From positions 1 to 64,000 of the IMG/VR virus record IMGVR_UViG_3300046048_000227: a stretch of 64,000 nucleotides of DNA; one strand, written 5' to 3'. The notes beneath the pieces were generated by a model. The model saw nothing but the letters and a program-made list of their open reading frames with translations. It was not told the DNA's origin and searched no databases. How positions within the stretch are numbered: position 1 is the first letter of the stretch; each line of letters begins with the position of its first letter. The translations under genes and the position numbers were made by a program. Of the stretch, positions 1 through 64,000 are shown piece by piece. This DNA comes from a virus.

Positions 1-90
1 CGCCAAAATTCCCCAACTACCCCCTTCATTGTGGCGCACGCGCGACCTGACGACACCTGACGATCTTCATTGGCACGCGCGCGTGCATAT

Positions 91-197
91 GCGCCCGCAC
101 GTTAAATCGAATCACGCGTGAATCTTACTCGCGCCCGCGCACGTTAAATCGTATCACGCGTGAATCTTATCCGCGCCCGCGCACGTTAAATCGAAAC
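91..197. repeat. Tandem ~41-bp repeat, three copies
   Basis: Three near-identical units start at 91, 131 and 173 (the last is truncated). Each begins GCGCCCGC(GC)ACGTTAAATC and the full units contain the palindrome ATCACGCGTGAA. There is no coding potential. The repeats lie at the head of a GC-rich control region and could be protein-binding iterons or part of an origin; neither can be shown from sequence alone. Confidence 0.8.
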
Positions 198-232
198 AAT
201 TATGCCGAAATTTTTGTCCTTCCCAGACAAGA

Positions 233-320
233 CTCACGCGCGCGCGCTAATATCGAAAACACGCCACGCCACGATTCTACCCTACGCCAGACACCTTCAC
301 GCGCGCGCTAATATCGAAAC
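233..320. repeat. Pair of GC-alternating direct repeats
   Basis: A block reading TCACGCGCGCG...CTAATATCGAAA occurs at 233-259 and again at 298-320. It consists of alternating CG dinucleotides followed by TAATATCGAAA. It shares the flavour of the repeats at 91-197 and is probably part of the same control region. Confidence 0.7.
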
Positions 321-524
321 GTGGATACTGGACACGATCAGTCCTATTGGGTCAATCTACCCAACAAATATTGGGTAAATGACCCTACAAACATTTGTTC
401 TATTGGGTAAAATACCCCAATTTTTAGCTTTCAACATTGGTCTCTATAACCCAATCTGTCAACATATTGTCAACCTTTTGTACTGGGAAAATACCCCAAT
501 CGGACAATGTTTACCCAATTTGCC

Positions 525-554
525 TTGACACCAATTTTCTGCGACTTCTTTATA
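525..554 (+). promoter_or_regulatory. Candidate sigma-70 promoter
   Basis: TTGACA at 525-530 is followed after 18 bases by TTTATA (549-554). It lies between operator-like sites upstream of the gene at 693. The -10 box is only a fair match. Confidence 0.35.
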
Positions 555-608
555 TGAAGGGAAACGGCAAATTTGAGAGTAAAATCAAAAATTGGGTAAA
601 ATGCCCTA

Positions 609-637
609 TTGACTTTGTTCGAAAAATTTGGGACAAT
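609..637 (+). promoter_or_regulatory. Candidate sigma-70 promoter
   Basis: TTGACT (609-614), 17-base spacer, GACAAT (632-637), 55 bases upstream of the start codon at 693 and overlapping the last operator-like site, as expected for a repressed promoter. Confidence 0.4.
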
Positions 638-692
638 TGTGGCATCAAGTTTTTTCACCCAATTCAGCGGCATTGCCGCAAGGAGATATAAC

Positions 693-1127
693 ATGTCCCA
701 GCACGAGATCGCAATGCAAATCCGTAACACGCTCGAAGGCATCGGTATTACCGATGACGCGACCATCGCCAACGCTATCGCGTTAGCATTCGTACAGGCG
801 GTCACAGCATCCCCCGCCTCCGCATACACGACGCCAAAGGCGTCAACCCGTGAAGAAGCTGTGAAGAAGGATGCTCTAAGCATCGCGGCGGAGAAGCAAC
901 GGGCACGCAAGCAAGCGCAAAAAGAATCCGCACCCGTGCTCGTGGAAGGCACGGTAGCACGCAAGGGACTCTCGTACAAGCTTGTTGACAAGGTCGCTAA
1001 CGTCAAGAAACAGTGCGTTATGCCCACATGCCGAAAACTGCGAAAAGGTCGCTCGCGGTTCTGCCCCGTGCACACGAAAGCAAACTTTGCACACAAGTGT
1101 GAGACTGGCAATAGCATTGACGACTAG
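693..1127 (+). CDS. Unknown phage protein with C-terminal Cys/His cluster
   Basis: The 144-residue product is not recognised. The ATG at 693 is chosen because AAGGAG lies 9 bases upstream; a longer reading frame from 609 has no ribosome binding site. Residues 50-95 are Ala/Lys/Glu-rich and probably helical. The last 40 residues carry Cys-x4-Cys and a CPVH motif that could bind zinc. It stands alone, directly behind the operator-like array at 347-665 and followed by a hairpin, so it may be a separately controlled regulator; that is inference. Local GC content is higher than in most of the window. Confidence 0.8.
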   Translation: MSQHEIAMQIRNTLEGIGITDDATIANAIALAFVQAVTASPASAYTTPKASTREEAVKKDALSIAAEKQRARKQAQKESAPVLVEGTVARKGLSYKLVDKVANVKKQCVMPTCRKLRKGRSRFCPVHTKANFAHKCETGNSIDD

Positions 1128-1144
1128 ACACCACACGCACACAC

Positions 1145-1168
1145 AAGCCCCCGCTCATGCGGGGGCTT
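1145..1168 (+). terminator. Strong hairpin after the first gene
   Basis: A 10-bp perfect stem AAGCCCCCGC / GCGGGGGCTT with a TCAT loop, 17 bases after the stop codon of the 693-1127 gene. No T-run follows, so it is a terminator-like hairpin rather than a textbook one. Confidence 0.6.
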
Positions 1169-1185
1169 AGTCGCGTGTATACCTA

Positions 1186-1219
1186 TGCACATTTAGTCTA
1201 AATTTAGACTGCATGTGCA
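1186..1219. promoter_or_regulatory. Extended palindrome, operator copy 1
   Basis: AGTCTAAATTTAGACT (1195-1210) is a perfect 16-bp palindrome flanked by TGCACAT and ATGTGCA, making a 34-bp dyad. It is the best of six copies of this element in the window (others near 5194, 11757, 26986, 50412, 56976). Confidence 0.7.
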
Positions 1220-1779
1220 TGGTATCCACATCGACCTGATCTTTACAATCCGCATAGTAGGTGCGCTCGAATCCCACCCCCTAACAGGTGGCGGCGAGTG
1301 TAGCAGGTGCGTGTATGTCGCTTAGCGTGACCGCGAGTACTGGGCGTGGCGGGCGGGCGAGATACGATAACAACTAAATAGCATGTGAGTAAGTTTCCTG
1401 ACCACGCGTTCCTTGCTCATATGTGCATATGCTTAGTAGGTGCGCTCGATATGCCGAGCGTGTGACAAGTACTTGCGCCCCTGGCGGGCGGGCGGGATGA
1501 GTGAGCGAATCGCATCCCACTACCTGCTGGCGGGGTGGCGGGGTACTTTCCAGAACTGGGTGGCGACGGGCACGCAGTAGTCACGACAAAACGTGTATGG
1601 CGAATTGAGCACGCATGATGAGCGTCCGCACTATGATTTCCCGCTATCCGTATCCGATCTTCTAGCAGGTCGAGCGACAAAACTTATGACAAGTGATAGT
1701 GGGTAGTGGGCACGAGATCATCAGAGACCCCTAACGGGCTTACGTGGTACGTCACGTTCGCGGTGCTGTAAACAAATTA

Positions 1780-1807
1780 TTGACTAGCATGTGTTATTAG
1801 CGATACT
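1780..1807 (+). promoter_or_regulatory. Weak promoter candidate ahead of the small-gene run
   Basis: TTGACT (1780-1785) with a 16-base spacer to GATACT (1802-1807). The match is modest. It lies 230 bases before the first small gene at 2040. Confidence 0.3.
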
Positions 1808-2039
1808 AGCACGACGCCACGCCATAAAGACCATGTGGCTCACAGGAAAGCTACCAGATAACGCAAGGCAGTAAGGCGACAATGCCATAGCACGTGCTAC
1901 CAGTCACCTAGCAGGATGCGATTATGGCGTGTGTGCGACACAGTTATTCCAGAAAGTCATAACGCATATGTGACCTGTTAGGTGGGTGGAATAGTGCGCC
2001 CTACCCACACACAGAAAACATAACACACAGGAGAGTGAC

Positions 2040-2246
2040 ATGAACATAGCTAATAGCGGGTACGAGTATGATGATTCTTCGGCAATACATCGAGTGTTCA
2101 CGAATGAGTATGATGACTACTTGTTCGTAGACGACATTGACCTAGCAGTAGCCACGCAAGCGGGTGAGATCGTCGTTGATGACAATGGCGATTACGTGTT
2201 TACGAGTCGTGGTGCGTTTATTACCGCATCACACGCTTTAGACTAA
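2040..2246 (+). CDS. Small acidic phage protein
   Basis: 68 residues, not recognised, rich in Asp/Glu/Tyr with several DD pairs. GGAG lies 8 bases before the ATG. It opens the long run of small genes; a DNA-mimic-type acidic protein is possible but unsupported by any family match. Confidence 0.7.
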   Translation: MNIANSGYEYDDSSAIHRVFTNEYDDYLFVDDIDLAVATQAGEIVVDDNGDYVFTSRGAFITASHALD

Positions 2247-2307
2247 CAACTAGTAGGGCGCACTCATCCACTCACCTAGTGAGTGAGATTATATAGCGAG
2301 GTGTAGA

Positions 2308-2463
2308 ATGACTAAGATATTTACAGTAGCAGGCTTGATAGTTGTGTTGTTGGGGGCATTGAGCATGGCGGGGTATATTGCCGTGTTTAGTGGTGCGTTT
2401 ACGCAAGTAGGCGCGGTAGTAATCGGCGGTTCTTGCACATTAGCAGGAATCATGGCGCAGTAG
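2308..2463 (+). CDS. Small two-helix membrane protein
   Basis: The 51-residue product has two hydrophobic stretches (about residues 5-25 and 32-48) separated by a short polar turn. The upstream GAGG is weak. Position between other small genes and clean membrane character support a real gene. Function unknown. Confidence 0.6.
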   Translation: MTKIFTVAGLIVVLLGALSMAGYIAVFSGAFTQVGAVVIGGSCTLAGIMAQ

Positions 2464-2681
2464 TACCAGTTGGCAGAAATTTTCAGCGGGTACGTTGTCG
2501 GGGGGTCGCGGGGGCTTTTGCCCTGAAAGGAACTGCTCGATTTTCACCCCCCGATAGCGTATCCAACAAACCGCGCCCCCCTATGGGCTGGCGGGAGTAT
2601 AAACCGCTCCCCCGTACTGGGTGGCGGGAACATAGTGTGCTGTCCAGTAGTGTGCGGCACACAGTATACGGGAGAACAAGC

Positions 2682-2873
2682 ATGAACAAGAGAATTTGGA
2701 AAGTAGTGCTCACAACTGAGCCGTATTTGGGTTCGGTTGTGCGAGTGTGGCGGAATGACGGTCTGCCACCGCGGGTGTATGTAGGTTATCGGCATTGGTA
2801 TCGCATGGAACGTGTAACACAGCGGTACGCATACAATCAAAGTAGGGTTATTACTCGTACTATGGGAGCATGA
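2682..2873 (+). CDS. Small basic phage protein
   Basis: 63 residues, rich in Arg, Tyr and Trp, unknown. The ATG at 2682 follows GGAGAA by a normal distance; the longer open frame to 2433 has no binding site and covers TGGCGGG-rich spacer. The next gene begins two bases after its stop. Confidence 0.65.
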   Translation: MNKRIWKVVLTTEPYLGSVVRVWRNDGLPPRVYVGYRHWYRMERVTQRYAYNQSRVITRTMGA

Positions 2874-2874
2874 C

Positions 2875-3072
2875 ATGAAATCATATAGAGAGTTCTATAC
2901 ACGCAGAATACGAGAGGATAGCGTGTACATCGACAAATTGCACGACAGGATGGAGAATGCCACTGACGTTGAGCAGGCACGTGCAATATCCCGACAGATA
3001 GAGCGTGGCGAGAAGATGCTGGAGCGTTGGTGGAATGCCCTTGCTGATTGCATCTTATTAGGCATTGAGTAG
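2875..3072 (+). CDS. Small charged helical protein
   Basis: 65 residues with alternating Arg/Glu pattern typical of a long helix or coiled coil, ending in a short hydrophobic tail. GGGAG precedes the ATG. It resembles in composition the products at 3448 and 3655, but I see no clear sequence identity. Confidence 0.7.
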   Translation: MKSYREFYTRRIREDSVYIDKLHDRMENATDVEQARAISRQIERGEKMLERWWNALADCILLGIE

Positions 3073-3084
3073 GGAGTGAAAAAC

Positions 3085-3435
3085 ATGAGAACTTTTATTC
3101 GGTTGTACAGCCTATTCCGTACTGGGTATTTTAGTACTGTTCAGGTGATAGTGCGTGAAGAGATTATCGACAAGTCGTTGTTGGATGTGTTGTGCGACGA
3201 ATTTGATGGTTATGGGTGGGAGATTGCTGAGATGTATGCGGACACAGCGTTTGTCTCGTCAGAGAGTCATGGCGTTGACGGGCGCGAGTGTTATGGGCGT
3301 TTGTGGGCGTTTCCACCCCACACCATCCAGTACCAGAAGAACATAGTCAATAGCACGATAGCTAAGGGCGTGCTATGTGGTGAGTTGGAAAGTGAACCCT
3401 TACGTCAATGGTTAGTCAAGCAAGGTTATCTGTAA
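3085..3435 (+). CDS. Unknown phage protein
   Basis: 116 residues from the ATG at 3085, preferred over a GTG nine bases earlier because AGGGAG is then correctly spaced. Mixed composition, no domain recognised. Part of the co-directional small-gene run. Confidence 0.75.
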   Translation: MRTFIRLYSLFRTGYFSTVQVIVREEIIDKSLLDVLCDEFDGYGWEIAEMYADTAFVSSESHGVDGRECYGRLWAFPPHTIQYQKNIVNSTIAKGVLCGELESEPLRQWLVKQGYL

Positions 3436-3447
3436 GGAGCGTGTAGT

Positions 3448-3651
3448 ATGACCACCATAGCAGAGCACGGAGAAAACATACGTCGCTTGAGTACGAAGTT
3501 CGAGTTGATTCAGGCACGTATCGACAAGCTGGACGAGCGTTGGATTATATACACGCTTGAGATGGCACAAGGCGAGATCATGGTACAGCTATTCGATGAG
3601 TTGTATCAGGTGAATCAGCTATTATGTGCACGCTTAGACTTGGGAGTGTGA
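3448..3651 (+). CDS. Small coiled-coil-like protein
   Basis: 67 residues with a heptad-like pattern of Leu/Ile and charged residues. AAGGAG sits 12 bases before the ATG. It is followed after three bases by a second gene of similar size and character (3655), suggesting duplicated or paired small helical proteins. Confidence 0.7.
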   Translation: MTTIAEHGENIRRLSTKFELIQARIDKLDERWIIYTLEMAQGEIMVQLFDELYQVNQLLCARLDLGV

Positions 3652-3654
3652 GAT

Positions 3655-3870
3655 ATGCCTATTACTGGAGAGTTGGTGCTTATACAGGCACGCATTGTAA
3701 AATGGGGGAGTCAGATCGACGTTATTGATGAGCGCATGAAGCGCACGCACACACTCAAAGCACGAAAGGCGTTGGATGAGCGCAAGTATTATCTCATGTG
3801 TGCGATAGCGGAGCAGGCATGGAAGATCAACAAGGTGCTAGAGAGCCTCCCCTGCGAGGGTGGCGGGTAG
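3655..3870 (+). CDS. Small coiled-coil-like protein
   Basis: 71 residues, helical and charged; shares an IQARI-K-D-ER pattern with the product of 3448, so the two may be diverged paralogues. It ends in CEGGG. Unknown function. Confidence 0.7.
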   Translation: MPITGELVLIQARIVKWGSQIDVIDERMKRTHTLKARKALDERKYYLMCAIAEQAWKINKVLESLPCEGGG

Positions 3871-3987
3871 GATTGGTGGCGACGCCTTCCCGTCGAGCGT
3901 GGCGGGAAGGTATCTCTCTAGTAGGGAGCATTTATGCTCAAGCGGGTATAAACACCTGTTTGAACGGCAGTTATGGGAGCATGTAAC

Positions 3988-4356
3988 ATGAACACACTAG
4001 AAAGAGTAGCACATTTGAACAAGCTAATCGCGGCTAACGTCCAACGACTAAGCGAGTCTTTCGGTAACAAAAACATCCCGCAGTCAAGCGTGGCGGACTG
4101 CTATGCTGCGCTGGAAACTTACCGCAGTGAGCGGATGCACTTACTATACAGGGAGCATGAGTACGTGCTAATACTCATTGATCCTGACGGGGGTAAGAAG
4201 GTTATCGCAGAATTTAACAGCATGTACAATGCTTACGAGTACATGGATAACTTTGAAGAACTGCTCGATCCTAGTAAGTACGAGCGGACTAATGTACGTA
4301 CTATCATCACAGTCGATGGGTATGTGCGCCAGATTGAAGAACGGGAGGCAATATGA
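3988..4356 (+). CDS. Unknown phage protein
   Basis: 122 residues. The N-terminal half is helical and charged; the C-terminal half alternates hydrophobic and polar residues like a small alpha/beta domain. GGGAGC precedes the ATG. Its stop overlaps the next start (ATGA), implying coupled translation. Confidence 0.75.
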   Translation: MNTLERVAHLNKLIAANVQRLSESFGNKNIPQSSVADCYAALETYRSERMHLLYREHEYVLILIDPDGGKKVIAEFNSMYNAYEYMDNFEELLDPSKYERTNVRTIITVDGYVRQIEEREAI

Positions 4357-4475
4357 AGGGTGCAATTTGTATCTTAGCAGGGTTGGCGGCAGGCATTGTA
4401 GTCGCCTTTGCAATCAATGCAATCGTAAAGATCATGGCAGTTATATACATGGCTGTGGTCGCGGGAGGTATGTGA
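4353..4475 (+). CDS. Small hydrophobic membrane peptide
   Basis: 40 residues, almost entirely hydrophobic with Gly/Ala/Val/Ile, one or two membrane passes. It overlaps the previous stop by four bases and shares an A with the next ATG, and GGGAGG precedes it. Such peptides are common in phage accessory regions; function unknown. Confidence 0.6.
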   Translation: MKGAICILAGLAAGIVVAFAINAIVKIMAVIYMAVVAGGM

Positions 4476-4774
4476 TGGGAAAGTGGATTAGATTACGCAA
4501 CAAGACCGTGGCAAAGAAGATGTGGCGTGCTGGCAAGACAGTAGGGTTGCTGGCGTGCAACCTGCGCTTTGGGGGGATGATGGGGCAACCATGCCCTACT
4601 AAGCAAGCGGACTATGTTGAGCACTTGGAGTGCATGGATTGGCAATCTATCTATCCTGGGTGCACCATCGAAGAAGCAGCTTGGCGCAGTATGTATAATA
4701 ACTGGCAGTACTATAACGCCAACAGTGAGTGTGGTTACTACGCACACTATTACTTGGAGGTGAAGGATGAGTAG
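4475..4774 (+). CDS. Unknown protein, Trp/Tyr/Cys-rich
   Basis: 99 residues from the ATG at 4475, which sits behind GGGAGG and overlaps the previous stop. The N-terminus is very basic; the rest has six Cys and many Tyr/Trp. No domain recognised. Confidence 0.7.
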   Translation: MGKWIRLRNKTVAKKMWRAGKTVGLLACNLRFGGMMGQPCPTKQADYVEHLECMDWQSIYPGCTIEEAAWRSMYNNWQYYNANSECGYYAHYYLEVKDE

Positions 4775-4922
4775 TGTAGCATTGACTTTCCTTGGGCTTG
4801 GGTGTATACTGGCGGGACTATTCGCCTGTGATTGGAGAGACACGCGGTACTCAATACTGCGCTTCCCATTAGCGGTGGCGGGAGCACTACTGGTGTGCGT
4901 CGCTATCATAACGTTACCTTGA
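4767..4922 (+). CDS. Small two-helix membrane protein
   Basis: 51 residues with two hydrophobic segments separated by a charged loop (DWRDTRY). The start overlaps the previous gene by eight bases and GGAGG lies 10 bases upstream. Similar in layout to the 2308 product. Confidence 0.65.
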   Translation: MSSVALTFLGLGCILAGLFACDWRDTRYSILRFPLAVAGALLVCVAIITLP

Positions 4923-4947
4923 AAGTATCTTACCCTAGGAGGGTACA

Positions 4948-5190
4948 ATGAAAAAGTTTACCGTATTGACTAACAATGATCTTGAACGAGCACGCACTAC
5001 GAGCATAAATCGCAAGAGCGTGCGGATAGAGCACAAGGGCACGAAGTTATACGTGCCTGTGCTACCATTGCCTAGTGGTAGTAAGCCAGGACATGTAGGC
5101 TGGAGAACACGAGCCTTAGCAGAGCAAGTGTTTGATACCACTGCTAGTATCAATAAAACCCGCATACTACGAGTGGCGGGAATGCTTTAA
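4948..5190 (+). CDS. Small basic protein
   Basis: 80 residues, unknown, Arg/Lys-rich. Good AGGAGG upstream. It is the last gene before the palindrome at 5194, so it may end a transcription unit. Confidence 0.75.
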   Translation: MKKFTVLTNNDLERARTTSINRKSVRIEHKGTKLYVPVLPLPSGSKPGHVGWRTRALAEQVFDTTASINKTRILRVAGML

Positions 5191-5193
5191 GCG

Positions 5194-5209
5194 AGTCTAA
5201 ACTTAGACT
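5194..5209. promoter_or_regulatory. Palindromic operator copy 2
   Basis: AGTCTAAACTTAGACT, one central mismatch from the perfect copy at 1195. It lies 4 bases after the stop of the preceding gene and just ahead of a hairpin (GGTGCGT/ACGCACC, 5216-5235) and the gene at 5256. Confidence 0.7.
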
Positions 5210-5255
5210 AGGTAGGGTGCGTGTAACAACGCACCTTACCCATAGGAGATATAAC

Positions 5256-5537
5256 ATGTACTACACATTAGTATATTCATTTTGCAGGAAGGTTAGTACG
5301 TTGTACGTCATCGACGGAGAACTTACGTTTGATCAAGCCATAGACAAGTTAGATGAGATATTCTTAGCTTATACTAAGTGTGCTTGCTGTGGTGAGAGGT
5401 GGAAGTCTTGGCGAGTAAATAATCCTACCGAAGTAGTCAACATGACACATGTGCTACCCGCTAGCACTGTGGTCTATTACAGTGAGATAGGCAGGTTTGT
5501 TTTTGCGCGTCTTGTGCGCAAGGAGAGTGAAGAATGA
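5256..5537 (+). CDS. Unknown protein with CxCC motif
   Basis: 93 residues. The ATG at 5256 follows AGGAG at normal spacing; a longer frame from 5217 runs through a hairpin and lacks a binding site. Residues 43-46 read CACC, a possible metal or redox site. The stop overlaps the next start. Confidence 0.75.
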   Translation: MYYTLVYSFCRKVSTLYVIDGELTFDQAIDKLDEIFLAYTKCACCGERWKSWRVNNPTEVVNMTHVLPASTVVYYSEIGRFVFARLVRKESEE

Positions 5538-5722
5538 ACGAGTACATGATAGTACTACGACCCAACGGCAAACTAACACATATCCCAGGTGCACGAACAG
5601 CAACGTTTGTTGATCGTGTACTTGGGGGTGATTGGAAGGCTTGCCTATTAACACAAGCAGAGAGCGTAGAGCAAGCGAAGGTACGATTTGAGCAGGTGCA
5701 CAAGGAGCAAGATCATGGATGA
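5534..5722 (+). CDS. Small unknown protein
   Basis: 62 residues, mixed alpha/beta composition, preceded by AAGGAG. It overlaps both neighbours, and its last codons contain the ribosome binding site of the radical SAM gene, so the two are probably translated together. Confidence 0.7.
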   Translation: MNEYMIVLRPNGKLTHIPGARTATFVDRVLGGDWKACLLTQAESVEQAKVRFEQVHKEQDHG

Positions 5723-6938
5723 GATCATACTATGCCAAGTGAGTACGGAGTTGATACAGCCAATCAATACAACGCTGGAATACTATCAGCGCGCGTATGG
5801 CTATATGGACGGGTATCATATACCGTCCAAGCACTTCATGGAGATACCGCTATGGATTGCAGTGGTGGCAGGTAAGCTACATAAGTATACACCAAGATTA
5901 CACATCGTACAGAACGTAGAAGATACAGTGAAGTACCTGAACAAGCAAGACTCAGACGTACCAGTACTGTTTAGTGTGCTTGATGTGAACAAGCATATCA
6001 TTCGTAGCATAGTGGATGAGGTAGACAGTCGCAGAATAATCTTAGGCGGCTATGTAGACCCTGAGTACTTCTTGTTCTACGACAACGTAACGTGGTTAGA
6101 TAGTGTCGATGAACTGTCAGGTGAGTTCCAGTACTACGATCATGCCGCGGCACCAGATTACACACTATTCAAGTGGATGTGGACAGTGCCACGATTGACC
6201 TTGAGCAAAGGATGCCTGCATAGCTGTAAGTTTTGCAGTGTAGAGCGGGTGCTAACTAGCATGTCAACGCTGGAGATAAACCAGCAAGTGACAAACATGA
6301 GAGGACTCAACTTCAAGCTTATGTACATAGACGATAAGACGTTTGGGCAGTCGTCTAATTGGAGATTGCTACGTGCAATTTACGAGGAGATAATTGCCTA
6401 TAACCCTGAGTTTATGGGGTTCATTGTACAAACAACTGTACCCTACGCAGTGAAGTACATACGTGAGTGGGTGGAAGACTACCATGTACTGCACGTAGAA
6501 GTGGGCGTCGAAGTACCGAGCGACAAGTTTCTGGAAAAGATGAACAAGCCATACCGTATGAATAAGCTCAACAAATTGATAAATATAGTACGTGAGCTTG
6601 TACACATGGACGAGTACAAAGTAGGGTTCATTCCTAACCTGATCTTTGGTATGCCAGACGACGATTATGTATCCACGTACCGTTGGGTGCGTAGTTGTCA
6701 GGACATTATCAGCTTTGTTAATCCATACGTGCTAAGTTATTACTCAAATGCTAAAGGGGATATAATAGGCGATGAGCAAGAACGCGGTGCACAAGACAGC
6801 AACGAGAACACCACAGATAGAACGTGGCTGTCACCTATGGAGCAGAAATTAACCGAGGTGTTCATGTACAAAATACTCAACCACACATTACTCAATCTGT
6901 CATTACGAGCAGACGAGGTAGGCGTAAAAGTAGTGTAG
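5715..6938 (+). CDS. Radical SAM enzyme
   Basis: 407 residues. Cys167, Cys171 and Cys174 form the CxxxCxxC motif (within KGCLHSCKFC) that in the radical SAM family binds a 4Fe-4S cluster and cleaves S-adenosylmethionine. About 160 residues precede the motif and look like a Rossmann-type domain (IILGGYVDPEYF), as in cobalamin-binding radical SAM proteins, but I do not see the DxHxxG cobalamin motif. The ATG at 5715 is chosen for AAGGAG eight bases upstream. Substrate unknown; modification of tRNA, of a nucleobase or of a small molecule are all possible. It is by far the largest gene in the small-gene run. Confidence 0.88.
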   Translation: MDEIILCQVSTELIQPINTTLEYYQRAYGYMDGYHIPSKHFMEIPLWIAVVAGKLHKYTPRLHIVQNVEDTVKYLNKQDSDVPVLFSVLDVNKHIIRSIVDEVDSRRIILGGYVDPEYFLFYDNVTWLDSVDELSGEFQYYDHAAAPDYTLFKWMWTVPRLTLSKGCLHSCKFCSVERVLTSMSTLEINQQVTNMRGLNFKLMYIDDKTFGQSSNWRLLRAIYEEIIAYNPEFMGFIVQTTVPYAVKYIREWVEDYHVLHVEVGVEVPSDKFLEKMNKPYRMNKLNKLINIVRELVHMDEYKVGFIPNLIFGMPDDDYVSTYRWVRSCQDIISFVNPYVLSYYSNAKGDIIGDEQERGAQDSNENTTDRTWLSPMEQKLTEVFMYKILNHTLLNLSLRADEVGVKVV

Positions 6939-6990
6939 TAACCTACCACCACAACATAACATAACCCTTAGTTACTGGAGGATAATATGG

Positions 6991-7068
6991 ATGCTTACGT
7001 TAGGTGACATTATCGTAGAGCGTTTTGTCATAGAGAAAACAAAGCACATACGTCCAGCAGGAGAGTGA
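6991..7068 (+). CDS. Possible 25-residue peptide
   Basis: A short frame (MLTLGDIIVERF...) with GGAGG nine bases upstream of the ATG, ending three bases before the next gene. It could be a leader peptide or chance. Confidence 0.35.
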   Translation: MLTLGDIIVERFVIEKTKHIRPAGE

Positions 7069-7071
7069 GAC

Positions 7072-7497
7072 ATGTTAGTATACAGATGGGAAGTAATCAC
7101 AGGAGAAGGGTGCTTTATGGCAGGAATTACCTCATGGTTTAGCAATAAATCACAGTACTTGTACCGTAAGTGGATGAGTACAGTCCACGACAAACTACCA
7201 TACCCGCACTATGTAAGTTGGCGAACACCACAAGGTAGGGATGTTCCGTCAGTAAACAGGTACTTCGATAAGGTGTGCCAGTACACGGCAGACTACACAT
7301 ACAGATATGCTTTTAGTTCTATGGAGCAACTACGTGAGTATATGCCTAAGAATTGGGATAAGTACCTGCTTGAGTTTGGTTGCCACCTAGTATCATACTG
7401 GGTGGATGCGGATGAGGAGGATGGGGGATTACTAGTATCCGACTCACAAGTGGTATTCCTAGAAGATTATGCAGAGTTTATCGAGGAGATAATATAA
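7072..7497 (+). CDS. Unknown phage protein
   Basis: 141 residues, rich in Tyr, Trp and acidic residues. GGAG precedes the ATG. Its stop overlaps the start of the next gene (TAATG). No domain recognised. Confidence 0.75.
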   Translation: MLVYRWEVITGEGCFMAGITSWFSNKSQYLYRKWMSTVHDKLPYPHYVSWRTPQGRDVPSVNRYFDKVCQYTADYTYRYAFSSMEQLREYMPKNWDKYLLEFGCHLVSYWVDADEEDGGLLVSDSQVVFLEDYAEFIEEII

Positions 7498-7931
7498 TGA
7501 GTAGCGTATTCGATAGAATGGCAATGGAAGAACATGTAAGGGATGCTGGCACATGGTACGATGTGTACAGTGAGAGATATGCCAACGAACTTGTTGGCTT
7601 AGATGATGGTGAATACCCTGCTACCGTGGGTACTCCTGGCGCAGACGATGAATACTTCATGGAGGACTATGATGATGTGCACTGTGTGCACGGTGCATTC
7701 ATAGGATACCCTGGAGGGGCTGATTTTATGTGTGGTCTGTGTGAGAACGGACAGGTATTCCCAAAGCAGGATAGAAAGTGGGAGTTACACATATACGGTA
7801 GAATAGTATGGACAGTATACAAGCAGGAGGACACAGCAAAATGGGATAGTTTGATCGCCTTATGTAAGAAGGAGGACGTATCTTACAACATTATTCAGCA
7901 GGAATATACATGGTGGGACACGGAGGAATAG
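7497..7931 (+). CDS. Unknown acidic protein
   Basis: 144 residues, very acidic in the first third. A CVHGAF...CGLC segment (about residues 62-82) is a possible zinc-binding site. It overlaps the previous gene by one base. Confidence 0.75.
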   Translation: MSSVFDRMAMEEHVRDAGTWYDVYSERYANELVGLDDGEYPATVGTPGADDEYFMEDYDDVHCVHGAFIGYPGGADFMCGLCENGQVFPKQDRKWELHIYGRIVWTVYKQEDTAKWDSLIALCKKEDVSYNIIQQEYTWWDTEE

Positions 7932-7932
7932 C

Positions 7933-8262
7933 ATGACTAGTAAATTTCAGCCACTATTAGATGCAGTAAATGAGGGGCAGGCAGTGTTAGTTTCTAGCGC
8001 AGAATATGGACTGCCAACTATCCACGATGTAGGGCATAGCTTACAGACTAGCGGAGAAGTAGAGCACTGTGGGTTTGGTTGGTTTATTGCCCCAGTACTA
8101 GGGAGTTCTGTAACTTTCGATGGTGGTGGAGCTATGCTACGATCAAGTAATATTAGTTGGACACCACTACGAGTAGCTAACCAAGATCAGCTAGATTTCA
8201 TGGGCTATGATATTGATGAGGTTAAAACAACCTTAGAAAAATTAATAGCGGAGGATATATGA
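7933..8262 (+). CDS. Unknown phage protein
   Basis: 109 residues with mixed composition and Gly-rich turns; start one base after the previous stop; CGGAGG 11 bases upstream. Its stop overlaps the next ATG. Confidence 0.72.
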   Translation: MTSKFQPLLDAVNEGQAVLVSSAEYGLPTIHDVGHSLQTSGEVEHCGFGWFIAPVLGSSVTFDGGGAMLRSSNISWTPLRVANQDQLDFMGYDIDEVKTTLEKLIAEDI

Positions 8263-8435
8263 ACAGCTATACAGTACTACTAACAGGAGATGATTATGAT
8301 GAAGTAACAGTCCTGCACATCACTACTGAATACTTTGTAGGTGTTGAAGATGTACCATACGATTGCAAAATACTCATTGGAGACACGACAATCGAAAGTG
8401 ATTGTGCGTCAATAGAGCTTATTAGGAACTACTAG
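8259..8435 (+). CDS. Small acidic protein
   Basis: 58 residues, acidic with alternating beta-like pattern. GGAGG precedes the ATG, which overlaps the previous stop by four bases. Not recognised. Confidence 0.65.
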   Translation: MNSYTVLLTGDDYDEVTVLHITTEYFVGVEDVPYDCKILIGDTTIESDCASIELIRNY

Positions 8436-8445
8436 GAGGCATAGC

Positions 8446-8586
8446 ATGACTATATACATAGTGATAGTGTTCGTTGTACTAGTACTGGCATGGTGCATAT
8501 CGCGTCGAGTAACAAGGATTGACAAGCACCAACAACACATACGAAGTGAGAGGTTCTATCGCATGGTCGATAGAAGGGAGCAATAA
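8446..8586 (+). CDS. Small single-pass membrane protein
   Basis: 46 residues: a hydrophobic segment at residues 3-18, then a strongly basic tail, consistent with an inner-membrane peptide with cytoplasmic C-terminus. AGGAGG is well placed. Confidence 0.65.
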   Translation: MTIYIVIVFVVLVLAWCISRRVTRIDKHQQHIRSERFYRMVDRREQ

Positions 8587-8587
8587 C

Positions 8588-8986
8588 ATGTTTTACATAT
8601 TCGCTTACCACTTAACCAAGGAATATCCAAGCGTTATAGTAGAGGCAGGTAACAAAGAAAAAGCAGTTGAAGTTGCCTTGAATGCGGGTTGGTTAGATTT
8701 CAGTAGATGCTCTGGTTGTGGAGATGATCTCTGGGATTGTTATGATATTGGATACCCTGACCTAGAAACTGCCGCAAGGGTGGATAGTCGTCGTAACATG
8801 ATGCAAAGTCACGTTAGTATACTAGCAACTGATCGTGTCAATGCCACACAAGAGGAACTTGACAGGATGCGTGATACTGTTATGCAGTTAGGATACAGAA
8901 AGCATGTGCCTAGTGATGAAGACATTATAAACATGCTAGCGTCCATATTAGTGTACACCGAGAGTAAGGAGGTGCACGATGAATAG
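8588..8986 (+). CDS. Unknown protein with CxxC motif
   Basis: 132 residues from the ATG at 8588 (GGGAGC upstream); an upstream extension overlaps the membrane peptide gene and lacks a binding site. CSGCGDDLWDC around residue 40 could bind zinc. The C-terminal half is helical. Confidence 0.75.
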   Translation: MFYIFAYHLTKEYPSVIVEAGNKEKAVEVALNAGWLDFSRCSGCGDDLWDCYDIGYPDLETAARVDSRRNMMQSHVSILATDRVNATQEELDRMRDTVMQLGYRKHVPSDEDIINMLASILVYTESKEVHDE

Positions 8987-9218
8987 ATGGAACACGCTTG
9001 CTGGTTTGGCAAACTATTGGGCGTCATCCTACGGTGAGATCGAGTGCCCAGGATGCGGATGTAAGCACGAGGTAGACTGGAATACAGAGTATGGTGAGCC
9101 TTATGACGGTAAGTATCTAGTCGAGTGCAAAAAGTGTAACAAAAAATTTGATGTGGTTGTAGAGACAATCACTACCTATACAGTAGAGGAGATAAAACAT
9201 GAGCGATTACAGTGGTAA
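8979..9218 (+). CDS. Small zinc-ribbon protein
   Basis: 79 residues with CPGCGC near residue 23 and CKKC near residue 50, the paired knuckles of a zinc ribbon. Such proteins in phages often bind nucleic acid or RNA polymerase, but no partner is indicated here. Confidence 0.78.
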   Translation: MNRWNTLAGLANYWASSYGEIECPGCGCKHEVDWNTEYGEPYDGKYLVECKKCNKKFDVVVETITTYTVEEIKHERLQW

Positions 9219-9855
9219 GTGGCTAAAGCTAGGGAGTGTGCAAAACTTGCTAGATGTGTACTCCTTAGCATTTCCTGAAGAGATTGAAGCTGGCACTGAC
9301 TGGTACGGTAAAGCTAATGAGTGGGCACGTACCTTAGCTAAGCAGGTAGGCATTAACGTTAACACTATTATCGACATAGTAGCTAGCCTATCACCTAACA
9401 ACGCATGGGAGCGCAACAAGTCTGATACCCTGCTACTGATTAACTCATGGCAAGCAGGTATAACTGATCCCAAAGAGATTAAGTGTGCGACGTTTAACAA
9501 CCAAGTCCAGAAAGCACTAGATATACTGTCTGGAAAATACACAAAACTCATCGGCGGGAAAGTAGAGAACTTTGCACACAACATACGACGACCAGAAACA
9601 GTAGCTGATGAGGTAGTTACCGTAGATCGGTGGGCATTTCGTGCTTGGATATGGAACAGTAGGCAGTCAGCTACCCTTAGCCCTGCTATGATGAAGAGAA
9701 TAGCGAAGGATTACCAGATCGCGGCTAAGATGGTAGGTAAAACACCACGAGATTTCCAAGCAATAGTATGGCTAGTAGTGCGCCGAGCAGGGAACAACGG
9801 CAAAGCTAAAGTGTGCGGCTTAGATAGACTGAAGGCACAACTAAGATTATTTTAG
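9199..9855 (+). CDS. HhH-GPD-like protein (putative)
   Basis: 218 residues. Two segments stand out: ASLSPNNAWERNK (about 63-75) and TVDRWAFRAW (about 142-151). They recall a family found in phages and actinobacteria that I remember as related to helix-hairpin-helix DNA glycosylases, where a catalytic Asp follows a Val. The fold assignment is a memory-based inference, not a demonstrated match. The gene overlaps the zinc-ribbon gene upstream by 20 bases. A role in base excision or recognition of modified bases is conceivable. Confidence 0.6.
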   Translation: MSDYSGKWLKLGSVQNLLDVYSLAFPEEIEAGTDWYGKANEWARTLAKQVGINVNTIIDIVASLSPNNAWERNKSDTLLLINSWQAGITDPKEIKCATFNNQVQKALDILSGKYTKLIGGKVENFAHNIRRPETVADEVVTVDRWAFRAWIWNSRQSATLSPAMMKRIAKDYQIAAKMVGKTPRDFQAIVWLVVRRAGNNGKAKVCGLDRLKAQLRLF

Positions 9856-9865
9856 GAGGCATGAC

Positions 9866-10042
9866 ATGGTGTACGAAGTAAATATCTCAATGGCGTATAA
9901 CGCAGACAGTCCAGAAGAAGCGGCTCAACTTTATCTGAACAACATTAGAATGCACACCGACTGGTACATTAAAGTCAGGTGTGTGGATACCGACAAAGAG
10001 TTCACAGTAGATTCTGCTGATTGGGAAGTAGAGGAGGAGTGA
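9866..10042 (+). CDS. Small acidic protein
   Basis: 58 residues, acidic C-terminus. The ATG at 9866 is used because an ATG five bases earlier gives only a six-residue frame. AGGAGG upstream. Unknown. Confidence 0.65.
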   Translation: MVYEVNISMAYNADSPEEAAQLYLNNIRMHTDWYIKVRCVDTDKEFTVDSADWEVEEE

Positions 10043-10043
10043 T

Positions 10044-10307
10044 ATGCTAACATTACAGAAACAGAAAATAACCATAGAGTATGGACGAGAAAGTAGGTCT
10101 AAGTACCGTAAACGCTCACCAACTAGGAGGAAGATAATAAGAACTGTCCAGCAAGCTGAACAAACAGGGCACGCTAGCTATGACTGGTACGGGGGTAAGT
10201 GGTTACAGTGGACAGGAGTAGCACAAGTAGGTGGCAAAGCTGTAAGAGTCTGGGGGTACAATAAAGGTGACTGTCCCCCCGAAGAGTGGGCAAACGACAC
10301 ATACTAG
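10044..10307 (+). CDS. Small basic protein
   Basis: 87 residues; the first 35 are strongly basic (Lys/Arg) and could bind nucleic acid; the rest is Trp/Gly-rich. GGAGG precedes the ATG. Confidence 0.7.
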   Translation: MLTLQKQKITIEYGRESRSKYRKRSPTRRKIIRTVQQAEQTGHASYDWYGGKWLQWTGVAQVGGKAVRVWGYNKGDCPPEEWANDTY

Positions 10308-10317
10308 GAGGTATGTT

Positions 10318-10761
10318 ATGAAAACACGATGGACGATTACTAAGATAGAGCTTGACACGGACAAAGAACCCATATCAGCTACTATACTGGACAATCTTGG
10401 TTACTTCTGGAAGTGGGACAAATATGCACAATATAAACAGCTAAAAATAGTGTATGATGCTAACTTCCCAGATAAGCACCCAGTACCAGAAGAGACTGAT
10501 GGGTACACAGCAGGAACGTTAGAGCAAGCACTGGTAACTCTCAGTGTGAACCAATTTATTAATCTGCGAGTAAACCAAAAGAAACAATATAAAGATAGAC
10601 CGTGCCCATTTTGTGGAGGTATTGAGCTAGACATGATGGTAACTGAGGATGGGCTTAGATACTATGTAATGTGCTTAGATTGCAATGCTCAAGGCAGTCC
10701 TCAACCCACTGACAGAACAGCACTGTTGGCATGGAACAAAGCAGGAAGATGGGAGGCATAA
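10318..10761 (+). CDS. Protein with Lar-type restriction-alleviation zinc ribbon
   Basis: 147 residues. The C-terminal 55 residues read PCPFCGGIELDMM...VMCLDCNAQG...ALLAWN, the pattern of the Lar family, whose prototype moderates type I restriction in Rac prophage. The first ~90 residues are not recognised, so this may be a fusion or a longer relative. The ATG at 10318 follows AGGAGG; a frame from 10267 lacks a binding site. With the ArdC-type gene (17309) and two methyltransferases it fits an anti-restriction set. Confidence 0.75.
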   Translation: MKTRWTITKIELDTDKEPISATILDNLGYFWKWDKYAQYKQLKIVYDANFPDKHPVPEETDGYTAGTLEQALVTLSVNQFINLRVNQKKQYKDRPCPFCGGIELDMMVTEDGLRYYVMCLDCNAQGSPQPTDRTALLAWNKAGRWEA

Positions 10762-10762
10762 C

Positions 10763-11059
10763 GTGAGCTACTACTTTTCTATCCACGCACAAGACAGGTT
10801 GGATACAGACTTGTGCTCTTTTGTAACCCCAGAGGAGGTGTTAAATGAGATCATAACAAAGAAAGAGCACAGTGCTAATGGCAGTCACTGGGTGCTGATC
10901 AAAGACCTGCCTATGATTTATAGACTGCCTAGAAGGAAGGGAAAGACTGCTGTTGGTGATCGCATAGTTGCTATCGTCAGAGAGCAGACTATTGTAACAG
11001 TAATGCTTAGAGAAAAGACCGAGGCATTACCTACAAACTGCCATTTCTTTTGGGATTGA
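10763..11059 (+). CDS. Unknown protein, GTG start
   Basis: 98 residues from a GTG with GGGAGG 8 bases upstream. The opening (YYFSIHAQDRL) vaguely recalls DUF4258-like proteins, too weak to call. The -35 box of the next promoter overlaps its stop codon. Confidence 0.7.
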   Translation: MSYYFSIHAQDRLDTDLCSFVTPEEVLNEIITKKEHSANGSHWVLIKDLPMIYRLPRRKGKTAVGDRIVAIVREQTIVTVMLREKTEALPTNCHFFWD

Positions 11060-11084
11060 CACCAAAAATTTTTTGTGGTAAGAT
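11056..11084 (+). promoter_or_regulatory. Sigma-70 promoter
   Basis: TTGACA (11056-11061), 17-base spacer ending TTTGTGG, TAAGAT (11079-11084). It drives the gene at 11103 and the genes after it. It belongs to the TGTGG-TAWAAT promoter group seen across the window. Confidence 0.78.
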
Positions 11085-11102
11085 GCCTTGAAGGAGTTCA
11101 AT

Positions 11103-11315
11103 ATGATTAGATACTTGTCAAAAATGGTGTACACCCAAAAACGAATGTGTATCTGTGACAATTGCCGAGCTATCCAATACTTTGCTAGAGACAAGGAGAC
11201 TTGTTTTATGTGTGACGGTGAAGTACTTGAATACAAATTAGTTAGAACAGACAAAGGAGATGCTAATGAAAGTGAAAAATCTGGGCAACAAAGTGTCTGT
11301 GATCGTGACCAATAA
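11103..11315 (+). CDS. Small Cys-rich zinc-binding protein
   Basis: 70 residues. CICDNC and CFMC form a likely zinc ribbon (residues 16-37). AAGGAG precedes the ATG at 11103, 19 bases after the promoter's -10 box. Its end overlaps the next gene in another frame. Confidence 0.72.
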   Translation: MIRYLSKMVYTQKRMCICDNCRAIQYFARDKETCFMCDGEVLEYKLVRTDKGDANESEKSGQQSVCDRDQ

Positions 11316-11571
11316 GGAGTGGGCTGATACCATTGCTGACTTCGGCACTGAGAAGGCAGACGGAGCAACAGTTAGTGAAGGGAGTGGGCACTACAAGAGC
11401 TTATCAGCTAAGACCATTCAAGAAAATATCTGGGAAGTTACGATCTTCACTAAGAATGTACTACAATTCCAGATAGATGTACTCGAACTGTTGCAGGAAT
11501 ACTTGCAAGACACCAAAGAAGAGTCAGTACTAGTACATACTGGCGGACAAGCAAAGTTATACTACCTATAA
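11266..11571 (+). CDS. Unknown phage protein
   Basis: 101 residues. The ATG at 11266 rather than 11260 is used because AAAGGAG would otherwise touch the start codon. Mixed alpha/beta composition; overlaps the previous gene by 50 bases. Confidence 0.68.
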   Translation: MKVKNLGNKVSVIVTNKEWADTIADFGTEKADGATVSEGSGHYKSLSAKTIQENIWEVTIFTKNVLQFQIDVLELLQEYLQDTKEESVLVHTGGQAKLYYL

Positions 11572-11581
11572 GGAGCAACAT

Positions 11582-11758
11582 ATGGGCAAGCAACGATTTA
11601 TCTCAAAAGATTCAGCCATTGCATGGCTGGAAGACCATGGTTGTGTTGTAATTGACAAGGCTATTAGCGTACCGGAACAAGCAGGTTTAGCTACTTGGGG
11701 AGCGGTAGATTTCCTAGTGAACAAGCACAAGCACTACCTAAAACGTGCACGTATCTAG
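11582..11758 (+). CDS. Small unknown protein
   Basis: 58 residues, basic C-terminus, AAGGAG upstream. The stop codon TAG is itself the first bases of operator copy 3 (11757). Confidence 0.7.
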   Translation: MGKQRFISKDSAIAWLEDHGCVVIDKAISVPEQAGLATWGAVDFLVNKHKHYLKRARI

Positions 11759-11772
11759 TCCAAACTTAGACT
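11757..11772. promoter_or_regulatory. Palindromic operator copy 3
   Basis: AGTCCAAACTTAGACT, overlapping the stop codon of the preceding gene and followed by a GGCAGG-rich leader and the gene at 11821. Same position (gene end, before a new leader) as copies 2 and 4. Confidence 0.68.
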
Positions 11773-11820
11773 GGCAGGTAGGGTATGCCCCTGCCTGCCT
11801 TTTACATAAAGGAGTACACC

Positions 11821-11979
11821 ATGAAGCAGGGAGATAAGATTAAGATTAAACTGGGCGATAAGATAAAAATTGCTACCTTCTTGTCTGAGCAAGAGGGTGT
11901 TATCTTTTGTACTGTCAACGGGTACGCACCATTGCAAGTTGCAAAAGAAAATGTTATCAAGGAGAAAACAAATGTATGA
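11821..11979 (+). CDS. Small basic protein
   Basis: 52 residues, Lys-rich with an internal KIK repeat at the N-terminus (GDKIKIKLGDKIKIA), perhaps a small beta-barrel. AAAGGAG precedes the ATG at 11821; the open frame to 11785 has no binding site. Confidence 0.7.
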   Translation: MKQGDKIKIKLGDKIKIATFLSEQEGVIFCTVNGYAPLQVAKENVIKEKTNV

Positions 11980-12580
11980 GCCACACATAGCCGCACAGCT
12001 ACACTATAAGGGGTACAATATTAAAGCAGTACATACCTATGATCCTGAAAATCCACGTACTGCCTGTAATAACCTAAGTATTATGACTTGCTTTCACCCA
12101 CGATATAACCTAGGTGACTACCATGAAAACCCATATGTACACTCACAGTTTAGTGGGTGGGGCGACGTAGAAAGCACAATACGGAAAGATGGTGGTATCT
12201 GTATCATGCCCTTAACGCTATACGATCACAGCGGATTAACTATCTATCTAACAGAAGAACCACACCTAGTACAATACCCGCAGTGGGACAGTATGAGAGT
12301 AGGTTTTATCTACACCACTAAAGAGAAAGTAGAGGAGTGGTTAGGCTGGAAACGCATAACCAAAAGCAGGAAAGAAAAATTAATTAAGCGGTTGAAAGAT
12401 TCCCTAAGTATGTACGATGCTTACCTGCGTGGTGATGTGTACGACCTTGTTATAGAAGACCCTGACGGCGAGGAAGTAGAACATTTGGGGGAGTGGTACG
12501 GGCTTGACAACATAGAAAAGTATTTTGATGAGTGCAAAAGCTTAATAGATATGTATAGCGAGGAGGTGGTAAATGCCTAG
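11972..12580 (+). CDS. Unknown 202-residue phage protein
   Basis: The frame from 11972 follows AAGGAG; upstream codons overlap the previous gene. The central part (about 60-125) alternates like a beta-rich domain, then a Lys-rich helical stretch and an acidic end. I recall similar uncharacterised proteins in phages but cannot name a family. Confidence 0.75.
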   Translation: MYEPHIAAQLHYKGYNIKAVHTYDPENPRTACNNLSIMTCFHPRYNLGDYHENPYVHSQFSGWGDVESTIRKDGGICIMPLTLYDHSGLTIYLTEEPHLVQYPQWDSMRVGFIYTTKEKVEEWLGWKRITKSRKEKLIKRLKDSLSMYDAYLRGDVYDLVIEDPDGEEVEHLGEWYGLDNIEKYFDECKSLIDMYSEEVVNA

Positions 12581-12812
12581 ACCTTTAGGAAAGGATGAAG
12601 TACCAAACTCTTTAGTTACTAGTGCACTAGACTGGATAATAAAGTATCTAACAACAACAGCGTATCCAGTTAACCACATAATAGGTCTCTCCCCTGAGTA
12701 TGACCTGCATTTGTATTGTAGAGATAACGTAGTAGGTGCAGACCTATTAGACGAGAAGTTCAACTGGTTCACTGTAATATTGTGGAACTTGGAGGTACAC
12801 GATGACGAATGA
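12573..12812 (+). CDS. Unknown phage protein
   Basis: 79 residues, hydrophobic/Trp-rich with no clear membrane span. GGAGG before the ATG; overlaps both neighbours by 8-11 bases. Confidence 0.7.
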   Translation: MPRPLGKDEVPNSLVTSALDWIIKYLTTTAYPVNHIIGLSPEYDLHLYCRDNVVGADLLDEKFNWFTVILWNLEVHDDE

Positions 12813-13164
12813 ATTTGATCCTAAAGAATGTGCCGCCGCAGTAGTGCGGAGAGGGCATATGTGCGCTGGTTGTTACTCTTCTGGTGTGTGTGGGGTAAGC
12901 AAGCTGTGGAATGATTACCAAAACAGGTGCTACTTCTATGATATTTGTGGGTTACGAGGAGATAACCTAGTAGATAATAGAGCAGTATGTGATGCACACG
13001 CTGTTGGTGTATTGTTATCTAATATCCCAGGTCTTAAGACAGAAATAGACTCTGTTATACAAGAGGTAGAGTCATATGGGGAAGACGAAGAGATAGCACG
13101 GTATGAGCACATGCACGATCCTGCTTATATTAGGGAAGTTAGGTTTGGAACAGAGGGATACTAA
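12802..13164 (+). CDS. Cys-rich protein
   Basis: 120 residues; eight Cys, seven of them in the first 60 residues, including CAGC, plus His20 and later CDAH. A multi-Cys zinc module is likely. The C-terminal half is acidic and helical. GGAGG upstream. Confidence 0.72.
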   Translation: MTNEFDPKECAAAVVRRGHMCAGCYSSGVCGVSKLWNDYQNRCYFYDICGLRGDNLVDNRAVCDAHAVGVLLSNIPGLKTEIDSVIQEVESYGEDEEIARYEHMHDPAYIREVRFGTEGY

Positions 13165-13177
13165 AAGTGGAGGTAGT

Positions 13178-13366
13178 ATGGGAGAAAGAGTACAACCTTG
13201 GCAATGGGCATTCATCTTGGAGATATGGATGACAAGCACAAACGAACTTCGCAAACGGTTAGAAGGGGAGCGGAAAGCTCCCCCTATCTGTTTGAGTGAT
13301 GAGCTTTTACAATGGCGATTAGATAACTTGGAGCATTTAATATTCGAGAGGGAAAAACATGGCTAG
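13178..13366 (+). CDS. Small helical protein
   Basis: 62 residues, charged and helical. GGAGG precedes the ATG at 13178; the longer frame from 13103 overlaps the Cys-rich gene without its own binding site. Confidence 0.7.
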   Translation: MGERVQPWQWAFILEIWMTSTNELRKRLEGERKAPPICLSDELLQWRLDNLEHLIFEREKHG

Positions 13367-13568
13367 AGAAAATGTTATAGTAGACATACCTTTGAAGGGA
13401 GGCTGGAACATAATAGCCGTTGTAGAAAATGGTGAACTTGTAGTAAGAGTTTCTCACGAAAGCAACATCATAGTTAAGCAGGCAAGGTACTCTAAGTACA
13501 GCAATGAGCTTGAGTATATGTTCACAACAGAAGAACTAGAAAAGGATAAATTCTATGAATCACATTAA
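13359..13568 (+). CDS. Small unknown protein
   Basis: 69 residues with alternating hydrophobic residues suggesting a small beta domain, then an acidic tail. GAGGG lies upstream; overlaps both neighbours. Confidence 0.68.
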   Translation: MARENVIVDIPLKGGWNIIAVVENGELVVRVSHESNIIVKQARYSKYSNELEYMFTTEELEKDKFYESH

Positions 13569-13728
13569 GATTGCGGCAGTAAAAAGACTAGAAGAAATTA
13601 AGAAGTCCATAGAGAGCGAGAACATAAGCTATGGAGAGATAATAGAACTACAAACATTAGAAAAATATATTGATGGTGATGTAGTTTTATTAGAGTGGGC
13701 TGGAGTGCCCGAAGGAGAAATTCTATGA
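13555..13728 (+). CDS. Small helical protein
   Basis: 57 residues, charged and helical. Upstream AAGGAT is a weak binding site. It overlaps the previous gene by 14 bases and the next by four (ATGA), which favours translational coupling. Confidence 0.6.
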   Translation: MNHIKIAAVKRLEEIKKSIESENISYGEIIELQTLEKYIDGDVVLLEWAGVPEGEIL

Positions 13729-14120
13729 CGACTAAACGAACTTCCTCACCAGTACAAGGCAGGGTCTACTTGCTAGAGCCAGGAGATGGTACACGTTACA
13801 GCTTTACTCTACTTCCGTTGTCGCCCAACGCAGTTAAAACATACCAGTGGTCTCCTGTTAAGGCATTCTTCTTAGCAATCCACATTGCGTATGATATAGT
13901 AGGTTGTGGTATTGTGCCAATGTCTGTTTCAAGTGCAGAAGAATTGCCTAACCAGCTTAACTATCTACGTTCCCCAGGACATGGTTTTAAGAATGTGGAT
14001 AAGTACACATTAGCTATGTGTATCCTAATGTCACATGTCCTAGTTACTGCGGAGTACCACGTTGACAGCGCATGTTCTTACGCAATGGAACACATTAAAG
14101 AAGTCCTCAACAAAGTATAA
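13725..14120 (+). CDS. Unknown phage protein
   Basis: 131 residues from the ATG at 13725, which follows AAGGAG. A central hydrophobic stretch (about 50-65) is flanked by Pro-rich turns. No family recognised. Confidence 0.73.
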   Translation: MTTKRTSSPVQGRVYLLEPGDGTRYSFTLLPLSPNAVKTYQWSPVKAFFLAIHIAYDIVGCGIVPMSVSSAEELPNQLNYLRSPGHGFKNVDKYTLAMCILMSHVLVTAEYHVDSACSYAMEHIKEVLNKV

Positions 14121-14130
14121 GGAGATTACT

Positions 14131-14418
14131 ATGGTATGGGAACACAGCTATGCACCAGAAGCATACGATGAGGCTTGGGAACAACTAAATTTATGGAGTG
14201 TTGAGAACCTAGCCAAAGCATATAGTGAGTTTTCGCAGACACAACACAAAGTACCATTTACTGTACCAGAATTACTAGAAACTTACAGTAAAGATGTGCT
14301 GGTTGACCTTTGTATGCAAGCTATACAAACTACCCGTTTGTGTGACAACGGGGGATGGGCTATGTGGGTTGACGAAGAAGGTTTCTGGAAAGTATATCTA
14401 CCACAACAAGGAGAATGA
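14131..14418 (+). CDS. Unknown phage protein
   Basis: 95 residues, Trp-rich and acidic, with AAGGAG upstream of the ATG at 14131. No recognised domain. Confidence 0.73.
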   Translation: MVWEHSYAPEAYDEAWEQLNLWSVENLAKAYSEFSQTQHKVPFTVPELLETYSKDVLVDLCMQAIQTTRLCDNGGWAMWVDEEGFWKVYLPQQGE

Positions 14419-14419
14419 G

Positions 14420-14914
14420 GTGTACATACAACACATACGAGAATTTTTGAAAACAATAAGCTGGCTTAATGGCAAGGTAGAACGAGCATTAGTGCAGTTT
14501 TACCTGGAAAACCAGCGGCTAGACCCCGATATAAAGTATACCATAGATGACTGGTGGGTAGGTATAAGCCCTAGCCTAGACTTAAACTTATGGCTTGATG
14601 CTTCCACAGTACGAGGAACTTTGTACAACGTATATGGAGGGGCAACAGATACCTATAACTACCACGAAGTAGAACTACCTGAAGTGACAAGAAAATTTGT
14701 GTGTGCTGTTTACTTTGGCATTGATAGACATATTCTGGTAAAGAGGGTACAACTAGAGGGTGGAGAATTGATTGCTTCTTCCAGAGCGTATAAGTACACA
14801 GCTAACAGACAAATAAAACTTAACAACCTGATACCAACAGAGACTAAAATAGAGGGTATTACTTACTTGTATTCTGTATCACCTAGGAAAAACACAGATG
14901 ACAGGAGAGAATGA
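14420..14914 (+). CDS. Unknown protein, probable GTG start
   Basis: 164 residues from a GTG at 14420 with AAGGAG upstream; the alternative long frame starting at 14294 lies inside the previous gene. Composition suggests a beta-rich domain. Unknown. Confidence 0.68.
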   Translation: MYIQHIREFLKTISWLNGKVERALVQFYLENQRLDPDIKYTIDDWWVGISPSLDLNLWLDASTVRGTLYNVYGGATDTYNYHEVELPEVTRKFVCAVYFGIDRHILVKRVQLEGGELIASSRAYKYTANRQIKLNNLIPTETKIEGITYLYSVSPRKNTDDRRE

Positions 14915-14915
14915 T

Positions 14916-15368
14916 ATGACTAAACTAAACGTACCAGTTGTTGTAATGTCAGAAGGTTCTATACTTGGGGTTTATGGAGCAATTGATCCCAGGTTTAGTG
15001 ACTATGCCCTGCTTGACTATGACCTATTAGAGTCAGGGGAATGTCCAGTGTGTGTCGAGTTATGTGAGTCTGTAAACAGCAAAGTAAACTTCTACCCAGT
15101 ATCTGTACAAAATACTTCCATGGGAGTTATTGAGGAAGGGGGCGAAGAAGTTGAGATAGCAGAGGGAACTTGGAGAACTGCTTGGTTAGGTGTTGAAGAG
15201 CAGGGTGAGTGGTACTGCCCTACCTGTGACATAAACTGGACACAAGCACAATTTGACCCTGACTTTCCTAACACCACAGAACTTAAGGCAATTAAGTTAG
15301 TGCAAGATAACCTAACAGAATATTTAGAGAAGCATGATGAAACAACAAAAAACCAGGAAGGAGGATAG
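14916..15368 (+). CDS. Zinc-ribbon-containing protein
   Basis: 150 residues. CPVC (about residue 44) and CPTC (about residue 101) could form a split zinc ribbon, as in the next gene's product. AGGAG precedes the ATG at 14916. Confidence 0.73.
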   Translation: MTKLNVPVVVMSEGSILGVYGAIDPRFSDYALLDYDLLESGECPVCVELCESVNSKVNFYPVSVQNTSMGVIEEGGEEVEIAEGTWRTAWLGVEEQGEWYCPTCDINWTQAQFDPDFPNTTELKAIKLVQDNLTEYLEKHDETTKNQEGG

Positions 15369-15372
15369 GTAC

Positions 15373-15807
15373 ATGAAAGCTACCGTAATGTATGAGGCGT
15401 TTAAAAATTCTGAGGGGAATATAACAATAACTGGCACACCACTCTGCGGTGCTATGGGGAGTAGTGCAATAGCAGTGATCCATGAAATAGAGAATGTTAA
15501 TCCCATAGTAGAGCTTCTTGTCCCTATTGGGTTAAACGGAACAGAAGATATAGCTAAGCTTGTGCGCCATATAAAAACAGTAGGCATAGAGCAGCTACCA
15601 ACGTTTGACACAAACGATCCTACTTACTCTATTCCGTTCAGCAAAGAACCATTAGTTTGCCCAATAACTACGTGTGGCTCAGATATGATAGAAGTGGGTA
15701 CACCAAACTTTGGAGAAGAAATGTGGCGAATAGTAGAGTGCCACACCTGCGGATTTAAGTGGGACGAAGTTTACACTTTCTCTACTTGGGAGCCGAGGAG
15801 ACCATGA
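15373..15807 (+). CDS. Zinc-ribbon-containing protein
   Basis: 144 residues; the C-terminal third contains CPITTC and CHTCGF, a likely zinc ribbon followed by WDE. GGAGG lies upstream of the ATG at 15373. The N-terminal part is not recognised. Confidence 0.73.
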   Translation: MKATVMYEAFKNSEGNITITGTPLCGAMGSSAIAVIHEIENVNPIVELLVPIGLNGTEDIAKLVRHIKTVGIEQLPTFDTNDPTYSIPFSKEPLVCPITTCGSDMIEVGTPNFGEEMWRIVECHTCGFKWDEVYTFSTWEPRRP

Positions 15808-15992
15808 GCACGATAGCAGAACAACACTGGGAAAGCTTAGGTAATGTGCCTATTGATAACGATGGGCATATAGAGATTGACTGGCACATGTTTCCAGCAG
15901 GCACTCACAGAGAAGAAATATGGCACTGGTTTGAAGAACAGTTCAATGTACGTGTTCATGATCTAATGTTTCCAAACGAAAGGAGAATATAA
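15804..15992 (+). CDS. Small acidic protein
   Basis: 62 residues, His/Trp/Glu-rich, overlapping the previous stop by four bases; GAGGAG precedes the ATG. Confidence 0.68.
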   Translation: MSTIAEQHWESLGNVPIDNDGHIEIDWHMFPAGTHREEIWHWFEEQFNVRVHDLMFPNERRI

Positions 15993-15993
15993 C

Positions 15994-16128
15994 ATGACTG
16001 CACCTTTATGGATTGACATAGATGAGCTAGATTATCTTGAAGAGGAAGAACTGGCGTTTGCCGAGGAAGAGAAAGAAGAAATACTTAGGCAAATTAGCAA
16101 GCATATTGACGAAAAACCAGAAGTATGA
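15994..16128 (+). CDS. Very acidic small protein
   Basis: 44 residues, nearly half Asp/Glu, predicted helical. AGGAG upstream. Such highly acidic peptides can be inhibitors of DNA-binding proteins, but this is only a composition-based thought. Confidence 0.6.
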   Translation: MTAPLWIDIDELDYLEEEELAFAEEEKEEILRQISKHIDEKPEV

Positions 16129-16140
16129 TATAAGGAGCAT

Positions 16141-16488
16141 ATGATGACAGCAACATACGAAGAGATAAGAACAGCGATAAAGAATATAAACAAGCCAGAA
16201 GATATGAAGCTGCTATTAGAAACACTAGGGAATAGGTTTGGCTTCACTCGATACAACTTGTACCAAGCAGGCAAACTATTTGATCAAACACACCCTGCTG
16301 TACAAGATGCAGTAGCTAAAGGATTAATAGCTTTCTTAGTTGGGTATGCCCTACGAGATAACGCGTATGTAGATGGCAGGAACAAGGATATAACTCTGTT
16401 CTGTCGTAACTTAACTAAAGCTATTGACAACGGAGAAATTGAACCTTATAACCTGGGTATGTTTGTACCCTACTCAGAGAAGGAGTAA
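16141..16488 (+). CDS. Unknown helical phage protein
   Basis: 115 residues, mostly helical. AAGGAG lies immediately upstream; the start could be 16141 or the next codon (16144). No domain recognised. Confidence 0.73.
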   Translation: MMTATYEEIRTAIKNINKPEDMKLLLETLGNRFGFTRYNLYQAGKLFDQTHPAVQDAVAKGLIAFLVGYALRDNAYVDGRNKDITLFCRNLTKAIDNGEIEPYNLGMFVPYSEKE

Positions 16489-16492
16489 AATA

Positions 16493-17008
16493 ATGAGACC
16501 ACGATGCCCAAACTGCCTAAACCACCCGATTGAATTTGACAAAGAGATAAACATGTTCTCTTGCCCCACTTCATGGTGTACGTTCAAGTACCCAGTGCTT
16601 GAAGCTTTCCTGACTGTGCCATTCTTAGAGAAACGATATATAAGAGGCACAAGACCAGTGCGTACACCTGATGGTGATCTGATAGCACCAACCATGATCT
16701 TGTGCAATGCCCCAAGACCCTTGCAAGGTAGTTATAATCCAGGCACACGTAAGTACATGATCTGGCAAGGTGACTTCATAAGTGGTATATTCTACGCACT
16801 AGTAAGTGAATATGATATTGGTATACTTGACTTCAACCACTCACAAAAAGCAGTGCAGTTAATATACGTGAGTGAAGAAGAACTAAAAGACTTTGCAATA
16901 CAGCACCTTAAAGAGTACGGGTTAGAGTTTGACCCTGAAGAGCACAGTCTAGATGACTGTTGGTTATCTTTCTTAGACAATAAGGAAAAGGAAAACAAAT
17001 GTGTATAG
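16493..17008 (+). CDS. Unknown protein with N-terminal zinc ribbon
   Basis: 171 residues. The first 30 residues carry CPNC and CPTSWC, a zinc ribbon. AAGGAG lies upstream of the ATG at 16493. The remaining ~140 residues are not recognised. Confidence 0.73.
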   Translation: MRPRCPNCLNHPIEFDKEINMFSCPTSWCTFKYPVLEAFLTVPFLEKRYIRGTRPVRTPDGDLIAPTMILCNAPRPLQGSYNPGTRKYMIWQGDFISGIFYALVSEYDIGILDFNHSQKAVQLIYVSEEELKDFAIQHLKEYGLEFDPEEHSLDDCWLSFLDNKEKENKCV

Positions 17009-17307
17009 TTGACTTAATAGCACCCGCAGATTTAGGAGATTTGATAACGCTTGAGTACTCAGCAGAAATGCCTTGGCTATGCAATAACTGTGGTGGAGAT
17101 ATTATAGACCCTTCTAATCCACACAAGCTAAATGCTTATTTTGAGGGACATAGACGAGGAGGAGGTAAAGTAATTGACGTATTCAGACTAGAAACTCCAA
17201 TAAATTGTCCTGGCTGTGGTATACTGGTAAAAGAAACAGGTTATATTTGCCATACTGAGGGCACAGGGCTAGCAGAACAGTTGTTTAGCCTACCACAAGG
17301 AGAATAA
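16999..17307 (+). CDS. Zinc-ribbon protein
   Basis: 102 residues with CNNCGG (about residue 28) and CPGCG (about residue 70). It sits immediately before the ArdC-type gene, whose binding site overlaps its last codons. Confidence 0.73.
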   Translation: MCIVDLIAPADLGDLITLEYSAEMPWLCNNCGGDIIDPSNPHKLNAYFEGHRRGGGKVIDVFRLETPINCPGCGILVKETGYICHTEGTGLAEQLFSLPQGE

Positions 17308-17308
17308 A

Positions 17309-18190
17309 ATGGCTAAAGACAAGAAAACCACGATTGAAATTGTAACTGACGCGATCCTAAAGGCACTGGAAGAGGGAACAGTGCCTTGGAACAAACCTTG
17401 GATAAGTACTGGTGGCAAGGCATTAAGCATGTCCACCAAGAAACCTTATAGAGGCTTTAATTCCCTAGCTCTTTATGTAAGCTCACTAGATGGAGGCTTT
17501 ACTTCTCCATGGTGGGGTACTTACAAAAAGATAAATAAGTTGGGAGGTAAAGTAATACAAGGTCAACACCCAACCCCTGTTAGCTTCTACAAGTTCTTCA
17601 AGAAAGTAAATGACGAAGGTGAAGAAGAGACCAGAGTAATGCACAGATACTACAACGTCTTCAACCAACAACAAGCAGAAGGACTTGACGAAGTATTCCC
17701 AATAGCAGAGGCAGAAGAGTTTGAGTTTACTCCAATAGAGCGTGCCGAAGCACTAGTAGAAGGCTATACAAACAAGCCAGAGGTAGACTACGGTGGCGAC
17801 AGAGCATTTTACATGCCAACTAGAGATAGAATTGGTATGCCAGAACAAAAACAATTCACAAGCCCTGAAGAATTTTACAGCGTACTCTTCCACGAGTTTA
17901 CTCACAGTACTGGGCACAAAGACAGACTAAACCGTGATCTTTCTGGTATGCAAAGTAGCCATAAGTATTCTTACGAAGAACTAGTAGCTGAGATGGGTGC
18001 TGCTTTCATGTGCTATGAAGCAGGCATAGAAAATACACTTGATAACTCAGCTAGCTACCTAGCCTCCTGGTCAAGAGCACTGAAAGATAAACCTGTTTGG
18101 ATAGTACGAGCAGGAAACAAAGCACAGCAAGCTTTTGATTACATGCTAGGCAAAAGCTATGATGATGAGGAGGATAAAGATGCAAACTAA
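17309..18190 (+). CDS. ArdC-type anti-restriction / zincin-domain protein
   Basis: 293 residues, the usual size of ArdC-like proteins. The N-terminus (TDAILKALEEGTVPWNKPW) matches the ssDNA-binding ArdC N-domain pattern; His195-Glu196-x-x-His199 within FHEFTHSTGH is the zinc protease motif of the C-terminal metallopeptidase-like domain. Plasmid ArdC proteins bind single-stranded DNA and protect incoming DNA from restriction. AAGGAG lies upstream. With the Lar-type ribbon gene and the methyltransferases it points to restriction evasion. Confidence 0.88.
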   Translation: MAKDKKTTIEIVTDAILKALEEGTVPWNKPWISTGGKALSMSTKKPYRGFNSLALYVSSLDGGFTSPWWGTYKKINKLGGKVIQGQHPTPVSFYKFFKKVNDEGEEETRVMHRYYNVFNQQQAEGLDEVFPIAEAEEFEFTPIERAEALVEGYTNKPEVDYGGDRAFYMPTRDRIGMPEQKQFTSPEEFYSVLFHEFTHSTGHKDRLNRDLSGMQSSHKYSYEELVAEMGAAFMCYEAGIENTLDNSASYLASWSRALKDKPVWIVRAGNKAQQAFDYMLGKSYDDEEDKDAN

Positions 18191-18731
18191 AGTAGGCGTA
18201 TCCATAGAAGATAAGATATACAACCACAGGTACTCTTTGCTAGTTGATAGGTTAGCAGAATATGTACCAAAGGAAATTCTAAAAGTACCAGAGGGGTTCA
18301 TTGACGGTTTGTTTGAGCACGCCACTAAAGAAGATTTTAGGTGGGATCAAGATGAGGCGTTTGACAGCGTACCTTGGCGTTGCGACAATGAAGAGTGCCC
18401 TGGTAGATGGCACGCAGGAAATTACTACCTCAACATGGGCAGGAAAAAAGGTAAGATATACGTTGAAATCCTGTGGGATTCTCACGGTGATGGAGATGCC
18501 CAACCATATATTTACTGGAAAGAGGGTGAAGACCCCCTAGAACTATGTGAGCATTTAGTAAACTCCAACGATGGCTACTTTGCTGGTTGGGCAGAGTACT
18601 ATCTTGATTGCTATGTCACTGGGAATGATCCACTACATGATAGTACAAAACCTTTCTCCAAAGAAGGTTTCCTAGCCGCCGCAGGAAGTATGCTACGCTA
18701 CTTATTCATGAACAAAAAGAAAGGAGCATAG
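18180..18731 (+). CDS. Unknown 183-residue phage protein
   Basis: The ATG at 18180 follows GGAGG and overlaps the ArdC-type gene by 11 bases. A CDNEECPGRWH segment (about 69-79) may bind metal. Acidic and aromatic-rich elsewhere. It resembles the 18734 product in its C-terminal helical part. Confidence 0.73.
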   Translation: MQTKVGVSIEDKIYNHRYSLLVDRLAEYVPKEILKVPEGFIDGLFEHATKEDFRWDQDEAFDSVPWRCDNEECPGRWHAGNYYLNMGRKKGKIYVEILWDSHGDGDAQPYIYWKEGEDPLELCEHLVNSNDGYFAGWAEYYLDCYVTGNDPLHDSTKPFSKEGFLAAAGSMLRYLFMNKKKGA

Positions 18732-18733
18732 CT

Positions 18734-18982
18734 ATGAATAAAGATATGGACAACAGATATAACTTGATACACGAAAAGCTTAACAGCTATATGCCTACTG
18801 ATCCAATTAACTTAACAGAGGATGAGTTGGAGTGCATGGCTTTTGCTTATTACTGGCTTGACTGCTATGCCAACAAAGAAAGGGAGGATATGCCGAGCAT
18901 ATCTAAGCTAGACGTAGCAGGTTTCTATGTAAGACTCTTGTTTAATCTTCAAGAGTTGGAGACTAACGATGCACAAAGATAA
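18734..18982 (+). CDS. Unknown phage protein
   Basis: 82 residues, helical. Its centre (YYWLDCYANKE) is similar in pattern to EYYLDCYVTGN in the preceding product, so the two may share ancestry. AAGGAG upstream. Confidence 0.7.
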   Translation: MNKDMDNRYNLIHEKLNSYMPTDPINLTEDELECMAFAYYWLDCYANKEREDMPSISKLDVAGFYVRLLFNLQELETNDAQR

Positions 18983-19394
18983 CTTACTGCCTGAACCATA
19001 CAAAGAGATAAACCGAGAAGAGTTCATGTTACACACGCTTCTATACCACACAGCGTGCAAAGATGAGGAGTTTAGACAAGTCTATCTGTCAGCAATACAT
19101 TCTGGAGGAATGTGGTCTACTAGAATATTTTGGTACGATAAAAGAACTGTCGGCTATGCCATAACGTACATGTATGTAAGCCTTCACACTACTAAGCTTA
19201 CAGGAGAAGCATACGGTAAGAAAAAAGATTATGGGTACATAGTTAAATACTTTAAGATTGGCTGTACACATTCTTATAAGGAACTTAACTACCCTACTTG
19301 TAAAGCAAGAGGTATACCACACTTTGGTGCATTATGGCACGTTGAAGAATGCCAAAACTGCGGTTTTATCAATGCCTATGACAGTTCAGGATAG
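18969..19394 (+). CDS. Unknown protein with possible zinc site
   Basis: 141 residues; Cys/His residues at GCTHS and the C-terminal CQNCGF suggest a zinc site. GGAG lies upstream of the ATG at 18969, which overlaps the previous gene. Confidence 0.7.
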   Translation: MHKDNLLPEPYKEINREEFMLHTLLYHTACKDEEFRQVYLSAIHSGGMWSTRIFWYDKRTVGYAITYMYVSLHTTKLTGEAYGKKKDYGYIVKYFKIGCTHSYKELNYPTCKARGIPHFGALWHVEECQNCGFINAYDSSG

Positions 19395-19397
19395 CTT

Positions 19398-19652
19398 ATG
19401 AGGATAAACCCAGATAACAAAGGGCAAACACACGAAGGGAAGTACGTTTGGAGACCGCTGATCCAGCACGAACCAGACGACTTCCCTCCCAACAGCAAAT
19501 TCTGGTTGCTTAGAGCAAGAAAAGAATTAGATGTGTTGCAGGGTATTGACAACTCGTGGGAAGAATGGTATAATAATGAGATACCAGATGAGGCAACCTG
19601 CAAAGACATAGCAACCATGATCCTTAACAGGATACAGGAGATGAGTACTTAA
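19398..19652 (+). CDS. Unknown phage protein
   Basis: 84 residues, charged, helical C-terminal half. The binding site is weak (AGGAT). Its stop overlaps the next start (TAATG). Confidence 0.65.
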   Translation: MRINPDNKGQTHEGKYVWRPLIQHEPDDFPPNSKFWLLRARKELDVLQGIDNSWEEWYNNEIPDEATCKDIATMILNRIQEMST

Positions 19653-19825
19653 TGGAATACGGAGAAGCGATAGTACGGTTGATATTTTTACCATTTGAGC
19701 TTGCCTTTACAGCTTTCATGCTTGTACTAAACTCTGGTCTAGCTTTAATAACTTGTTCGATTGTGCTAGTACCAGTATTGTTAGTAGCATTTCTAGGATT
19801 CTTGTGTGTAGTATCAAGTTTCTGA
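19652..19825 (+). CDS. Small membrane protein
   Basis: 57 residues with about 40 consecutive mostly hydrophobic residues, enough for one or two membrane spans. It ends the small-gene run just before the RNA region. Confidence 0.62.
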   Translation: MEYGEAIVRLIFLPFELAFTAFMLVLNSGLALITCSIVLVPVLLVAFLGFLCVVSSF

Positions 19826-19876
19826 CAAAACGCTAGCATAATATATTGTAGATTATTAGACATAGACAGTTCTGCC

Positions 19877-19908
19877 TGTTCCCCTCATCTATCATGGTGG
19901 GGGGAACA
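19877..19908 (+). other. Hairpin ahead of the tRNA cluster
   Basis: TGTTCCCC (19877-19884) pairs perfectly with GGGGAACA (19901-19908). It could terminate the upstream operon or act in processing of the first tRNA. Confidence 0.5.
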
Positions 19909-19912
19909 TCGA

Positions 19913-19984
19913 GGGCACGTAGTGACAACGGGAACACACCTCTTTTGCACGGAGGAAATTCGGGTTCGAGTCCCGACGAGTCCA
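19913..19984 (+). tRNA. tRNA-Ala(TGC), one acceptor mismatch
   Basis: Anticodon loop TTTGCAC between CCTCT and GGAGG; T-arm TCGGG-TTCGAGT-CCCGA; short D-stem GTG/CAC. The acceptor GGGCACG/CGAGTCC has one A-A mismatch, so a degenerate gene cannot be excluded. Confidence 0.6.
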
Positions 19985-20082
19985 CCTCATTAAATTTTTT
20001 TATATTTTTTTTTACATGTGTATACGCACATAGTAAGTACGCATTAACGTTAGTAGGTCGCGATTTTTCCAAGGCCTGACTT

Positions 20083-20154
20083 AGCGGGATAGTTTAACAG
20101 GCAAAACGCTTGGCTCTGACCCATGAATCACAGGTTCAAATCCTGTTCCCGCTT
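20083..20154 (+). tRNA. tRNA-Gln(CTG)
   Basis: Acceptor AGCGGGA/TCCCGCT is perfect; anticodon loop CTCTGAC reads CTG; T-arm ACAGG-TTCAAAT-CCTGT. One mismatch in the anticodon stem. Confidence 0.85.
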
Positions 20155-20159
20155 TATTT

Positions 20160-20232
20160 TGGCTTCTAGTTCAATTGGCAGAACGTTGGTCTTTGACACC
20201 AAAGGTTTGTGGTTCGATCCCACAGGAGCCAG
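20160..20232 (+). tRNA. tRNA-Gln(TTG)
   Basis: Acceptor TGGCTTC/GGAGCCA; anticodon arm TTGGT-CTTTGAC-ACCAA; T-arm TGTGG-TTCGATC-CCACA. Five bases after the other Gln tRNA. Confidence 0.88.
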
Positions 20233-20260
20233 CTACATTAATACTAAATAGGAGATACGT

Positions 20261-20608
20261 ATGTCTATTACTTCACCAAGGAAGGCTGCAACAATAGAGA
20301 TTGTTAAGTTTAATCCTATTGAGTTGCGTATCGACACGGCAGCTACTAAAAAAGTCAAGACTAACCAGTATGTACAGGTTTTTTTACCTAGAATAGAAAG
20401 CAAAAGGTACCCTGACAGGAGAATACCAAGGCTTGGGATACAAATAAATGTCAAGAAACCGGAAGACGAAAGATTAGTAGAAGACTTTGCTTATTTGATA
20501 GTGTCTAGTGAGAGTGATTTGTACAAACACTGGAAAAACAGAGAAAAAGAAATAAACACAGGCATTTATATAGGAGATGTACTCATAGGAGCACCCTTGA
20601 CAATGTAA
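20261..20608 (+). CDS. Unknown phage protein
   Basis: 115 residues, basic N-terminal half and acidic C-terminal half. AGGAG precedes the ATG. A strong promoter for the downstream RNA region begins inside its last codons (20597). Confidence 0.75.
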   Translation: MSITSPRKAATIEIVKFNPIELRIDTAATKKVKTNQYVQVFLPRIESKRYPDRRIPRLGIQINVKKPEDERLVEDFAYLIVSSESDLYKHWKNREKEINTGIYIGDVLIGAPLTM

Positions 20609-20625
20609 ATAACTTGTGATATACT
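20597..20625 (+). promoter_or_regulatory. Sigma-70 promoter for the RNA region
   Basis: TTGACA (20597-20602), exactly 17 bases, TATACT (20620-20625). It lies immediately upstream of a 490-base stretch of structured RNA containing tRNA-His. Confidence 0.8.
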
Positions 20626-21122
20626 TAGTAATAACAGTGCCTTAAAAGTAATCACAGACTTGCGAGGCATTTTTGAACAGAAGATGTAGTACCTTAACAA
20701 CTGAAACATCGAGTACTAACGGTGTATGTGCACATCTGGGGAGACGCTGGTTGCCAAGCAACAAAGCACCGCGGAGAGAAGCAAGCGGAGGACTTGCATT
20801 AGTACTATCGAGGTGTCTATGGCGGAACTGGTAGACGCACCTAGCTGTGACCTAGGTTATTGTGGGTTCAAATCCCACTAGGCACCCTTGTGTATTGCGA
20901 AGGACTAGAAGCCTTGGTACCTAGATAAAAAACAACAGTGGCTTCCTGATGAGTAAGCGTGGTGCACTTACCAAGTGTGTCCTGACAAGTGAGACACTAG
21001 ATTAAAACCTGTGCACTAGGTTTTAGTCCAACGTCACGCAATACTTTGAGGACTGCACTATGGCATTATCCTAGGAGGTAATAGACTGGGAGCGGGTGCA
21101 ACAGTTAGGCAGTCCTCACCCC
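20626..21122 (+). ncRNA. Large structured RNA of unknown family around tRNA-His
   Basis: No gene fits here, but strong helices do: AGATGT/ACATCT (20682/20732), GTTGC-caa-GCAAC (20750-20762), GCAAG/CTTGC (20781/20793), GTATTGCG/CGCAATAC (20892-20899/21037-21044) closing several hairpins including AAAACCT/AGGTTTT (21004-21024), and TGAGGACTGC/GCAGTCCTCA (21047-21056/21109-21118). A strong promoter precedes it. Large ornate RNAs such as GOLLD and ROOL occur near phage tRNAs, but I cannot assign this one. It may be more than one RNA. Confidence 0.6.
20812..20886 (+). tRNA. tRNA-His(GTG)
   Basis: Acceptor GTGTCTA/TAGGCAC plus an encoded G at -1 opposite C73, the hallmark of bacterial tRNA-His. 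Anticodon arm CCTAG-CTGTGAC-CTAGG; T-arm GTGGG-TTCAAAT-CCCAC. The D-arm is of the Leu-like GGCGGAACTGGTAGACG type. Confidence 0.85.
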
Positions 21123-21196
21123 GCCGTTCTGGTGTAAGTGGTCGGTCACATCTGTTTGAAAAACAGAAGGTTCTGGTTCGACTCCAGGGGGCGGCA
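21123..21196 (+). tRNA. tRNA-Phe(GAA)
   Basis: Acceptor GCCGTTC/GGGCGGC with two G-U pairs; anticodon arm TCTGT-TTGAAAA-ACAGA; T-arm with TTCGACT loop. Confidence 0.83.
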
Positions 21197-21226
21197 CAAA
21201 AATATTAAAAAATTTTGGAGGCTGTT

Positions 21227-21547
21227 ATGTTTGACAAACAAGAATTATTTGAACAGTATCATCAAGCTTTACATCTTGGCAACTTAGATGCCAAAGAAGA
21301 AATCTTTAAGAAAGTACCAACGATCTTAGCCTACGTAAGGAAGCTTGAAAGAGACGTTGAAAGAGAAACAGAAAGAGCAGACACAGCCGAAGCAAAACTA
21401 ACGGTAGCTACGCCAAAGAAAAAAAGAACCCCTAAGCTAAAGGCTAAGGCTGAAGTAGTAGAGAAGGTTGAAGAGGTTGAAGTTCCTGATGAACTAGAAG
21501 ACGAAGAAGTATCAGCGGTTAGTCAGGACGAAGACTATCCGTTTTAA
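21227..21547 (+). CDS. Coiled-coil protein with SSB-like acidic tail
   Basis: 106 residues. The first 65 are a charged helix or coiled coil, then a Lys-rich stretch (PKKKRTPKLKAKA), then an acidic tail ending SQDEDYPF. That tip resembles the DDDIPF tip by which bacterial single-stranded-DNA-binding proteins recruit partners, but no OB-fold is visible. GGAGG is well spaced from the ATG at 21227. Located between tRNA genes. Function unknown. Confidence 0.75.
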   Translation: MFDKQELFEQYHQALHLGNLDAKEEIFKKVPTILAYVRKLERDVERETERADTAEAKLTVATPKKKRTPKLKAKAEVVEKVEEVEVPDELEDEEVSAVSQDEDYPF

Positions 21548-21557
21548 CATGTAACAT

Positions 21558-21631
21558 CTGGGTGTAGCTCAGACAGGAAGAGCACTGCGTTTGGGGCGCA
21601 GGGGCCAGTGGTTCAAATCCACTCTCCCAGA
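21558..21631 (+). tRNA. tRNA-Pro(TGG), copy 1
   Basis: Anticodon arm CTGCG-TTTGGGG-CGCAG; T-arm AGTGG-TTCAAAT-CCACT; acceptor CTGGGTG/CTCCCAG with one T-T mismatch. Confidence 0.8.
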
Positions 21632-21635
21632 CTAT

Positions 21636-21711
21636 GGTTTCGTGGTGTAGTTAGGGCTAACACACTTCCCTGTCAAGGAAGAGACCGCGGGTTCAAATCC
21701 CGTCGAAACCG
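21636..21711 (+). tRNA. tRNA-Asp(GTC)
   Basis: Acceptor GGTTTCG/CGAAACC perfect; anticodon arm CTTCC-CTGTCAA-GGAAG; T-loop TTCAAAT. Confidence 0.88.
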
Positions 21712-21716
21712 CTAGA

Positions 21717-21799
21717 GGCAATGTCGGTGCATGGGACACCAACCAGGCTGTAACCCTGGCGTCTTTATGGCTATGTAGGTTCGATTCCTATCGTTGCCA
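21717..21799 (+). tRNA. tRNA-Tyr(GTA)
   Basis: Acceptor GGCAATG/CGTTGCC; anticodon arm CCAGG-CTGTAAC-CCTGG; long variable arm as expected for bacterial tRNA-Tyr; T-arm GTAGG-TTCGATT-CCTAT. Confidence 0.88.
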
Positions 21800-21843
21800 C
21801 CTTGCTTGTGAGGACTCTCCTGTCCTGTTTGGGAGCGCAAGCA

Positions 21844-21870
21844 CCCCCCACAGGTGATATCAGTGGGGGG
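21844..21870 (+). terminator. GC-rich hairpin inside the tRNA cluster
   Basis: CCCCCCAC (21844-21851) pairs with GTGGGGGG (21863-21870). No T-run follows. It may be a processing or attenuating hairpin rather than a terminator. Confidence 0.45.
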
Positions 21871-21882
21871 AGAATATATACC

Positions 21883-21960
21883 GAGGCGGAGACCATGACA
21901 TGGTGTTCTTACAAATACCGAATTTGTACTTGGACACCATTACAAGTAGGTCTCCGCCTC
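21883..21960 (+). ncRNA. Rod-like three-helix hairpin RNA
   Basis: Nested perfect helices: GAGGCGGAGACC/GGTCTCCGCCTC (12 bp, 21883-21894/21949-21960), ATGGTGT/ACACCAT (21900-21906/21934-21940) and TACAAAT/ATTTGTA (21910-21916/21922-21928) with a 5-base loop. It lies between tRNA-Tyr and tRNA-Trp, has tRNA-like length, but no D- or T-arm. Unknown RNA. Confidence 0.6.
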
Positions 21961-21966
21961 AATCTC

Positions 21967-22037
21967 AGGCTATTCGGTTAATGGTAAACCAGCGGCTTCC
22001 AATCCCGCGACTGGAGGTTCGATCCCTTCATAGCCTG
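21967..22037 (+). tRNA. tRNA-Trp(CCA)
   Basis: Acceptor AGGCTAT/ATAGCCT perfect; D-stem GGTT/AACC; anticodon arm GCGGC-TTCCAAT-CCCGC (one C-C next to the loop); T-loop TTCGATC. Spacing from the D-stem fixes the anticodon as CCA rather than TCC. Confidence 0.78.
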
Positions 22038-22045
22038 CCTGTACT

Positions 22046-22123
22046 GCGGTGATAAAGTCTTGGTAGACTTGCCAGTTTCATATGCTGGTTCTTAAAAGGT
22101 GCAGTTCGATTCTGCTCACCGCT
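22046..22123 (+). tRNA. tRNA-Met(CAT), copy 1
   Basis: Acceptor GCGGTGA/TCACCGC; D-stem AAGT/ACTT; anticodon arm CCAGT-TTCATAT-GCTGG; T-loop TTCGATT with a four-pair T-stem. CAT could also belong to a tRNA-Ile read after lysidine modification. Confidence 0.75.
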
Positions 22124-22168
22124 ACCTAGCTAAACAACTGTTCGACAACCCCCCTCATTTGGCTAGCC

Positions 22169-22209
22169 TGCTCTGAGCTAGCGACGATCCTTTACTGATA
22201 ATCAGAGCA
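22169..22209 (+). other. Hairpin just upstream of the tmRNA
   Basis: TGCTCTGA (22169-22176) pairs with TCAGAGCA (22202-22209), ending two bases before the tmRNA 5' end; it may help processing of the tmRNA precursor. The rest of 22124-22211 shows another short helix (CTAGC/GCTAG) and no gene. Confidence 0.5.
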
Positions 22210-22211
22210 TC

Positions 22212-22497
22212 GGGGATGCAAGGCTTCGACAATGGTAATGATAGATGTACTGCGGGAAGAGCGGTGCCGATCTCTTTAACTCAGCACAACAACCATAACT
22301 GGCAAAAATTTTGCTAACCTTCTCATGATCAATGATCCTGAGCGTCACCTAGTTCCTCAACAGGCGGAGTTAGTACTGGCGTCATAATCCTGTGTAACAA
22401 AGTAATGCCCTGCTTTAGGCTGATCACCAACGATCTACTCCCGTAGATGTACTACCTTGATTGCAATTGGACTCCAGTTCGATTCTGGACATCTCCA
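22212..22497 (+). ncRNA. ssrA: tmRNA (ssrA)
   Basis: The 5' end GGGGATG pairs with CATCTCC at the 3' end; GGCTTCGAC follows the acceptor strand as in tmRNAs; the 3' domain has a perfect T-arm TCCAG-TTCGATT-CTGGA, discriminator A and encoded CC. At 286 nt it is in the normal range. tmRNA rescues stalled ribosomes and adds a degradation tag. An open frame from GGC at 22301 to TAA at 22385 encodes 28 residues starting GKNFANLL and ending QQAELVLAS, a plausible tag; the true resume codon could be further downstream in that frame. Confidence 0.93.
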
Positions 22498-22503
22498 CCT
22501 TTA

Positions 22504-22550
22504 AGGTGAGTAAGGGAAACTCTGGAGCGAGTCACTCCACCCTCTCACCT
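22504..22550 (+). other. Structured spacer after the tmRNA
   Basis: AGGTGAG (22504-22510) pairs with CTCACCT (22544-22550) around an inner TGGAG/CTCCA hairpin. It separates the tmRNA from tRNA-Leu and may guide 3' processing. Confidence 0.5.
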
Positions 22551-22553
22551 CCA

Positions 22554-22628
22554 GCTATTGTGAAGGGAATTGGCATACCTACGATACTAAGAATATCGTG
22601 ATTAGTGGTTCGAGTCCACTCAATAGCA
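22554..22628 (+). tRNA. tRNA-Leu(AAG), short variable region
   Basis: Acceptor GCTATTG/CAATAGC; anticodon arm CGATA-CTAAGAA-TATCG; T-arm AGTGG-TTCGAGT-CCACT. The variable region is only TGATT (5 nt), unlike the long arm expected of tRNA-Leu. Confidence 0.75.
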
Positions 22629-22632
22629 CTAT

Positions 22633-22715
22633 GTCGAAGTGGTGGAACTAGGTATACACGCAGCCTTTAGACCGCTGTGCCTTCGGGATTGCAGGTTCGA
22701 CTCCTGTCTTCGACA
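22633..22715 (+). tRNA. tRNA-Leu(TAG), normal long variable arm
   Basis: Acceptor GTCGAAG/CTTCGAC perfect; Leu-type D-arm; anticodon loop TTTAGAC; long variable arm with CC-TTCG-GG; T-arm GCAGG-TTCGACT-CCTGT. Confidence 0.83.
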
Positions 22716-22768
22716 CAGCAGGTATTTGCGAAGCAACGGTAGACGCTTTATCCTTTGAGCTACGAGGG

Positions 22769-22803
22769 AAGAGCAGGGGCACAAGAAGCCCTTGCTCTTT
22801 TCC
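22769..22803 (+). terminator. Rho-independent terminator after the first tRNA block
   Basis: AAGAGCA plus GGGC (22769-22780) pairs with GCCC and TGCTCTT (22788-22799), followed by TTTT. Ends the tRNA/tmRNA block before the next promoter. Confidence 0.8.
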
Positions 22804-22820
22804 GTGTAGCATGGTATAAT
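22792..22820 (+). promoter_or_regulatory. Extended -10 promoter for the methyltransferase genes
   Basis: TTGCTC (22792-22797), 17 bases, TATAAT (22815-22820) preceded by TGG (extended -10). The weak -35 lies in the terminator's 3' arm. Confidence 0.7.
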
Positions 22821-22853
22821 AATTGTAGCTTAGTGGGAACTTGCTTAAGGGGG

Positions 22854-22879
22854 AAGGGCAGGGACAAACCCCTGCCCTT
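22854..22879 (+). terminator. Leader hairpin upstream of the first methyltransferase
   Basis: AAGGGCAGGG (22854-22863) pairs with CCCTGCCCTT (22870-22879), then TACTC. It lies between the promoter at 22792 and the start at 22904, so it looks like an attenuator; nothing shows what would control it. Confidence 0.5.
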
Positions 22880-22903
22880 TACTCTCAATTGAAAGGAAAT
22901 AAT

Positions 22904-23539
22904 ATGCCGATCATACAAGTAAAAGGTGAACTACCAAAACGGGTTGAACTGGATGTGTACCCAACCCCGATAGAATATACAAGAGCCGTTTTAAAATTTC
23001 TCCAGCTTTCTCATTACCCAATAGAAAGTTACGAGTACACACTAAGGATACTAGACCCAGGTGCTGGTTCAGGTATATGGGGTCAAGCTGTAAAAGAACT
23101 ATACCCACACGCAGAACTTCATGGTACTGAATTAAGAGATGTACCGCCTCCACCACACTACGATCATTGGCACATAGGAAAGTATGAGCTACTTCCTGAC
23201 ACAGTTGGTAAGTTCGATCTTATTGTAGGCAATCCCCCTTACTATGTACTAGAAGATTTCATGGACAAAAGCTTTGAGCTTTTACATGATTATGGAATGT
23301 TAAGTTTCCTTTTACCTGCCTCTTTTTCTGAGAGCAAGAAAAGGTACTTAAAATATTTTAGTAAGCAGGATTATTACAAACCTACAATGATCATTAACTC
23401 TGTCCGCAGGATAAGTTTCACTGGTGATGGCAAGTCTAATGCTACAGCCTACGCACAGTACACATGGGTTAAGCACGAAAAAATTAATGGAGACCCAGTA
23501 CCTACTTACTGGTTGGATTGGGAATATGACAAAGACTAG
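22904..23539 (+). CDS. DNA adenine-type methyltransferase
   Basis: 211 residues. DPGAGSG (51-57) is the S-adenosylmethionine-binding motif I and NPPY (110-113) the catalytic motif IV of amino-methyltransferases, here in the gamma-class order typical of N6-adenine enzymes. No target-recognition domain is obvious, so it is compact. The ATG at 22904 follows AAAGGA. Likely protects phage DNA from restriction or marks it. It overlaps the next methyltransferase by 14 bases, so the two form a pair. Confidence 0.88.
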   Translation: MPIIQVKGELPKRVELDVYPTPIEYTRAVLKFLQLSHYPIESYEYTLRILDPGAGSGIWGQAVKELYPHAELHGTELRDVPPPPHYDHWHIGKYELLPDTVGKFDLIVGNPPYYVLEDFMDKSFELLHDYGMLSFLLPASFSESKKRYLKYFSKQDYYKPTMIINSVRRISFTGDGKSNATAYAQYTWVKHEKINGDPVPTYWLDWEYDKD

Positions 23540-24380
23540 TTCATTCGGTGTAAGCAAGAGAGAAAACCACGACGCTACAAGATTCTATGCTCGTAACGTA
23601 TATGATGAGTACTCCAGCTACGAACCTAGGCTACCGGAGGTGCCCGATCCTGAAGACTGGGCAAACGCTCTTATGTGCTCAGATGCTGCACACATAGATA
23701 TTCCTAGAGAAAGCATAGCTCTAACCTTCACATCTCCACCCTACAATGTCGGTAAAGAGTACGAAGAAGACATGACAAAGGATGAGTACGCTGAATTTTT
23801 ATATAACATAGGACTAGAGCTTTACGATGTTACTATTCCAGGGGGTAGGTTTGTTTTCAACACAGCAAACATAGGGCGTAAGCCTTACATTCCTTTAACT
23901 AAGCTTGCCTATGAAATCTTTGCTGATACCATAGGGTTTTTGCCTGCTGGAGAAATTATCTGGGTAAAAGGAAAAGGCGCAAGCGGTAGCTGTGCTTGGG
24001 GTAGCTGGAACAGTGCTAAAGCACCAAGATTACGTGATTTGCATGAGTACTTACTAGTTTTCTGTAAAGAGAACTACTCCAGGTATGACAAAGGCACCTC
24101 AACCATGGAAAAAGAAGAGTTCATGGAGAGTACCCTGTCTACGTGGTACATAGCACCAGAATCTGCTAAAAAAGTAGGGCACCCTGCTCCGTTCCCATTA
24201 GAGCTAGCTAAAAAAGTAATTAACTTGTTCTCTTACAAGGGAGATGTGATCCTTGATCCTTTTGTAGGCTCAGGCACAACATGTATAGCTGCTAAACAGC
24301 TAGAAAGGTACTATGTAGGCGTTGATTATACACAAGAGTACATAGACTTAGCACAAAAACGTATAGATACGCTGGCGTGA
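23526..24380 (+). CDS. Beta-class DNA methyltransferase
   Basis: 284 residues. TSPPY (69-73) precedes DPFVGSGTT (244-252), the order of beta-class N6-adenine or N4-cytosine methyltransferases; SPPY favours N4-cytosine but does not settle it. The ATG at 23526 lies within the preceding gene; the longer frame starting at 23424 has no binding site. The last codons and stop (TGA, 24378-24380) are part of tRNA-Leu(TAA), which starts at 24371. Confidence 0.9.
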   Translation: MTKTSSFGVSKRENHDATRFYARNVYDEYSSYEPRLPEVPDPEDWANALMCSDAAHIDIPRESIALTFTSPPYNVGKEYEEDMTKDEYAEFLYNIGLELYDVTIPGGRFVFNTANIGRKPYIPLTKLAYEIFADTIGFLPAGEIIWVKGKGASGSCAWGSWNSAKAPRLRDLHEYLLVFCKENYSRYDKGTSTMEKEEFMESTLSTWYIAPESAKKVGHPAPFPLELAKKVINLFSYKGDVILDPFVGSGTTCIAAKQLERYYVGVDYTQEYIDLAQKRIDTLA

Positions 24381-24445
24381 AGGGAAAAGGCATACCTACC
24401 TCACTTAAAATGAGGTGATTGGTGGTTCGAGTCCACCCGTCAGCA
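24371..24445 (+). tRNA. tRNA-Leu(TAA), short variable region, overlaps upstream gene
   Basis: Acceptor GCTGGCG/CGTCAGC; anticodon arm CCTCA-CTTAAAA-TGAGG; T-arm GGTGG-TTCGAGT-CCACC; variable region TGATT. Positions 8-10 (TGA) are the stop codon of the methyltransferase gene. Confidence 0.78.
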
Positions 24446-24448
24446 CTA

Positions 24449-24561
24449 TGCTGTGAGAGTGATGGGTTAAGGGTTCGAGTCCCTCTCAAAGGTCGCTCCT
24501 TTGTAGCCTATCTAGTGAGTATACGCACGATGGTAAGTAGGTACAGCCCACTCTCACAGCA
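24449..24561 (+). ncRNA. T-arm-containing RNA closed by a 13-bp inverted repeat
   Basis: TGCTGTGAGAGTG (24449-24461) pairs perfectly with CACTCTCACAGCA (24549-24561). Inside are a T-arm-like AGGG-TTCGAGT-CCCT, then an acceptor-like hairpin CAAAGG-tcgct-CCTTTG, then TAGCC... with GTAgCCTA/TAGGTAC. The order (T-arm, 3' acceptor, 5' acceptor, D-like part) is that of a circularly permuted tRNA, but the D-like part is too long for a normal tRNA. It may equally be a tRNA relic or an unknown structured RNA. Confidence 0.45.
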
Positions 24562-24589
24562 GACAAACGAATTGAATAAGGAGTCTAAG

Positions 24590-24838
24590 ATGATTAGTGT
24601 GAAGCTAGCAGAAACTATTAAGGAAATGAAATTCCAATTAAAAGACCTTACTTATGAGAATTATACAAGTAGTCGTAACGCATTCATTGGCACAGTTAAT
24701 AATGGCGATGTGAGCTTATACCTTGTGTCATTCTCTAGAATAATAAAGGCAAATAACTTTAACAATACTTGGGCACACCCAGAGACTGAAGTGACTGTAA
24801 AAGAATGGGTTGATGTAACTATCACGGTAGACCAATGA
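24590..24838 (+). CDS. Unknown phage protein
   Basis: 82 residues with AAGGAG upstream of the ATG at 24590; the upstream frame runs through tRNA-like sequence and is ignored. Beta-rich pattern. Its stop overlaps the sulfotransferase-like gene. Confidence 0.72.
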   Translation: MISVKLAETIKEMKFQLKDLTYENYTSSRNAFIGTVNNGDVSLYLVSFSRIIKANNFNNTWAHPETEVTVKEWVDVTITVDQ

Positions 24839-25512
24839 GTAACATACTAATCTACCAGATGGGTAGGGTAGGCAGTGTCGCAATTCGCAACTCATTGAAG
24901 GCTGAAGGAGTTAAAGCTACTCATCTACATTACATAATGACAGAAGGTGAGCATCCAGCTAGGCACTTACCAGAACTAAAGGAACAAATACTTGGACGTA
25001 AGGTGCCCTTCAAAATTATTGTTTTAGTACGCGACCCAATAGCTAGGAACATATCGGCTTTCTTCAGAACTCTTGACAATAGAGAATGGACAGGGTATAA
25101 TAGGAAATTGCTGAAGAAGTTTATGACAGAGTATAACCATGTCTGGGCATTAGCTTGGTTCGATCTAGAATTTAACCCTGCTTTCTTTGATATATATGCA
25201 ACATACTATAGTCCAGAACACAGTACTTATAAATTTCCTCCAGCAGATTTTATTATCCTTCGCACAGAAGACTTAAGTAAAAAAAGAACTGCTGACCAGC
25301 TTACTAGTTTCCTAGGAATAGAAAAAATACAAATTATTAAAGCTAACGCAACAGAGTACGCTCCTAAAAGAGCACCTTTGTATAAAGACTTCTTGGATAA
25401 TGTCAAGCTACCACTACACTACGTAGAGTACATGTACAACACCCCGTACACAACACAATTCTATACAGAAAAAGAGATAGAGAGAATGACTAAGCGTTGG
25501 ACAGGAGAATAA
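24835..25512 (+). CDS. Sulfotransferase-like protein, paralogue 1
   Basis: 225 residues. IYQMGRVGS (6-14) resembles the 5'-phosphosulfate-binding loop and RDPIARNISAFF (66-77) the 3'-phosphate-binding motif of PAPS-dependent sulfotransferases. The pattern matches what I remember of the family called putative capsular polysaccharide synthesis protein. Such enzymes would move sulfate from PAPS to a sugar or other acceptor. Two paralogues follow at 25717 and 28678. Substrate unknown; overlaps the preceding gene by four bases. Confidence 0.75.
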   Translation: MSNILIYQMGRVGSVAIRNSLKAEGVKATHLHYIMTEGEHPARHLPELKEQILGRKVPFKIIVLVRDPIARNISAFFRTLDNREWTGYNRKLLKKFMTEYNHVWALAWFDLEFNPAFFDIYATYYSPEHSTYKFPPADFIILRTEDLSKKRTADQLTSFLGIEKIQIIKANATEYAPKRAPLYKDFLDNVKLPLHYVEYMYNTPYTTQFYTEKEIERMTKRWTGE

Positions 25513-25513
25513 T

Positions 25514-25729
25514 ATGAATCAAGACGTACTAAACACTTTATATTTTGAGCAGGCAGAAGCGCGCACAGTTGACCTACTTAACCAGTATTCAGGAAAGTTA
25601 ACACCACTAATAGAGAAGACGATAAAGAACGAGGTGTCTAGTAGGTACCCTACACTGACAGCAGGGGAGATCAACAGAGTGTATGGCAGAGCAGTAAGAA
25701 AATTTGGAGAGACAGTATGCCAACATTGA
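25514..25729 (+). CDS. Small unknown protein
   Basis: 71 residues, helical, one base after the first sulfotransferase-like gene and overlapping the second by 13 bases, with GGAG upstream. Its fixed place between the two suggests a shared transcript. Confidence 0.7.
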   Translation: MNQDVLNTLYFEQAEARTVDLLNQYSGKLTPLIEKTIKNEVSSRYPTLTAGEINRVYGRAVRKFGETVCQH

Positions 25730-26409
25730 TTTACCAAATGGGAAAAGTAGGGTCGATATCCTTACTTAAAGGGCTAGCTGCTAACAAAGTAATATCAACA
25801 CATGCCCATAACCTAGTGAATGTTGAAGGAGAATTTTATGTATCACGGAACAAGGCTATAAAGGAAACTATTGAACTACGACTAGACCACTGGAAAGTAA
25901 TCTCACTAGTCAGAGACCCGATAGCTAGGAACATCTCAGCCTTTGTTCATAAACTATCTAAAAAAAACTACAAAGCATTTCCTAAGTATGATCCATACGT
26001 GCTGCATAGCTTATTTGTAAATAAGTATGACCACCATACTCCGCTTAGATGGTTTGATGAAGAGTTTAACTTATTGTTTGACAATGTATACTCTCGCAAG
26101 TTTAGACATAGAGGAAAGTATTTAAAAATCACCAACGCTGAAAAAAACTATGAAGCTTTAGTACTGCGAACAGAAGATTTAAACTGGTACCATAATGTAA
26201 TAAGAAGTTTTGTTGATATACCACACATTACTATGCCCCACTCTAACTCTATGGCAGAAAAGTTCTGGTTTTATAAAGAGTTCGTTGATTTTATGCGAGG
26301 GAAGATACCACATAGTATAGTTAATGCGCTATACAGCAGTAAGTATACCGAGCACTTTTACTCAAAAGAGGAGATACGGGAATTTGTAAGGTATTGGACG
26401 CTCATATGA
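25717..26409 (+). CDS. Sulfotransferase-like protein, paralogue 2
   Basis: 230 residues, same layout as paralogue 1: LIYQMGKVGS near the N-terminus, RDPIARNISAF at 66-76, and a similar aromatic C-terminus (TEHFYSKEE). Sulfotransferase-like fold inferred from these motifs. GGAG precedes the ATG. The stop codon TGA (26407-26409) lies in tRNA-Leu(CAA), which begins at 26400. Confidence 0.75.
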   Translation: MPTLIYQMGKVGSISLLKGLAANKVISTHAHNLVNVEGEFYVSRNKAIKETIELRLDHWKVISLVRDPIARNISAFVHKLSKKNYKAFPKYDPYVLHSLFVNKYDHHTPLRWFDEEFNLLFDNVYSRKFRHRGKYLKITNAEKNYEALVLRTEDLNWYHNVIRSFVDIPHITMPHSNSMAEKFWFYKEFVDFMRGKIPHSIVNALYSSKYTEHFYSKEEIREFVRYWTLI

Positions 26410-26474
26410 AGGGAATTGGCATACCTAGCATACTCAAAATATGCTGTTTCCTGGTTCGACTCCAGGTATGAGCA
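26400..26474 (+). tRNA. tRNA-Leu(CAA), short variable region, overlaps upstream gene
   Basis: Acceptor GCTCATA/TATGAGC; anticodon arm GCATA-CTCAAAA-TATGC; T-arm CCTGG-TTCGACT-CCAGG; variable region TGTTT. Positions 8-10 are the stop codon of the sulfotransferase-like gene. Confidence 0.78.
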
Positions 26475-26475
26475 C

Positions 26476-26504
26476 TTGACAAACGTAACATACTGTGGTA
26501 GTAT
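26476..26504 (+). promoter_or_regulatory. Sigma-70 promoter
   Basis: TTGACA (26476-26481), 17 bases ending CTGTGG, TAGTAT (26499-26504), two bases after the tRNA-Leu(CAA) discriminator base. Confidence 0.76.
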
Positions 26505-26513
26505 GGATATATT

Positions 26514-26591
26514 GTGGCTTATATACTAGTACTCCTGTTGCTTGCGCTTTGTCTAATCTTTGAGATTTTTGATCATCTCAGAGGCAAGTAG
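26514..26591 (+). CDS. Possible leaderless 25-residue membrane peptide
   Basis: A GTG frame starting about 10 bases after the -10 box encodes a hydrophobic segment followed by DHLRGK. No ribosome binding site, so it would have to be nearly leaderless. Its stop overlaps the first base of tRNA-Ser(GCT). Could be chance. Confidence 0.3.
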   Translation: MAYILVLLLLALCLIFEIFDHLRGK

Positions 26592-26675
26592 GAAGGTTGG
26601 CAGAGAGGAAATGCGTCTACTTGCTAAGTAGTAGCCGTCCTAACGGGTGCAGAGGTTCGATCCCTCTACCTTCCG
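26591..26675 (+). tRNA. tRNA-Ser(GCT)
   Basis: Acceptor GGAAGGT/ACCTTCC; anticodon loop TTGCTAA; long variable arm; T-arm AGAGG-TTCGATC-CCTCT. Shares acceptor and D-arm with the two other Ser tRNAs. Confidence 0.87.
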
Positions 26676-26698
26676 CCTAGATTTAGAGGAGTTATTAT

Positions 26699-26971
26699 AT
26701 GGCAAAGAAAATGATATTAAGAAGAATGAACAACTCCCTACCTGAGTTAGTAAGCATGGTAAGAGAGAGCAAGCTAGAGAATAGAGTGTTCTTATGTAGG
26801 AAAGGGCCAGCTATCTTCACTAGTATGTTGTACTTTGCTAAGGCTGAAGACTTACTGAAAGGGGAAGAACCAAACATTCCTGGAATTGGTATGCTATTTT
26901 TTGTAACAGAAAAAGTCAGGCTCCCAGTAGGAGATGCAGATGAAGTAAACCTTATTTTATTAAAAGATTAG
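26699..26971 (+). CDS. Unknown phage protein
   Basis: 90 residues, basic N-terminus, otherwise mixed. GGAG upstream. Its last codons and TAG stop (26969-26971) fall inside the first helix (P1) of the RNase P RNA. Confidence 0.73.
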   Translation: MAKKMILRRMNNSLPELVSMVRESKLENRVFLCRKGPAIFTSMLYFAKAEDLLKGEEPNIPGIGMLFFVTEKVRLPVGDADEVNLILLKD

Positions 26972-26985
26972 TGTAGTCTTGCGCT

Positions 26986-27001
26986 GGTCTAAGTTTAGAC
27001 T
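26986..27001. promoter_or_regulatory. Palindromic element copy 4, also RNase P helix P3
   Basis: GGTCTAAGTTTAGACT is the fourth copy of the AGTCTAAATTTAGACT family. Here it sits where helix P3 of RNase P RNA must be, so its dyad symmetry may serve RNA structure, protein binding, or both. Confidence 0.6.
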
Positions 27002-27042
27002 AGAGGAAGCTCAGGACTGCTCCGCTTAATGTAGGAGGATAT

Positions 27043-27240
27043 ATGACAGGTGAGTGTACCCACGAACACACAGCAACCTTTACTTATAATGACTGGGTAC
27101 ACCCAGAAACTAGAGAGGAAGTATGTCTAGACTGTCAGAAATCTGTTAGCACTACAGAGGCAGCGACACCAATAGACTCAGTGGGTGAGCGGCACGACAA
27201 GTCTGGTAGGTGGCACCCGCAAGGGACGGCACAGCCGTAG
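27043..27240 (+). CDS. Possible zinc-binding protein nested in the RNase P RNA gene
   Basis: 65 residues with a good AGGAGG upstream. The N-terminal half reads like a real protein: CTHEH (5-9) and VCLDCQ (28-33) could form a zinc site. The C-terminal half is encoded by sequence that also has to form conserved parts of RNase P RNA. Either the gene has been fitted into the RNA's specificity domain or the frame is fortuitous. Confidence 0.5.
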   Translation: MTGECTHEHTATFTYNDWVHPETREEVCLDCQKSVSTTEAATPIDSVGERHDKSGRWHPQGTAQP

Positions 27241-27287
27241 ATAGATGCAAGACCACGACAGAATCCTGGCTATCGCACTAATCTTTA

Positions 27288-27316
27288 TTGACTTATCTTA
27301 CCATGTGTGGTATAAT
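27288..27316 (+). promoter_or_regulatory. Strong sigma-70 promoter for a tRNA block
   Basis: TTGACT (27288-27293), 17 bases ending TGTGG, TATAAT (27311-27316), four bases after the RNase P RNA end and nine before tRNA-Cys. Confidence 0.85.
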
Positions 27317-27324
27317 TACTTACT

Positions 27325-27396
27325 GACCTCGTAGCCAAGTGGGAAGGCGGGTGGTTGCAACCCATCTAAGCGCAGGTTCGATTCCAGCCGAGGTCT
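27325..27396 (+). tRNA. tRNA-Cys(GCA)
   Basis: Acceptor GACCTCG/CGAGGTC; anticodon arm GGTGG-TTGCAAC-CCATC; T-loop TTCGATT with one A-A in the T-stem. Confidence 0.83.
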
Positions 27397-27399
27397 CTA

Positions 27400-27471
27400 G
27401 CACCTATCGCCTAAAGGACGGGCACTTGCCTTCGAAGCTTGTCTGTGCAGGTTCGATCCCTGCTAGGTGCT
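27400..27471 (+). tRNA. tRNA-Arg(TCG)
   Basis: Acceptor GCACCTA/TAGGTGC perfect; D-stem GCCT/GGGC; anticodon loop CTTCGAA with two T-T mismatches in the anticodon stem; T-arm GCAGG-TTCGATC-CCTGC. Confidence 0.78.
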
Positions 27472-27476
27472 CTTAC

Positions 27477-27550
27477 GCTCCCGTAGCTCAGAGGACTAGA
27501 GCAGTTCTCTTCTAAAGAAAAGGTCACAGGTTCGAGTCCTGTCGGGAGTG
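27477..27550 (+). tRNA. tRNA-Arg(TCT)
   Basis: Acceptor GCTCCCG/CGGGAGT (one G-U); D-stem GCTC/GAGC; anticodon loop CTTCTAA; T-arm ACAGG-TTCGAGT-CCTGT. Confidence 0.85.
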
Positions 27551-27553
27551 CCT

Positions 27554-27703
27554 ATGAATGATGAATATAGAATAGTTTTTGACTACGAAATTGGTATGGA
27601 AGTCATAGAAATAGTGCCTCCTGCTGATCCTAATATATTAGAGGTATCAGAAGAGGCATTCAATGACTCCTTAGCAGAGTATATAGACAGTCCCTGTGGT
27701 TGA
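27554..27703 (+). CDS. Small acidic protein between two Arg tRNAs
   Basis: 49 residues, acidic. The only ribosome-binding-like sequence is GGGAG, which belongs to the acceptor of tRNA-Arg(TCT) five bases upstream. Its 3' end overlaps tRNA-Arg(GCG) by 14 bases. Confidence 0.55.
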   Translation: MNDEYRIVFDYEIGMEVIEIVPPADPNILEVSEEAFNDSLAEYIDSPCG

Positions 27704-27762
27704 GCAGGACACAACACTACCCTGCGAAGGTAGAGACACAGGTTCGATCCCTGTCAGGGACT
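27690..27762 (+). tRNA. tRNA-Arg(GCG), overlaps upstream gene
   Basis: Acceptor GTCCCTG/CAGGGAC; anticodon arm CTACC-CTGCGAA-GGTAG; T-arm ACAGG-TTCGATC-CCTGT. A G34 Arg tRNA is unusual in bacteria, which normally use ACG (inosine) for CGN. Confidence 0.8.
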
Positions 27763-27768
27763 CTCTCA

Positions 27769-27842
27769 GGCTGTGTCGTCTACTTAGGTTAGGACAGGAG
27801 GCTTTCAACCTCCAGAACAGGGTTCGAATCCCTGCATAGCTA
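27769..27842 (+). tRNA. tRNA-Glu(TTC)
   Basis: Anticodon arm GGAGG-CTTTCAA-CCTCC; T-arm CAGGG-TTCGAAT-CCCTG; acceptor GGCTGTG/CATAGCT with two G-U pairs. Confidence 0.83.
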
Positions 27843-27871
27843 CTATAATGAAAATACAAAAGGAAGATGCG

Positions 27872-28129
27872 ATGACAAACAGAACAATGTGCGACGTACT
27901 GCAAGAGATGCGTAAGCTAAACAAAACTCGTAACTACAGTGCACTGGCAGGTCTTATTGAAGAAGCACAGATACTTGGCAATCGCATGGAAGCAGCAGTG
28001 TACGATAAACATGATGTAGAACATTACAACAAAGAAAGAAGAAGATTAAAAGCAGAGCTAAAAAAACTTAAAGATACAAAAGATGCGCTAGAACTTGAGA
28101 TCAGTGAACTAGGAGGAGACGATGGTTAG
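27872..28129 (+). CDS. Unknown coiled-coil protein
   Basis: 85 residues, mostly charged helix with a Lys/Glu-rich coiled coil (about 50-80). The ATG at 27872 is favoured by AGGAAG six bases upstream; an in-frame ATG at 27848 is possible. It overlaps the next gene by eight bases. Confidence 0.7.
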   Translation: MTNRTMCDVLQEMRKLNKTRNYSALAGLIEEAQILGNRMEAAVYDKHDVEHYNKERRRLKAELKKLKDTKDALELEISELGGDDG

Positions 28130-28550
28130 TAGAGCTACAGTATACTTAGCTGGCGGTATGCACAGTGACTGGCGAGAACAAGTTAAGATGGGAGTACAGC
28201 ACACAGTAAACTTTTTTGACCCCTGCACACATGGATTTAAATCAGAGGATGCTTATACCTTTTGGGACATACAAGCTATAAGAAAGTCTGACATAGTGTT
28301 TGCTTACATGGAACCAGATAACCCGTCCGGTGTAGGTTTGGCATTTGAAATAGGGTATGCTGTAGCTTTAGGACGTAGTGTTATTTTTGTGGATCAATCT
28401 TCTGAAGAAACTAGAAAATACTGGGGTATGTGTAGGGCAGCTAGCACTGTTACCACTACTAGTATAACTGAAGGTATTCACCTACTAAACTACACGATTG
28501 ACTTGATAACAGTAGACCCAAGTGTTGGAATATTACATCCTCCTGGGTAA
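28122..28550 (+). CDS. Nucleoside 2-deoxyribosyltransferase-like protein
   Basis: 142 residues. YLAGGM at the N-terminus, SDIVFAYMEPDNPSG and FEIGYAVALG (Glu76 in the catalytic position) follow the pattern of the nucleoside 2-deoxyribosyltransferase family. These enzymes exchange bases on deoxyribose or hydrolyse (deoxy)nucleoside monophosphates, which would feed phage nucleotide metabolism. GGAGG precedes the ATG. Its TAA stop (28548-28550) lies in tRNA-Pro copy 2. Confidence 0.78.
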   Translation: MVSRATVYLAGGMHSDWREQVKMGVQHTVNFFDPCTHGFKSEDAYTFWDIQAIRKSDIVFAYMEPDNPSGVGLAFEIGYAVALGRSVIFVDQSSEETRKYWGMCRAASTVTTTSITEGIHLLNYTIDLITVDPSVGILHPPG

Positions 28551-28615
28551 GGTGTTGCAGGATACATACCCGATTTGGATTCGGGAGTGCGTAGGTTCGA
28601 TCCCTACTGCCCAGA
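28543..28615 (+). tRNA. tRNA-Pro(TGG), copy 2, overlaps upstream gene
   Basis: Acceptor CTGGGTA/TGCCCAG; anticodon arm CCCGA-TTTGGAT-TCGGG; T-arm GTAGG-TTCGATC-CCTAC. Same anticodon as the copy at 21558 but a different body. Confidence 0.84.
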
Positions 28616-28677
28616 CTATATTTACTTATGTTTTAATTATATATGATTACGTGAAGTAATAACTGGAGAAGAAACTT

Positions 28678-29637
28678 ATGGGAAATAAGATGACTAAGTA
28701 CCAATACTTTATTACCTACGAGATACCAGACGCCGACATAAGTAGTTGGCAAGTAATAACCACAGAGCGACCCATTAAAACAACAAAGGATGTGTCTGCT
28801 ATCTTATCTCAAATTTTAATAATGGCAGAAGCTGATCCACCAATCAAGCCACTGAGCATATCATACTTGAGTGAGTACAACATAGAGCTACCCGATAGTG
28901 TCATACTATACCAGATGGGTAGAGTTGGTTCAGTATCTTTGAGATCAGCGTTAGAAAGTTTAGAGATACCAACAAGGCATGTACATTACCTAGCAGACTA
29001 CGGGGAGTACGAATCCAAGCACGATCCTGCTTTCATGAAAAGGATTAAGACAGAAGAAAGAGTATGGACAGTAATAAGTGTTGTAAGAAATCCTATAGCT
29101 AGAAACTTATCTGCTTTCTTCTGGAATATTAATAAGTATTACCCAGACATTGATAAGTACCCAGACTATAGCCCACCATTACTCGACGCTTTCTTATATA
29201 AGTATCCACACTTTACTACTTCTGATTGGTTTGATAACGAGCTTAACAAAGTATTTGACTACGATATATACTCTAAACCTTTCGAGCACAGTATAGGATA
29301 CACCTTATACGAGCGTCTAGTAGAGAAGCCTAAGTTTATTCTGGCTGTAATAAGAACAGAAGATATATCACGTTCTGCAAACAGCATGTTTAGCGATCTA
29401 CTAGGAGTGAAGCCAAAAGACCCAATAGGTAATGTTAACCTAACACATAAAAGAAAAGCAGTGTCTAGAGCTTTCTTAGATTTTCATAAAGAAGCAGTAC
29501 TACCTAAATATTACTTAGACAATATGTTAAACACTAAGTACTGCCAACATTTCTATACTGATGAGGAGAGGGGTAAACTATATGATTACTGGACTAGCAA
29601 TCCTGCTAGCAGAGAGGGATATTCGTCTAATGGATAG
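28678..29637 (+). CDS. Sulfotransferase-like protein, paralogue 3, with N-terminal extension
   Basis: 319 residues. An extra ~75-residue N-terminal domain (unrecognised) precedes the same core as paralogues 1 and 2: LYQMGRVGS (78-86), VRNPIARNLSAFF, IRTEDI and a YCQHFYTDEE end. RNP replaces the usual RDP. GGAG is upstream of the ATG. The last ~7 codons and stop overlap tRNA-Glu(CTC), so coding and tRNA constraints share the same bases. Confidence 0.75.
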   Translation: MGNKMTKYQYFITYEIPDADISSWQVITTERPIKTTKDVSAILSQILIMAEADPPIKPLSISYLSEYNIELPDSVILYQMGRVGSVSLRSALESLEIPTRHVHYLADYGEYESKHDPAFMKRIKTEERVWTVISVVRNPIARNLSAFFWNINKYYPDIDKYPDYSPPLLDAFLYKYPHFTTSDWFDNELNKVFDYDIYSKPFEHSIGYTLYERLVEKPKFILAVIRTEDISRSANSMFSDLLGVKPKDPIGNVNLTHKRKAVSRAFLDFHKEAVLPKYYLDNMLNTKYCQHFYTDEERGKLYDYWTSNPASREGYSSNG

Positions 29638-29687
29638 GACAGTTGGTTCTCAACCAGCAGATAGGGGTTCAATCCCCCTATATCCTA
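29616..29687 (+). tRNA. tRNA-Glu(CTC), overlaps upstream gene
   Basis: Acceptor GGGATAT/ATATCCT (one G-U); D-stem GTCT/GGAC; anticodon arm GTTGG-TTCTCAA-CCAGC; T-loop TTCAATC. The first 22 bases are also the end of the sulfotransferase-like gene. Confidence 0.8.
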
Positions 29688-29700
29688 CTTGGAGGTGTCT

Positions 29701-29940
29701 ATGGCAACTTTGCACTATGAAAAAATGAGCAACTTCTTAGACAGGTCTAGGAAAGACATTACTGAAGGTGAGTTTAAAGACAGGCTTATGGCTGTGTACA
29801 AAGATATCAACGAAGAGACCAGAGATAGAATGTACGCAGCTTCTAAAAAACTAGGAGGAACAGGCAGTTTCTACCAAGTGCTATTTGTATTTGATACCCT
29901 ATATATGTTAGGACTAGAGGAGTGTAATGGCGAAAGCTAA
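29701..29940 (+). CDS. Unknown helical protein
   Basis: 79 residues, charged and helical. GGAGG precedes the ATG at 29701, 13 bases after tRNA-Glu(CTC). It overlaps the next gene by 14 bases. Confidence 0.72.
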   Translation: MATLHYEKMSNFLDRSRKDITEGEFKDRLMAVYKDINEETRDRMYAASKKLGGTGSFYQVLFVFDTLYMLGLEECNGES

Positions 29941-30193
29941 ACAACCATATGAACGTCCAGTAAAAAAAGATTCTCCAGAACTACCAGAGTACAAGAAAGA
30001 GTACAACCAGTTACACTCAATAGTTAAAATAGGAAATATTGTACAAGTTGATATTCGTAAGATGGACGGCTGCTGGAAACTAGCAACTGTCGAAGGTGTT
30101 GTAGAAAAGATAAACATTAACTCAATGAAACTGTCTGGTAGAGACTTTGCCATCCCTTGGTACACTATACATGACTGGGAGATATTAGAATGA
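29927..30193 (+). CDS. Unknown basic protein
   Basis: 88 residues; a Lys/Pro-rich N-terminus followed by a small beta-rich domain (VQVDIRKMDGCW...). GGAG upstream; overlaps the MazG-type gene by four bases. Confidence 0.72.
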   Translation: MAKAKQPYERPVKKDSPELPEYKKEYNQLHSIVKIGNIVQVDIRKMDGCWKLATVEGVVEKININSMKLSGRDFAIPWYTIHDWEILE

Positions 30194-30615
30194 CTAAAGC
30201 AGCTAAGCTAAGTAAAACACAAGAGTATCAAGACTGGACAGTGCGAACAGCTATATATAGAGACAGCATAGAAGAATACTTAGAAGATCAGCACGCTAAA
30301 AACTCTAACAGAAATTACCCAAAAATACCAGGGGCTAATTACGAAGCTCTCATGCTTGAGATACTATATTTATCTAGCGGTCTTGGTGGAGAAACAGGAG
30401 AAGTTCAAAACCAAATTAAAAAATTAATTAGAGATGGGTACACAGATAGCATTAAAGATAAAATACATGACGAACTGGGTGATGTATTGTGGTATGTAGC
30501 TAGGTTATGTGCTACTCTAGGTCTTGACATGGAAGAAGTTATGCAGTATAATAGGGAAAAGCTTGAGAAGAGACAAGCTGAAGGTAAGTTAAAAGGATCA
30601 GGAGATAACCGATAA
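30190..30615 (+). CDS. MazG-type nucleoside triphosphate pyrophosphohydrolase
   Basis: 141 residues. GGETGEV (66-72) and HDELGDVLWY (93-102) supply the acidic residues Glu68, Glu71, Glu95 and Asp98 of the MazG/all-alpha NTP pyrophosphohydrolase fold. Such enzymes hydrolyse (d)NTPs to monophosphates and in phages have been proposed to alter nucleotide or ppGpp pools. The stop abuts tRNA-Gly(GCC) exactly. Confidence 0.85.
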   Translation: MTKAAKLSKTQEYQDWTVRTAIYRDSIEEYLEDQHAKNSNRNYPKIPGANYEALMLEILYLSSGLGGETGEVQNQIKKLIRDGYTDSIKDKIHDELGDVLWYVARLCATLGLDMEEVMQYNREKLEKRQAEGKLKGSGDNR

Positions 30616-30688
30616 GCGTTTATAGTTCAGTAGGTAGAACGTCTGCTTGCCAAGTAGAAGGTCGTGGGTTCGACCCCCACTAAACGCT
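30616..30688 (+). tRNA. tRNA-Gly(GCC)
   Basis: Acceptor GCGTTTA/TAAACGC; anticodon arm TCTGC-TTGCCAA-GTAGA; T-arm GTGGG-TTCGACC-CCCAC. Begins on the base after the MazG-type stop codon. Confidence 0.88.
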
Positions 30689-30698
30689 CACAATAACT

Positions 30699-30986
30699 AT
30701 GACTATACTAGACACATTCCCATTCACAAGACTTGAGTACATGCAGAGCGTAAGTCCTGTTGTCAACCATATATATGAAACAACAGCACCAACAAGCACA
30801 ATTGTATCTCTCTTAGTAGACCCCGTTGGGAAAGACTACTTAGTTAGAAAGTTTAAAGACATAGTTGGAGCTAAAGAAGTACCGCTACTTCGAGATAAAA
30901 ATACTGGTGGGTTGTATCCAGTAACGGCTGTTAGACAATTAAAAGACGGTAGGGTACAGGCTTTTATCCTACTAACCCAAAAATAG
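30699..30986 (+). CDS. Unknown phage protein
   Basis: 95 residues, beta-rich. There is no clear ribosome binding site between tRNA-Gly and the ATG, so the start is uncertain. A promoter begins right after its stop. Confidence 0.62.
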   Translation: MTILDTFPFTRLEYMQSVSPVVNHIYETTAPTSTIVSLLVDPVGKDYLVRKFKDIVGAKEVPLLRDKNTGGLYPVTAVRQLKDGRVQAFILLTQK

Positions 30987-30987
30987 C

Positions 30988-31016
30988 TTGACAATAAAGG
31001 TAAAGTACTTTACAAT
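30988..31016 (+). promoter_or_regulatory. Sigma-70 promoter for tRNA-Ser(TGA) and the structured RNA
   Basis: TTGACA (30988-30993), 17 bases, TACAAT (31011-31016). It precedes tRNA-Ser(TGA) by 20 bases. Confidence 0.76.
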
Positions 31017-31035
31017 AATAGTTGATAATAAATTC

Positions 31036-31122
31036 GGAAGGTTGACAGAATCTGGTATTGTGACGGCTTTGAATACCGATGCCTACCGCAAGATAGTGGG
31101 AGTTCGAATCTCTCACCTTCCG
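31036..31122 (+). tRNA. tRNA-Ser(TGA)
   Basis: Acceptor GGAAGGT/ACCTTCC; anticodon loop TTTGAAT; long variable arm; T-arm GGGAG-TTCGAAT-CTCTC. The anticodon stem has a C-A next to the loop. Confidence 0.8.
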
Positions 31123-31643
31123 CCAGATGCGATCAGGATATAGCCTCGCCTGATAAATGGTGCATGAATCACGGCTCCCGCTAACCAACGAGCGGAAAAA
31201 ATTTGTGCAGCACCACACCTGCTACTGTGCCTAATGGTAGTTTTCCTCAGAGCACTAGGGGTGCAGCCAGCGTAAGCTGGAAGGCTTGTTCGAGACAAGC
31301 TGAGGAAACTGCAACTCATGTGGGGCGTCTCTCCCCAGAGAACCATGAGAAAAAGGTGTGACCCTGAGACCACACTTGGCAAAGGGAGACTGTCAGGAGA
31401 GACTGACACCCAAAGGTTCCTCCCTGTTGAAAGAGTCCCTGATGACTCTGACTGTTTGGGGCACAAGACTAAGACCCCTGCGAAAGCTGAACTTTCTAAA
31501 TAGGGAGGTCTACGCGGAAGTGTACAATGATGTACCATCTAGACTTAGCGGTTGACGATGAGGGAGCGAAACCCTACTTCTGCTCTAGCCTTACCTACCA
31601 TGTGTAGGAAAAGATCGTGGATCGTAGTAATGCGATCCATGCA
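31123..31643 (+). ncRNA. Large ornate structured RNA (GOLLD/ROOL-like candidate)
   Basis: 520 bases between two Ser tRNAs with no convincing gene but many strong helices: TGCGATC/GATCGTA (31128/31620, possibly closing), GTTTTCCTCAG/CTGAGGAAAC (31240/31300) enclosing CCAGC-GTAA-GCTGG and GCTTGT/ACAAGC, then GTCAG-gagaga-CTGAC, AGAGT/ACTCT, CCTAC/GTAGG and GGATCG/CGATCC. GTAA and GCGAAA loops are typical of folded RNAs. A promoter lies upstream at 30988. Location beside phage tRNAs fits the giant phage RNAs GOLLD and ROOL, but I cannot match a consensus from memory. Confidence 0.65.
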
Positions 31644-31731
31644 GGAAGGTTGGCAGAGAGGAAATGTGACCGCCTGGAAAGCGGTAGCCTACGGTAATAC
31701 CGTAGCGAAGGTTCGATCCCTTCACCTTCCG
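31644..31731 (+). tRNA. tRNA-Ser(GGA)
   Basis: Acceptor GGAAGGT/ACCTTCC; anticodon arm ACCGC-CTGGAAA-GCGGT; long variable arm with CTACGGT/ACCGTAG; T-arm GAAGG-TTCGATC-CCTTC. Confidence 0.88.
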
Positions 31732-31749
31732 CCTAATAAGGAGTAGAGA

Positions 31750-32916
31750 ATGACTTTAGTATTCGGCAAGCACGATGAGAGCACATTAGAGCAGATGGAA
31801 CTAGCAACTTCAGATGAGTCAGTAGTAGCGTCTGTGCTATGTGCTGATGGGCACCTAGGGTACTCAGTACCTATCGGCGGAGTAATAGCCTACGATGGTA
31901 TGATCAATCCTGCTGGCGTTGGTTACGACATAGCTTGTGGCAACATGGCTGTGCGCCTACAAAATCAGGACGGTTTATCTGATCTTGTCGTGCACAATAT
32001 AGCAGAAATTATGGACACCATTGTTGATGAGATTGCCTTTGGGGTAGGGAAAGAAAATAAATACCCAGTAGACCATGACTTATTCAACTCTTCTGCTTGG
32101 CATATTGACGCAGTAAGCCCACTAAAAGAAACAGCCCATAAACAGCTAGGTACTGTAGGTTCAGGCAATCACTTTGTAGATATATTTATTGATGACGATG
32201 GAAGTATCTGGATAGGTGTTCACTTTGGTTCACGAGGGCTAGGGCATAAAATAGCTACCCACTATGTAAAAGAAGCTGGAGGTAAGCAGGGAGCACTAGC
32301 AGTACCAGCCCTACTTGATGAAAATTCTTACGCAGGAGAAGAGTATATAGCTGCTATGAACTTAGCTGGTAACTATGCTTATGCTGGTCGTGAATGGGTA
32401 GTCAACAAAGTTCTCGATATCATAGGTGCTGAAGCTGCCCACACAGTACACAATAACCACAACTTTGCGTGGAAAGAAAAACACTTCGGAGAACATTTAT
32501 GGGTAGTGCGTAAAGGCTCCACTCCAGCATTTCCAGGTCAGTACAGTTTTATTGGTGGCTCCATGGGTGATGTGTCTGTAATTGTAAAAGGCAGAGAAAC
32601 ACCCCTGAGCGAAAGAGCTATGTACTCTACAGTACACGGTGCTGGCAGAGTAATGTCCCGAACTGAGGCGGCTGGTAAAACTAAATATAACAAAACAACT
32701 AAGCAAAGAGAGCGAGTATCAGACGGTGCTATTTCTAAAGAAGACATGCTAAGTAGATTAAAAAACTTTGGTGTTGAGCTACGAGGAGGAGGACTAGATG
32801 AAGCACCTCAAGCATACCGCGATTTAGCTACAGTACTTCAGCACCAAAAAAATACAATAGACATAGTAACTGTACTGAACCCTATAGGCGTAGCTATGGC
32901 AGGGCAAGGTGTGTAA
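31750..32916 (+). CDS. rtcB: RtcB RNA ligase
   Basis: 388 residues, full length for RtcB. ADGHLGYSVPIGG (32-44), VGYDIACG with Cys63 (metal ligand), GSGNHF, and HGAGR with His296 (guanylylation site) are the family's active-site motifs. RtcB joins RNA 3'-phosphate or 2',3'-cyclic phosphate ends to 5'-OH ends using GTP and Mn2+. In a phage rich in tRNAs it could repair host- or toxin-cleaved tRNAs. AAGGAG precedes the ATG. It directly follows tRNA-Ser(GGA) and leads a short operon with 32916 and 33170. Confidence 0.93.
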   Translation: MTLVFGKHDESTLEQMELATSDESVVASVLCADGHLGYSVPIGGVIAYDGMINPAGVGYDIACGNMAVRLQNQDGLSDLVVHNIAEIMDTIVDEIAFGVGKENKYPVDHDLFNSSAWHIDAVSPLKETAHKQLGTVGSGNHFVDIFIDDDGSIWIGVHFGSRGLGHKIATHYVKEAGGKQGALAVPALLDENSYAGEEYIAAMNLAGNYAYAGREWVVNKVLDIIGAEAAHTVHNNHNFAWKEKHFGEHLWVVRKGSTPAFPGQYSFIGGSMGDVSVIVKGRETPLSERAMYSTVHGAGRVMSRTEAAGKTKYNKTTKQRERVSDGAISKEDMLSRLKNFGVELRGGGLDEAPQAYRDLATVLQHQKNTIDIVTVLNPIGVAMAGQGV

Positions 32917-33173
32917 TGCCCAAAGCAGTGATGTGCACAGGGGCACTAGACTTAACAGTAGACGAAAAGCCCATTGACTATAACGAAGTTGATGGAATTT
33001 GGGGAGAGCGACCCACTGGGCGCAAACGTATACGGTTAAGATGCCCTAAGTGTAAACGAAAACTATGGTCATCCATAAGTGTGCACGACACTACAGTATT
33101 CCACGCACTGCCCCCCCACAAACCCAAAGGTTGGTGGAAGAAGAAAAAGAAAGTAGGCAGAAAAAGAAAATGA
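32916..33173 (+). CDS. Small basic zinc-binding protein
   Basis: 85 residues. RCPKCKRKLW in the middle and a Lys/Arg-rich tail (WKKKKKVGRKRK). One CxxC is visible; a nucleic-acid-binding role is likely from charge. Its start overlaps the rtcB stop by one base, so translation is coupled. Confidence 0.72.
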   Translation: MPKAVMCTGALDLTVDEKPIDYNEVDGIWGERPTGRKRIRLRCPKCKRKLWSSISVHDTTVFHALPPHKPKGWWKKKKKVGRKRK

Positions 33174-33385
33174 AATACGAGACCGTCAACCACCCTGAGC
33201 ACTATAATAAGCATCCTTCTGGTGTAGAAGCTATAGATATTATAGAGCACTTTAACTTTAATATTGGTAACGCTATTAAATATCTATGGCGATCTGGTCT
33301 TAAGCCTGGACATGGTACAACAGAGGATTTAAAAAAAGCTTTATGGTACATTAACAGAGAAATAGAAAGAGTAGAGCCTCTATAG
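33170..33385 (+). CDS. DUF3310 family protein
   Basis: 71 residues. VNHPEHYNKHPSGVEAIDII at the N-terminus and NIGNAIKYLWRSGLK then DLKKALWYINREIE follow the DUF3310 pattern, common in phages and sometimes found near nucleotide-metabolism genes; no activity is established. Its TAG stop (33383-33385) is positions 8-10 of tRNA-Lys(TTT). Confidence 0.85.
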   Translation: MKYETVNHPEHYNKHPSGVEAIDIIEHFNFNIGNAIKYLWRSGLKPGHGTTEDLKKALWYINREIERVEPL

Positions 33386-33448
33386 ATCAATGGATAGATC
33401 ACCAGCCTTTTAAGCTGTGAGATTCTGGTTCGAGTCCAGATGGGGGTA
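33376..33448 (+). tRNA. tRNA-Lys(TTT), overlaps upstream gene
   Basis: Acceptor GCCTCTA/TGGGGGT formed with several G-U pairs; anticodon loop CTTTTAA between CCAGC and GCTGT; T-arm TCTGG-TTCGAGT-CCAGA. Positions 8-10 (TAG) end the DUF3310 gene. Confidence 0.78.
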
Positions 33449-33452
33449 CTAT

Positions 33453-33531
33453 GCGGGTGTAGTCGGCGCGGTTTCCTAAACCGTTACCCGTAGAGGAACT
33501 GAGAAGGTGGGTTCGACCCCCACCACCCGCT
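33453..33531 (+). tRNA. tRNA-Arg(CCT), aberrant D-arm
   Basis: Acceptor GCGGGTG/CACCCGC and T-arm GTGGG-TTCGACC-CCCAC are perfect. The best anticodon arm is GCGGT-TTCCTAA-ACCGT, but only six bases separate it from position 9, so no D-arm fits, and 22 bases follow before the T-arm. Possibly rearranged or intron-bearing. Confidence 0.55.
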
Positions 33532-33547
33532 CTTGAGAGGAGGTACT

Positions 33548-33883
33548 ATGACAAGCTATACACAAAAACAGTTAGACCGTCTACCATTATGGGCACAATA
33601 CGAGATTGCGCGATTGAAGAGTAATGAAGAGTACTATAAAAAACACTTTAACAAGACCGTTACTGGCACTTCTGGCATAGCAGTGTACACTATTGCAGAC
33701 GACTATGCTGAACCTGCTGGCTATCTACCTGGATTTAGTTATGTAAAAATGAACGGTATTAGGATAAAATTATCAGAAAAGATAGGAGCACATAAGGGTT
33801 TAATTGAGGTTAGTTGTTCAGATCAGCTAGTATTTCTTACAGGATCAGCTAACCAAGCGTATATAACGCACGAAAAATTTTAG
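33548..33883 (+). CDS. Unknown phage protein
   Basis: 111 residues. The opening (LDRLPLWAQYEIARLKSNEE) is a pattern I have seen in small phage proteins of unknown role. GAGGAGG precedes the ATG at 33548. Confidence 0.75.
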   Translation: MTSYTQKQLDRLPLWAQYEIARLKSNEEYYKKHFNKTVTGTSGIAVYTIADDYAEPAGYLPGFSYVKMNGIRIKLSEKIGAHKGLIEVSCSDQLVFLTGSANQAYITHEKF

Positions 33884-33890
33884 TTAGCCT

Positions 33891-33964
33891 GCCTTCATAG
33901 CACAACTGGATAGTGCAAGCGACTCTTAATCGCGAGGTTGATGGTTCAAGTCCATCTGAGGGCA
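33891..33964 (+). tRNA. tRNA-Lys(CTT)
   Basis: Acceptor GCCTTCA/TGAGGGC; anticodon arm AGCGA-CTCTTAA-TCGCG; T-arm GATGG-TTCAAGT-CCATC. Confidence 0.85.
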
Positions 33965-33975
33965 CTGTAATCTTT

Positions 33976-34033
33976 GGGACACTATAAGACTTGCTGGTTG
34001 GGTGGAGTCCCTTATGTGACGACTGAAACCAGC
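33976..34033 (+). other. Pseudoknot-like spacer between tRNAs
   Basis: GGGAC (33976) with GTCCC (34007) and GCTGGTT (33993) with AACCAGC (34027) interleave, the layout of an H-type pseudoknot, between tRNA-Lys(CTT) and tRNA-Asn. Could be processing-related or coincidental. Confidence 0.4.
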
Positions 34034-34038
34034 ACCAA

Positions 34039-34111
34039 TCCTGGGTAGCTCAATTGGCGGAGCGACTAGCTGTTAACTAGAGGGTTGTGGGTTCGAGTCC
34101 TACCCCAGGAG
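34039..34111 (+). tRNA. tRNA-Asn(GTT)
   Basis: Acceptor TCCTGGG/CCCAGGA; D-stem GCTC/GAGC; anticodon loop CTGTTAA between CTAG and CTAG; T-loop TTCGAGT. Confidence 0.88.
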
Positions 34112-34116
34112 CCTTT

Positions 34117-34188
34117 GCCTTCTAAGCATTTACGGTGATGCAGTGGCTTTGTAACCCACAGAAATCAGTTCAGGTCTGATAGAAGGCT
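34117..34188 (+). tRNA. tRNA-Thr(TGT)
   Basis: Acceptor GCCTTCT/AGAAGGC; anticodon loop TTTGTAA; T-arm ATCAG-TTCAGGT-CTGAT. Confidence 0.84.
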
Positions 34189-34194
34189 CTTTAT

Positions 34195-34269
34195 ACCCCT
34201 TTAGCTCGGTTCGGTTAGAGCACTCCTCTGATAAGGGAAAGGTCGTTGGTTCGAATCCAACAAGGGGTA
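34195..34269 (+). tRNA. tRNA-Ile(GAT)
   Basis: Acceptor ACCCCTT/AAGGGGT; D-stem GCTC/GAGC; anticodon loop CTGATAA; T-arm GTTGG-TTCGAAT-CCAAC. Confidence 0.87.
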
Positions 34270-34313
34270 CTGATGATGAGTCTGAATGAAAACTATAGTA
34301 AAAGGAGATTAAG

Positions 34314-34700
34314 ATGAAGAAGATTTTGCTTGTACTATTCCTCCTGATTATTTTATTGACAAGCTGCAACTCGGAGGCAAATGTCGCATCAAATAATGTG
34401 TCAAGAGCCGCAGACCAGTTTGAGATCATGCGACGCATTGTGTTTTATAACGGGATAAACGGCGACTATGTACTTGTCATAGAGGGGCTTTGTTCACTTG
34501 GCAACTTTGACGAGATGGGGGAGTTGTCTGTAACCTGCAAGACAGGTTCCTCAGAATATAAGAAACACTATCTAGGGCTATCTGATAACGTTACATACTT
34601 TGCAGAACAACTTGAACCTGCTAAGGCTAATGCTTATCATTATAGGGTCATCTTTCGACCCACTACCATTATTCCTGACGTTGAGATTGACTTGCCCTAG
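34314..34700 (+). CDS. Phage-encoded lipoprotein
   Basis: 128 residues. A lysine start, a 13-residue hydrophobic core and the lipobox LTSC (15-18) mark a lipoprotein signal peptide, so the mature protein would be anchored by Cys18. The remainder (AADQFEIMRRIVFYNGINGD...) matches, as I remember it, a beta-sandwich lipoprotein family common in actinophages and other siphoviruses, suspected but not shown to act in superinfection exclusion. AAAGGAG upstream. First protein gene after a block of four tRNAs. Confidence 0.8.
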   Translation: MKKILLVLFLLIILLTSCNSEANVASNNVSRAADQFEIMRRIVFYNGINGDYVLVIEGLCSLGNFDEMGELSVTCKTGSSEYKKHYLGLSDNVTYFAEQLEPAKANAYHYRVIFRPTTIIPDVEIDLP

Positions 34701-34709
34701 AGCACTTAT

Positions 34710-35123
34710 ATGAAAAAATATATTACTTTGCGAATAGACATTGATATGACTGTGAATGAAGCTGACTTATTCCTTTTCTTTCCAGAAACAATAAGTAAAG
34801 TAGCTGACCCAACATTAAGTGGCTATGACTTAGGCGAAGTCGAAGACTTAATTGGGTACGATCTATTTTGTATTGTTGAAGATGCAGCAGAACCTGCTTT
34901 TTGGCAAGGAATATTTAAACGCAGAGAAGGATATAATAGTAGAGCTTTATCAATAACAGCAAACCTATTAGTTAGAGCTAGTCAATTCAGGGATCAAATA
35001 CGAATGGAGATAAGTTTAGAAGGAAGAGGAGGTACTTTGTTTTCCTTTCCTACAAGATATATAAACTCAGGAGATTCAGTAACTATACACAATGCTACAC
35101 TAGGCTTAACATTCGATGAGTAA
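34710..35123 (+). CDS. Unknown phage protein
   Basis: 137 residues, acidic, mixed alpha/beta. No clear ribosome binding site before the ATG; overlaps the next gene by eight bases. Not recognised. Confidence 0.68.
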   Translation: MKKYITLRIDIDMTVNEADLFLFFPETISKVADPTLSGYDLGEVEDLIGYDLFCIVEDAAEPAFWQGIFKRREGYNSRALSITANLLVRASQFRDQIRMEISLEGRGGTLFSFPTRYINSGDSVTIHNATLGLTFDE

Positions 35124-35496
35124 AATCCCTGTAATGGAAGCAAGGGTAGCGGTAGTGGGCGGCAGAAATTTTGATAACTACTACTTGCTTAAGGATGTGC
35201 TCAACGCTTATAGAAAAAAACACGGTATATCTAAGATCATATCTGGTGGTGCGAAAGGTGCAGACACACTAGCAGAGAAGTACGCTAAAGAATTTGAGAT
35301 CGACTACGTAGTGTACGTAGCGAAGTGGGAGAAGCACGGTAAGAGTGCTGGCTATAAGAGAAACAAAAAGATAGTAGATGCTTGTGACATAGTGATGGCA
35401 TTCCCAGATAAAATGAGCAAGGGAACGTACCACACAATAGAATTAGCAGAGAACGCACTCAAACCTGTATGGATATTTAGATCATGGGAGGCATAG
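35116..35496 (+). CDS. SLOG/DUF2493-type nucleotide-binding protein
   Basis: 126 residues. VAVVGGRNF near the N-terminus and IISGGAKGADTLAEKYA (42-58) are the Rossmann-like motifs of the DUF2493/YAcAr branch of the SLOG superfamily, thought to bind nucleotide-derived ligands. The ATG lies within the previous gene. Its stop TAG (35494-35496) is positions 8-10 of tRNA-Met copy 2. Confidence 0.82.
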   Translation: MSKIPVMEARVAVVGGRNFDNYYLLKDVLNAYRKKHGISKIISGGAKGADTLAEKYAKEFEIDYVVYVAKWEKHGKSAGYKRNKKIVDACDIVMAFPDKMSKGTYHTIELAENALKPVWIFRSWEA

Positions 35497-35559
35497 CTCA
35501 ACGGCTAGAGCACCATTCTCATAAAATGTAGGGTGTGGGTTCGACTCCCTCTGCCTCCA
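35487..35559 (+). tRNA. tRNA-Met(CAT), copy 2, overlaps upstream gene
   Basis: Acceptor GGAGGCA/TGCCTCC; D-stem GCTC/GAGC; anticodon arm CCATT-CTCATAA-AATGT; T-loop TTCGACT. May be a Met or a lysidine-type Ile tRNA. Confidence 0.83.
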
Positions 35560-35567
35560 CAAATACG

Positions 35568-35590
35568 CCCCCCTTTGACGGGGGGTTTTT
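35568..35590 (+). terminator. Rho-independent terminator ending the RNA region
   Basis: CCCCCC-TTTGAC-GGGGGG followed by TTTTT, eight bases after tRNA-Met. It separates the tRNA region from the tail genes. Confidence 0.88.
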
Positions 35591-35591
35591 A

Positions 35592-35607
35592 CTTTCGATT
35601 GTAGATA
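35592..35607 (+). promoter_or_regulatory. Candidate phage-specific promoter, copy 1
   Basis: CTTTCGATTGTAGATA follows the terminator and precedes the tail genes; an identical 16-mer lies at 37296 and a CTCGATTGTAGATA copy on the other strand at 59308. It lacks a -35 box at the proper distance, so it may be recognised by a phage-altered polymerase. Confidence 0.55.
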
Positions 35608-35649
35608 ATGCGTACAAAAAAGAATGACTACCTATAGTTGGAGGTTGAG

Positions 35650-35745
35650 ATGTCGGATTATCAAGGATTACGAGATCATATTGATTCAGAGATACAACTA
35701 GCCGACTTCATAAGGAGGGCTTCATGGCTTCTCCTGTCAAGTTAG
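35650..35745 (+). CDS. Small peptide at the head of the tail operon
   Basis: 31 residues with a good TTGGAGG upstream, 43 bases after the candidate promoter. It overlaps the next short frame. Confidence 0.5.
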   Translation: MSDYQGLRDHIDSEIQLADFIRRASWLLLSS

Positions 35746-35771
35746 CTGAGTATGTAGGTATAAGCTCATGA
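35724..35771 (+). CDS. 15-residue leader peptide coupled to the tail gene
   Basis: MASPVKLAEYVGISS has a perfect AAGGAGG at good spacing, and its stop overlaps the start of the next gene (ATGA). The tail gene itself lacks another binding site, so this peptide probably delivers ribosomes to it. Confidence 0.5.
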   Translation: MASPVKLAEYVGISS

Positions 35772-37270
35772 GCAATCATGCCGCTATAATTCGTGCCGCC
35801 AATGCGGGAAAACCCGTATTACGGCGAGGTAAGCATTTCATAGAATTTGACAATGGCGACAATACTAAAAGATGGGTATCAACCATTGAGCCGCTGCACT
35901 ATGGAATAGCCGAAGACCAAGAAATAGATACTGGATGGATTGCAGACACGGGCGCATGGCAATGGCAGAACATACTCAATAGCCATCTTATTCATGCACG
36001 TGATGTTTTCAATGTCGGCAACCTGTTCGAGTGGCGCATCGGTGACGAGTGGGTAATCATTGACCCGCAATCTATCAACTGGATTAATCAGGACACCAGT
36101 CGCCAACAGATAGCGATAAAGCAAGCTGCTAGTGGTGCTGTTGATGATGACCTGATGACCTTCACGGATGCTTACGGCTCTGGCATTCATTATGAATTAT
36201 TCGCACATCCTAAGCGACTGATAAAACACATTACGATTGACAGCTTCAGCGACCTTGCACCTGTTGAACCGTGGCTTACAGGGACAATCTGGTTTGAGGC
36301 TGAATTTACTATCTCAACTTCTGCTGGTGTTGAGATGTATCTTGATGATGTATTGTGGGAGAAAACAAACGGAGTTAGAGTACAGACTTCTAATCGGATT
36401 GAGTTTAGGGAAACAGCGACAGGAATAGTCGTATGGTATGCGGATGCGCCAAGTGCCACGGATGCCAACGGAGACACAATCTCGGCACAATACGAAGTTC
36501 GTAATCAAAGTGGAACATATTTTATTACTGTGCGTGTTCCTTATGGCTGGATGGAAACGGCAGTATATCCAGTCAAGATAGACCCGACCTTCACGGATGG
36601 TTATGGCGGGGATGTAAGCACTTATATTGATGCTTTTTTTGAATCTGGTCAGCCAGATACAAACTGGGATGAAACTTATCTACTGTATAACGTATTTAAC
36701 AGCCACAAAGTACTTTACTTTTTCGATGTTTCATCTTTGAGCGGTTATACAGTAAATAGCGCAACACTTTCTTTATATTTCCTTACTGATCCGCAAACCT
36801 GGACTGCCAATTATATTAATTTTTATTCTATATTATCCGCTAATGACGGATGGCTTGAAACTTGTACTTGGAACTATGCTGATGGTGCAGGTGCTTCCCA
36901 GAGATGGGCAGGTGATACTGGTAATGATGGTGGAGCGGATGCTGGTTGTAGTGTTAGTGGGACTGACTATAATGCAACTCCAATATTTACCTCTCCAGAC
37001 CTAGTAACATACGTAGCAGACGATGAATTGGCTTGTACACTTGTTACATCACAAGTTCAAGATTGGGTAGACGGAGACAATTACGGTATTGTATCTTTTA
37101 TAGACGCAGTTTTTGTGGATTTTTATTCATCTGACCACGCTACTACTGGATACCGTCCATTGCTAACGATTGATTACGATGCTGGTGGAGATTTTCCTTT
37201 CTCAGACAACTTTACAGGTACCCCTGGTGATCCTTGGGCTGCTGCTAACTGGACAACTAGTGTAGGCTAA
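35768..37270 (+). CDS. Large tail or surface protein
   Basis: 500 residues, rich in Asp, Thr, Tyr and Trp, beta-rich. Residues ~280-475 follow the pattern of carbohydrate-binding DNRLRE-type domains (YLLYNVFNSHKVLYFFDVSSL, then RPLLTIDY). It ends abruptly in DNFTGTPGDPWAAANW..., a motif that normally opens a lectin-like domain. Start overlaps the leader peptide. Probably a tail-tip or receptor-binding component, since the following genes are tail appendages; the order is the only evidence for that. Confidence 0.72.
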   Translation: MSNHAAIIRAANAGKPVLRRGKHFIEFDNGDNTKRWVSTIEPLHYGIAEDQEIDTGWIADTGAWQWQNILNSHLIHARDVFNVGNLFEWRIGDEWVIIDPQSINWINQDTSRQQIAIKQAASGAVDDDLMTFTDAYGSGIHYELFAHPKRLIKHITIDSFSDLAPVEPWLTGTIWFEAEFTISTSAGVEMYLDDVLWEKTNGVRVQTSNRIEFRETATGIVVWYADAPSATDANGDTISAQYEVRNQSGTYFITVRVPYGWMETAVYPVKIDPTFTDGYGGDVSTYIDAFFESGQPDTNWDETYLLYNVFNSHKVLYFFDVSSLSGYTVNSATLSLYFLTDPQTWTANYINFYSILSANDGWLETCTWNYADGAGASQRWAGDTGNDGGADAGCSVSGTDYNATPIFTSPDLVTYVADDELACTLVTSQVQDWVDGDNYGIVSFIDAVFVDFYSSDHATTGYRPLLTIDYDAGGDFPFSDNFTGTPGDPWAAANWTTSVG

Positions 37271-37295
37271 GCACGTTTTTAATACTATTCTTTAC

Positions 37296-37311
37296 CTTTC
37301 GATTGTAGATA
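37296..37311 (+). promoter_or_regulatory. Candidate phage-specific promoter, copy 2
   Basis: CTTTCGATTGTAGATA, identical to the copy at 35592, 35 bases before the start of the gene at 37346. Confidence 0.58.
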
Positions 37312-37345
37312 TAGAAGACATGTACAATTACTTGGAGGTAAAGAC

Positions 37346-37720
37346 ATGAGTATAAGCAACTTTTTAGAAAATGAACTTCTCGATGCTGCTCTAGCTTTGG
37401 GCACTTACGTTTCCACAAACGTTTACGTAAGTTTGCACACAGCAGACCCTGGAGAAACAGGAACATCCGAAGTAACTGGTGGTAGCTACGGACGACAAGG
37501 GCCAGAGACTTTCGACGTTGCGGCTGCTGGTGCCTCTGCTAACAGCACCCAAATAGACTTCACTAGTATGCCTGCTGTCACAGTTTCCCACGTTGGTCTC
37601 TGGGACGCTTCTACTGGTGGTAACTTCCTGTGGGGCGGTGCTCTTGATACGTCAAGAACACTGAATGGTGGAGACACTTTCCGTATCGCCGTTGGCGACC
37701 TAGACGTAACTCTAGACTAA
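37346..37720 (+). CDS. Phage tail fibre-like protein (Gp80-like)
   Basis: 124 residues. TYVSTNVYVSLHTADPGETG and EVTGGSYGRQ match the pattern of small phage tail-fibre proteins that I remember under mycobacteriophage Gp80. These are thought to sit at the tail tip or in host-recognition fibres. GGAGG precedes the ATG. A 16-residue open frame (37741-37791, AAGGTGG upstream) follows and may be a leader for the next gene. Confidence 0.78.
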   Translation: MSISNFLENELLDAALALGTYVSTNVYVSLHTADPGETGTSEVTGGSYGRQGPETFDVAAAGASANSTQIDFTSMPAVTVSHVGLWDASTGGNFLWGGALDTSRTLNGGDTFRIAVGDLDVTLD

Positions 37721-37803
37721 TTATATAAGGTGGTCTACGCATGGAAAAGCTCCTGCTGTTTGCATTACAGTCGGAGCATTCTTTGCTTTAGGAGGAGATT
37801 GCT

Positions 37804-38097
37804 ATGGCTGTACAGATTATAGAATTTTGGACAGATTTACTTGAAGATGCTGGTGTTACTTGGAACATAGAATTTCACATGCTAGTTAGACAAGCTAATG
37901 ATGATCTTGAGTGGCACTATTACGGCACTGATCCAGTAGCTGTACCACCTACTGGTATATATGCTGGAGAAACAATAATAGAATACGCAAGAGTGCAGTT
38001 TCCTTCTGGTTTTAATGACTTACCACAAGGTGAATCAGCACACCACTTGTACCAGCTTGGTAGATTAGCAGGAATGAATAGAGAAGGGCACTACTAA
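37804..38097 (+). CDS. Small tail-associated protein
   Basis: 97 residues, acidic and aromatic-rich, unrecognised. GGAGG upstream; its stop overlaps the next gene (TAATGA). Placed between tail-fibre genes, so a structural or chaperone role is likely. Confidence 0.7.
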   Translation: MAVQIIEFWTDLLEDAGVTWNIEFHMLVRQANDDLEWHYYGTDPVAVPPTGIYAGETIIEYARVQFPSGFNDLPQGESAHHLYQLGRLAGMNREGHY

Positions 38098-39521
38098 TGA
38101 CAGTTCGTTACGTTGGTAAGGGTGGAAGTGACTCCGCAGATGGGCTATCTTGGGCTAACAGGAAGTTAACACTAAACGGCGCAGAAGACTCCCCTGTAGT
38201 AGCTGGAGATATTATTTACGTTGGGCCTGGAGTTTATAGGGAAATGTTAACTTGTGACGTTAGTGGTACCGCTGGTAACTGGATAACTTATGTAGGAGAT
38301 GTTACAGGAGTCTACACAGATGGTATAGGAGAAGCTGTAACTATTACAGCTTCTGATGACGATATATCTGCTACAAGGTCAAGGGCTGTATATTTAAATG
38401 CCACGGACTACAGACGTTTTGAAGGTTTTACTATGTTTGCTGGTGTAAATGACTGTCTTAATGGCTATGATATAGTACACGCTCACTTAGAAAACTGTAC
38501 TTTTATGGGTAACGAATCAGCAACCGTAGAGCTAGTAAATATTAGAGGCCCCCTTGATGAAAATTTTTATGTTGGTGTCAAGAATTGTATATTTATTGGA
38601 GCAACAACACAACTAAAACTTTATTCAGACGCCCTTAACCAATTTATTTCTTATGAGGACGTAGAGAGTTGTCTTTTTATTGGTGGGAGAGGAGGAGGAA
38701 CAACTACTTATGGTATTTGGTTCCAGCATTATGACGACTTTACAGCAAAAAACTGTACCTTTATTGGACTTGACCGCGCTGTGAGTTTCCAAAATTTAGA
38801 CGTAAGTATTGGCGGCGGAAGGGTATATAATTGTTTGTTTGATAATAACGGCACTGCTTTGTACTCTGACGGTACTGGAGCAGGTACAAAAGTAATTGAA
38901 AATTTCAATAATGTATCAGACACTAACGAAATAGCTAGAACAAATATTAATACTGGCTCAGATTCAGTAGCGTATGCTACCTTATATAGCTCTCCAATAC
39001 TACACGAGGCATTAGCAAGATTTCCTTGGCTGTATGGAGAGCTACTAAGCAGGTCTTCTTTTACAAGAAGAACGGGGACTGCAGCGGATTATGCAGCCAA
39101 CGATCTCTACGATATAGTAAGACCAACTACTAATGCAAAAAGGTCTTGGGGTGCCTTTCAGTTTCAAGAAATTGAAAGAGAAACAACTACAGTACACGAT
39201 AGTTCAGTAGCTTCTATTAAACTACCAGATGCTGCTAGACACCAGATATTTTTACCAGTAAAAAATAGCAGTACAACAATTTCTGTTTACTGCTACCGTG
39301 AAACTAATTATGCTGGCACTCTTCCTCAGTTAGTGGTCAAAGAACCAGGACAATCAAGTAGAACAGACACAGATACTGGAAGTTCTGGCGTTTGGAACCA
39401 GTTATCAATTAATTTTACTCCAGCCGTTAACACTAACTTCGTAGTAGTAGAGTTGGTAAGCAACAACACAGCTATAAGCGGCAGCTATGCTGCATTTTTT
39501 GACACATTGGGAGTATCTTAA
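38097..39521 (+). CDS. Right-handed beta-helix tail spike/fibre, copy A
   Basis: 474 residues. The N-terminus (YVGKGGSDSADGLSWANRK) and the run of short beta-strands to about residue 330 are typical of pectate-lyase-like parallel beta-helix proteins; the last ~110 residues form a separate beta-sandwich-like module. Such proteins bind or cleave surface glycans. The next gene encodes a paralogue of the same length with matching ends. No catalytic residues can be assigned. Confidence 0.78.
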   Translation: MTVRYVGKGGSDSADGLSWANRKLTLNGAEDSPVVAGDIIYVGPGVYREMLTCDVSGTAGNWITYVGDVTGVYTDGIGEAVTITASDDDISATRSRAVYLNATDYRRFEGFTMFAGVNDCLNGYDIVHAHLENCTFMGNESATVELVNIRGPLDENFYVGVKNCIFIGATTQLKLYSDALNQFISYEDVESCLFIGGRGGGTTTYGIWFQHYDDFTAKNCTFIGLDRAVSFQNLDVSIGGGRVYNCLFDNNGTALYSDGTGAGTKVIENFNNVSDTNEIARTNINTGSDSVAYATLYSSPILHEALARFPWLYGELLSRSSFTRRTGTAADYAANDLYDIVRPTTNAKRSWGAFQFQEIERETTTVHDSSVASIKLPDAARHQIFLPVKNSSTTISVYCYRETNYAGTLPQLVVKEPGQSSRTDTDTGSSGVWNQLSINFTPAVNTNFVVVELVSNNTAISGSYAAFFDTLGVS

Positions 39522-40912
39522 TGACTACTTATTACGTAGGTAAAGGCGGAGATAACGCCAACAATGGAACAACTTGGGCACTTAGAAAACTTACTTTAAA
39601 TGGTGCTGAGGACATACCAGTAACTTCAGGTGACGTTGTTTATGTAGGCCCTGGTGTATATAGAGAGCAGTTAACACTAGATGTTTCTGGAACAAGTACA
39701 ATAGAGTACATAGGGGATGTTACTGGAGCAAACACAGATGGTATAGGAGGGGAAGTAGTAATATCTGGATCAGATAATGATCAAACAACAACTAGAAACT
39801 ACGGAATATGGGGCATTTCTAAAAATAATAGATCATTTACTAATTTTTGTTTCGAAATGCACGGAAGTATATCTATTACTTCAGATGATTCAGATGATTT
39901 TGTTATAAAAAACTGTGTATTTCGTGGTTATGACGACTATGCTACGGGTGGTGCTATATTCTCTGGTGTTGGTTCTGGTTATACAATTCTTGTATCTAGC
40001 TGCGCTTTTATTGGGGTAGGTGCAGCAGTTGTATTTTCTTCAATAAGCTCTGTTGATCTTACTTCTCCTAGCGGAGTTAATAATTGCGTGTTCATTAATA
40101 CTTCAACAAACACTACAAGAAGCTCAATAAAATTTACTAATGTAGGTGGTGCCACAGTAAAAGGTTGTACTTTTTTTGGTGCTCTTCGAGGAGTAGAAAC
40201 TTCTGCAAGTATAAACTCATCTATAACTGTTATTGATTCTGTGTTCTTAGGCGTTGGATATGCTATGATAGCTGGAACTTCTGGAGACCTGACAGAAGAT
40301 TATAACAGTATTTTTGATTGCGAAGTACCAAGAACTTTAGTATTTACTGGATCAAATTCAGACGAAAAGCCTTTATATCCAAAAGAACCAATTCTTTCAG
40401 GCGGTTATAAGTTTCCTAATAATATATTGTTTCTGTCCCAACTAAGTACTATAAAAGACGTAGGTGTTAACTCCTCTTCTCTACCTATAGATTTATTTAG
40501 TTTAACAAGACCAGTAACAGATTCTAAAAAATCAAGAGGAGCAGTACAATTCAATAATTCTCCTACAAGAGAAACGACTACTACTCACGGAAGCTCTGCT
40601 GCTTCCATAAAACTTACCGACGCTCACAGGCACCAAATATTTGTGCCTGTTTCAGCAGAAAGCACTACAATTACAGTGTATTGCTACCGTGAGACTAACT
40701 ATGCTGGTACACTACCTCAAATGGTGATTAGAGAGCCTGGACAAACAGCAAGAACAACCACAGACACAGGCAGTTCAGGTGCTTGGAACCAATTAAGCGA
40801 TACTTTCACTCCTTCTGGAGATACAGATTATGTAATTGTAGAATTAGTAAGTAACAACACAGCAACAAGCGGAGATTACGATGTGTTCTTTGATACTATG
40901 GGAGACTTGTAA
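39521..40912 (+). CDS. Right-handed beta-helix tail spike/fibre, copy B
   Basis: 463 residues. N-terminal ~75 and C-terminal ~110 residues closely match copy A (both contain CYRETNYAGTLPQ), while the middle helix has diverged. The pair arose by tandem duplication, and the variable middle may give different receptor specificity. Its start overlaps the stop of copy A. Confidence 0.78.
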   Translation: MTTYYVGKGGDNANNGTTWALRKLTLNGAEDIPVTSGDVVYVGPGVYREQLTLDVSGTSTIEYIGDVTGANTDGIGGEVVISGSDNDQTTTRNYGIWGISKNNRSFTNFCFEMHGSISITSDDSDDFVIKNCVFRGYDDYATGGAIFSGVGSGYTILVSSCAFIGVGAAVVFSSISSVDLTSPSGVNNCVFINTSTNTTRSSIKFTNVGGATVKGCTFFGALRGVETSASINSSITVIDSVFLGVGYAMIAGTSGDLTEDYNSIFDCEVPRTLVFTGSNSDEKPLYPKEPILSGGYKFPNNILFLSQLSTIKDVGVNSSSLPIDLFSLTRPVTDSKKSRGAVQFNNSPTRETTTTHGSSAASIKLTDAHRHQIFVPVSAESTTITVYCYRETNYAGTLPQMVIREPGQTARTTTDTGSSGAWNQLSDTFTPSGDTDYVIVELVSNNTATSGDYDVFFDTMGDL

Positions 40913-41133
40913 TGAATTTTGATAAGTGGGTTAATGGAGTGCCCTTCTTTACAGCATACCCTAACGATCCAGCAATAAGTCCTGTTACCTTTGATGTGCC
41001 TATCTTAGGGAATATGACTTTTCTTGATATCCCACTACAATCTATTATAAGAACATATCCATTCACAGACGCCTACACAGGTACAACAGGAGACCCATGG
41101 AATGTGGAAAAATGGGATATAACTTCGGGATAA
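40912..41133 (+). CDS. Small tail-operon protein ending in a GDPW motif
   Basis: 73 residues. The first 50 are unrecognised; the end reads YPFTDAYTGTTGDPWNVEKW, matching the ends of the 35768 and 42032 products. It looks like the truncated start of a lectin-like domain. Overlaps the stop of copy B. Confidence 0.65.
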   Translation: MNFDKWVNGVPFFTAYPNDPAISPVTFDVPILGNMTFLDIPLQSIIRTYPFTDAYTGTTGDPWNVEKWDITSG

Positions 41134-41138
41134 TATAA

Positions 41139-42035
41139 ATGGCAACCAGATTCTATTTACCTTTAAGCGGAACAGCGGCAGTATCTCCATCTTATAGCAA
41201 TCAAGCTTGGGGAGATACAACTATTGCTGCGCGACATGCGGCGGTAACTACTAGAATTAACTCTACTATGACCGACGTAGAGTTTCCAGATGATGGGGAC
41301 GATACCGATAAGGATATTCTGGTTAGACAACACGTATCTGACCCAATAGCCGCTCAAACTATTTCTGCACAAACTATAAAATTCCAAATACGGGGAGCGG
41401 AACCGTTTTCTGTAAATAATTTGTACACCTCTATTGCCATATATGTTGTTTCAAATGATGGCTCTACTGTTCGTGGTGTTATTTTATCTCTATCTAGAGA
41501 CACCAGTGAGCTTGCTTTATACTTAGAAAACAGGCAATTCTCAGCAACATCCTCTCAAGTAGTAGCACAATCTGGTGATCGCATAATAATTGAAACAGGT
41601 TTTGGTGGTAATCCCAATAATAACCAAGACCATGCTGGTACTCTCAGCTACGGTGATGATAGCACTACTGACCTAGGAGAAAACAATACTGATACTGCCG
41701 CTTACAATCCTTGGGTTGAGTTTGCTAACACTCTGGACTTTGTTGGTACTGCTACATTTGCCTTTCCTGAAGTGGATGGATTTGTGACGATAAACTGGAA
41801 TAAGACTTCTCTTCTGCTAAATAGCATTAACTGGGACGTGAACAGTACTGGGTCTCTCAAGATATTGATGGAAAATGCTGGCACTCCAATTATCGACCTG
41901 GACATTACGTGCCCTAATACCGACAGCGAGGCTATACCTGGAACTTATAATCTAGAAAACTATAACGACCCCGATAAAGGGGAACGGTTGAGATGGCCTA
42001 CTGACCTTGTCTTCCTCGTGAGTATGCAATCATGA
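41139..42035 (+). CDS. Tail-operon beta-rich protein
   Basis: 298 residues, Thr/Ser/Asn-rich, beta-rich, with no recognised catalytic motif. Begins with a FYLPLSGTAAVSP segment common in phage appendage proteins from environmental genomes, as far as I recall. Overlaps the next gene by four bases. Confidence 0.7.
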   Translation: MATRFYLPLSGTAAVSPSYSNQAWGDTTIAARHAAVTTRINSTMTDVEFPDDGDDTDKDILVRQHVSDPIAAQTISAQTIKFQIRGAEPFSVNNLYTSIAIYVVSNDGSTVRGVILSLSRDTSELALYLENRQFSATSSQVVAQSGDRIIIETGFGGNPNNNQDHAGTLSYGDDSTTDLGENNTDTAAYNPWVEFANTLDFVGTATFAFPEVDGFVTINWNKTSLLLNSINWDVNSTGSLKILMENAGTPIIDLDITCPNTDSEAIPGTYNLENYNDPDKGERLRWPTDLVFLVSMQS

Positions 42036-44347
42036 CAATAGAGAACGGATACTTTATATACAGTGAGAACGACACTACTCACGATTTAACTGTCACAGTC
42101 TCAAGTAATAGCGACAGGATATTGGATATTCAGATCATTGTATACGGTGGGGATTATTTATCTAGTGTTGTGCTAGACCCAGGTGGAAATGACGAGGTTG
42201 CACTAGAGTTGCAATCTGGTAATGATGGTGTGGCTTTCTACGGGTCTACCTACTATATAATTAATGCAACTCCTGGAGCAGGTCAAACGCTTAGAGTAAT
42301 AACATCTTCTTCCTGTGATGTGCTTATCTCTGTGCTAGATTTGTCCAACATGGACACAACCGCTATTGAAAATGGCTATGCTGTTGGAACTGGCACTACC
42401 AATGCTCCAACAGTATCATTTTCTACTACCGAAGATGGCGGTCATGTTCATAGTGCGTTTATATCTCAAGCAAATTCCGGTGCAGGAGTAGGAACGTGGA
42501 GCGGGGTAACTGGGCAAACAACCTTAGATGCAACCGACCAAGGACTCGACCAAACAGGTAGTGCCTATGCTACGCAAACCAGTGCGGGTACTATCACTAT
42601 GAACTACTCAACAACACAAACTGATAACTGGTTGTGTATCGGCACAGCATGGGCAGTTTCATCTGGGCCGGCAGTAGTAACAGGAACAGCTACTTTATCT
42701 GGTACAGGTACATTAACTGCTGCTGGAGATCGAGTACCTATTGTATCTACTGGTTCCGCTACACTAACAGGAACAGGTACGTTAACTGCTTCTGGCGATA
42801 GAGTAATAGTTATTTACACTGGCTCTGTTACAATGAGTGGTATTGGAGCATTAAACGCCACAGCAATAGCCATAAACACAGGATCAGCTACTTTAGCTGG
42901 TACTGGCACATTAGCTGGTATAGGTATAGCATTAAGCTTTGGTACAGCTACGCTTACTGGAACAGGTACATTAACAGCGGCTGGTGAAGCAATATCTGCT
43001 GTAATTACTGGCTCCGTAACCATGGCTGGAACTGGCACTCTAGCTAGCGCAGGCGTGCAGCTAACTACCGAAGTAGTCATTGGCGAAAACAATAATGGTT
43101 ATATCTCTGCTTTGCCTGGAGAGTATGGTAGAGCTATAAGTAGTATGGCAGACACACAAGATGTAATGCTAACCTACTCTCTACAATTCTCAGATACTGG
43201 TGGTTCTTTCTTGCATAGAACGTTCTTAAGGGCTTCTGGAGACTGGGCAGCGGCAACATTGCCTACTACTGGTGTAGAATTTGAGATCGACAACGTTAAC
43301 GGTACCGTAGATATCTATAATATAACTACTGGTTCTAGATCAGCGTCACAAGCCAACGGTACCTACACAAATGATACTGTTCTTAAACAAGTTAAGATAG
43401 AAGTAGCTGGTACTACTGCTAGAATAAAAATTTGGAATGACGGTAGCGCAGAACCTGGAACTTGGGCTGCTACATGGTCTTCAGCACCACAAAACTCTGG
43501 TACTTTACAGCTTGGGCTATGGTCTACCACAGACTGGCACAAAATAACTATAGACGATGTACTAGCCACGTATCCAGCAGTTACTGGTTCAGTAACCATG
43601 GCCGGTACTGGTGCCTTGACTGCCTCAGCTATAGGAATTTCAAGCAGCACAGCTACGTTAGCTGGACAAGGAACATTGACAGCAACAGCGATAGCTGTAA
43701 GTAATGGTACTGTCACTTTATCTGGTACAGGCACGATTATAGCCGCTGGTTCTGTAATTGGTATCTTGCTAGGAACTGCTACACTGTCAGGAACTGGCAC
43801 GCTAACTGGTACTGGTATTGCTTTAAGCTCTGGAACCGTAACATTAACAGGTACTGGTACTCTTACAGCAGCAGGAGATATAGCTACTGCCATAGAAACA
43901 GGTTCAGCTACATTGTCTGGTACTGGTGTATTAACTGGTATTGGTATAGCCATAAGCAATGGTACAATTACTATGTCTGGAGCGGGTACTTTAACAGCTT
44001 CAGGAATAGGTATTGCTAATGGCACAGCTACGCTAACAGGTACAGGTACTTTAACTGCTTACGGAACTGTTCCTGCTGGAATAGAGACTGGTAGTGCTAC
44101 TCTTGTAGGTACTGGGGCACTAACAGGAATAGGTATTGCTATCTCCTTTGGTACAGCTACCTTAACTGGTGCAGGTACTTTAACAACAAGCAGCTTGGCT
44201 ATAACTACAGGAGCAAGCACATTAACAGGAGTAGGCACACTTACAGCAACAGGGCAGGGAGCTTATCCGTTCCCATTCTTTGATGATTTTACTGGCGTAA
44301 CAGGCGATCCACTAGACAGCACTAAGTGGACACAGGCGGTAACATAA
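42032..44347 (+). CDS. Repeat-rich tail protein with one lectin-like module
   Basis: 771 residues. An N-terminal domain (~1-210) is followed by about seven degenerate ~20-residue repeats of the form GTATLSGTGTLTA (residues ~215-340), one non-repetitive ~165-residue module (LamG-like in pattern: FLHRTFLRASGDW, KIWNDGSAEPGTW), then about eleven more repeats. It ends in FDDFTGVTGDPLDSTKW. The repeats likely form a beta-solenoid or extended fibre. The next gene carries the same modules. Confidence 0.75.
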   Translation: MTIENGYFIYSENDTTHDLTVTVSSNSDRILDIQIIVYGGDYLSSVVLDPGGNDEVALELQSGNDGVAFYGSTYYIINATPGAGQTLRVITSSSCDVLISVLDLSNMDTTAIENGYAVGTGTTNAPTVSFSTTEDGGHVHSAFISQANSGAGVGTWSGVTGQTTLDATDQGLDQTGSAYATQTSAGTITMNYSTTQTDNWLCIGTAWAVSSGPAVVTGTATLSGTGTLTAAGDRVPIVSTGSATLTGTGTLTASGDRVIVIYTGSVTMSGIGALNATAIAINTGSATLAGTGTLAGIGIALSFGTATLTGTGTLTAAGEAISAVITGSVTMAGTGTLASAGVQLTTEVVIGENNNGYISALPGEYGRAISSMADTQDVMLTYSLQFSDTGGSFLHRTFLRASGDWAAATLPTTGVEFEIDNVNGTVDIYNITTGSRSASQANGTYTNDTVLKQVKIEVAGTTARIKIWNDGSAEPGTWAATWSSAPQNSGTLQLGLWSTTDWHKITIDDVLATYPAVTGSVTMAGTGALTASAIGISSSTATLAGQGTLTATAIAVSNGTVTLSGTGTIIAAGSVIGILLGTATLSGTGTLTGTGIALSSGTVTLTGTGTLTAAGDIATAIETGSATLSGTGVLTGIGIAISNGTITMSGAGTLTASGIGIANGTATLTGTGTLTAYGTVPAGIETGSATLVGTGALTGIGIAISFGTATLTGAGTLTTSSLAITTGASTLTGVGTLTATGQGAYPFPFFDDFTGVTGDPLDSTKWTQAVT

Positions 44348-47300
44348 TGGCACAATTTGGTCGTCCAGATGCAGACATTACCACAACTAACTGGGGAATA
44401 ACTCCTTTATTTTCAAAAATAAATGAAGTAAGTCCTTCAGAGCTTGATTACATCACTGCGGTAGCTAACGCAACAGCAACCGCAGAAGTTGGCTTACCTG
44501 ATCTGGACGACCCTACTTCTTCTAGCTTACATACAATTAGATTTAGAGCAAGAGCAGAGAAAACTAATAAGGCGGCACTGTTAACAACATCTTTGGTGCA
44601 AGGTACTACCATAATAGGATCGTTAGTACTGGACGCAGAAGTAGACATGACAACAAGCTTTGCGTCGTACTCCTTTACACTAACTAGCGGAGAAGCTGAC
44701 AACATAACAGACTATACAGACTTGCGCTTACGTTTTGAACAAACAACTGCTACAGCAGGTAACTTTGTGGAAGTTTCTTGGGCTGAGTTTGAGATACCAG
44801 ATGCCATTGTTATTCATACAGGCACAGTAACTATGTCTGGTACTGGTGCGTTATCTTCAGGCAGCACAGTAATACCAGGAACTACAAAGTCTGGATCAAC
44901 TACGTTAGTGGGTACTGGTGCACTGTCTGCTGCTGGCATACGAATAGGCACAGAAGCAGCAATTAATGCAAATGCGGGAAGGTTATTTGTCCTTACTGAT
45001 AGCAATTATGTACGTGCTAGAGCCTACGTAGAGACTACCCACAGTGACTACGAAGTAAACCACACTCTACAATTCTCTGATATTACTGGTGCTTACATAT
45101 ATAGGGTTTACGTGCGTGCTTCAGACGATTGGGCAGACAGTGATAAACCAACTACTGCTGTTGAGTTTGCTATAGACCCTGTAAACGGCACTATTAATAT
45201 ATATAACATTACAAGTGGTTCTCGTGGAGCATCACAAGACAGTGATACTTTTACAGCAAACACTAACTTAAAGAATTTACGCATCCAATGTGACGGTACT
45301 ACAGTACGGGCTAAAATTTGGGAAGGCTCAGAACCTGCAACTTGGAATGTATCTTGGTCTTCAGCACCAACTAACAACGGTGTTGTACAAATAGGTCTTT
45401 GGTCTACTACAGGACAGCACTATGTAGACTTAGATGATTTTGACGTTGACGATGTACAAGGAGCAGTGTCTGGTTCTGTCACAATGTCTGGCACAGGAAC
45501 ATTATCTGCTTCAGGAATAGCTATAAGTAGGGGAACTGCTACATTAACAGGCACTGGTGCGCTAACTACTGTTGGTTTGGCTATAAGCAATGGCACAGCT
45601 ACACTCTCTGGCACAGGCACATTAACTGCCGCAGGAGATAAGGTTGCAGTTATCTATACTGGCACAGTTACCATGTCTGGTTCTGGCGTGCTAACTAGTG
45701 TTGGTATAGCAATTAGTTCAGGCACTGTAACATTCTCAGGAACAGGCGCATTAACTGGTATAGGTATAGGAATTGCCTCATCAACAGCTACTTTGGCTGG
45801 TATAGGAACGCTGGCTAGCACAAGTCTGGCGATCTCAAACGGTACCGCAACTCTTAGTGGAGTAGGTACACTGTCTGCTGCTGGAGATGTAGCGTCTGTC
45901 ACTTCCTACGGCACTGTAACTATGTCAGGCACTGGTGCATTAAGTGCTTCAGCTATAGCTACCTCTTTTGGAACAGCCACACTAAGCGGGGCAGGAACGC
46001 TAGCTGCAATTGGTTTGGCTATTTCCTTGGGCACAGCTACACTTTCAGGCGTAGGTACATTGTCTGCACAAGGCACAGTAGGCGGAGTAGTAGAAGGCAC
46101 TGTAACTATGACAGGGACAGGAGCACTTTCTGCTTCAGCAATTGCTATCAGCAACGGAACTGCTACATTAGCTGGTATTGGCGCATTAGACGCCATAGGC
46201 ATAGCTATAGCTAACGGCACAGCTACGCTATCAGGTGCTGGTGCTTTAACTGCCTTTGCTACAACGTTTGCAGTAGGAAAAGCAACGCTATCAGGTACTG
46301 GAGCGTTATCTGCTACAGCTATAGCGATCTCCACAGGCACAGCTACACTAGTAGGAACTGGAACTCTATCCGCTAGTGGTACAGTAGGTGGAGTAATCTC
46401 TGGTACTGTTACCTTAGCTGGCACTGGAACTATAACAGCTTCAGCTATAGCTATAAGTTCAGGAACTGCTACCCTAAGTGGTACAGGTACGCTAACTGCT
46501 ACTGGAGATAGGGTAGCTGCTATACATACAGGCACTGTTACTATGTCGGGCACTGGTGCTCTGTCTACATTTGGACTCCAGCTAACTAACGAGATTATAA
46601 TTGACGGGAACAGGGCAAAGATCGCCGCTCTTGCTGGTCACTACGGAACACTGATCACTAAGATGGATGATCAAGAACAGGACTACGTAACTACGTATTT
46701 CCTACAATTCTCCGATACTGACGGTGCCTACGTTCACAGGCTATTTGTACGTGCCTCTGCTGATTGGGCAGCAAGTGACCGACCAACAACAGGTATTGAG
46801 TTTGAATTTGACAACACAGACGGTTCAATCACTATATATAATATTGTAGCTGGTGTTCGCTCTGCTTCTCAAGACACAGGCACATTCACAAATAACACTA
46901 ACCTGAAACGTGTTAAGATAGAGAATGACGGCACAACAGTTAGGGCTAAGATATGGGATGATGGCTCCGGCGAACCTGGAACATGGGATGTATCATGGTC
47001 TTCCGCTCCACAGAACGCAGGAGTAACACAAGCTGGTCTATGGTGCACAACTGGTTGGCACTCTATCCACCTAGACGACTTTAACGTATCTTACTTAGCA
47101 ATTACTGGCTCTGTTACTATGTCAGGGACTGGTACATTAACTGCCTCTGCTAGCACAGACGCTTACGCAACAGCTACATTAGCTGGAGTAGGTACACTAA
47201 ACGCAATAGGAATAGCTATTAGTAGTGGAACTGCTACACTAAGTGGCACTGGTACAATTACTGCTTCTTCTATAGCGATCTCTAACGGCACAGCCGCACT

Positions 47301-48380
47301 AACAGGTCTTGGTACCATAACAGCTTACGGTACTGTTGGTGGTATAGTTACTGGTTCAGCTACTTTAGCTGGTACGGGCGCACTAACAGCTACAGCAATT
47401 TCTATAACTAATGGAACCGCTACCATAACTGGTCAAGGAACTTTAACAGCCACAGGTGATGTAGTAGAAGTAGTTGTATACGGCACAGTAACAATGTCTG
47501 GGGCTGGAACACTAACTGCTACAAGCATAGCTATTTCCTTGGGCACAGCTACACTAAGCGGTGTAGGTATCCTTACAGCATATGGTACTGTTGGTGGGAT
47601 TGTTTCTGGTACCGTAACATTATCAGGAAATGGTGCGCTAACAGCTATAGCTATAGCTATCTCCACAGGTACAGCTACTATAGCAGGTACTGGCACATTA
47701 ACTGCACACGCCAACATAGATGCAGTAGCTAGTGCTACCCTAACAGGTGCTGGTAGTCTAACAGCACATGCCAACATAGATGCCCTAGGAAAAGCAACTT
47801 TGTCTGGTATTGGTGCTATATCTTGTTACGGAGAGATAGCTGGACAAGCGTGGGGTAGGGCCATACTGTCTGGAACAGGAAATATCACTGCTTCTGCTAA
47901 CATAGACGCAGTAGCTAGTGCCACACTTTCAGGTACTGGTACTTTGTCTGCCTCTGCTATAGCTATAAGCAGCGGAACAACCACACTAACTGGTAACGGT
48001 GCTTTAACGGCGACTGCAATAGCTATTTCCAGCAGCACAGCCACGTTATCAGGTGTTGGTACACTTACTGCTAGTGGTACAAACTTCTCCATACTGTACG
48101 GTACTACTACATTCATAGGAACTGGATTACTTACTGCTGTTGGCATAGCAATAAGCAGTAGTTCAGCAATATTAACTGGTACTGGTACACTTACTGCCTC
48201 TGGTATAGCTCTGTCCTATGGTACTGCTACACTTGTTGGTGCTGGCGATCTAACAACTTCTAGCATAGCTATATCCTACGGCACTGCTGTACTAACAGGA
48301 TTAGGGACTATTACAGCACACGCCACACTAAAAATGTGGGGTACTGCTACACTTTACGGTATTGGTAATCTGTATGTAAC
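42673..48380 (+). repeat. Degenerate ~60-bp coding repeats in two tail genes
   Basis: Blocks at about 42673-43060, 43580-44262, 44818-44945, 45466-46575 and 47102-48380 encode dozens of imperfect copies of GT(A/V)T(L/M)SGTGTLTA-x-GIAIS. They are interrupted by three copies of one lectin-like module (about 43060-43580, 44945-45466, 46575-47102). Units differ at the DNA level, so this is an old, selected array rather than a fresh expansion. Confidence 0.85.
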
Positions 48381-48579
48381 CATTACAGAATTTATGTCAA
48401 TACCTATCTACGCAGACGCCATAGTAAGCAACTTAATTAATAGATCAGCTAGGTTAAATTCCTTTATTGATGCTGACGCTGAAATGTCTGATGTAATTAA
48501 CGTAGATAACGTTAAGGTTAACGATACGATTGTAGTAGATGCAGAGATCATGGAAGAAGACAAAGACATTTACTTCTAA
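44347..48579 (+). CDS. Giant repeat-rich tail fibre protein
   Basis: 1410 residues, the largest gene here. An N-terminal domain (~1-155) starting MAQFGRPDADITTTNW is followed by long runs of GTATLSGTGTLTA-type repeats split by two lectin-like modules related to that in the 42032 product, and a short acidic C-terminal domain (~1345-1410). The ATG at 44347 overlaps the previous stop (TAATG); an upstream in-frame codon at 44326 lies inside the previous gene. Likely a long flexible or solenoid host-contact fibre. Confidence 0.8.
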   Translation: MAQFGRPDADITTTNWGITPLFSKINEVSPSELDYITAVANATATAEVGLPDLDDPTSSSLHTIRFRARAEKTNKAALLTTSLVQGTTIIGSLVLDAEVDMTTSFASYSFTLTSGEADNITDYTDLRLRFEQTTATAGNFVEVSWAEFEIPDAIVIHTGTVTMSGTGALSSGSTVIPGTTKSGSTTLVGTGALSAAGIRIGTEAAINANAGRLFVLTDSNYVRARAYVETTHSDYEVNHTLQFSDITGAYIYRVYVRASDDWADSDKPTTAVEFAIDPVNGTINIYNITSGSRGASQDSDTFTANTNLKNLRIQCDGTTVRAKIWEGSEPATWNVSWSSAPTNNGVVQIGLWSTTGQHYVDLDDFDVDDVQGAVSGSVTMSGTGTLSASGIAISRGTATLTGTGALTTVGLAISNGTATLSGTGTLTAAGDKVAVIYTGTVTMSGSGVLTSVGIAISSGTVTFSGTGALTGIGIGIASSTATLAGIGTLASTSLAISNGTATLSGVGTLSAAGDVASVTSYGTVTMSGTGALSASAIATSFGTATLSGAGTLAAIGLAISLGTATLSGVGTLSAQGTVGGVVEGTVTMTGTGALSASAIAISNGTATLAGIGALDAIGIAIANGTATLSGAGALTAFATTFAVGKATLSGTGALSATAIAISTGTATLVGTGTLSASGTVGGVISGTVTLAGTGTITASAIAISSGTATLSGTGTLTATGDRVAAIHTGTVTMSGTGALSTFGLQLTNEIIIDGNRAKIAALAGHYGTLITKMDDQEQDYVTTYFLQFSDTDGAYVHRLFVRASADWAASDRPTTGIEFEFDNTDGSITIYNIVAGVRSASQDTGTFTNNTNLKRVKIENDGTTVRAKIWDDGSGEPGTWDVSWSSAPQNAGVTQAGLWCTTGWHSIHLDDFNVSYLAITGSVTMSGTGTLTASASTDAYATATLAGVGTLNAIGIAISSGTATLSGTGTITASSIAISNGTAALTGLGTITAYGTVGGIVTGSATLAGTGALTATAISITNGTATITGQGTLTATGDVVEVVVYGTVTMSGAGTLTATSIAISLGTATLSGVGILTAYGTVGGIVSGTVTLSGNGALTAIAIAISTGTATIAGTGTLTAHANIDAVASATLTGAGSLTAHANIDALGKATLSGIGAISCYGEIAGQAWGRAILSGTGNITASANIDAVASATLSGTGTLSASAIAISSGTTTLTGNGALTATAIAISSSTATLSGVGTLTASGTNFSILYGTTTFIGTGLLTAVGIAISSSSAILTGTGTLTASGIALSYGTATLVGAGDLTTSSIAISYGTAVLTGLGTITAHATLKMWGTATLYGIGNLYVTITEFMSIPIYADAIVSNLINRSARLNSFIDADAEMSDVINVDNVKVNDTIVVDAEIMEEDKDIYF

Positions 48580-48588
48580 AGGTGACAT

Positions 48589-48915
48589 ATGGTAGATAAA
48601 AGATCACAAGTACATGTAGGGGATGTAGGAAATGTTATATACCTTACAGTAAGGAATAGAGAAACTAAAGCAGCAATTGATATTTCTCAAGCTACACTTA
48701 TGGAAATTAATTTCTGGCTGCCTGGAGAAACATCTGCTATTAAGAAAACTGGTTCGTTTTATACAGACGGTTCTGACGGAGTAGTACAATATGCCATTGA
48801 AGCAGACATAACTCCTACTGCTGGTGTAATAGACTATGAACTTGAATTAACGCTTCCTAATAGGTTCTGGACTAGTGACCCTATACAATTATACGTAAAA
48901 GAAAATTTGTCATAA
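48589..48915 (+). CDS. Small baseplate/tail protein, BppU-like N-domain
   Basis: 108 residues. VGNVIYLTVRNRETKAAIDIS and the beta-rich remainder resemble the small immunoglobulin-like domains (BppU N-terminal type) of phage baseplates. Last gene of the tail operon; AAGGTG precedes the ATG. Confidence 0.65.
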   Translation: MVDKRSQVHVGDVGNVIYLTVRNRETKAAIDISQATLMEINFWLPGETSAIKKTGSFYTDGSDGVVQYAIEADITPTAGVIDYELELTLPNRFWTSDPIQLYVKENLS

Positions 48916-48935
48916 TTTAAAAAATGTGGTATAAT
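48907..48935 (+). promoter_or_regulatory. Sigma-70 promoter before tRNA-Gly(TCC)
   Basis: TTGTCA (48907-48912), 17 bases ending TGTGG, TATAAT (48930-48935). Confidence 0.8.
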
Positions 48936-48945
48936 AAGTAATCAA

Positions 48946-49018
48946 GCGTTTATAGTGTTTAACGGTAGCATAACTGGCTTCCAACCAGCAGGTGAGAGTT
49001 CGACTCTCTCTAGACGCT
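48946..49018 (+). tRNA. tRNA-Gly(TCC)
   Basis: Acceptor GCGTTTA/TAGACGC; anticodon loop CTTCCAA between CTGG and CCAG; T-arm GAGAG-TTCGACT-CTCTC. Confidence 0.87.
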
Positions 49019-49030
49019 CAGGAGAAAAGT

Positions 49031-49249
49031 ATGGCATTATACGAATATGAGTGTGAAACATGTGGGAACATAGATACTTTGTTTGTTCTATCAGAAGATC
49101 GTGATAACCCGCCACAAAAATGTCCTGTTTGTGGAGAAAGGGAGTATAGAAGGTTCTTTGCTACACCAAGTATAAAAATAAAAAACCCTGTTGTCCAAAC
49201 AGGCAACTCTTCTGACGCTGTTATAAAAGAAAGAAGGAATGTTGAGTAA
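49031..49249 (+). CDS. FmdB-type zinc-ribbon protein
   Basis: 72 residues. MALYEYECETCGNIDTLF followed by KCPVCGE is the FmdB/CxxC-CxxC regulatory zinc-ribbon pattern. GGAG upstream. Lies between two tRNAs; its stop is immediately followed by tRNA-Val. Confidence 0.83.
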   Translation: MALYEYECETCGNIDTLFVLSEDRDNPPQKCPVCGEREYRRFFATPSIKIKNPVVQTGNSSDAVIKERRNVE

Positions 49250-49320
49250 GGAGGCGTAGTTTAACTGGTCAAAATATTTGGCTTACATCCAAGAGATGGG
49301 GTTCGAGTCCTCCGCCTCTA
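49250..49320 (+). tRNA. tRNA-Val(TAC)
   Basis: Acceptor GGAGGCG/CGCCTCT; anticodon arm TTTGG-CTTACAT-CCAAG; T-loop TTCGAGT with a short T-stem. Begins on the base after the upstream stop codon. Confidence 0.8.
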
Positions 49321-49327
49321 CCAGAAT

Positions 49328-49368
49328 ACCCCTCCAGTCCACGGACATTAACCAGGAGGGGTTTATTT
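49328..49368 (+). terminator. Terminator after tRNA-Val
   Basis: ACCCCTCC (49328-49335) pairs with GGAGGGGT (49355-49362), followed by TTATTTC. Confidence 0.75.
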
Positions 49369-49422
49369 CAAAAATAGGGCATCTATACACCCTAGAAAAA
49401 TAATTCAACCACGAGGCTAAAA

Positions 49423-49707
49423 ATGGCTGCTACGATGAAGTCCGCAATTAGGCTGCTAACCACAAACCATAACGAGTTGGGATCATGGAAAGCAGTATCA
49501 GAAGAAATATACAATGGAAAGATACCACCAGGAACACTCTCTTCAATAGCTAAAGGAAGGGAGCCAAAGAATGAGCTACATAGAGAATTACTTGGTTTAC
49601 CTGCTGCCTGTATAGCCTGCGGTAAAAAGAAAAAGAAGCTTACATTTAACAAATGGAGAGACCTACCAACTGCCTTGCTAAAGAAGGCTATAGAGAACAG
49701 GGGCTAG
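49423..49707 (+). CDS. Putative HTH-type DNA-binding protein
   Basis: 94 residues. SWKAVSEEIYNGKIPPGTLSSIAKGR reads like a helix-turn-helix with a recognition helix, then a CIAC pair and a very basic stretch. A regulator is possible. Ribosome binding site weak (GAGG). Confidence 0.62.
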   Translation: MAATMKSAIRLLTTNHNELGSWKAVSEEIYNGKIPPGTLSSIAKGREPKNELHRELLGLPAACIACGKKKKKLTFNKWRDLPTALLKKAIENRG

Positions 49708-49733
49708 TCAAACAGAACCTAATGTGGTATAAT
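49705..49733 (+). promoter_or_regulatory. Sigma-70 promoter of the replication block
   Basis: TAGTCA (49705-49710), 17 bases ending TGTGG, TATAAT (49728-49733); overlaps the stop of the preceding gene. Confidence 0.65.
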
Positions 49734-49775
49734 GGTTTTACAGCCGTTGTACCACTTTTTATTTATGAGGTAGCT

Positions 49776-50039
49776 ATGACCAATATGTACGCTTTGACAT
49801 ATACACATTCTATAAGTAAAGATAGGGAAAGACTTAAAGTGTTTACTGTAGTTAAGATATCCCCAAATCAGAGGGAAGGAAATACTGTTTGGGATTTCTT
49901 CCCTCCAACATTTGAAGGGCATACTTTGTACAACGTAATGTCAGGTAGCATGGGATACACCTTAATTTTAGACGGTACAGCTTTAAGGGAGCCTACTATG
50001 GAGGAAAGAGCCAATGCCACCAGCGTCCAATCCCTTTAA
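49776..50039 (+). CDS. Unknown phage protein
   Basis: 87 residues from the ATG at 49776 (GAGGT upstream), 43 bases after the promoter's -10 box. Beta-rich; unrecognised. Overlaps the next gene by 26 bases. Confidence 0.68.
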   Translation: MTNMYALTYTHSISKDRERLKVFTVVKISPNQREGNTVWDFFPPTFEGHTLYNVMSGSMGYTLILDGTALREPTMEERANATSVQSL

Positions 50040-50382
50040 TTCCCGCTACTACCTAGTCTTAGAGCTTCCGTTTGATAAGCTACTAGTATTTAAAAAGATT
50101 TTCTCCAGCCTAGATGACGCTGAAGAAGTTCTTGACGAGCTACCCTGGTTCTCTTTATGGGATCAACAAAAGTATGAAAACTGTAGTAGCCAAAAAATAC
50201 TAATACCACTTAAAAATATGGACAGTAAGGCAAATGAGTATAAAATTGCAGTAAACTTTACTGTAGCAGTACAAGCTAGAGACCCTTATACAGCACACAG
50301 AACAGTACGTAACACACTAAAGAAACAACTAGACGCTAAAGACGTAACAACCTATATAGAAAAAACAGAGGAGTTACTATAA
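50014..50382 (+). CDS. Unknown phage protein
   Basis: 122 residues, alpha/beta composition with a Lys-rich C-terminal half; GGAGG upstream. Overlaps both neighbours, consistent with a replication-region operon. Confidence 0.72.
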   Translation: MPPASNPFNSRYYLVLELPFDKLLVFKKIFSSLDDAEEVLDELPWFSLWDQQKYENCSSQKILIPLKNMDSKANEYKIAVNFTVAVQARDPYTAHRTVRNTLKKQLDAKDVTTYIEKTEELL

Positions 50383-50603
50383 TGCCAGCCGTTGGATTTG
50401 TTTTGGTGTCAAGTCTAAACTTAGACAAAAGGATTACTGAACAAGTAAAGAGATGCGAAAGCTACTACGGGTTCACACCAAAATTTATGCTTTACTCACC
50501 AAATCTACAAAATCAATTGCCAACAGTAGTGGGGATCAGGAGATATGTAGACAGTGACCTATCACCTTCTATGATAGTCTTATCAGATTCTAAAAATTTC
50601 TAA
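50382..50603 (+). CDS. Unknown phage protein
   Basis: 73 residues, start overlapping the previous stop (TAATG). The coding sequence contains palindromic element copy 5 (50412-50427) near its 5' end. Confidence 0.68.
   Translation: MPAVGFVLVSSLNLDKRITEQVKRCESYYGFTPKFMLYSPNLQNQLPTVVGIRRYVDSDLSPSMIVLSDSKNF
50412..50427. promoter_or_regulatory. Palindromic element copy 5 (inside a gene)
   Basis: AGTCTAAACTTAGACA, 15 of 16 bases in common with copy 2, located 30 bases into the 50382 gene. Confidence 0.55.
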
Positions 50604-50610
50604 ATTGCCC

Positions 50611-50639
50611 TAGCCAAACGCCTAAAAGTGTGGTAAAAT
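50611..50639 (+). promoter_or_regulatory. Sigma-70 promoter before the polymerase block
   Basis: TAGCCA (50611-50616), 17 bases ending TGTGG, TAAAAT (50634-50639). The -35 is weak; the extended -10 is good. Confidence 0.6.
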
Positions 50640-50669
50640 AGGGGTACCTTAGTTACGGAGAAAACCTCT

Positions 50670-51146
50670 ATGAAGTGCCCACACTGCGGAAAAGATATAT
50701 GTAAACTCAATTACAAAGAGTGTATTGAGTGTGGTAAAACTATTGTTGAGTTTGAAGGTTACTACTTCAAATCCTCTCCAATAATTGCAATCCTTGAACA
50801 CTTTGAAAAATTAGTATCTAGGCACTTAAGTAAAGAAACCAACGAAAAAATAATCTTTAGAGTTAAAAGAAAAGGTCTCATGTGGCGGTATGAATGTGCT
50901 AGGGCTAAGCAACTGTTAGCAGAAGCAGACTACGATCTTGACCTACTACTTGAAACACTAACTTATTTGTCTGAAAGCAATAAATATTCCTGGAGATTTA
51001 AAGATACCCTTGGTGCCGTCCTGCCTATGATAAATGCAGGCATATCTATTATCAAATCCAAACGGGATAGAGAGGCACTGAAAGAAGAGAAGGCTAAAGT
51101 ATTTGACAGCTACCTAGATGAGAGAGGCGATATATTAAATGTTTGA
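50670..51146 (+). CDS. Zinc-ribbon protein upstream of DNA polymerase
   Basis: 158 residues. CPHCG (3-7) and CIECG (18-22) make an N-terminal zinc ribbon; the rest is helical and Lys/Arg-rich. It overlaps the polymerase gene by eight bases, suggesting a replication-associated role. Confidence 0.75.
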   Translation: MKCPHCGKDICKLNYKECIECGKTIVEFEGYYFKSSPIIAILEHFEKLVSRHLSKETNEKIIFRVKRKGLMWRYECARAKQLLAEADYDLDLLLETLTYLSESNKYSWRFKDTLGAVLPMINAGISIIKSKRDREALKEEKAKVFDSYLDERGDILNV

Positions 51147-52965
51147 TGATTTCTCTATACCAGACTTTCCGCATACTATAATCACAGACCCAGACAAAGT
51201 TAGTGAACAGTTCATCCAAAAGGTAGGAAGGCAACCACTCCTATCTTTTGACTTTGAAACTACTGGACTACACTTTAAAAAACATAAAGCTGCGGGAATA
51301 GCTATAGCTAATCAAGAGCACGCTTGGTACATACACGATAAGGCTATGCACCAGCTAACGCCGTGGTTGAAAGATAATTTTGTTGACTCAAACATAACAT
51401 GGGCGGCACACAATTCAATCTTTGATATGCACTTTCTTAAAAATGATTTTAATGTACTGCCTGCTTCGCTAGTAGATACACAGCTTGCCCAGTGGATGTT
51501 AAACGAAGAAGACTCACTTGCCTTGAAAGAAGTTTCCAAGTTCAAACTTGGGATCACTGAAAACTTACCTTCCTTTAGAGACCTACAAAAACATGCTAAA
51601 GAACTACGGGATATTAAAAAAATTGATGATGTATCTATTTTTGATATTCCAGTAGAAATGCTAGGAATATACGCCGCATTTGACGGAAGACTAACCTTTG
51701 ACTTATGGAATAAATTAGAAGGCGAGTTAGAAGCTGAAGGACTAAGAGAAGTCTATGATGAAAACATTATACCGTTTACCTATGTTCTCCTAGACATGGA
51801 AGATCGTGGTGCTTACATAGATCGTGATAGAGTAATAGAACTTAAGGATCAGTACGAGGAAATAGCCGATGATCTTTTAACAAAATGGAAAAAGAAAGTA
51901 GGCGACGTTAATCCAAACTCTCCCCAACAGCTAAGGGAACTCCTGTACACTCAAATGAACTTGAGAACAAGCAGGAAAACCAAGAAAACAAAGCTTCCCT
52001 CAACAGACTCTCTCGCCTTACTGCGCCTTAAAAGAAATGATAAAACAGGTATTGTATCTTTGCTAATAGAGTACAAAGAATATAACAAACTAATAAGTAC
52101 GTACCTAACACCACTGCTAAACAAAACTATTGACAACTATATATATACTAACTTCAAACAAACTGGCACTGTAACAGGGCGACTTAGTTCTAGTGGTGAT
52201 ATCAATCTACAAAACATTCCTAGCCGTACAGAAATAGGAAAAGAAATCAGATCATGTTTTATCGCTCCGCCAGGAAGATCATTATTGGTTACAGACTATT
52301 CGCAAATTGAACTACGAATTTTAGCACACTATACTAGAGATGAAAATCTAGTAAGAGTATTCTACTGGGGAGAAGACCCGCACCAATTAACAGCTAACAA
52401 AATGGGAGTACCTAGATACGTTGGCAAAACTCTTAACTTTGGTATTATCTATGGAGCACAAGCACGGACAATAGCTGATCAGATTGAGAAAATTCCTAAG
52501 CCAAGACCTAAAGAATCTGTAGCAAGGAAATGGTTATTAGACTTTGAAAAAATTATCTACCCTTCAATCCCTAAATGGAAAAAGACTGTTATAAATACCG
52601 CTATTCAGCAAGGGTACATAACTACGATTGGGGACAGGCACAGACACGTAACTAACCTGGATCATTATGATGAGTACACTAGAGGACGGGCAGAAAGACA
52701 GACTATTAACAGCTTAATTCAGGGCAGTGCAGGAGATTTTATTAACCAGTCAATGTTATCATCTAGCAACACTGCTAAAGAACTGGATATTTGGTACCAC
52801 ATTCAGGTACACGATGAACTGGTTACAACCTGCCCAACAGAATTGCTAGATGAAGCTAGCAGATTTATGCAAACCAGCATGGAGTCTATGAGAGAAGTAT
52901 TCAACCTATCAGTTCCTATTTTAGCACAGCCTGCTACAGGCGCAAACTGGATGGAGTGCAAATGA
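51139..52965 (+). CDS. polA: DNA polymerase, family A (Pol I-like)
   Basis: 608 residues. The N-terminal 3'-5' exonuclease has Asp38 and Glu40 in SFDFETTGL and a later FDGRLTFDLW (Exo III region). The polymerase domain has motif A DYSQIELR (386-393), motif B with Lys430 (RYVGKTLNFGIIYG) and motif C VHDEL with Asp559. No 5'-3' exonuclease domain, as in phage replicative family A polymerases. It forms a unit with the downstream helicase-like gene (overlap 4 bases) and is presumably the phage replicase. Confidence 0.96.
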   Translation: MFDDFSIPDFPHTIITDPDKVSEQFIQKVGRQPLLSFDFETTGLHFKKHKAAGIAIANQEHAWYIHDKAMHQLTPWLKDNFVDSNITWAAHNSIFDMHFLKNDFNVLPASLVDTQLAQWMLNEEDSLALKEVSKFKLGITENLPSFRDLQKHAKELRDIKKIDDVSIFDIPVEMLGIYAAFDGRLTFDLWNKLEGELEAEGLREVYDENIIPFTYVLLDMEDRGAYIDRDRVIELKDQYEEIADDLLTKWKKKVGDVNPNSPQQLRELLYTQMNLRTSRKTKKTKLPSTDSLALLRLKRNDKTGIVSLLIEYKEYNKLISTYLTPLLNKTIDNYIYTNFKQTGTVTGRLSSSGDINLQNIPSRTEIGKEIRSCFIAPPGRSLLVTDYSQIELRILAHYTRDENLVRVFYWGEDPHQLTANKMGVPRYVGKTLNFGIIYGAQARTIADQIEKIPKPRPKESVARKWLLDFEKIIYPSIPKWKKTVINTAIQQGYITTIGDRHRHVTNLDHYDEYTRGRAERQTINSLIQGSAGDFINQSMLSSSNTAKELDIWYHIQVHDELVTTCPTELLDEASRFMQTSMESMREVFNLSVPILAQPATGANWMECK

Positions 52966-53951
52966 CAGAGTACGATCCAACAATTAGTTCCCTTCTTGAT
53001 TTAGCTCAAGTACGATGGGAAAACAGGGAAGAGAACAGAGACCTTTTAGTTAGGTGGGGTATCCCATTCTTAGATAAAAGACTGTTCGGTATAAACACTG
53101 TTGACGGTGAATTAATATTAATAATTGGAGAAGAAAAACAACGCAAAACTACTCTAGTGATTAACACAATAGTAAACATAATGACAGCAGAGAAACCAGA
53201 AGTAAAACCGCACACAGTTATAGACACACTAGAAAGCGGTATGCCTCCAGGCAGATACACAGATCAGCTTGTTAGCAACCTAGCTTCCAGGTACCTAATG
53301 GAGATTGACCACATACCAGCATCCATGGGCAAGTGCCAAGTTTGCGGGGATTTCTGTAAAGAATTACGGTTATCACCAGAACATTTAAACTACCTACCAC
53401 TGTCCTCGCAACAAAGAGTAGCAGTAACCAAAGCTGTAGCTCACATGAAAGAGTGGCCCGTAGATATATGGGGTGCTGGAATGAACCAAGGCGACACTAG
53501 AAACCTAAAGAATACTGTTGGCGATCTTGATCAGGAGTCTAGGTGGATATGGTCAGCAGAAAACAAAGGCAGTAAGATTTTTGTGATAGACCACGTTCAA
53601 CAATACAGGTTTGATGACATTGTTAACTCAGACTACGAAAAACTTATCAGAGCGGTAAACTCTATTGGCTCTTTCGTAGCCGCATACAAGACAGCAGTGT
53701 TCTTAGTGTCACAAATTTCTATGTGGTCTATGAGAGAGGCTAAAGCTGGAGGAAAAGCTAAAGCGTCTGGAGGAAAAAAACCACACGAGGAAGCTAACGT
53801 TATCATTAAGTCGTCTTATGAGGACAACTCTGGTCAGCTTGGCGTATCTCTAGAGGACAGCAGGAAAAGTGGTTCAGGGTTCCAGCATTTAATTATTGAT
53901 GATATCTCTGGAGCAATAGTACCTAATAAGGATAACAACCCATATGAGTAA
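52962..53951 (+). CDS. DnaB-like replicative helicase / RecA-fold ATPase
   Basis: 329 residues. Walker A-like GEEKQRKTT (56-64) retains the Lys-Thr but has Arg where the last Gly normally is; Walker B KIFVIDHVQQ and VFLVSQIS follow as in DnaB C-terminal domains. An inserted CQVCGDFC could bind zinc. No N-terminal primase-interaction domain is visible. The ATG at 52962 overlaps the polymerase stop and GGAG lies upstream. Position next to the polymerase supports a replication role; a recombinase is the main alternative. Confidence 0.8.
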   Translation: MTEYDPTISSLLDLAQVRWENREENRDLLVRWGIPFLDKRLFGINTVDGELILIIGEEKQRKTTLVINTIVNIMTAEKPEVKPHTVIDTLESGMPPGRYTDQLVSNLASRYLMEIDHIPASMGKCQVCGDFCKELRLSPEHLNYLPLSSQQRVAVTKAVAHMKEWPVDIWGAGMNQGDTRNLKNTVGDLDQESRWIWSAENKGSKIFVIDHVQQYRFDDIVNSDYEKLIRAVNSIGSFVAAYKTAVFLVSQISMWSMREAKAGGKAKASGGKKPHEEANVIIKSSYEDNSGQLGVSLEDSRKSGSGFQHLIIDDISGAIVPNKDNNPYE

Positions 53952-54369
53952 CAAAAAAACAACCAACGAACTACTAATATCTATTAACGATAACCTTGGT
54001 CTACTGTCTGAGGCACAAGAAGACTTCACTAAAAAGTATCAAGTTAGCCCTATCAGTCATGATGAAAGTATAGCCGCTTTTAGGCGCAGACTTAAAATTA
54101 AACAGATCACGGAGGGCAAGAAACTAGCTGCGTATAACAGAGTACTCTCTAACTGCACGCAAGATACTGTAGAACAGTGCAGGTGTGGGGAAAAGCACAT
54201 GGGAATAAAGTTTACTGACGAGTATGGAACAGTGCTTGAAGAAAATATGTGCCCCAGAACATGGTACATAAAACTTGTGAGAATGGCACTTGAGGAAGGG
54301 CACGGCACAAAATTTACAAAAACTAACCCGATCAAAGGGTTCATGAGGTACTATAAAAATGGAAAATAA
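53944..54369 (+). CDS. Unknown replication-region protein
   Basis: 141 residues, helical N-terminal half, then CRCGEKH and a CPRTWY segment that may bind zinc. Overlaps the helicase-like gene by eight bases and the next gene by 11. No family recognised. Confidence 0.72.
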   Translation: MSNKKTTNELLISINDNLGLLSEAQEDFTKKYQVSPISHDESIAAFRRRLKIKQITEGKKLAAYNRVLSNCTQDTVEQCRCGEKHMGIKFTDEYGTVLEENMCPRTWYIKLVRMALEEGHGTKFTKTNPIKGFMRYYKNGK

Positions 54370-55438
54370 ACTAGTAAACGAACTAAGCATAACCTTTACT
54401 GAAAACCCAGAGCAAGAAGTCCTTCGCTTAGGCAACGAACTTAAACTTAAGAACATAGTAGAGCAACTGAACTCCGGTAAAGCTCTCTCCGAAACGTTTA
54501 AGGAAGACATTAAAGACTTGTTATGGATAATTACTGATCTATTTACTACGTCACTGCCTATCCTTGATAGTTCTCCAGAAGAAACTTTAAGGAAAGCAAG
54601 CAGAGACGTTAACCTATCAAGACTTCTTAGGGAGAGGGGCATGGCTAGGCTGTACCTATTATCCCAAAGCAAGAAAACGATAGAAGTTTATGATGAACAA
54701 AACCAACTTGTGCAAAACATTAAAGTAAACGTGTTCCAAACTATTAAAGACCCTTACTCTGGCGATCCATTTAAGACACAGCAAGACTTTCTAGCTTGGT
54801 TCTGTAAGGACGCCAAGGTATCTAGAGCACTGGTGTTTATCAGATTTGGCACCTACCTAAAACTAACTACTGCTCTTGGCTATACACTAGAAGAGGCATT
54901 CAACATAATTATAACTAAACCAACAGTAATTAAAGACGCCCTTGAAGGTATTGGACAGTGGGAGAAAGGCAGACTTCTTGGGATTAACCCAGACATAGCA
55001 AAGAACTTGGTGCACAATATCCTACCTGTTGGTGATGAGCTACGAGAACAGATAGAATGCCTAGCTGACGATGTAATAGATGCCCACAACAGGGGAGATG
55101 AAGAGGAGGAGTATAGACTAGCTGACGAACTAGCCAACATGTCTGTTCCAGCAATTAGAAAACTTATTGAAGAGCTTGCTACGCACGAAAGCGTAAGGGA
55201 TGCAACTAAGTTGGTAAAGAATGACATACTTAAATCACCAGAGATTGGCTATTGGTGGGATGACTACTTAGTAGGGATCAAAGTAGAACTTATAGTTAAA
55301 GGTGTTGATGAGAATGGTACAGAAAGGATCAACGATATCTATACTGTAACATTACTACCAGACAGTAAAGAAAAACTACCAGAAGAAATAGTTAAAGACC
55401 TTAGCAAAAGACTTTCTATTAGAAACTCCCTTGACTAA
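54359..55438 (+). CDS. Unknown replication-region protein
   Basis: 359 residues, largely helical and acidic, with GDEEEEYRLADELANM in the middle and a beta-rich end. No motif recognised. Its place between helicase-like and ERF genes suggests replication or recombination. No strong ribosome binding site; probably coupled to the preceding gene. Confidence 0.73.
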   Translation: MENKLVNELSITFTENPEQEVLRLGNELKLKNIVEQLNSGKALSETFKEDIKDLLWIITDLFTTSLPILDSSPEETLRKASRDVNLSRLLRERGMARLYLLSQSKKTIEVYDEQNQLVQNIKVNVFQTIKDPYSGDPFKTQQDFLAWFCKDAKVSRALVFIRFGTYLKLTTALGYTLEEAFNIIITKPTVIKDALEGIGQWEKGRLLGINPDIAKNLVHNILPVGDELREQIECLADDVIDAHNRGDEEEEYRLADELANMSVPAIRKLIEELATHESVRDATKLVKNDILKSPEIGYWWDDYLVGIKVELIVKGVDENGTERINDIYTVTLLPDSKEKLPEEIVKDLSKRLSIRNSLD

Positions 55439-55459
55439 GGCACAAGTTTGTAGTATAAT
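55431..55459 (+). promoter_or_regulatory. Sigma-70 promoter for the ERF gene
   Basis: TTGACT (55431-55436), 17 bases, TATAAT (55454-55459), 28 bases before the ERF start. Confidence 0.85.
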
Positions 55460-55486
55460 TAACTAATAAAGAACAGGAGGATTTAA

Positions 55487-56272
55487 ATGGCAACTGCTAA
55501 ACCTAAAAGTGTGCAAGAAGCTATCCTACGAGTGATGAATGATGTAGGTTACGTAAAGAAAACAGGTACTATGGAATTTGGTAGAACTTCGTACACCTTT
55601 GCTCAAGAACGTGAGTTGATCGCCGCTCTACGTCCTAGTATGGTAGCTAATGGTCTTATAATGGTTCCTAAAGGAGTTACTCCTGGAACAGAAACATACG
55701 ATACCTTTACTAAAAACAGCAAGCTTTGGAGAATTTATAGAGCAGAGTTTCGTTTTGAAATTAGCCACCCAGACTCTGATACATCTATCCTAGTATCTGT
55801 TCCTGGAGAAGGTGCGGATAATGGTGACAAAGCTTCAAATAAAGCGGCTACTGGTGCAGTGAAATATGCTTTACGGCAAACTTTCTTAATTGAAACTGGT
55901 GACGATCCAGACAATACTAGCTCAGATGAAATATCTGGTGATGAGCATAACACTGTTACCAAGGCAGAAGACAGCAAAGAAAAAGCTACTACACCAAAAA
56001 CAGATGACACAGCTATGCAGAAAGCACTAGCGTACAAAGTACCTGCGGGGCTTCCTCACAAAGGGGACACCATTGCTAAAGCAATGACACAGAAACCAAC
56101 AGGCGTTATGGTAATCAGCTTCTTGGCTGGTATGGAGCCTTCTGGTAATGGCACAATGTATGAGCCAAAAGATGAGGAAGGACAGAAGGTGCAAGCTGCC
56201 GCAAAGTTTGTCTACGGGAACCACGCTGAATTTAAAAAGCTGTTAGCAGAATACAAAAAAACAGTTAACTAG
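55487..56272 (+). CDS. erf: ERF-family single-strand annealing protein
   Basis: 261 residues. VGYVKKTGTMEFG...YTF, then GDKASNKAATGAVKYALRQT and IETGDDPD follow the ERF superfamily pattern of phage single-strand annealing proteins, which pair complementary DNA during recombination and repair. The C-terminal 90 residues are variable and charged. It has its own promoter and terminator, so it is expressed as a separate unit. Confidence 0.87.
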   Translation: MATAKPKSVQEAILRVMNDVGYVKKTGTMEFGRTSYTFAQERELIAALRPSMVANGLIMVPKGVTPGTETYDTFTKNSKLWRIYRAEFRFEISHPDSDTSILVSVPGEGADNGDKASNKAATGAVKYALRQTFLIETGDDPDNTSSDEISGDEHNTVTKAEDSKEKATTPKTDDTAMQKALAYKVPAGLPHKGDTIAKAMTQKPTGVMVISFLAGMEPSGNGTMYEPKDEEGQKVQAAAKFVYGNHAEFKKLLAEYKKTVN

Positions 56273-56296
56273 TAATACAGAAACAGGAATAAGAGA

Positions 56297-56326
56297 AACC
56301 CCCCTAAACTAGGGGGGTTATTTTTT
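56297..56326 (+). terminator. Strong terminator between convergent units
   Basis: AACCCCCCTA-aac-TAGGGGGGTT followed by ATTTTTT. It ends the ERF unit; genes beyond are on the other strand. Confidence 0.9.
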
Positions 56327-56356
56327 CCTCAAATAGATACAAAAGATACAGCTTAT

Positions 56357-57802
56357 TTAAAATTCCCACTGCTCTCCAACGTCCTCTACCAACTCAGCTA
56401 CAATATCTACCTCTTCCCTGCTGCGGACAGTGCCATCGTATAAGTACCCAACACCTTCAGTTACTGGGATTTGGAACGGTACACTATCAAAGATATCATA
56501 CCTAACAAGAGCTAACCCCTGTTGCCAGACACTTTTAAGTGTACTACCTGGAACTGTTCCATCTATCTTACAAGCTGTGCCAGGGGAAAAGGCGTATACA
56601 TGGTCTGTGCCTTCTGCGTATCTAAGGTTATTTGTTGCAAACTCTCGTCTATGTATATGACCAAAAATAGTATTAACATGGCTTTCTCTAGCTATCTTAG
56701 AGGCTGTCATACCAGCACCAGCAGACACAGTGTTACCGTGGATAACTCTAGTATGCCCATTACCTAACCATACCTCATTATTAGGATAGCCCCCGTACCA
56801 ATCTATATCTAAGTTGTCAAAACCTAACAAGTTCGGTATGCTCCAAGCATCAAAACTTTCTACAGCATCAGCAGATCGTAAACCATATGCCCAAGGTACG
56901 TGCTTAGCTATAGCATCTCTTAGTCGTTTGTCATGGTTCCCTTCTATAACATCTATGTCTGCATCTTGTGCCTCTTGTCTAAACTTAGACAACCACCAGC
57001 TAGCCTCAATAATAGCAGGCTGTGTGTGGCGCACAAACTCAGGTGATCTTAAGAATTTATCAGACCAGTCAGGAAGATCAAGCATATCTCCTAAGAAGAT
57101 AACCTTACTTACCTTTATTTCCTGAAGTATCTGTAAAGCTATGTCTAGTACTCTCCTGTCATGGAAAGGCACCAACTTTCTATACTTACTATATGGATCA
57201 GAAGTAAACCCAAACTGTGTGTCTGGAATTATCAAAGCACTATGGTCATAAAATGTCTTTTTACTTGTAGGGGTCTGGTAATCAAACGAAAAAGATACGC
57301 TCTGTATTGTTGGGTTTATCGGTACTGGGTTTCTGCGTACTAACCAAACCTTAACTTGGGTTAGCCCTTCTTTATGTATCTTACCGGAGTCTTCTAACTC
57401 CCCTTCTACTACAACACCGTCTATCCACCGCATACTAACTTGTTTATCTTTCCTGCCCATATGCCAGTTATTAACTATGTACCTGTCAATCTTCCACTCT
57501 TCTAAATCAACGTTGCAGTATTCTAATAACTGATCTAAGGTAGTAATCTCACTACCTTTAAGGCTAGATAAAACTTTATGGTTAAGGTCTTCATTGTTTT
57601 CTTTAATGCCTACACTAGCATCTTCTCCTAGCATTTCTTTAGCAAATCTTCTAAGATACCTTCTTAGACTGTTATCTTTTATGCCGTCTAGATGAACATC
57701 TTCACCTGCTTGGTACCTCTCATATAAATCAAGCTTCTCATCCCACGGCATACTAGACCAGCTACTACGTCCTGGTCTTCCTCTTCTGCGTTTAGAAGTC
57801 AC
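56357..57802 (-). CDS. Metallophosphoesterase with N-terminal extension
   Basis: 481 residues. DTQ (194-196), GDMLD (238-242), GNH (288-290) and a later FGHIHR are the metal-binding motifs of calcineurin-like phosphoesterases. The first ~180 residues include a basic segment (SKRRRGRPGRSSW) and a possible helix-turn-helix. GTG start with AAGGAG upstream. Likely a nuclease or phosphatase acting on DNA or RNA ends. Palindrome copy 6 lies inside the gene. Confidence 0.85.
   Translation of the reverse strand: MTSKRRRGRPGRSSWSSMPWDEKLDLYERYQAGEDVHLDGIKDNSLRRYLRRFAKEMLGEDASVGIKENNEDLNHKVLSSLKGSEITTLDQLLEYCNVDLEEWKIDRYIVNNWHMGRKDKQVSMRWIDGVVVEGELEDSGKIHKEGLTQVKVWLVRRNPVPINPTIQSVSFSFDYQTPTSKKTFYDHSALIIPDTQFGFTSDPYSKYRKLVPFHDRRVLDIALQILQEIKVSKVIFLGDMLDLPDWSDKFLRSPEFVRHTQPAIIEASWWLSKFRQEAQDADIDVIEGNHDKRLRDAIAKHVPWAYGLRSADAVESFDAWSIPNLLGFDNLDIDWYGGYPNNEVWLGNGHTRVIHGNTVSAGAGMTASKIARESHVNTIFGHIHRREFATNNLRYAEGTDHVYAFSPGTACKIDGTVPGSTLKSVWQQGLALVRYDIFDSVPFQIPVTEGVGYLYDGTVRSREEVDIVAELVEDVGEQWEF
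56976..56991. promoter_or_regulatory. Palindromic element copy 6 (inside a gene)
   Basis: TGTCTAAACTTAGACA, inside the phosphoesterase gene. Same core as the other five copies. Confidence 0.5.
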
Positions 57803-57806
57803 TATT

Positions 57807-58139
57807 CTACTGCTCCTTGTTCTTTAGGGCTTTGAAAAGTCTCCTGAAATCTCCAACTGTAATTATCTTTGAGTTAATTTCTACTAGCGTTGAAGAGTCT
57901 GGATAATCATTTTTCCAGGCTTTAGCAAATTCTTTTGCCACTGGTTTAAATGGGTCTAACGCTACGTCCAGTGGATCACGTACAGCTTCTATGATACTTG
58001 GAATAGCCGTTCTTCGTATACCAGCTACAGCTAAAAGCTCTGTCCTAGAGGCAGCTAATACTTTTTCTGGGGTGTCATACTCAGCTTCTATAAGAGCGTC
58101 AGCTATATCTTCAGGTAAAAGTTCTTTAAGATCACGCAT
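57807..58139 (-). CDS. Helix-hairpin-helix protein
   Basis: 110 residues. DIADALIEAEYDTPEKVLAA then ELLAVAGI resembles a helix-hairpin-helix DNA-binding unit. Immediately upstream of the phosphoesterase gene and served by a promoter at 58165-58193; the two may act together on DNA. Confidence 0.72.
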   Translation of the reverse strand: MRDLKELLPEDIADALIEAEYDTPEKVLAASRTELLAVAGIRRTAIPSIIEAVRDPLDVALDPFKPVAKEFAKAWKNDYPDSSTLVEINSKIITVGDFRRLFKALKNKEQ

Positions 58140-58164
58140 AAAACATACCTCCTACTATAGGTAT

Positions 58165-58193
58165 ATTATACCACACTTATCTAATTTATACAA
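58165..58193 (-). promoter_or_regulatory. Sigma-70 promoter, minus strand
   Basis: On the minus strand TTGTAT (58193-58188), 17 bases ending TGTGG, TATAAT (58170-58165); drives the HhH and phosphoesterase genes. Confidence 0.75.
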
Positions 58194-58197
58194 GTTA

Positions 58198-58560
58198 TTA
58201 GGCTCTAGGAAGTTTCAAAGCAGCAACTGTTACTGAAGCAGTTGACTCATAAGTAACTATAAAAGCTTGTTCAATTGCATTATCAGCGTCATACTGTTCG
58301 TACATACTTGGGAAGGGGCCAATCATCCGTTCTTCTCCAGCGGTTACTGTTACAACACGATCAGCAATTACTAAGCCATCTGCTGTATTAGGTGTTGCTA
58401 TTGTAACATCAACATCCCCGCCGCTGCCATTAATAACATGAAGAAACGTCCTTCTTCCCGCGTTATCTACAGCGTGCCCGTCTCCAGATACAGCAGCTAC
58501 ATAAACTGCCTCTAGCCCTGTTCTTACAATATCTTGTACTACTAATTGAGTGGTAGCCAT
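58198..58560 (-). CDS. Virion decoration-like protein
   Basis: 120 residues. TTQLVVQDIVRTGLEAVYVAA and the beta-rich remainder are typical of small phage head proteins of unknown exact role, by remembered pattern. AAGGAG upstream; the start overlaps the stop of the following minus-strand gene (TAATG). Confidence 0.65.
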   Translation of the reverse strand: MATTQLVVQDIVRTGLEAVYVAAVSGDGHAVDNAGRRTFLHVINGSGGDVDVTIATPNTADGLVIADRVVTVTAGEERMIGPFPSMYEQYDADNAIEQAFIVTYESTASVTVAALKLPRA

Positions 58561-58871
58561 TATTTTGTCTCCTTAACTTTACTATTACCGTTCATATCGG
58601 CTAGCTTTCTACTTAAATTTAAAATTATCCTATCTTTCACCAAGCTTTCAGCCTGTGCTTCTATACATTTTTCTTTTAACCTTTCTAGCTCGATCCGTAA
58701 ATAAGCTATTGTCTCTGTTGATGCACCAGCAATTTCATCAACAGCTTCAGTAGTTTTAGTAAATTTATCTAATGGTTCTTTCCTTTTAGCTATAGCATAA
58801 TCAAACGCCTTAGTCAAAAGAACAGTAATAATACTAGCAGCTATTGGGAGTACAACATTTAATTCATCCAT
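58560..58871 (-). CDS. Membrane-anchored coiled-coil protein (possible holin/spanin part)
   Basis: 103 residues from the ATG at 58871 (GGAG upstream); a longer frame to 58973 overlaps the next gene without a binding site. One N-terminal membrane segment (about 5-25), then a long coiled coil. Such proteins occur in phage lysis cassettes. Confidence 0.65.
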   Translation of the reverse strand: MDELNVVLPIAASIITVLLTKAFDYAIAKRKEPLDKFTKTTEAVDEIAGASTETIAYLRIELERLKEKCIEAQAESLVKDRIILNLSRKLADMNGNSKVKETK

Positions 58872-59271
58872 TTCCAAGTCTCCAGTAAGCCCAGGATGTA
58901 AGCAACGTAAGTAGAGCGTATGTGCCTGCTGGAAAGGAAAACGGTATACTCTTAAAAAGAAGTGCTGATACAAAAGCCCATATACCTACAGAAAACAGCA
59001 TAACTCCTCTCTGTAGTCTTACATTACCAAGCGATTTAGCTATAAGGTTCCCAAAACCGCATAAAGTAAAAACTGATATCCAAAAAACATTTGAAGCGTG
59101 CTGTGCCATAGGCACTGTTACACCACAAGCTGGCCCGTTGCAGCCAATAAGATAAATGATCACCCACCACAAAGCAGTGAAGGAAGTAAACAGCACAACT
59201 GGTGTAGGATCAGCCGTAACGAGGGGCACAAGCAGCGGCTTTACTATTCTTTCGTTTATAAAATTTTTCAT
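58864..59271 (-). CDS. Multi-pass membrane protein
   Basis: 135 residues with four hydrophobic segments (about 25-43, 61-80, 89-107, 112-130). Between lysis-type genes, so a holin or holin-related role is plausible. GAGG precedes the ATG; the candidate phage promoter copy 3 lies 24 bases upstream. Confidence 0.7.
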   Translation of the reverse strand: MKNFINERIVKPLLVPLVTADPTPVVLFTSFTALWWVIIYLIGCNGPACGVTVPMAQHASNVFWISVFTLCGFGNLIAKSLGNVRLQRGVMLFSVGIWAFVSALLFKSIPFSFPAGTYALLTLLTSWAYWRLGNG

Positions 59272-59294
59272 ATTAATTCCTCAACCTCTCTCTA

Positions 59295-59308
59295 TATCTA
59301 CAATCGAG
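59295..59308 (-). promoter_or_regulatory. Candidate phage-specific promoter, copy 3
   Basis: Minus-strand CTCGATTGTAGATA, followed by TAGAGAG, matches the copies at 35592 and 37296 and lies upstream of the membrane-protein gene ending at 59271. Confidence 0.5.
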
Positions 59309-59330
59309 TTACCGTTGAGGTTGTAGGATA

Positions 59331-59741
59331 TTAAGGCTCTAAGTCATCCTCTGTAGGTTGTTTAGCCACTTCTTCTGTTGGTTCCTCAAAGAAAAATGAT
59401 AGTGTTCTATATGTTGACCCCTTAAGCTTAACATCACCCAACAAATCTTCGGTCATTAAAGGAATAGATATCTCTACTTCTTCGTTTTCTAAGAAATCAT
59501 TAAAGGCATCGTCAACTTCTTTCTTTCGACTATCCTTAAGTTTGGCATAGTCAACAGAGACGTTTAATGAAGCAAATAAACTCTTACGTCCTTCTTCAAT
59601 AATTTTTAGTTGCTCTACCAATTGCTTAGATAATACACTAATTCTTCTACCAGCCCTTATGTTCCATTCTTTACTTTCAAGTTCTTGTAAAGCTGGTTGT
59701 GTTGCAAATACTTCTCTTAATGTTAGTGTTACTTTTTCCAT
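59331..59741 (-). CDS. Unknown phage protein
   Basis: 136 residues, helical, charged, with an acidic tail (QPTEDDLEP). GAGGGA upstream. Similar proteins of unknown function are common in virion/lysis regions. Confidence 0.72.
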   Translation of the reverse strand: MEKVTLTLREVFATQPALQELESKEWNIRAGRRISVLSKQLVEQLKIIEEGRKSLFASLNVSVDYAKLKDSRKKEVDDAFNDFLENEEVEISIPLMTEDLLGDVKLKGSTYRTLSFFFEEPTEEVAKQPTEDDLEP

Positions 59742-59761
59742 AATTCCCTCTCAACTCAAAT

Positions 59762-59785
59762 AGGGAGGATATTGCTATCCTCCCT
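59762..59785. terminator. Perfect hairpin between lysis genes
   Basis: AGGGAGGATA-ttgc-TATCCTCCCT, 10 bp. T-rich on the plus side (TTTAAT); on the coding minus strand followed by ATTTGAG, so it may be an attenuator or mRNA-stabilising hairpin. Confidence 0.55.
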
Positions 59786-59807
59786 TTAATTCATCTCTTA
59801 TAAAATA

Positions 59808-60212
59808 CTAACCCTGCCCGTCTGGTAGTTCTGGTTCAGTCGGTTGGATTCCAATTTTACCCAACACTCCTGTAAGAACTCCAAAGGATGCAAAGTGACC
59901 AAACAAAGAGGCTAGTATTTTAGCAGACACGGTAGCATATATAGTCCACCCAATACCACTAGACACGGTTTGGTACGCTTCAGGAACAAGTTCAGCGGGT
60001 GCCAAGAGTACAAACTCCGCAACTAACCAACCCAAGATTGGGAGACCGTTGCTTGATAAGTAGTCAGTAATCTTGTCCCATGTAAACCTTTTTTGAGCTA
60101 CGGCTGTAAGAACTCCGAAGCCTAAATCTAGCAGTGCAAAAATCACTAGCCAGATCAAAGGTGTCGCCACAGTATTAACATAGGCTAGAAAATCAGGAAG
60201 TATAATATCCAT
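59808..60212 (-). CDS. Putative holin
   Basis: 134 residues with three to four membrane segments (about 8-35, 55-75, 80-125). DLGFGVLTAVAQKRFTWDKI between the first two spans and a short polar tail resemble phage holins. It is the gene directly downstream of the endolysin, the classic position; holins make the membrane lesions that release endolysin. AGGAG upstream. Confidence 0.75.
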   Translation of the reverse strand: MDIILPDFLAYVNTVATPLIWLVIFALLDLGFGVLTAVAQKRFTWDKITDYLSSNGLPILGWLVAEFVLLAPAELVPEAYQTVSSGIGWTIYATVSAKILASLFGHFASFGVLTGVLGKIGIQPTEPELPDGQG

Positions 60213-60224
60213 GTTGCTCTCCTC

Positions 60225-61328
60225 TTACTCTACAACGTCCACCCACTTCATGAGAGGTGTACCGTTATAGTCTACGAAGCAGACGTACATTTTGTCTGCA
60301 CCAATCTTAGCCCATATACGCCCATCTGCCTCTTTAAATAGAGTGCCGTGTACAAAAGGCTTCTGTCCTTTACTTAAGTAACCAGCGTATGTAGCACTAG
60401 ATACAATAGGAGCAGTTCTTTGGTTTAACCTATTAATTACTACCTCTGCTGCTCTTGGAGATGTTCCAGCAGGAGGCGGAGGAGGAGGTGTCTCACTCAT
60501 CTTAGGCTTACCAGTTAAAGCTTCCATCCAGTCAGCACCAGAAGTATAAGTAGTGGCGTTATAGTGCTGCCATACTTTATCTAAACTGTATACTCCATAT
60601 CCAGGCAGGCTTAACTCATTCACCCTTACCTTAAAAGCTTTAAGGTCTGCTACTGTTGGCCCCCAAGAGCCTTCTACTCCTGGCTTACCTCTCCAGTAAG
60701 CGGGGGCAATAGGAACAAAATCATTAAATGGTGTGTTATCTAGAGCTTTATACTCTACGTAACACCTGTTTAACTGGGCTGTAGGGTTATGGGAAAACTC
60801 CCAATAAACTTGCGGAGAGTTAAAACCATTAACCTTATCGTGCCTTAACGCAGGTTTAAAAGGAAACTGCGGGAAGTTGGTAGGGAACCTATAAGAGTCT
60901 AGGTAAATAGGGATTCTTTTTGGTACAAAAGTAGAATCTAATAGTGTTTCCATTTTACTCTTGCTTCCGTACTGGTTCCAAACTCCTGACTCAGCATCTA
61001 AATCAACAAAACAAAGACCATACTTTTCAAACTTTTCTATAACTTCAGAAATCATAGAACCATCTGGCCCTGGCTTGTACCCGCTGGTATAAATCCAAAA
61101 CCCAACCTTTTTACCGCCGTCAGTCAGCGTTTTGATAAAGTGCGTAACCGCAGCAACATCACCATTTCTCCAGTTATAAGGGAAAGGGCCATCGACTCCT
61201 GCTGAGTCAATCATCTTAAGGCTAATCCAGTTAGCTCCATAATAATTCATAAACTCAAGGACTTCTTCCGGTGTAGGAAGACTCCTTAGCTGCCATGCCA
61301 TAAAACCAAGACCTTTCTTTACAGTCAT
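60225..61328 (-). CDS. Endolysin: TIM-barrel glycoside hydrolase plus SH3-like domain
   Basis: 367 residues from the ATG at 61328 (GGAGG six bases upstream); an ATG at 61358 overlaps the promoter's -10 box and is rejected. Residues ~1-265 alternate beta/alpha like a TIM-barrel hydrolase (GFWIYTSGY, VDLDAESG, PIAPAYWRG). A PPPPPP linker leads to a ~70-residue C-terminal SH3-like module (RLNQRTAPIVSS...). Next to a holin candidate, so it most likely degrades the cell wall; the bond cut is unknown. Confidence 0.78.
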   Translation of the reverse strand: MTVKKGLGFMAWQLRSLPTPEEVLEFMNYYGANWISLKMIDSAGVDGPFPYNWRNGDVAAVTHFIKTLTDGGKKVGFWIYTSGYKPGPDGSMISEVIEKFEKYGLCFVDLDAESGVWNQYGSKSKMETLLDSTFVPKRIPIYLDSYRFPTNFPQFPFKPALRHDKVNGFNSPQVYWEFSHNPTAQLNRCYVEYKALDNTPFNDFVPIAPAYWRGKPGVEGSWGPTVADLKAFKVRVNELSLPGYGVYSLDKVWQHYNATTYTSGADWMEALTGKPKMSETPPPPPPAGTSPRAAEVVINRLNQRTAPIVSSATYAGYLSKGQKPFVHGTLFKEADGRIWAKIGADKMYVCFVDYNGTPLMKWVDVVE

Positions 61329-61356
61329 ATGTACCTCCACCTTTATATAGTACTTC

Positions 61357-61385
61357 ATTGTACCACACTAGTATCTCTATGTCAA
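61357..61385 (-). promoter_or_regulatory. Sigma-70 promoter, minus strand, for the lysis genes
   Basis: On the minus strand TTGACA (61385-61380), 17 bases ending TGTGG, TACAAT (61362-61357), 29 bases before the endolysin start. Confidence 0.85.
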
Positions 61386-61408
61386 GCTACATACTACAAT
61401 CACGCAGC

Positions 61409-61795
61409 TTATGTGTCTGTTCTGAATTTATTCATAGTCACACGATAGACAGTATCGACTAACGTATCATCACCCTCGACGAACTTTTCGTAGTTCTGCA
61501 TCAGGGTGGCAATACTTGCTACGTCGGCGGCAGTTAGCCCAATTGCTTCTAAATCTGCATCAACTATTGGGTCGTCTCCGGCAGCATTATAGCCGCGGTC
61601 AAAATACACCTGTACCATGTCGGGTATTGTGTCACTAACTTTGGCTAGGTCAGTAACCAAGCCTTTCAATGTATTTACAAAAGTAATTTTATTGCTCATG
61701 TTCCACGCCTCCTCGGCCGTGTCAAAACGAATTATTGTGCTAGCATCTAATTGAAGATACCATTGTTCTAAAAGGGGGTCATAGCCAATTTCCAT
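61409..61795 (-). CDS. Unknown tail-associated protein
   Basis: 128 residues, acidic and helical. The ATG at 61795 is chosen because AAGGAG sits eight bases upstream; it lies one base beyond the stop of the tail-fibre gene. Possibly a fibre accessory or assembly protein. Confidence 0.7.
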   Translation of the reverse strand: MEIGYDPLLEQWYLQLDASTIIRFDTAEEAWNMSNKITFVNTLKGLVTDLAKVSDTIPDMVQVYFDRGYNAAGDDPIVDADLEAIGLTAADVASIATLMQNYEKFVEGDDTLVDTVYRVTMNKFRTDT

Positions 61796-61796
61796 T

Positions 61797-64000
61797 TTAT
61801 ACTCCTTCATACCAGAATGAAGCCTTGATATGTTTGTTAGCTCCGCCAGTAGACCAATTACCGCCAGTTACTGCTGGGAAAAATGCCGCAACTGTATAGC
61901 TTGCATTTATTTGAATTAGCCCCACAGCAGTAGTGCCACTATTAAGTATCCTGCAGAATTGGTATGAGTCAACATTGCTACTATTACGTTGGACAGGTAA
62001 AGATACTTGACATGCGGTATTGTCACTTAGACCTTCAATATCTATTAGTACGAAAACCATCTTACCAACACGCTTGTAGTAACAGGCTGTTCTTGACCTA
62101 GACGACCATCCAAGAAATGTTGATGGTGTGTACGAAGTCCATGCGTTTCGGTAAACATCGCTGGTCATTGTAATACAATCGTTTGTTGGCGCGCTGTTAT
62201 CTCCAACGTGTAATCCACCAGATATTATCGCCATGTTGCTTGCTGGATTGGTGCCAATCGTAGGCCCAACATAAAGACCACCCGTGCCTTTAATGTCACC
62301 ACCAATGGCAAGGACTTGGCCCGCAGTTGGATTGTATGTTCCAGGCGCGATACTGCCGGAGACTATTCCACCACCGACATGAAGGTCATTGTCTATACCA
62401 AGATAGCCTGAGGCTCCTGATTGCCAAGAAGTCGTGTTATTCCCAATAAAGACACTCCCGTTATTAAGTTCAATATAGCCAGTTGGCGAAGTGGTCAGCC
62501 CTCTAACGGAAATATAAGCGGCTAAGGTATTATCAGGATAAGTCCATATTCCAACCTGAGCATAGGTTGATGTGGCAGACGATTCGGCTATAAGGTCAAG
62601 GTAAGCATCTTCACCAGAGTAATTTCTCGCAAATCCTACGACGGTTGTATAGGATTCAACACCTTGCAACCAGTGACTATTCAAATATCCAACAGAGTCG
62701 CCATAAATATTAACAAGTCTATAAGAATGAACATCTGCATAATGGTCTCCGACAGTCATACTTATTCCACCAGCATCAATTTTGACTGAACCAGAACCAG
62801 CAGTAATCACGCCTGGACTTGTAACATCCAATGTCCCTATTATCTGAGCATTTCCAGATGATGGCAAAGTAATAATATTAGTTGTACCCCTTCTCAGGTA
62901 CAGAGTTGATGCGCTGTAATCGTACCAAAGATTGCCAATCGTACCCGTACTTAGGCCAATATGCACATCACCACTACTTAACAGTTGCATCGTGTTATAA
63001 GTACCACCGTACATATAAATACCAGCACTTGAAACGGTTACATATTCGCCACCAGCCACTCTACCAACGGTTACTGTTGAATCTTTGACAGTAAACCACG
63101 CATTGCCGTCAGATATAAATTCCATCCCAGTTCCGCTTGCCTTCAAGTAATCACCAGAATCACCATAGATTCGAACATCTACTCCTGTGTAGTAGAAAAC
63201 ACCACTTGCAGAGTTGCCTATTCGCATCTTATAAGTTCCGCTATCGACACCCATCCAAATGCCGTTTCCACTAGCATAAGTATCTGTGGAAGCTCCATCA
63301 CCCATGACAAACTTCGGCGTAGCAGGGTCTAGCCAAACTGTATTTGTTGTTCCTTCGTACAGCTTGAGGTCAAGACCATGTGCCTCAAATGATGTATCGG
63401 TCAATAGTAAATAGGTGTAGTTGGTATCCTGCCCCGCATAAAGCCCATACTCGCCCGTGAATCCAAGACCTGTCAGTTCACCCAAACGAGTATGAGTAGT
63501 GAAATTGGCAGGAGTCCACGGATTGGTTGTCCATGTGGTCACTTGACTGTAAGGCGCACCTGCCGCGTCGAGTACAGTTGCTTCCCAAACTCCATTACCA
63601 GATGCGCCGTAGTCAAGAGCAATCGAGCCTGTAAAGACTGTGGCTAATGGAACGCCTCCATCGTCCATAGCATCCCACATCCATCGTTGTTCGCCGCCTG
63701 TCAGGTCTGTATAAGTATAAACTTGACCCCATACATCTGTAACTATTAGACCTCCGCCGCTAGTATCAATTACTCTCAGCTTTACATAGTCTCCAGAAGC
63801 AAAGATAGAAACATCTTCCCACCCTTCTAAGTCCTCTACATACAGGTCTTGCGCCATGTGCAGAGTACCATCAGCGACAGCACTTGGAATTTCTGTTGTC
63901 ACGTAAATATCAGTTTCATCGTTTCCACTATCGTAGCTTGTGCTTGAAATGGTATACCAACCATTATTTCCTGTTGAGTTTTTAACACGACAATTTTGTC
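61797..64000 (-). CDS. Tail fibre/spike protein, 5' end beyond the window
   Basis: Open to the right edge: the frame continues without a stop to base 64000, so the start is outside. At least 734 residues. The visible part is Gly/Ser/Thr-rich with many short repeats of the ASGNGIWMGV / GDSGDYLKASG kind, typical of phage tail fibres. The C-terminal ~120 residues (YKRVGKMVFVLIDIEG) form a globular tip. Internal GTG codons such as at 63902 are unlikely to be starts. Confidence 0.78.
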   Translation of the reverse strand, partial: QNCRVKNSTGNNGWYTISSTSYDSGNDETDIYVTTEIPSAVADGTLHMAQDLYVEDLEGWEDVSIFASGDYVKLRVIDTSGGGLIVTDVWGQVYTYTDLTGGEQRWMWDAMDDGGVPLATVFTGSIALDYGASGNGVWEATVLDAAGAPYSQVTTWTTNPWTPANFTTHTRLGELTGLGFTGEYGLYAGQDTNYTYLLLTDTSFEAHGLDLKLYEGTTNTVWLDPATPKFVMGDGASTDTYASGNGIWMGVDSGTYKMRIGNSASGVFYYTGVDVRIYGDSGDYLKASGTGMEFISDGNAWFTVKDSTVTVGRVAGGEYVTVSSAGIYMYGGTYNTMQLLSSGDVHIGLSTGTIGNLWYDYSASTLYLRRGTTNIITLPSSGNAQIIGTLDVTSPGVITAGSGSVKIDAGGISMTVGDHYADVHSYRLVNIYGDSVGYLNSHWLQGVESYTTVVGFARNYSGEDAYLDLIAESSATSTYAQVGIWTYPDNTLAAYISVRGLTTSPTGYIELNNGSVFIGNNTTSWQSGASGYLGIDNDLHVGGGIVSGSIAPGTYNPTAGQVLAIGGDIKGTGGLYVGPTIGTNPASNMAIISGGLHVGDNSAPTNDCITMTSDVYRNAWTSYTPSTFLGWSSRSRTACYYKRVGKMVFVLIDIEGLSDNTACQVSLPVQRNSSNVDSYQFCRILNSGTTAVGLIQINASYTVAAFFPAVTGGNWSTGGANKHIKASFWYEGV

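Follow-up and report, generated by a model that had tools for sequence, protein, structure and literature searches.

A compact phage tmRNA with a long, serine-ended tag that may be read past hairpin P5 into pseudoknot PK2

A one-piece tmRNA in a large tRNA array

The stretch of DNA analysed here (the window) corresponds to bases 1-64000 of a virus record 101,694 bases long, which encodes a terminase, a portal protein, a tail tape measure protein, a PolA-like DNA polymerase, a ribonucleotide reductase and an ERF-type recombinase. The best matches in the phage collection were about 25% identical for the terminase and about 31% for the DNA polymerase, and judging by these sequences the record is that of a tailed phage without a close relative in this collection. 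An array of 31 tRNA genes, called by ARAGORN on the plus strand at 19913-35560, surrounds the tmRNA, and with two more tRNAs at 48946 and 49250 the record holds 33 tRNA genes, covering all 20 amino acids and including one CTA suppressor. Upstream of the array, at 19546-19574 on the same strand, lies a 12-of-12 match to a sigma-70 type promoter pattern (TTGACA, 17, TATAAT, with TG), promoter matches in the region being in total not above shuffles.

The tmRNA (ssrA) is a one-piece gene of 288 nt at 22212-22499, which like all its parts described below lies on the plus strand. ARAGORN called it, and the Rfam model RF00023 aligned end to end (model positions 1-374) over 22212-22500 with 106 bits and an E value of 2.1e-40, the gathering score being 47 bits. 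In a scan of the 101,694-base record this was the only RF00023 match above the cut-off; four further ones, all below it, were positioned over tRNAs. An earlier sequence-only reading had recognised a phage tmRNA here, and ARAGORN returned it at 22212-22499 with an identical tag, while the end proposed at that time, 22497, proved to be 2-3 bases too short (22499 by ARAGORN, 22500 by Rfam).

The 5' acceptor strand GGGGATG and a D-like loop with GGCTTCGACA occupy 22212-22231, and the 3' strand of P2, the T arm GGACTCCAGTTCGATTCTGG and the acceptor strand CATCTCC plus ACC follow at 22446-22499, as read from the sequence and the Rfam alignment. GGGGATG pairs with CATCTCC with G-U as the third pair, and the T loop is GTTCGATTC; a G-U at the third acceptor pair is an alanine identity element. 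The tmRNA ends in ACC, followed by T in the genome, so CCA is incompletely encoded and its completion after transcription is required; in this the tmRNA resembles most tRNAs here, since CCA stands at or just past the end in 3 of the 34 genes of the record. We conclude that 22212-22499 is a genuine, complete one-piece phage tmRNA with a variant mRNA-like part.

The tag reading frame, hairpin P5 and candidate PK2

The tag reading frame, GKNFANLLMINDPERHLVPQQAELVLAS, spans 28 codons plus TAA at 22301-22387, from GGC at 22301 to TCA at 22384 with the stop at 22385-22387, and ends in ELVLAS. The sequence-only reading had described this frame, from GGC 22301 through 28 codons to TAA with an LVLAS end; ARAGORN and translation confirmed it, and the ARAGORN structure model keeps the resume codon in the GGC frame rather than moving it to another. 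Immediately before the resume codon stands TAACT (22296-22300), whose T22296 and A22297 match U85 and A86 of E. coli tmRNA, where the frame is set by U85 and above all by A86, 4 bases before the resume codon (PMC2481249). The matches listed yielded 179 distinct tag/upstream pairs, and in these TAACT was found directly 5' of the resume codon in 14 of the 14 distinct cases that bear it, a test that is partly circular because ARAGORN searches for a TAACT-type element; independent evidence comes from the tags of those cases, all 14 of which, Listeria tags starting GK included, end in A among the matches listed.

The neighbouring frames read AKILLTFS (+1) and WQKFC (-1), neither of them degron-like. 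An open frame of 28 codons is unremarkable in itself: when the 199 bases beginning with the resume codon are shuffled, 25% of the shuffles reach it. The tag-end pattern [LIVMF]A[AS] before a stop, which was picked after the tag was known, occurred in 2 of the 1921 plus-strand open stretches of the window that have 8 codons or more (three frames), and a looser pattern in 6 of the 1921. Resumption at GCA 22302, which would give the tag AKILLTFS with a TGA stop inside hairpin P5, would yield a tag of normal length that stops at the P5 place and starts with Ala, as do 106 of 129 tags among the matches listed, and an A is also found 4 bases upstream of this codon. However, TAACT would then be one base too distant compared with all 14 cases above, position -5 would hold an A, corresponding to U85A, which in E. 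coli upsets the frame (PMC2481249), and the end TFS resembles no tag among the survey matches listed, so that we hold this start to be very improbable indeed. On the sequence evidence, the GGC 22301 frame is well placed.

In the mRNA-like part, Rfam's stems are called P5 and PK2 here, after the usual tmRNA nomenclature. A hairpin at 22322-22342 (CTCATGATC/GATCCTGAG; fold -5.9 kcal/mol) is aligned by Rfam with P5, where the usual stop lies in the consensus loop UUAAU. In the window tmRNA the loop is AAU, read in frame as tag, and the hairpin contains no in-frame stop. It occupies the same place as P5 and the stop in three like-sized phage tmRNAs (L376, L402 and L319; 279-289 nt), whose frames stop there after 13-14 codons. 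Since Rfam's placement of P5 was poor in some long-tag controls, the placement here is suggestive only.

Next to this hairpin lies a candidate PK2 (22343-22398), whose stem at 22343-22381 falls in the tag frame (fold -10.2 kcal/mol) and whose loop, ACAGG, is complementary to CCTGT immediately 3' of the stop, the TAA being placed between the two stems. In the Rfam alignment the stem falls on the PK2 stem and the GUCA that follows is aligned as well, and the second helix, of 5 bp, was reached by 3.5% of shuffles. A candidate PK1 at 22256-22294 (AAGAG/CTCTT plus GTGC/GCAC) has helices reached by 14% and 32% of shuffles; taken singly, the candidate helices of PK1 and PK3 were no better than chance, and fold energy was likewise no better than in shuffles (z -0.59 for the whole gene, -0.38 for 22301-22440). 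Of the pseudoknots that the sequence-only reading expected around the frame, one plausible PK2 pairing was thus recovered, the other helices being at chance level as single helices. In a crude test for a stop in a hairpin loop, the window tmRNA failed, which says little given that 61 of 113 one-piece controls, and 4 of the 20 with tags of at least 15 residues, passed it among the matches listed.

Length, Rfam alignment and folding together suggest that the tag frame passes the usual P5 stop and enters the PK2 stem-loop. With no in-frame stop left at hairpin P5, the ribosome would continue for 14 codons, across the 5' stem-loop of PK2, before finishing the tag at the TAA at 22385, just 3' of that stem-loop; the tag would be long because the usual in-frame stop at P5 is missing. 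We infer stop loss as the origin of the long tag, this being the simplest reading.

The tag among surveyed and known tmRNAs

For comparison, three sets of contigs found by 5' patterns were surveyed: at least 120 viral contigs, 99 of which had an ARAGORN tmRNA, at least 118 bacterial genome contigs (96 with one) and a second set of at least 120 viral contigs (98 with one); loci with no ARAGORN tmRNA (21 of 120, 22 of 118 and 22 of 120, respectively) were left out of the counts. The comparison set comprised 168 distinct other tags among the matches listed, including two added ones, from L017 and from Mycobacterium phage ET08. Tags of at least 28 residues made up 11 of these 168, mostly from two-piece phage tmRNAs, and the longest phage tag of the survey, among the matches listed, had 31 residues. 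The last residue of the 168 was A in 157, V in 10, N in one and S in none, while the window tag ends in L-A-S and the canonical Ala-Ala end of the ssrA degron is absent. The tag accounts for 29% of the gene; the largest other share was 25% among the 112 one-piece rows listed for the first surveys and 17% among the matches listed in the second viral set. The 112 nt after the stop are the fewest in the 144 one-piece rows listed; the second-shortest row has 147 there, and all rows other than the window's have a median of 228. The part preceding the tag, at 89 nt, is of ordinary length (median 92, one-piece rows listed).

Thus, phage tmRNAs were known already and long tags are rare yet not new; the unusual points are the 112 nt after the stop, the terminal Ser and the 29% tag share. 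The sequence-only reading had called the tag unusually long, which holds as regards rarity (11 of 168 as long, among the tags listed) and not as regards novelty, with 25 residues in ET08 and up to 31 in the survey. It had also judged that LVLAS fits a proteolysis tag, and the ssrA-degron-like C-terminus supports this. Searches of the open-licence literature, which were not aimed at these points, found no paper on a tag that enters PK2 or ends in Ser. One-piece tags had a median length of 13 residues in phages versus 10 in bacteria among the matches listed (Mann-Whitney p 0.021), a weak comparison of 16 versus 64 distinct, non-independent tags. The idea that this is the shortest tmRNA was dropped: none of the 112 first-survey rows is 288 nt or shorter, but the second survey lists 279 and 287 nt.

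These lengths bear on the main alternative to overrun, an insertion. In that reading a normal start (GKNFAN) and a normal end (ELVLA) would have been separated by an inserted stretch that encodes the tag's middle, P5 being re-formed around the stop. Both ends of the tag are indeed tag-like within one frame, some long tags are apparently extended before P5 (as in L076, with its stop in a local hairpin loop), and a stop-free insertion could look identical to overrun. Nevertheless, a total of 288 nt does not exceed the 279-289 nt of phage tmRNAs whose tags have 13-14 residues, and the part after the stop is the shortest among the one-piece rows listed, and we regard an insertion as rather unlikely, if still worth weighing, and keep to the overrun.

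Several known systems resemble the window tmRNA in part. Canonical bacterial ssrA tags (LAA) share with it a hydrophobic-Ala end before the stop, and the GK start is that of Listeria; unlike them (median 10 residues for one-piece tmRNAs among the matches listed), the window tag has 28 residues and a terminal Ser. The three like-sized IMG/VR phage tmRNAs are likewise compact and one-piece, with 90-95 nt before the tag, whereas their tags of 13-14 residues end in AA and are followed by 147-152 nt versus 112 here. ET08 (Bixzunavirus Bxz1) also carries a one-piece tmRNA in a large tRNA array with a CTA suppressor tRNA, and its tag, ATDTDATVTDAEIEAFFAEEAAALV, is long as well (25 residues versus 28); however, its tmRNA has 435 nt versus 288, its tag starts with ATD and ends in V, and BLAST found no match between the two tmRNAs. 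The tmRNA of the methylophage Melnitz and of other marine phages is phage-encoded, as in the window, but the Melnitz type is permuted and two-piece, with a glutamine riboswitch, while the window tmRNA is one-piece and lies in a tRNA array (PMC9004378). One count put tmRNAs in 402 of 18,146 phage genomes (PMC9004378), huge phages carry tmRNA together with SmpB (PMC7162821), and very high expression is reported for the tmRNA of Wildcat (PMC7474061).

Long tags were also seen in two-piece phage tmRNAs. Nine of these have tags of 23-31 residues with a core NNIVAF-R like that of cyanobacterial tags (compare ANNIVPFAR) and variable tails TA, TV or PA; eight others, on separate contigs of 5-344 kb, have tags of 28-29 residues with a GEVTVSGK core and an LAV end. 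The tag in a Bacillales MAG ends in LLLN, another frame there seemingly having an Ala-rich end, probably through an assembly frameshift. The likeness between the start of the window tag and GNKFANFF of Traorella was taken as chance.

In the search for relatives, IMG/VR protein scans with a 474-aa protein of the record gave one relative (record L006, 47%), which had no tmRNA, those with the terminase gave two (37-38%), neither with a tmRNA above the cut-off, and those with the DNA polymerase gave none. The DNA pattern for the resume region had 10 matches, all in records without a tmRNA; that for the 5' end had four, three of them tmRNAs, all with the tag ALTNTWSRLIANDNGIADYALVA; and that for the T arm had one, an unrelated two-piece tmRNA. 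No homologue of the window tmRNA emerged from these protein scans and DNA patterns, and the tmRNA stands here as a single sequence. A tblastn search of the phage collection with the tag gave no match, the same search also missing the ET08 tag, whose record is included there.

Possible function, and other genes of the record

Taken together, we consider it probable that this is a working tmRNA that resumes at GGC 22301, has lost its P5 stop and is overrun, serves rescue first and bears a possibly weakened degron. During infection its transcription would accompany that of the tRNA array; the host would charge it with alanine, and host SmpB would bring it to stalled ribosomes, in which translation would resume at GGC 22301. 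The main benefit would be the freeing of ribosomes in infection, tag-directed proteolysis coming second. The roles of alanyl-tRNA synthetase in charging and of SmpB in delivery are assigned by analogy with the tmRNA family. SmpB (PF01668) had no match in the 101,694-base record, possibly an incomplete one, and we therefore assume that the host must supply it.

By analogy, ELVLAS is still ssrA-degron-like but has Ser for Ala, and ClpXP may take it less well than the host tag. The terminal Ser plausibly weakens direct ClpX recognition, because the tag's last Ala is a contact point for ClpX and C-terminal mutations impair recognition: with ClpXP, mutating the last or next-to-last Ala raised KM with little change in Vmax (PMC7652416), and an engineered change of LAA to DAS minimises ClpX binding (PMC9382460).

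A decaying or rescue-only tmRNA would also still free ribosomes, its tag being unselected and the length and end of the tag by-products of the lost stop. This would fit an open frame of a length expected in a quarter of shuffles and a tag that uses codons rare in the phage (CTC 3.0, GCG 6.2 and CGT 6.6 per thousand), but it sits poorly with a degron-like C-terminus whose strict pattern is so scarce in the window (the 2 of 1921 open stretches above) and with a tRNA-like domain, acceptor stem and TAACT element that are all intact, and we judge it distinctly unlikely. Alternatively, the long, Ser-ended tag could have been selected to route rescued or host proteins to another protease or adaptor or to spare them from ClpXP, to the benefit of the phage. 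A terminal Ser in none of the 168 other distinct tags among the matches listed, the effect of C-terminal changes on ClpX recognition (PMC7652416, PMC9382460), and the proposal, already in print, that phage tmRNA tags host proteins all favour such a role, the Melnitz authors having suggested either ribosome rescue or host-protein tagging (PMC9004378). Yet LAS is one base from LAA (TCA to GCA) and drift explains the Ser equally easily, and no phage protease or adaptor family (Clp, Lon, FtsH and SspB) was found among the ORFs scanned in the record; selection for retargeting therefore seems to us improbable, and redirection away from host proteases is a hypothesis only.

We give a similarly small chance to a further reading, in which the coding frame overlaps its own PK2, which would be unwound at each tagging, and the LAS end is a selected weak or redirected degron. 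Were this true, ribosomes would be freed and yet not all of the rescued proteins, some of them possibly viral, would be passed to host ClpXP. Phage tmRNAs are little studied, and a natural overrun with a Ser-ended tag would be a ready-made test case for whether they act in ribosome rescue or in protein destruction.

The protein-family scans covered 134 ORFs and the DNA polymerase (PHROGs only), from a hand-edited version of a list of 145 ORFs and restricted to ORFs of at least 70 aa, with ORF 61797-65423 covered in part; the ORFs removed from the list mostly ran counter to their neighbours and had 72-116 aa, with one of 141 aa (31116-31538). One ORF within 473-35493 of the window matched Phage_VG64 (PF25682, named after a mycobacteriophage; E 6e-51), which hints faintly at an actinobacterial host or at gene exchange with such phages. 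The tRNA with the CTA anticodon (27477-27552), labelled Pyl by ARAGORN, is of the amber suppressor type, like that in the ET08 array; TAG recoding, which it suggested, was not supported, since 21 of the 81 non-overlapping ORFs with 120 aa or more terminate in TAG. Inside the array lies a gene for an RtcB RNA ligase (31750-32913), perhaps for repairing tRNAs cut by host defences, and across it three proteins have an NKWYS domain (PF10364; 24835-25509, 25717-26406 and 28678-29634), one of them also matching Sulfotransfer_2. Tandem genes at 38097-39518 and 39521-40909 encode related proteins of 474 and 463 aa with no PHROGs match, each of which matches the same two neighbouring proteins of record G001 at 46-48% identity. 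The record further encodes an ArdC-like anti-restriction protein with a metallopeptidase domain (17309-18187), proteins with DNA methylase, Lar and Mom family matches, and a peptide deformylase.

Follow-up and report, generated by a model that had tools for sequence, protein, structure and literature searches.

The locus studied here raises the question of whether a phage encodes an RNase P RNA of its own and, if so, in which form. RNase P RNA is a near-universal ribozyme of the host. The window (the whole stretch of DNA analysed, 64,000 nucleotides in length) is part of a 101,694-base IMG/VR virus entry (IMGVR_UViG_3300046048_000227). For its tRNA region, a sequence-only reading had proposed a phage-encoded RNase P RNA, compact at about 320 nt, and had suggested that it processes phage tRNA precursors or takes the place of the host ribozyme.

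The RNA gene extends from P1 to P1 at positions 26965–27284 of the plus strand. The Rfam model RF00010 matched 26965–27288 with 51.3 bits (E = 5.1e-15, 451 nt searched). This value is below the RF00010 gathering score of 100 bits, so that default Rfam annotation misses the gene; at curated thresholds, the Rfam list for the window comprised tRNAs and a tmRNA, 30 RNAs in all, and no RNase P. A second covariance model (R1), built from RNAs of other phages that lack the specificity domain (S-domain) and with the window excluded, matched 27003–27272 with 69.1 bits (E = 4.8e-15). The window contained the pattern from CR-I to CR-V a single time, and 100 shuffles did not contain it at all. We conclude that 26965–27284 is an RNase P RNA. 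The absence of a covariance-model match, or the loss of P2 or P4 pairing in related phages, would have refuted the sequence-only reading. Neither was observed, given the RF00010 match and the pairing kept in the relatives, and its central claim of a phage-encoded RNase P RNA held strongly.

All structural elements of the RNA were located on the plus strand. The 5' strand of P1 (AGATTAGTG, 26965–26973) pairs exactly with CACTAATCT at 27276–27284, and that of P2 (GTCTTGC, 26976–26982) pairs exactly with GCAAGAC at 27247–27253. P3 is a hairpin at 26984–27003 (CUGGUCUAAGUUUAGACUAG), assigned from sequence and fold. CR-I together with the 5' strand of P4 (GAGGA-AGCUCAGGA, 27003–27016) is invariant, or almost so, in 34 phage relatives; within it, the P4 strand AGC-U-CAGGA (27008–27016) pairs exactly with TCCTGGCT at 27264–27271, leaving U27011 bulged. 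CR-V (ACAGAATCC) starts at 27258, and CR-V with the 3' strand of P4 (ACAGAAUCCUGGCUAU) occupies 27258–27273. Exact pairing of P1, P2 and P4, the bulged U and the CR-V block had all been claimed before and were confirmed at these places.

P5 (CUGC, 27017–27020) pairs with GCAG at 27160–27163, the P6 pseudoknot (CCGCU, 27022–27026) with AGCGG at 27188–27192 and P7 (UGUAG, 27030–27034) with CUACA at 27152–27156. The corresponding pairs in the virus contig L005 are CUAC/GUAG, CUGCU/AGCAG and GGUAG/CUACC. The P15–P17 region (27167–27212) is supported by sequence, the RF00010 match and covariation and comprises P15 (27167–27170/27209–27212), P16 (27175–27178/27200–27203) and P17 (27181–27183/27193–27195). 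It contains a GGU motif in J15/16, which we take to be the expected CCA-binding site. In place of P8–P14 there is a hairpin with an insert of 111 nt (27034–27144) between conserved GGAG and GUUAGC. The catalytic core P1–P7/P15–P17 is thus intact and the specificity domain P8–P14 is absent. The earlier description of the RNA as compact was an understatement: the domain is gone, and an open reading frame, which had not been seen, takes its place. The 'P18-like hairpin' described earlier exists at the P18 position (ACGGC-ACA-GCCGU, 27226–27238), but most phage relatives lack it, and it carries the stop codon of the reading frame.

Among the proteins of the window are a phage DNA polymerase (phrog_17, E = 3.5e-120), an Erf-like annealing protein/recombinase and one with a weak DnaB-like match. 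The window has 33 tRNAs and a tmRNA, and the RNase P RNA gene sits in the tRNA/tmRNA array. The gene is flanked by tRNA-Ser(GCU) upstream (26591–26677, plus strand) and tRNA-Cys(GCA) downstream (27325–27397, plus strand). In L005 the same RNase P RNA gene has the same two neighbours, the same place in the tRNA array and a matching tRNA order. The tRNAs adjoining the gene in the window are without encoded CCA, yet the GGU motif is kept. No close relative was found with DNA-polymerase peptide patterns across viral contigs. When pieces of the window were compared with isolate phages by blastn and tblastn, only tRNAs or nothing matched.

Host DNA in a virus-labelled contig, through contamination or misassembly, could be invoked, as genes for RNase P RNA usually belong to hosts. 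This explanation is all but excluded by the DNA polymerase and recombinase genes of the window and by the occurrence of the same RNase P RNA gene in the diverged L005 phage as well as in over 50 additional virus contigs. Moreover, the pattern of the reduced RNA (mini RNA) gave only two matches in 84,980 prokaryote genomes. One of them was false (L089; model score of 15 bits, no tRNAs) and the other true (L090; 120 bits), the latter on a contig with a tRNA array from a Flavobacteriales MAG; that this contig is itself phage is conceivable. Covariance matches, phage neighbour genes, synteny with L005 and compensatory changes together leave little doubt that the gene belongs to the phage.

Several other features of the surroundings were recorded. 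An RtcB RNA ligase gene (31750–32916) lies within the tRNA array and may act in tRNA repair. The tmRNA at 22212–22499 has an unusual 28-residue tag ending in LVLAS, and the L005 phage likewise has a tmRNA, with a tag ending in TPQVV. Three genes with NKWYS capsular-polysaccharide/sulfotransferase-like domains are found at 24835–29637, at most 5 kb from the RNase P RNA gene. A tRNA with a CUA (amber) anticodon at 27477–27552 is a possible suppressor tRNA. Stop-codon recoding by this tRNA was rejected for the calling of open reading frames, as TAG terminates 22 of 70 of them (about one third).

Relatives were identified by pattern scans of viral contigs with chance matches removed, which left about 70 RNase P RNA loci. 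S-domain-less RNAs of about 200 nt occur in about 55 other virus contigs, nearly all of them in tRNA arrays. With respect to the specificity domain, the loci are of three kinds. The first has a full or near-full domain; within it, L001–L004 reach the Rfam cut-off, and L069–L071 and L079–L085 have a shorter domain. The second consists of about 45 loci without any, in which CR-I through CR-V span about 146–171 nt. In the third, the domain is lost and an insert occupies its site (window, L005, L067, L072, L073, L076, L077, L086, L087 and L094). L005 is matched by model R1 only in part. Three uncultured, unannotated phage records of 595–642 kb (LR756502, LR756511 and LR745206) also carry one of these RNAs each, with model scores of 116, 100 and 103 bits, respectively. 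Sub-threshold matches to the Rfam RNase P families were obtained for L017 (46.4 bits), L052 (46.1 bits), L028 (35.8 bits) and L053 (28.1 bits); the minis L017 and L052, like the window RNA, do not reach the RF00010 gathering score. RF00373 matches some phage minis weakly. All 28 phage records with a match contain one copy each.

Used by itself, the 16-mer GAGGAAGCTCAGGACT matched coding sequence by chance in most cases, but it also retrieved four different mini RNAs from five contigs. A scan for a CR-I to CR-V spacing of 274–304 nt found nothing. Two further pattern matches were judged not to be RNase P, L088 for want of a model match and L039 from its sequence, and neither L075 (18 bits) nor L078 was retained.

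Individual relatives showed peculiarities of their own. In L017, a tandem second copy of the RNase P RNA (minus strand, 3218–3523), truncated at its 3' end (50 bits), lies directly upstream of the intact one, and the tRNA array also has a GOLLD RNA at 7430–7900. The hairpin inserts of L094 (minus strand, 353–654; GGGTTCGAATCCC...CACCA) and L073 (minus strand, 2321–2564; GGTTCAAATCC) resemble parts of a tRNA. It is possible that these two RNAs carry a tRNA-like substrate in their own loop. Homologous inserts of about 80 nt, without an open reading frame, occupy the same RNase P site in two distinct phages, L076 (minus strand, 12736–12969) and L077 (minus strand, 1295–1528).

For an assessment of structural conservation, the helices expected for a class A catalytic domain were mapped to 34 aligned S-domain-less RNAs, and pairs were counted. 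Standard pairs were found in 90.9% of cells, compared to 31–42% with the partner strand slid, and 247 cells were changed on both sides, compared to 78 in shuffles. Reading the structure from one member favours the true over the slid pairing, but this accounts for neither the effect size nor the double changes. P4, P5 and P7 were paired in 98–100% of cells. The P6 pseudoknot, which lies outside the covariance model and to which the alignment was not fitted, was paired in 72.5% of cells, with covariation in five of five pairs. Covariation also supports the catalytic-domain helices P1, P2, P3 and P5. The own pairing of P1 yielded -16.1 kcal/mol, compared to -10.1 kcal/mol when strands were swapped between sequences; the values for P2 were -10.6 and -7.8 kcal/mol. 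In the phage minis, P7 is followed by a short hairpin bordered by conserved GAG and GUU.

The comparison with L005 points in the same direction. The two phages are well separated, with a DNA polymerase identity of 55%, and P1, P2, P5, P6, P7, P15, P16 and P17 all differ in sequence between them with pairing kept; the P1 of L005 is unlike that of the window and likewise perfectly paired. The re-pairing of helices despite this divergence indicates selection on the structure. Alternatively, the gene could be a decaying RNase P pseudogene with a transcript that now mainly serves as leader and body of a small mRNA, which could account for the lost S-domain, the coding frame that crosses the core and the low Rfam score. 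The eight helices that changed and still pair speak against it, and we regard this explanation as very unlikely.

The RNase P RNA genes are closely linked to tRNA genes. At least three tRNAs lie within 5 kb in 64 of 70 loci, and in 34 of 70 a tRNA starts no more than 60 nt downstream of P4, typically after 15–25 nt and right after P1. On the other side, tRNA-Ser of L005 ends three bases ahead of P1. This linkage suggests that the RNA is probably released by tRNA processing, which remains an inference. A sigma-70 promoter-like site (TTGACT-17-TATAAT, 27288–27316, plus strand) lies between the RNase P RNA gene and tRNA-Cys in the window. It is near-perfect, and the equivalent site of L005 (TTGACA-17-TATAAT) is a perfect sigma-70-type site. 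Conservation of this site 3' of the gene suggests separate transcription of the downstream tRNA array. The 31 phage records, whose sequences may be incomplete, encode no RnpA (PF00825), with the control positive in 10 of 14 genomes; the host protein is therefore the likely partner.

A different use of the folded RNA is that of a decoy or modulator, which would bind host RnpA or pre-tRNAs and alter host tRNA or mRNA processing instead of maturing phage tRNAs. In its favour are the retention of the catalytic domain, to which RnpA is expected to bind, the lack of an encoded RnpA and the loss of the S-domain, which binds the tRNA elbow. However, the active-site elements (CR-I, the bulged U of P4, CR-V and the GGU motif) show virtually no variation among dozens of diverged phages, and a decoy would need no intact active site. 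The position of the genes within tRNA arrays also speaks against a decoy, which we consider improbable.

The insert of the window RNA contains the start of an open reading frame at 27043–27240 (plus strand), which codes for 65 amino acids (MTGECTHEHTATFTYNDWVHPETREEVCLDCQKSVSTTE...) with a C-x-H...C-x2-C arrangement, ends with TAG at 27238–27240 and has a homologue in L005. The conserved structural GGAG is followed by GAUAUAUG; the reading frame starts at that ATG, and GGAG reads as a Shine-Dalgarno sequence. The distance between ATG and GGAG is identical in the window and L005. From the ATG, the frame is open for 65 codons in the window and 67 codons in L005, and the chance of an open frame this long is 1–4% in each sequence alone. 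The two peptides are 44% identical over aligned columns and have C-x-H...TFTY...CLDC in common, with all four putative metal ligands kept. An open reading frame conserved between the two phages is thereby shown, with the restriction that its conservation rests on two sequences only. Among 29 aligned codons, 17 nonsynonymous and 4 synonymous differences were counted, and the SVSTTE stretch of likeness lies in RNA-constrained sequence.

Searches of the peptide in Pfam, PHROGs, NCBIfam and PDB gave no convincing family match, and the AlphaFold model was of low confidence (pLDDT 53), too low for a structure search. The designation as a putative zinc ribbon is inferred only from the four ligands, without data on zinc binding. 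Alternatively, the reading frame might be untranslated and the insert an arbitrary spacer. This is supported by non-coding inserts at the same site in L067, L073, L076, L077, L086, L087 and L094 and by the single relative of the reading frame; no other insert among the relatives has a comparable one from a nearby start. Against a spacer stand the same position of the ATG, the protein alignment score of 60 in frame 0/0 compared to at most 32 in the 17 other frame pairs tested, a score reached by none of 5000 amino-acid shuffles, and the 36-nt difference between the inserts from GGAG to GUU (111 nt in the window, 147 nt in L005). The retained ligands likewise disfavour it, and the inserts are not unusually structured (z of -1.2 in the window and +0.6 in L005). 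We therefore hold the spacer to be unlikely and translation of the nested frame to be likely, although the latter is inferred in the absence of expression data.

Taken together, the most plausible explanation is that of an active phage ribozyme that matures phage tRNAs with host RnpA and also serves as an mRNA. The earlier claim that it processes phage tRNA precursors remains the best inference; activity, the RnpA partner, substrates, timing and translation are inferred. In this model, the bacterial-type RNase P RNA, reduced to its catalytic domain, would be transcribed together with the phage tRNA/tmRNA array and would most likely borrow host RnpA. The resulting hybrid holoenzyme would cut the 5' leaders off phage tRNAs, and perhaps tmRNA, during infection. 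Where a tRNA follows 15–25 nt downstream, as in many relatives, its cleavage would also form the 3' end of the RNase P RNA itself. The site of the lost specificity domain would act as an insertion site, occupied by a bare hairpin or another insert in relatives and, in the window and L005, by a small putative zinc-ribbon protein gene for which the structural GGAG would double as the ribosome-binding site. The reading frame extends through the core, up to 27240 in the window and into J15/16 in L005. Its translation would unfold the ribozyme core, so that one transcript could be ribozyme or mRNA, but never both at once. A bolder reading, in which the nested zinc-ribbon protein takes over the function of the S-domain by binding to its own RNA or to the substrates of that RNA, with one transcript supplying both parts of a phage RNase P, is doubtful.

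If the preferred model of a tRNA-maturing phage ribozyme is true, viruses carry their own tRNA-maturation ribozyme. As naturally occurring minimal RNase P RNAs of the bacterial type, the phage RNAs would be of use in mechanistic and structural studies, and they would extend S-domain loss beyond Pyrobaculum. A gene nested in the vestigial domain of a ribozyme would be an unusual ribozyme-or-message transcript and gives a clear test case for how a virus divides a single RNA between both uses. No report of phage-encoded RNase P RNA was found in the open-access literature searched; subscription journals and bioRxiv were outside the scope, and priority is not established. Phage RNase P RNA is not mentioned in the huge-phage study (PMC7162821), and tRNAs and tmRNA were the only RNAs reported from an Rfam screen of megaphages (PMC8172020). 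As curated Rfam thresholds miss reduced forms, phage minis are likely under-annotated.

Compared to known systems, the window RNA resembles bacterial class A RNase P RNA (rnpB, RF00010) in P1–P7, the P6 pseudoknot, P15–P17, CR-I, CR-V, the bulged U of P4 and GGU in J15/16. It differs in being phage-encoded, in the missing P8–P14 with a reading frame in their place, in P18, which is uncertain in the window, and in a score below the Rfam gathering value. Membership among RNase P RNAs is thus met, whereas class A in the strict sense fails on the specificity domain; class A is the parent family. With regard to the insert, GOLLD RNA is known to host a tRNA, and group I introns host endonuclease genes in peripheral loops (see also PMC6582537). 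Like these, the window RNA is structured, lies in a phage tRNA region and accommodates an insert in one of its peripheral loops. They belong to other RNA families, however, and the peptide carried by the RNase P RNA has C-x-H/C-x2-C and no recognisable endonuclease.

Loss of the S-domain has a parallel among archaea in the Pyrobaculum RNase P RNA of type T (type P), in which the S-domain is degenerate or missing, a P6 has been modelled and P18 is lacking (Lai et al. 2010, cited in PMC5839562 and PMC4919922). The phage minis share these features as a structural parallel. Type T is archaeal and cellular with archaeal protein partners, whereas the phage RNAs lie in tRNA arrays, and tmRNA genes and the sigma-70-like promoter point to bacterial hosts. 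No nested gene is described for type T in PMC5839562 and PMC4919922. An artificial counterpart also exists: the C-domain of the E. coli RNA alone cleaves with and without C5, with a P6-like contact being important and P18 dispensable (PMC5839562). The phage RNAs, which kept P6 and mostly lost P18, have the same set of features and the same domain boundaries as these constructs, of which they represent the natural version.

Follow-up and report, generated by a model that had tools for sequence, protein, structure and literature searches.

The locus analyzed here raises the question of what is encoded in a spacer of about half a kilobase that lies between two tRNA-Ser genes of a bacterial virus. 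The stretch that we studied (hereafter the window) consists of the first 64 kb of the 101,694-base record IMGVR_UViG_3300046048_000227. A total of 34 tRNA/tmRNA genes are found in this window, and a dense array of tRNAs together with a tmRNA extends from 19.9 to 35.6 kb. The placement between two Ser tRNAs described in the initial annotation was confirmed: tRNA-Ser(UGA) occupies positions 31036-31125 (+; cmscan, 42.3 bits) and tRNA-Ser(GGA) positions 31644-31733 (+; cmscan, 53.7 bits). The CCA end of tRNA-Ser(UGA) can be read directly from the sequence at 31123-31125. The spacer proper therefore spans positions 31126-31643 (518 nt) and fills the gap between both tRNA genes exactly. The next gene on the same strand encodes an RtcB RNA ligase (31750-32916, +; Pfam PF01139, E = 7e-66). 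The GC-content of the spacer is 0.51 relative to 0.43 for the whole window, rising from about 0.38-0.40 before the spacer to 0.50-0.53 inside it. Elsewhere in the window, we observed a tRNA with a CTA anticodon (27477-27552; Pyl according to ARAGORN), which is likely an amber suppressor, and two ORFs (42032-44347 and 44326-48579, i.e., window positions 42032-48579) whose large tail-like products contain numerous short repeats, GTATLTGTGTLTA among them.

The spacer is non-coding. All three plus-strand frames are broken by stop codons and none of the ORFs that we tested (141 aa on the minus strand; 61 and 65 aa on the plus strand) presented a Pfam match, in agreement with the earlier view that the region holds no credible gene. 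The 141-aa ORF of the minus strand covers most of the spacer.

We then analyzed the predicted fold of the 518-nt plus-strand sequence. Its minimum free energy is -184 kcal/mol, as compared to -156 ± 6.3 kcal/mol for 100 dinucleotide shuffles (z = -4.4; none of the 100 shuffles was as stable), and the minus strand reaches a z-score of only -1.9. As a control, we tiled the window with 123 segments of 520 nt, which yielded a mean z-score of -1.05 (sd 1.5). The tile covering the RNA ranked fourth of 123 (z = -4.8; -4.1 for the RNA itself in that scan), and the tiles ranked above it include another noncoding stretch. Stability in excess of chance is thus found mainly on one strand of the spacer. 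Two other inter-tRNA spacers, at 20888-21122 and 21802-21966, are also highly structured (z of about -4 to -6), the latter folding almost equally well on both strands. Because other spacers of the same phage are equally structured, structure alone does not single out positions 31126-31643. Away from the tRNAs, a GC-rich non-coding stretch of about 800 nt (window ~1240-2035; z = -4.2 on the plus strand and -0.5 on the minus strand) yielded no convincing match to Rfam.

More than 20 helices are predicted in the 518-nt sequence, most of those of at least 4 bp having a mean pair probability of 0.9-1.0, and they are arranged in several multi-branched domains followed by a 3′ module. The packed helices and multi-branch layout reported initially were thus recovered. 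The 5′ domain (31132-31209) is composed of a hairpin at 31132-31154 (p = 0.49) and a hairpin at 31161-31209 with an inner stem at 31178-31195. Domain II (31214-31360) is closed by the 7-bp stem CACACCU/AGGUGUG (p = 0.98) and carries several branches, among them UUUCCUCA/UGAGGAAA, which encloses three hairpins. Two hairpins (31362-31386 and 31391-31408) separate it from domain III (31413-31592), whose closing stem AAGGU/GCCUU encloses two arms: a 10-bp stem at 31419-31508 and an 8-bp stem at 31514-31583, each bearing three hairpins. The "tetraloop-like turns" of the initial annotation were borne out in part: GUAA loops are present, but many loops are 5-8 nt long. A candidate kissing contact (31326-31402) between the loops CGUCUCU (31326-31332) and GAGAGA (31397-31402), with five Watson-Crick pairs, proved no better than chance among so many loops (p = 0.26).

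The size, position and style of the element had been likened to those of ROOL and GOLLD, large phage RNAs that are found near tRNA islands and assemble into RNA-only cages (PMC12286853). We searched 4227 Rfam families across positions 30950-31760 (811 bases; cmscan, E ≤ 10) and recovered the two tRNAs along with matches far below gathering scores. ROOL (RF03087) and GOLLD (RF02032) did not match anywhere in the 101.7-kb record, in a search run without a ROOL or GOLLD positive control. The resemblance in size, tRNA-island location and multi-branched fold therefore stands, but membership in either family, or in any other Rfam family at E ≤ 10, does not. ROOL is about 0.6 kb long, with an elaborate fold, and resides in phages near tRNA islands (PMC12286853); its homo-oligomeric nanocage has a hypothetical counterpart at most in the 518-nt RNA. 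Similarly, GOLLD is a large phage RNA located in or beside tRNA arrays (PMC12286853), like the tRNA-Ser-flanked element studied here. However, GOLLD RNAs are in many cases longer than 800 nt and have a universally conserved 3′ region in common, whereas only about 55 of the 518 nt are found elsewhere in our case. The HDV-like theta ribozymes of gut phages are small RNAs that also lie beside phage tRNAs (PMC10879173), and a CTA-anticodon tRNA is present in both settings. In contrast to these, our element presents no Rfam ribozyme match and its module, viewed in outline against the theta consensus, has two simple hairpins.

A class A RNase P RNA was detected at window positions 26965-27288 (+; RF00010, E = 4.8e-15, 51.3 bits), with much of its specificity region missing or unaligned. 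Its score lies below the gathering score of 100 and it was therefore missed by the standard scan; it was located through a 56-nt match at window 26982-27037 to G003, a related phage (locus L142) whose tRNA array is partly syntenic and which also has a tmRNA. A homologue is found in G003 at about 9575-9920. The phage of the window thus appears to encode an RNase P RNA, for which no published precedent was evident at the level of titles and abstracts. A 65-aa CxxC-containing ORF (27043-27240) overlaps the RNA in the window and a related ORF overlaps the copy in G003, such that this RNA and a protein may share one sequence. The program that found no match for the spacer did recover this strongly diverged RNA. 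The spacer at 31126-31643 was also considered as an RNase P RNA, and discarded since the Rfam scan gave no such match. G003 further contains a structured non-coding region of about 1 kb (4988-6056) with a tRNA inside it (5576-5650); it matched only tRNAs in Rfam and resembles large RNAs in which tRNAs are embedded.

The promoter that had been noted upstream was confirmed as a near-consensus sigma-70 sequence, TTGACA-17-TACAAT (30988-31016, +; 11/12 consensus positions; predicted start at ~31023). It is one of six plus-strand sites with at least 11/12 matches in the tRNA array, where 0.17 are expected from shuffled sequences; all six have a 17-nt spacing, and no such site was found on the minus strand of the array. 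No terminator-like site was found on the plus strand between the two tRNA-Ser genes. The simplest expectation is therefore a single transcript in which the ends of the RNA are set by tRNA processing.

We searched extensively for homologues. The 460-nt body of the RNA (31126-31585) has no homologue in any sequence searched. Blastn of 520 nt against phages and plasmids returned only chance matches, and the exact 16-mer CTGAGGAAACTGCAAC occurred at 20 loci in viral contigs, with further similarity at none of them. A scan for RNA relatives with back-translated pseudo-ORFs was equally negative, and nhmmer found no copy of the RNA across 80 loci encoding RtcB relatives. DNA polymerase yielded no relatives when used as a route to related phages, but the major capsid protein yielded 19 (identity of up to 78% for full-length alignments and 89% for a fragment). 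Finally, structure models of domains II and III, each built from one sequence and thus of limited reach, recovered only the window itself over 568 kb of collected loci and matched nothing in 32 virus records. One contig that contains the 3′ module (L157) scored 8.4 bits (E = 4.3) against the body models at an AAGGCU/AGCCUU stem, which is suggestive only.

In contrast to the body, the 3′ module (31586-31640, +) is common to five other virus contigs: G003, L155, L161, L162 and L157. In the window it reads UAGCCUUA, the hairpin CCUAC/CAUGU/GUAGG, AAAAGAUC and a variable hairpin; its consensus is UAGCCUUA, a 5-bp stem with loop CAUGW, mAAAGAUC and a variable hairpin. The copies were identified through a match in G003 and then with a relaxed pattern. 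This match (32 nt, 94% identity) was the sole significant match to the spacer in the records of most of the 19 capsid relatives, and the only two substitutions in it affect the same base pair, turning C-G into U-A. The large RNA is missing from the syntenic position in G003; instead, the 32 nt and the hairpin that follows form the entire spacer between two other tRNAs. L155 (9173-9203, -), L161 (5953-5983, +) and L162 (768-798, +) form one related group in which the module lies directly 3′ of a gene with an Acb2/Tad1 hairpin domain (anti-CBASS type), possibly as one cassette. In L157, the module ends a stretch of some 400 nt that contains no long ORF (11112-11541), the only other case of the module following a long noncoding stretch, and one whose fold is at chance level (z = -1.1).

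The first stem of the module occurs as CCUAC/GUAGG, UCUAC/GUAGA and CGUAC/GUACG. At two of the five pairs both partners vary, and pairing is retained in every case, although this involves only four distinct sequences and the same score was reached by 30 of 500 shuffles. The second hairpin is kept in all copies with unrelated sequences. Bit scores are 52-55 for the true copies and 20 for the next candidate. A search of 84,980 prokaryote species with the module pattern gave six matches, all with an incompletely paired stem, and the module model R1 found nothing in the Blautia class (291 genomes). The conservation of the module fits an RNA hairpin; a dyad that a protein recognises in the DNA is a less probable alternative. 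Covariation, which had been suggested as a check on the whole element, could thus be assessed in the module alone, as the body is without homologues. The earlier suggestion of a new class may hold, but homologues with compensatory change exist only for the 3′ ~55 nt.

Several explanations can account for these observations. The main rival to a functional 518-nt RNA, unlikely in our judgment yet a serious one, is that only the 3′ ~55 nt are functional, as a portable module of transcript ends or leaders that stabilises 3′ ends, signals processing or controls transcription, the body being an unrelated or fast-drifting structured spacer. Indeed, the module is found alone between tRNAs in G003, after the Acb2 gene in the L155/L161/L162 group and after other noncoding DNA in L157, and the body has no homologue to speak for it. 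Against this, the body presents strand-biased excess stability and high pair probabilities, and the L157 copy likewise closes a long noncoding stretch. Since the data separate this explanation poorly from that of a large functional RNA, we hold the latter at even confidence only. The spacer could also act as structured punctuation of the tRNA operon, insulating or protecting the tRNA precursor before being degraded after processing. We consider this improbable: several inter-tRNA spacers do fold well (those at 20888-21122 and 21802-21966, and 6370-6596 in G003), but 518 nt of multi-branched structure far exceed what insulation needs, and other long spacers (30690-31035 and 33450-33890) contain ORFs and are no more stable than expected.

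A ROOL or GOLLD RNA that has diverged beyond the reach of the Rfam models would share the size range, tRNA-island setting and complexity observed here (PMC12286853). Neither the permissive 811-base scan nor the whole-record searches with RF03087 and RF02032 supports this, although they had no positive control, and an RNase P RNA with unaligned regions was still found at E = 5e-15; such an origin seems to us quite improbable. Least credible of all, and very improbable, is that the spacer encodes a catalytic RNA, such as an intron or ribozyme, or else a protein. The multi-domain fold would suit the former and the 141-aa minus-strand ORF the latter, but intron and ribozyme models were all without a match at E ≤ 10, and the absence of Pfam matches, the stop-broken plus frames and the greater stability of the plus strand argue against a gene.

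The explanation that we favor, with confidence that is evenly balanced, is that positions 31126-31643 encode a genuine phage RNA, non-coding, stable and about 0.5 kb long, that is tRNA-processed and multi-domain, and whose role would most likely be structural. It is probably a large non-coding RNA similar to ROOL and GOLLD in size and setting, but of a new family with one full-length example. The promoter at 30988 would transcribe it together with tRNA-Ser(UGA) and tRNA-Ser(GGA). Its 5′ end would arise from 3′ maturation of tRNA-Ser(UGA) and its 3′ end from RNase P cleavage at the 5′ end of tRNA-Ser(GGA), so that processing of the flanking tRNAs would free one discrete RNA. This RNA would form a particle of several domains, with the portable 3′ hairpin module, which phages would attach to other transcripts as well, at its end. 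Every function that we propose is drawn by analogy with ROOL and GOLLD: the most likely role would be that of a compact scaffold or homo-oligomer made along with the phage tRNAs. The module might serve as a docking, oligomerisation or end-protecting element, and since it stands alone elsewhere, it need not share the function of the body. More speculatively, and we regard this as doubtful, the RNA might represent a third class of phage tRNA-island RNAs, unrelated in sequence to ROOL and GOLLD, that forms its own particle by means of a conserved 3′ module, reused on other transcripts, whose CAUG loop is self-complementary.

What purpose the RNA-only cages of ROOL and GOLLD serve is a known puzzle. 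An unrelated RNA in this niche would suggest repeated acquisition by phages, and would point to the setting in a processed tRNA operon as the clue. Because of its small size, the portable 3′ module can be searched for and mutated, and thereby offers an experimental handle.
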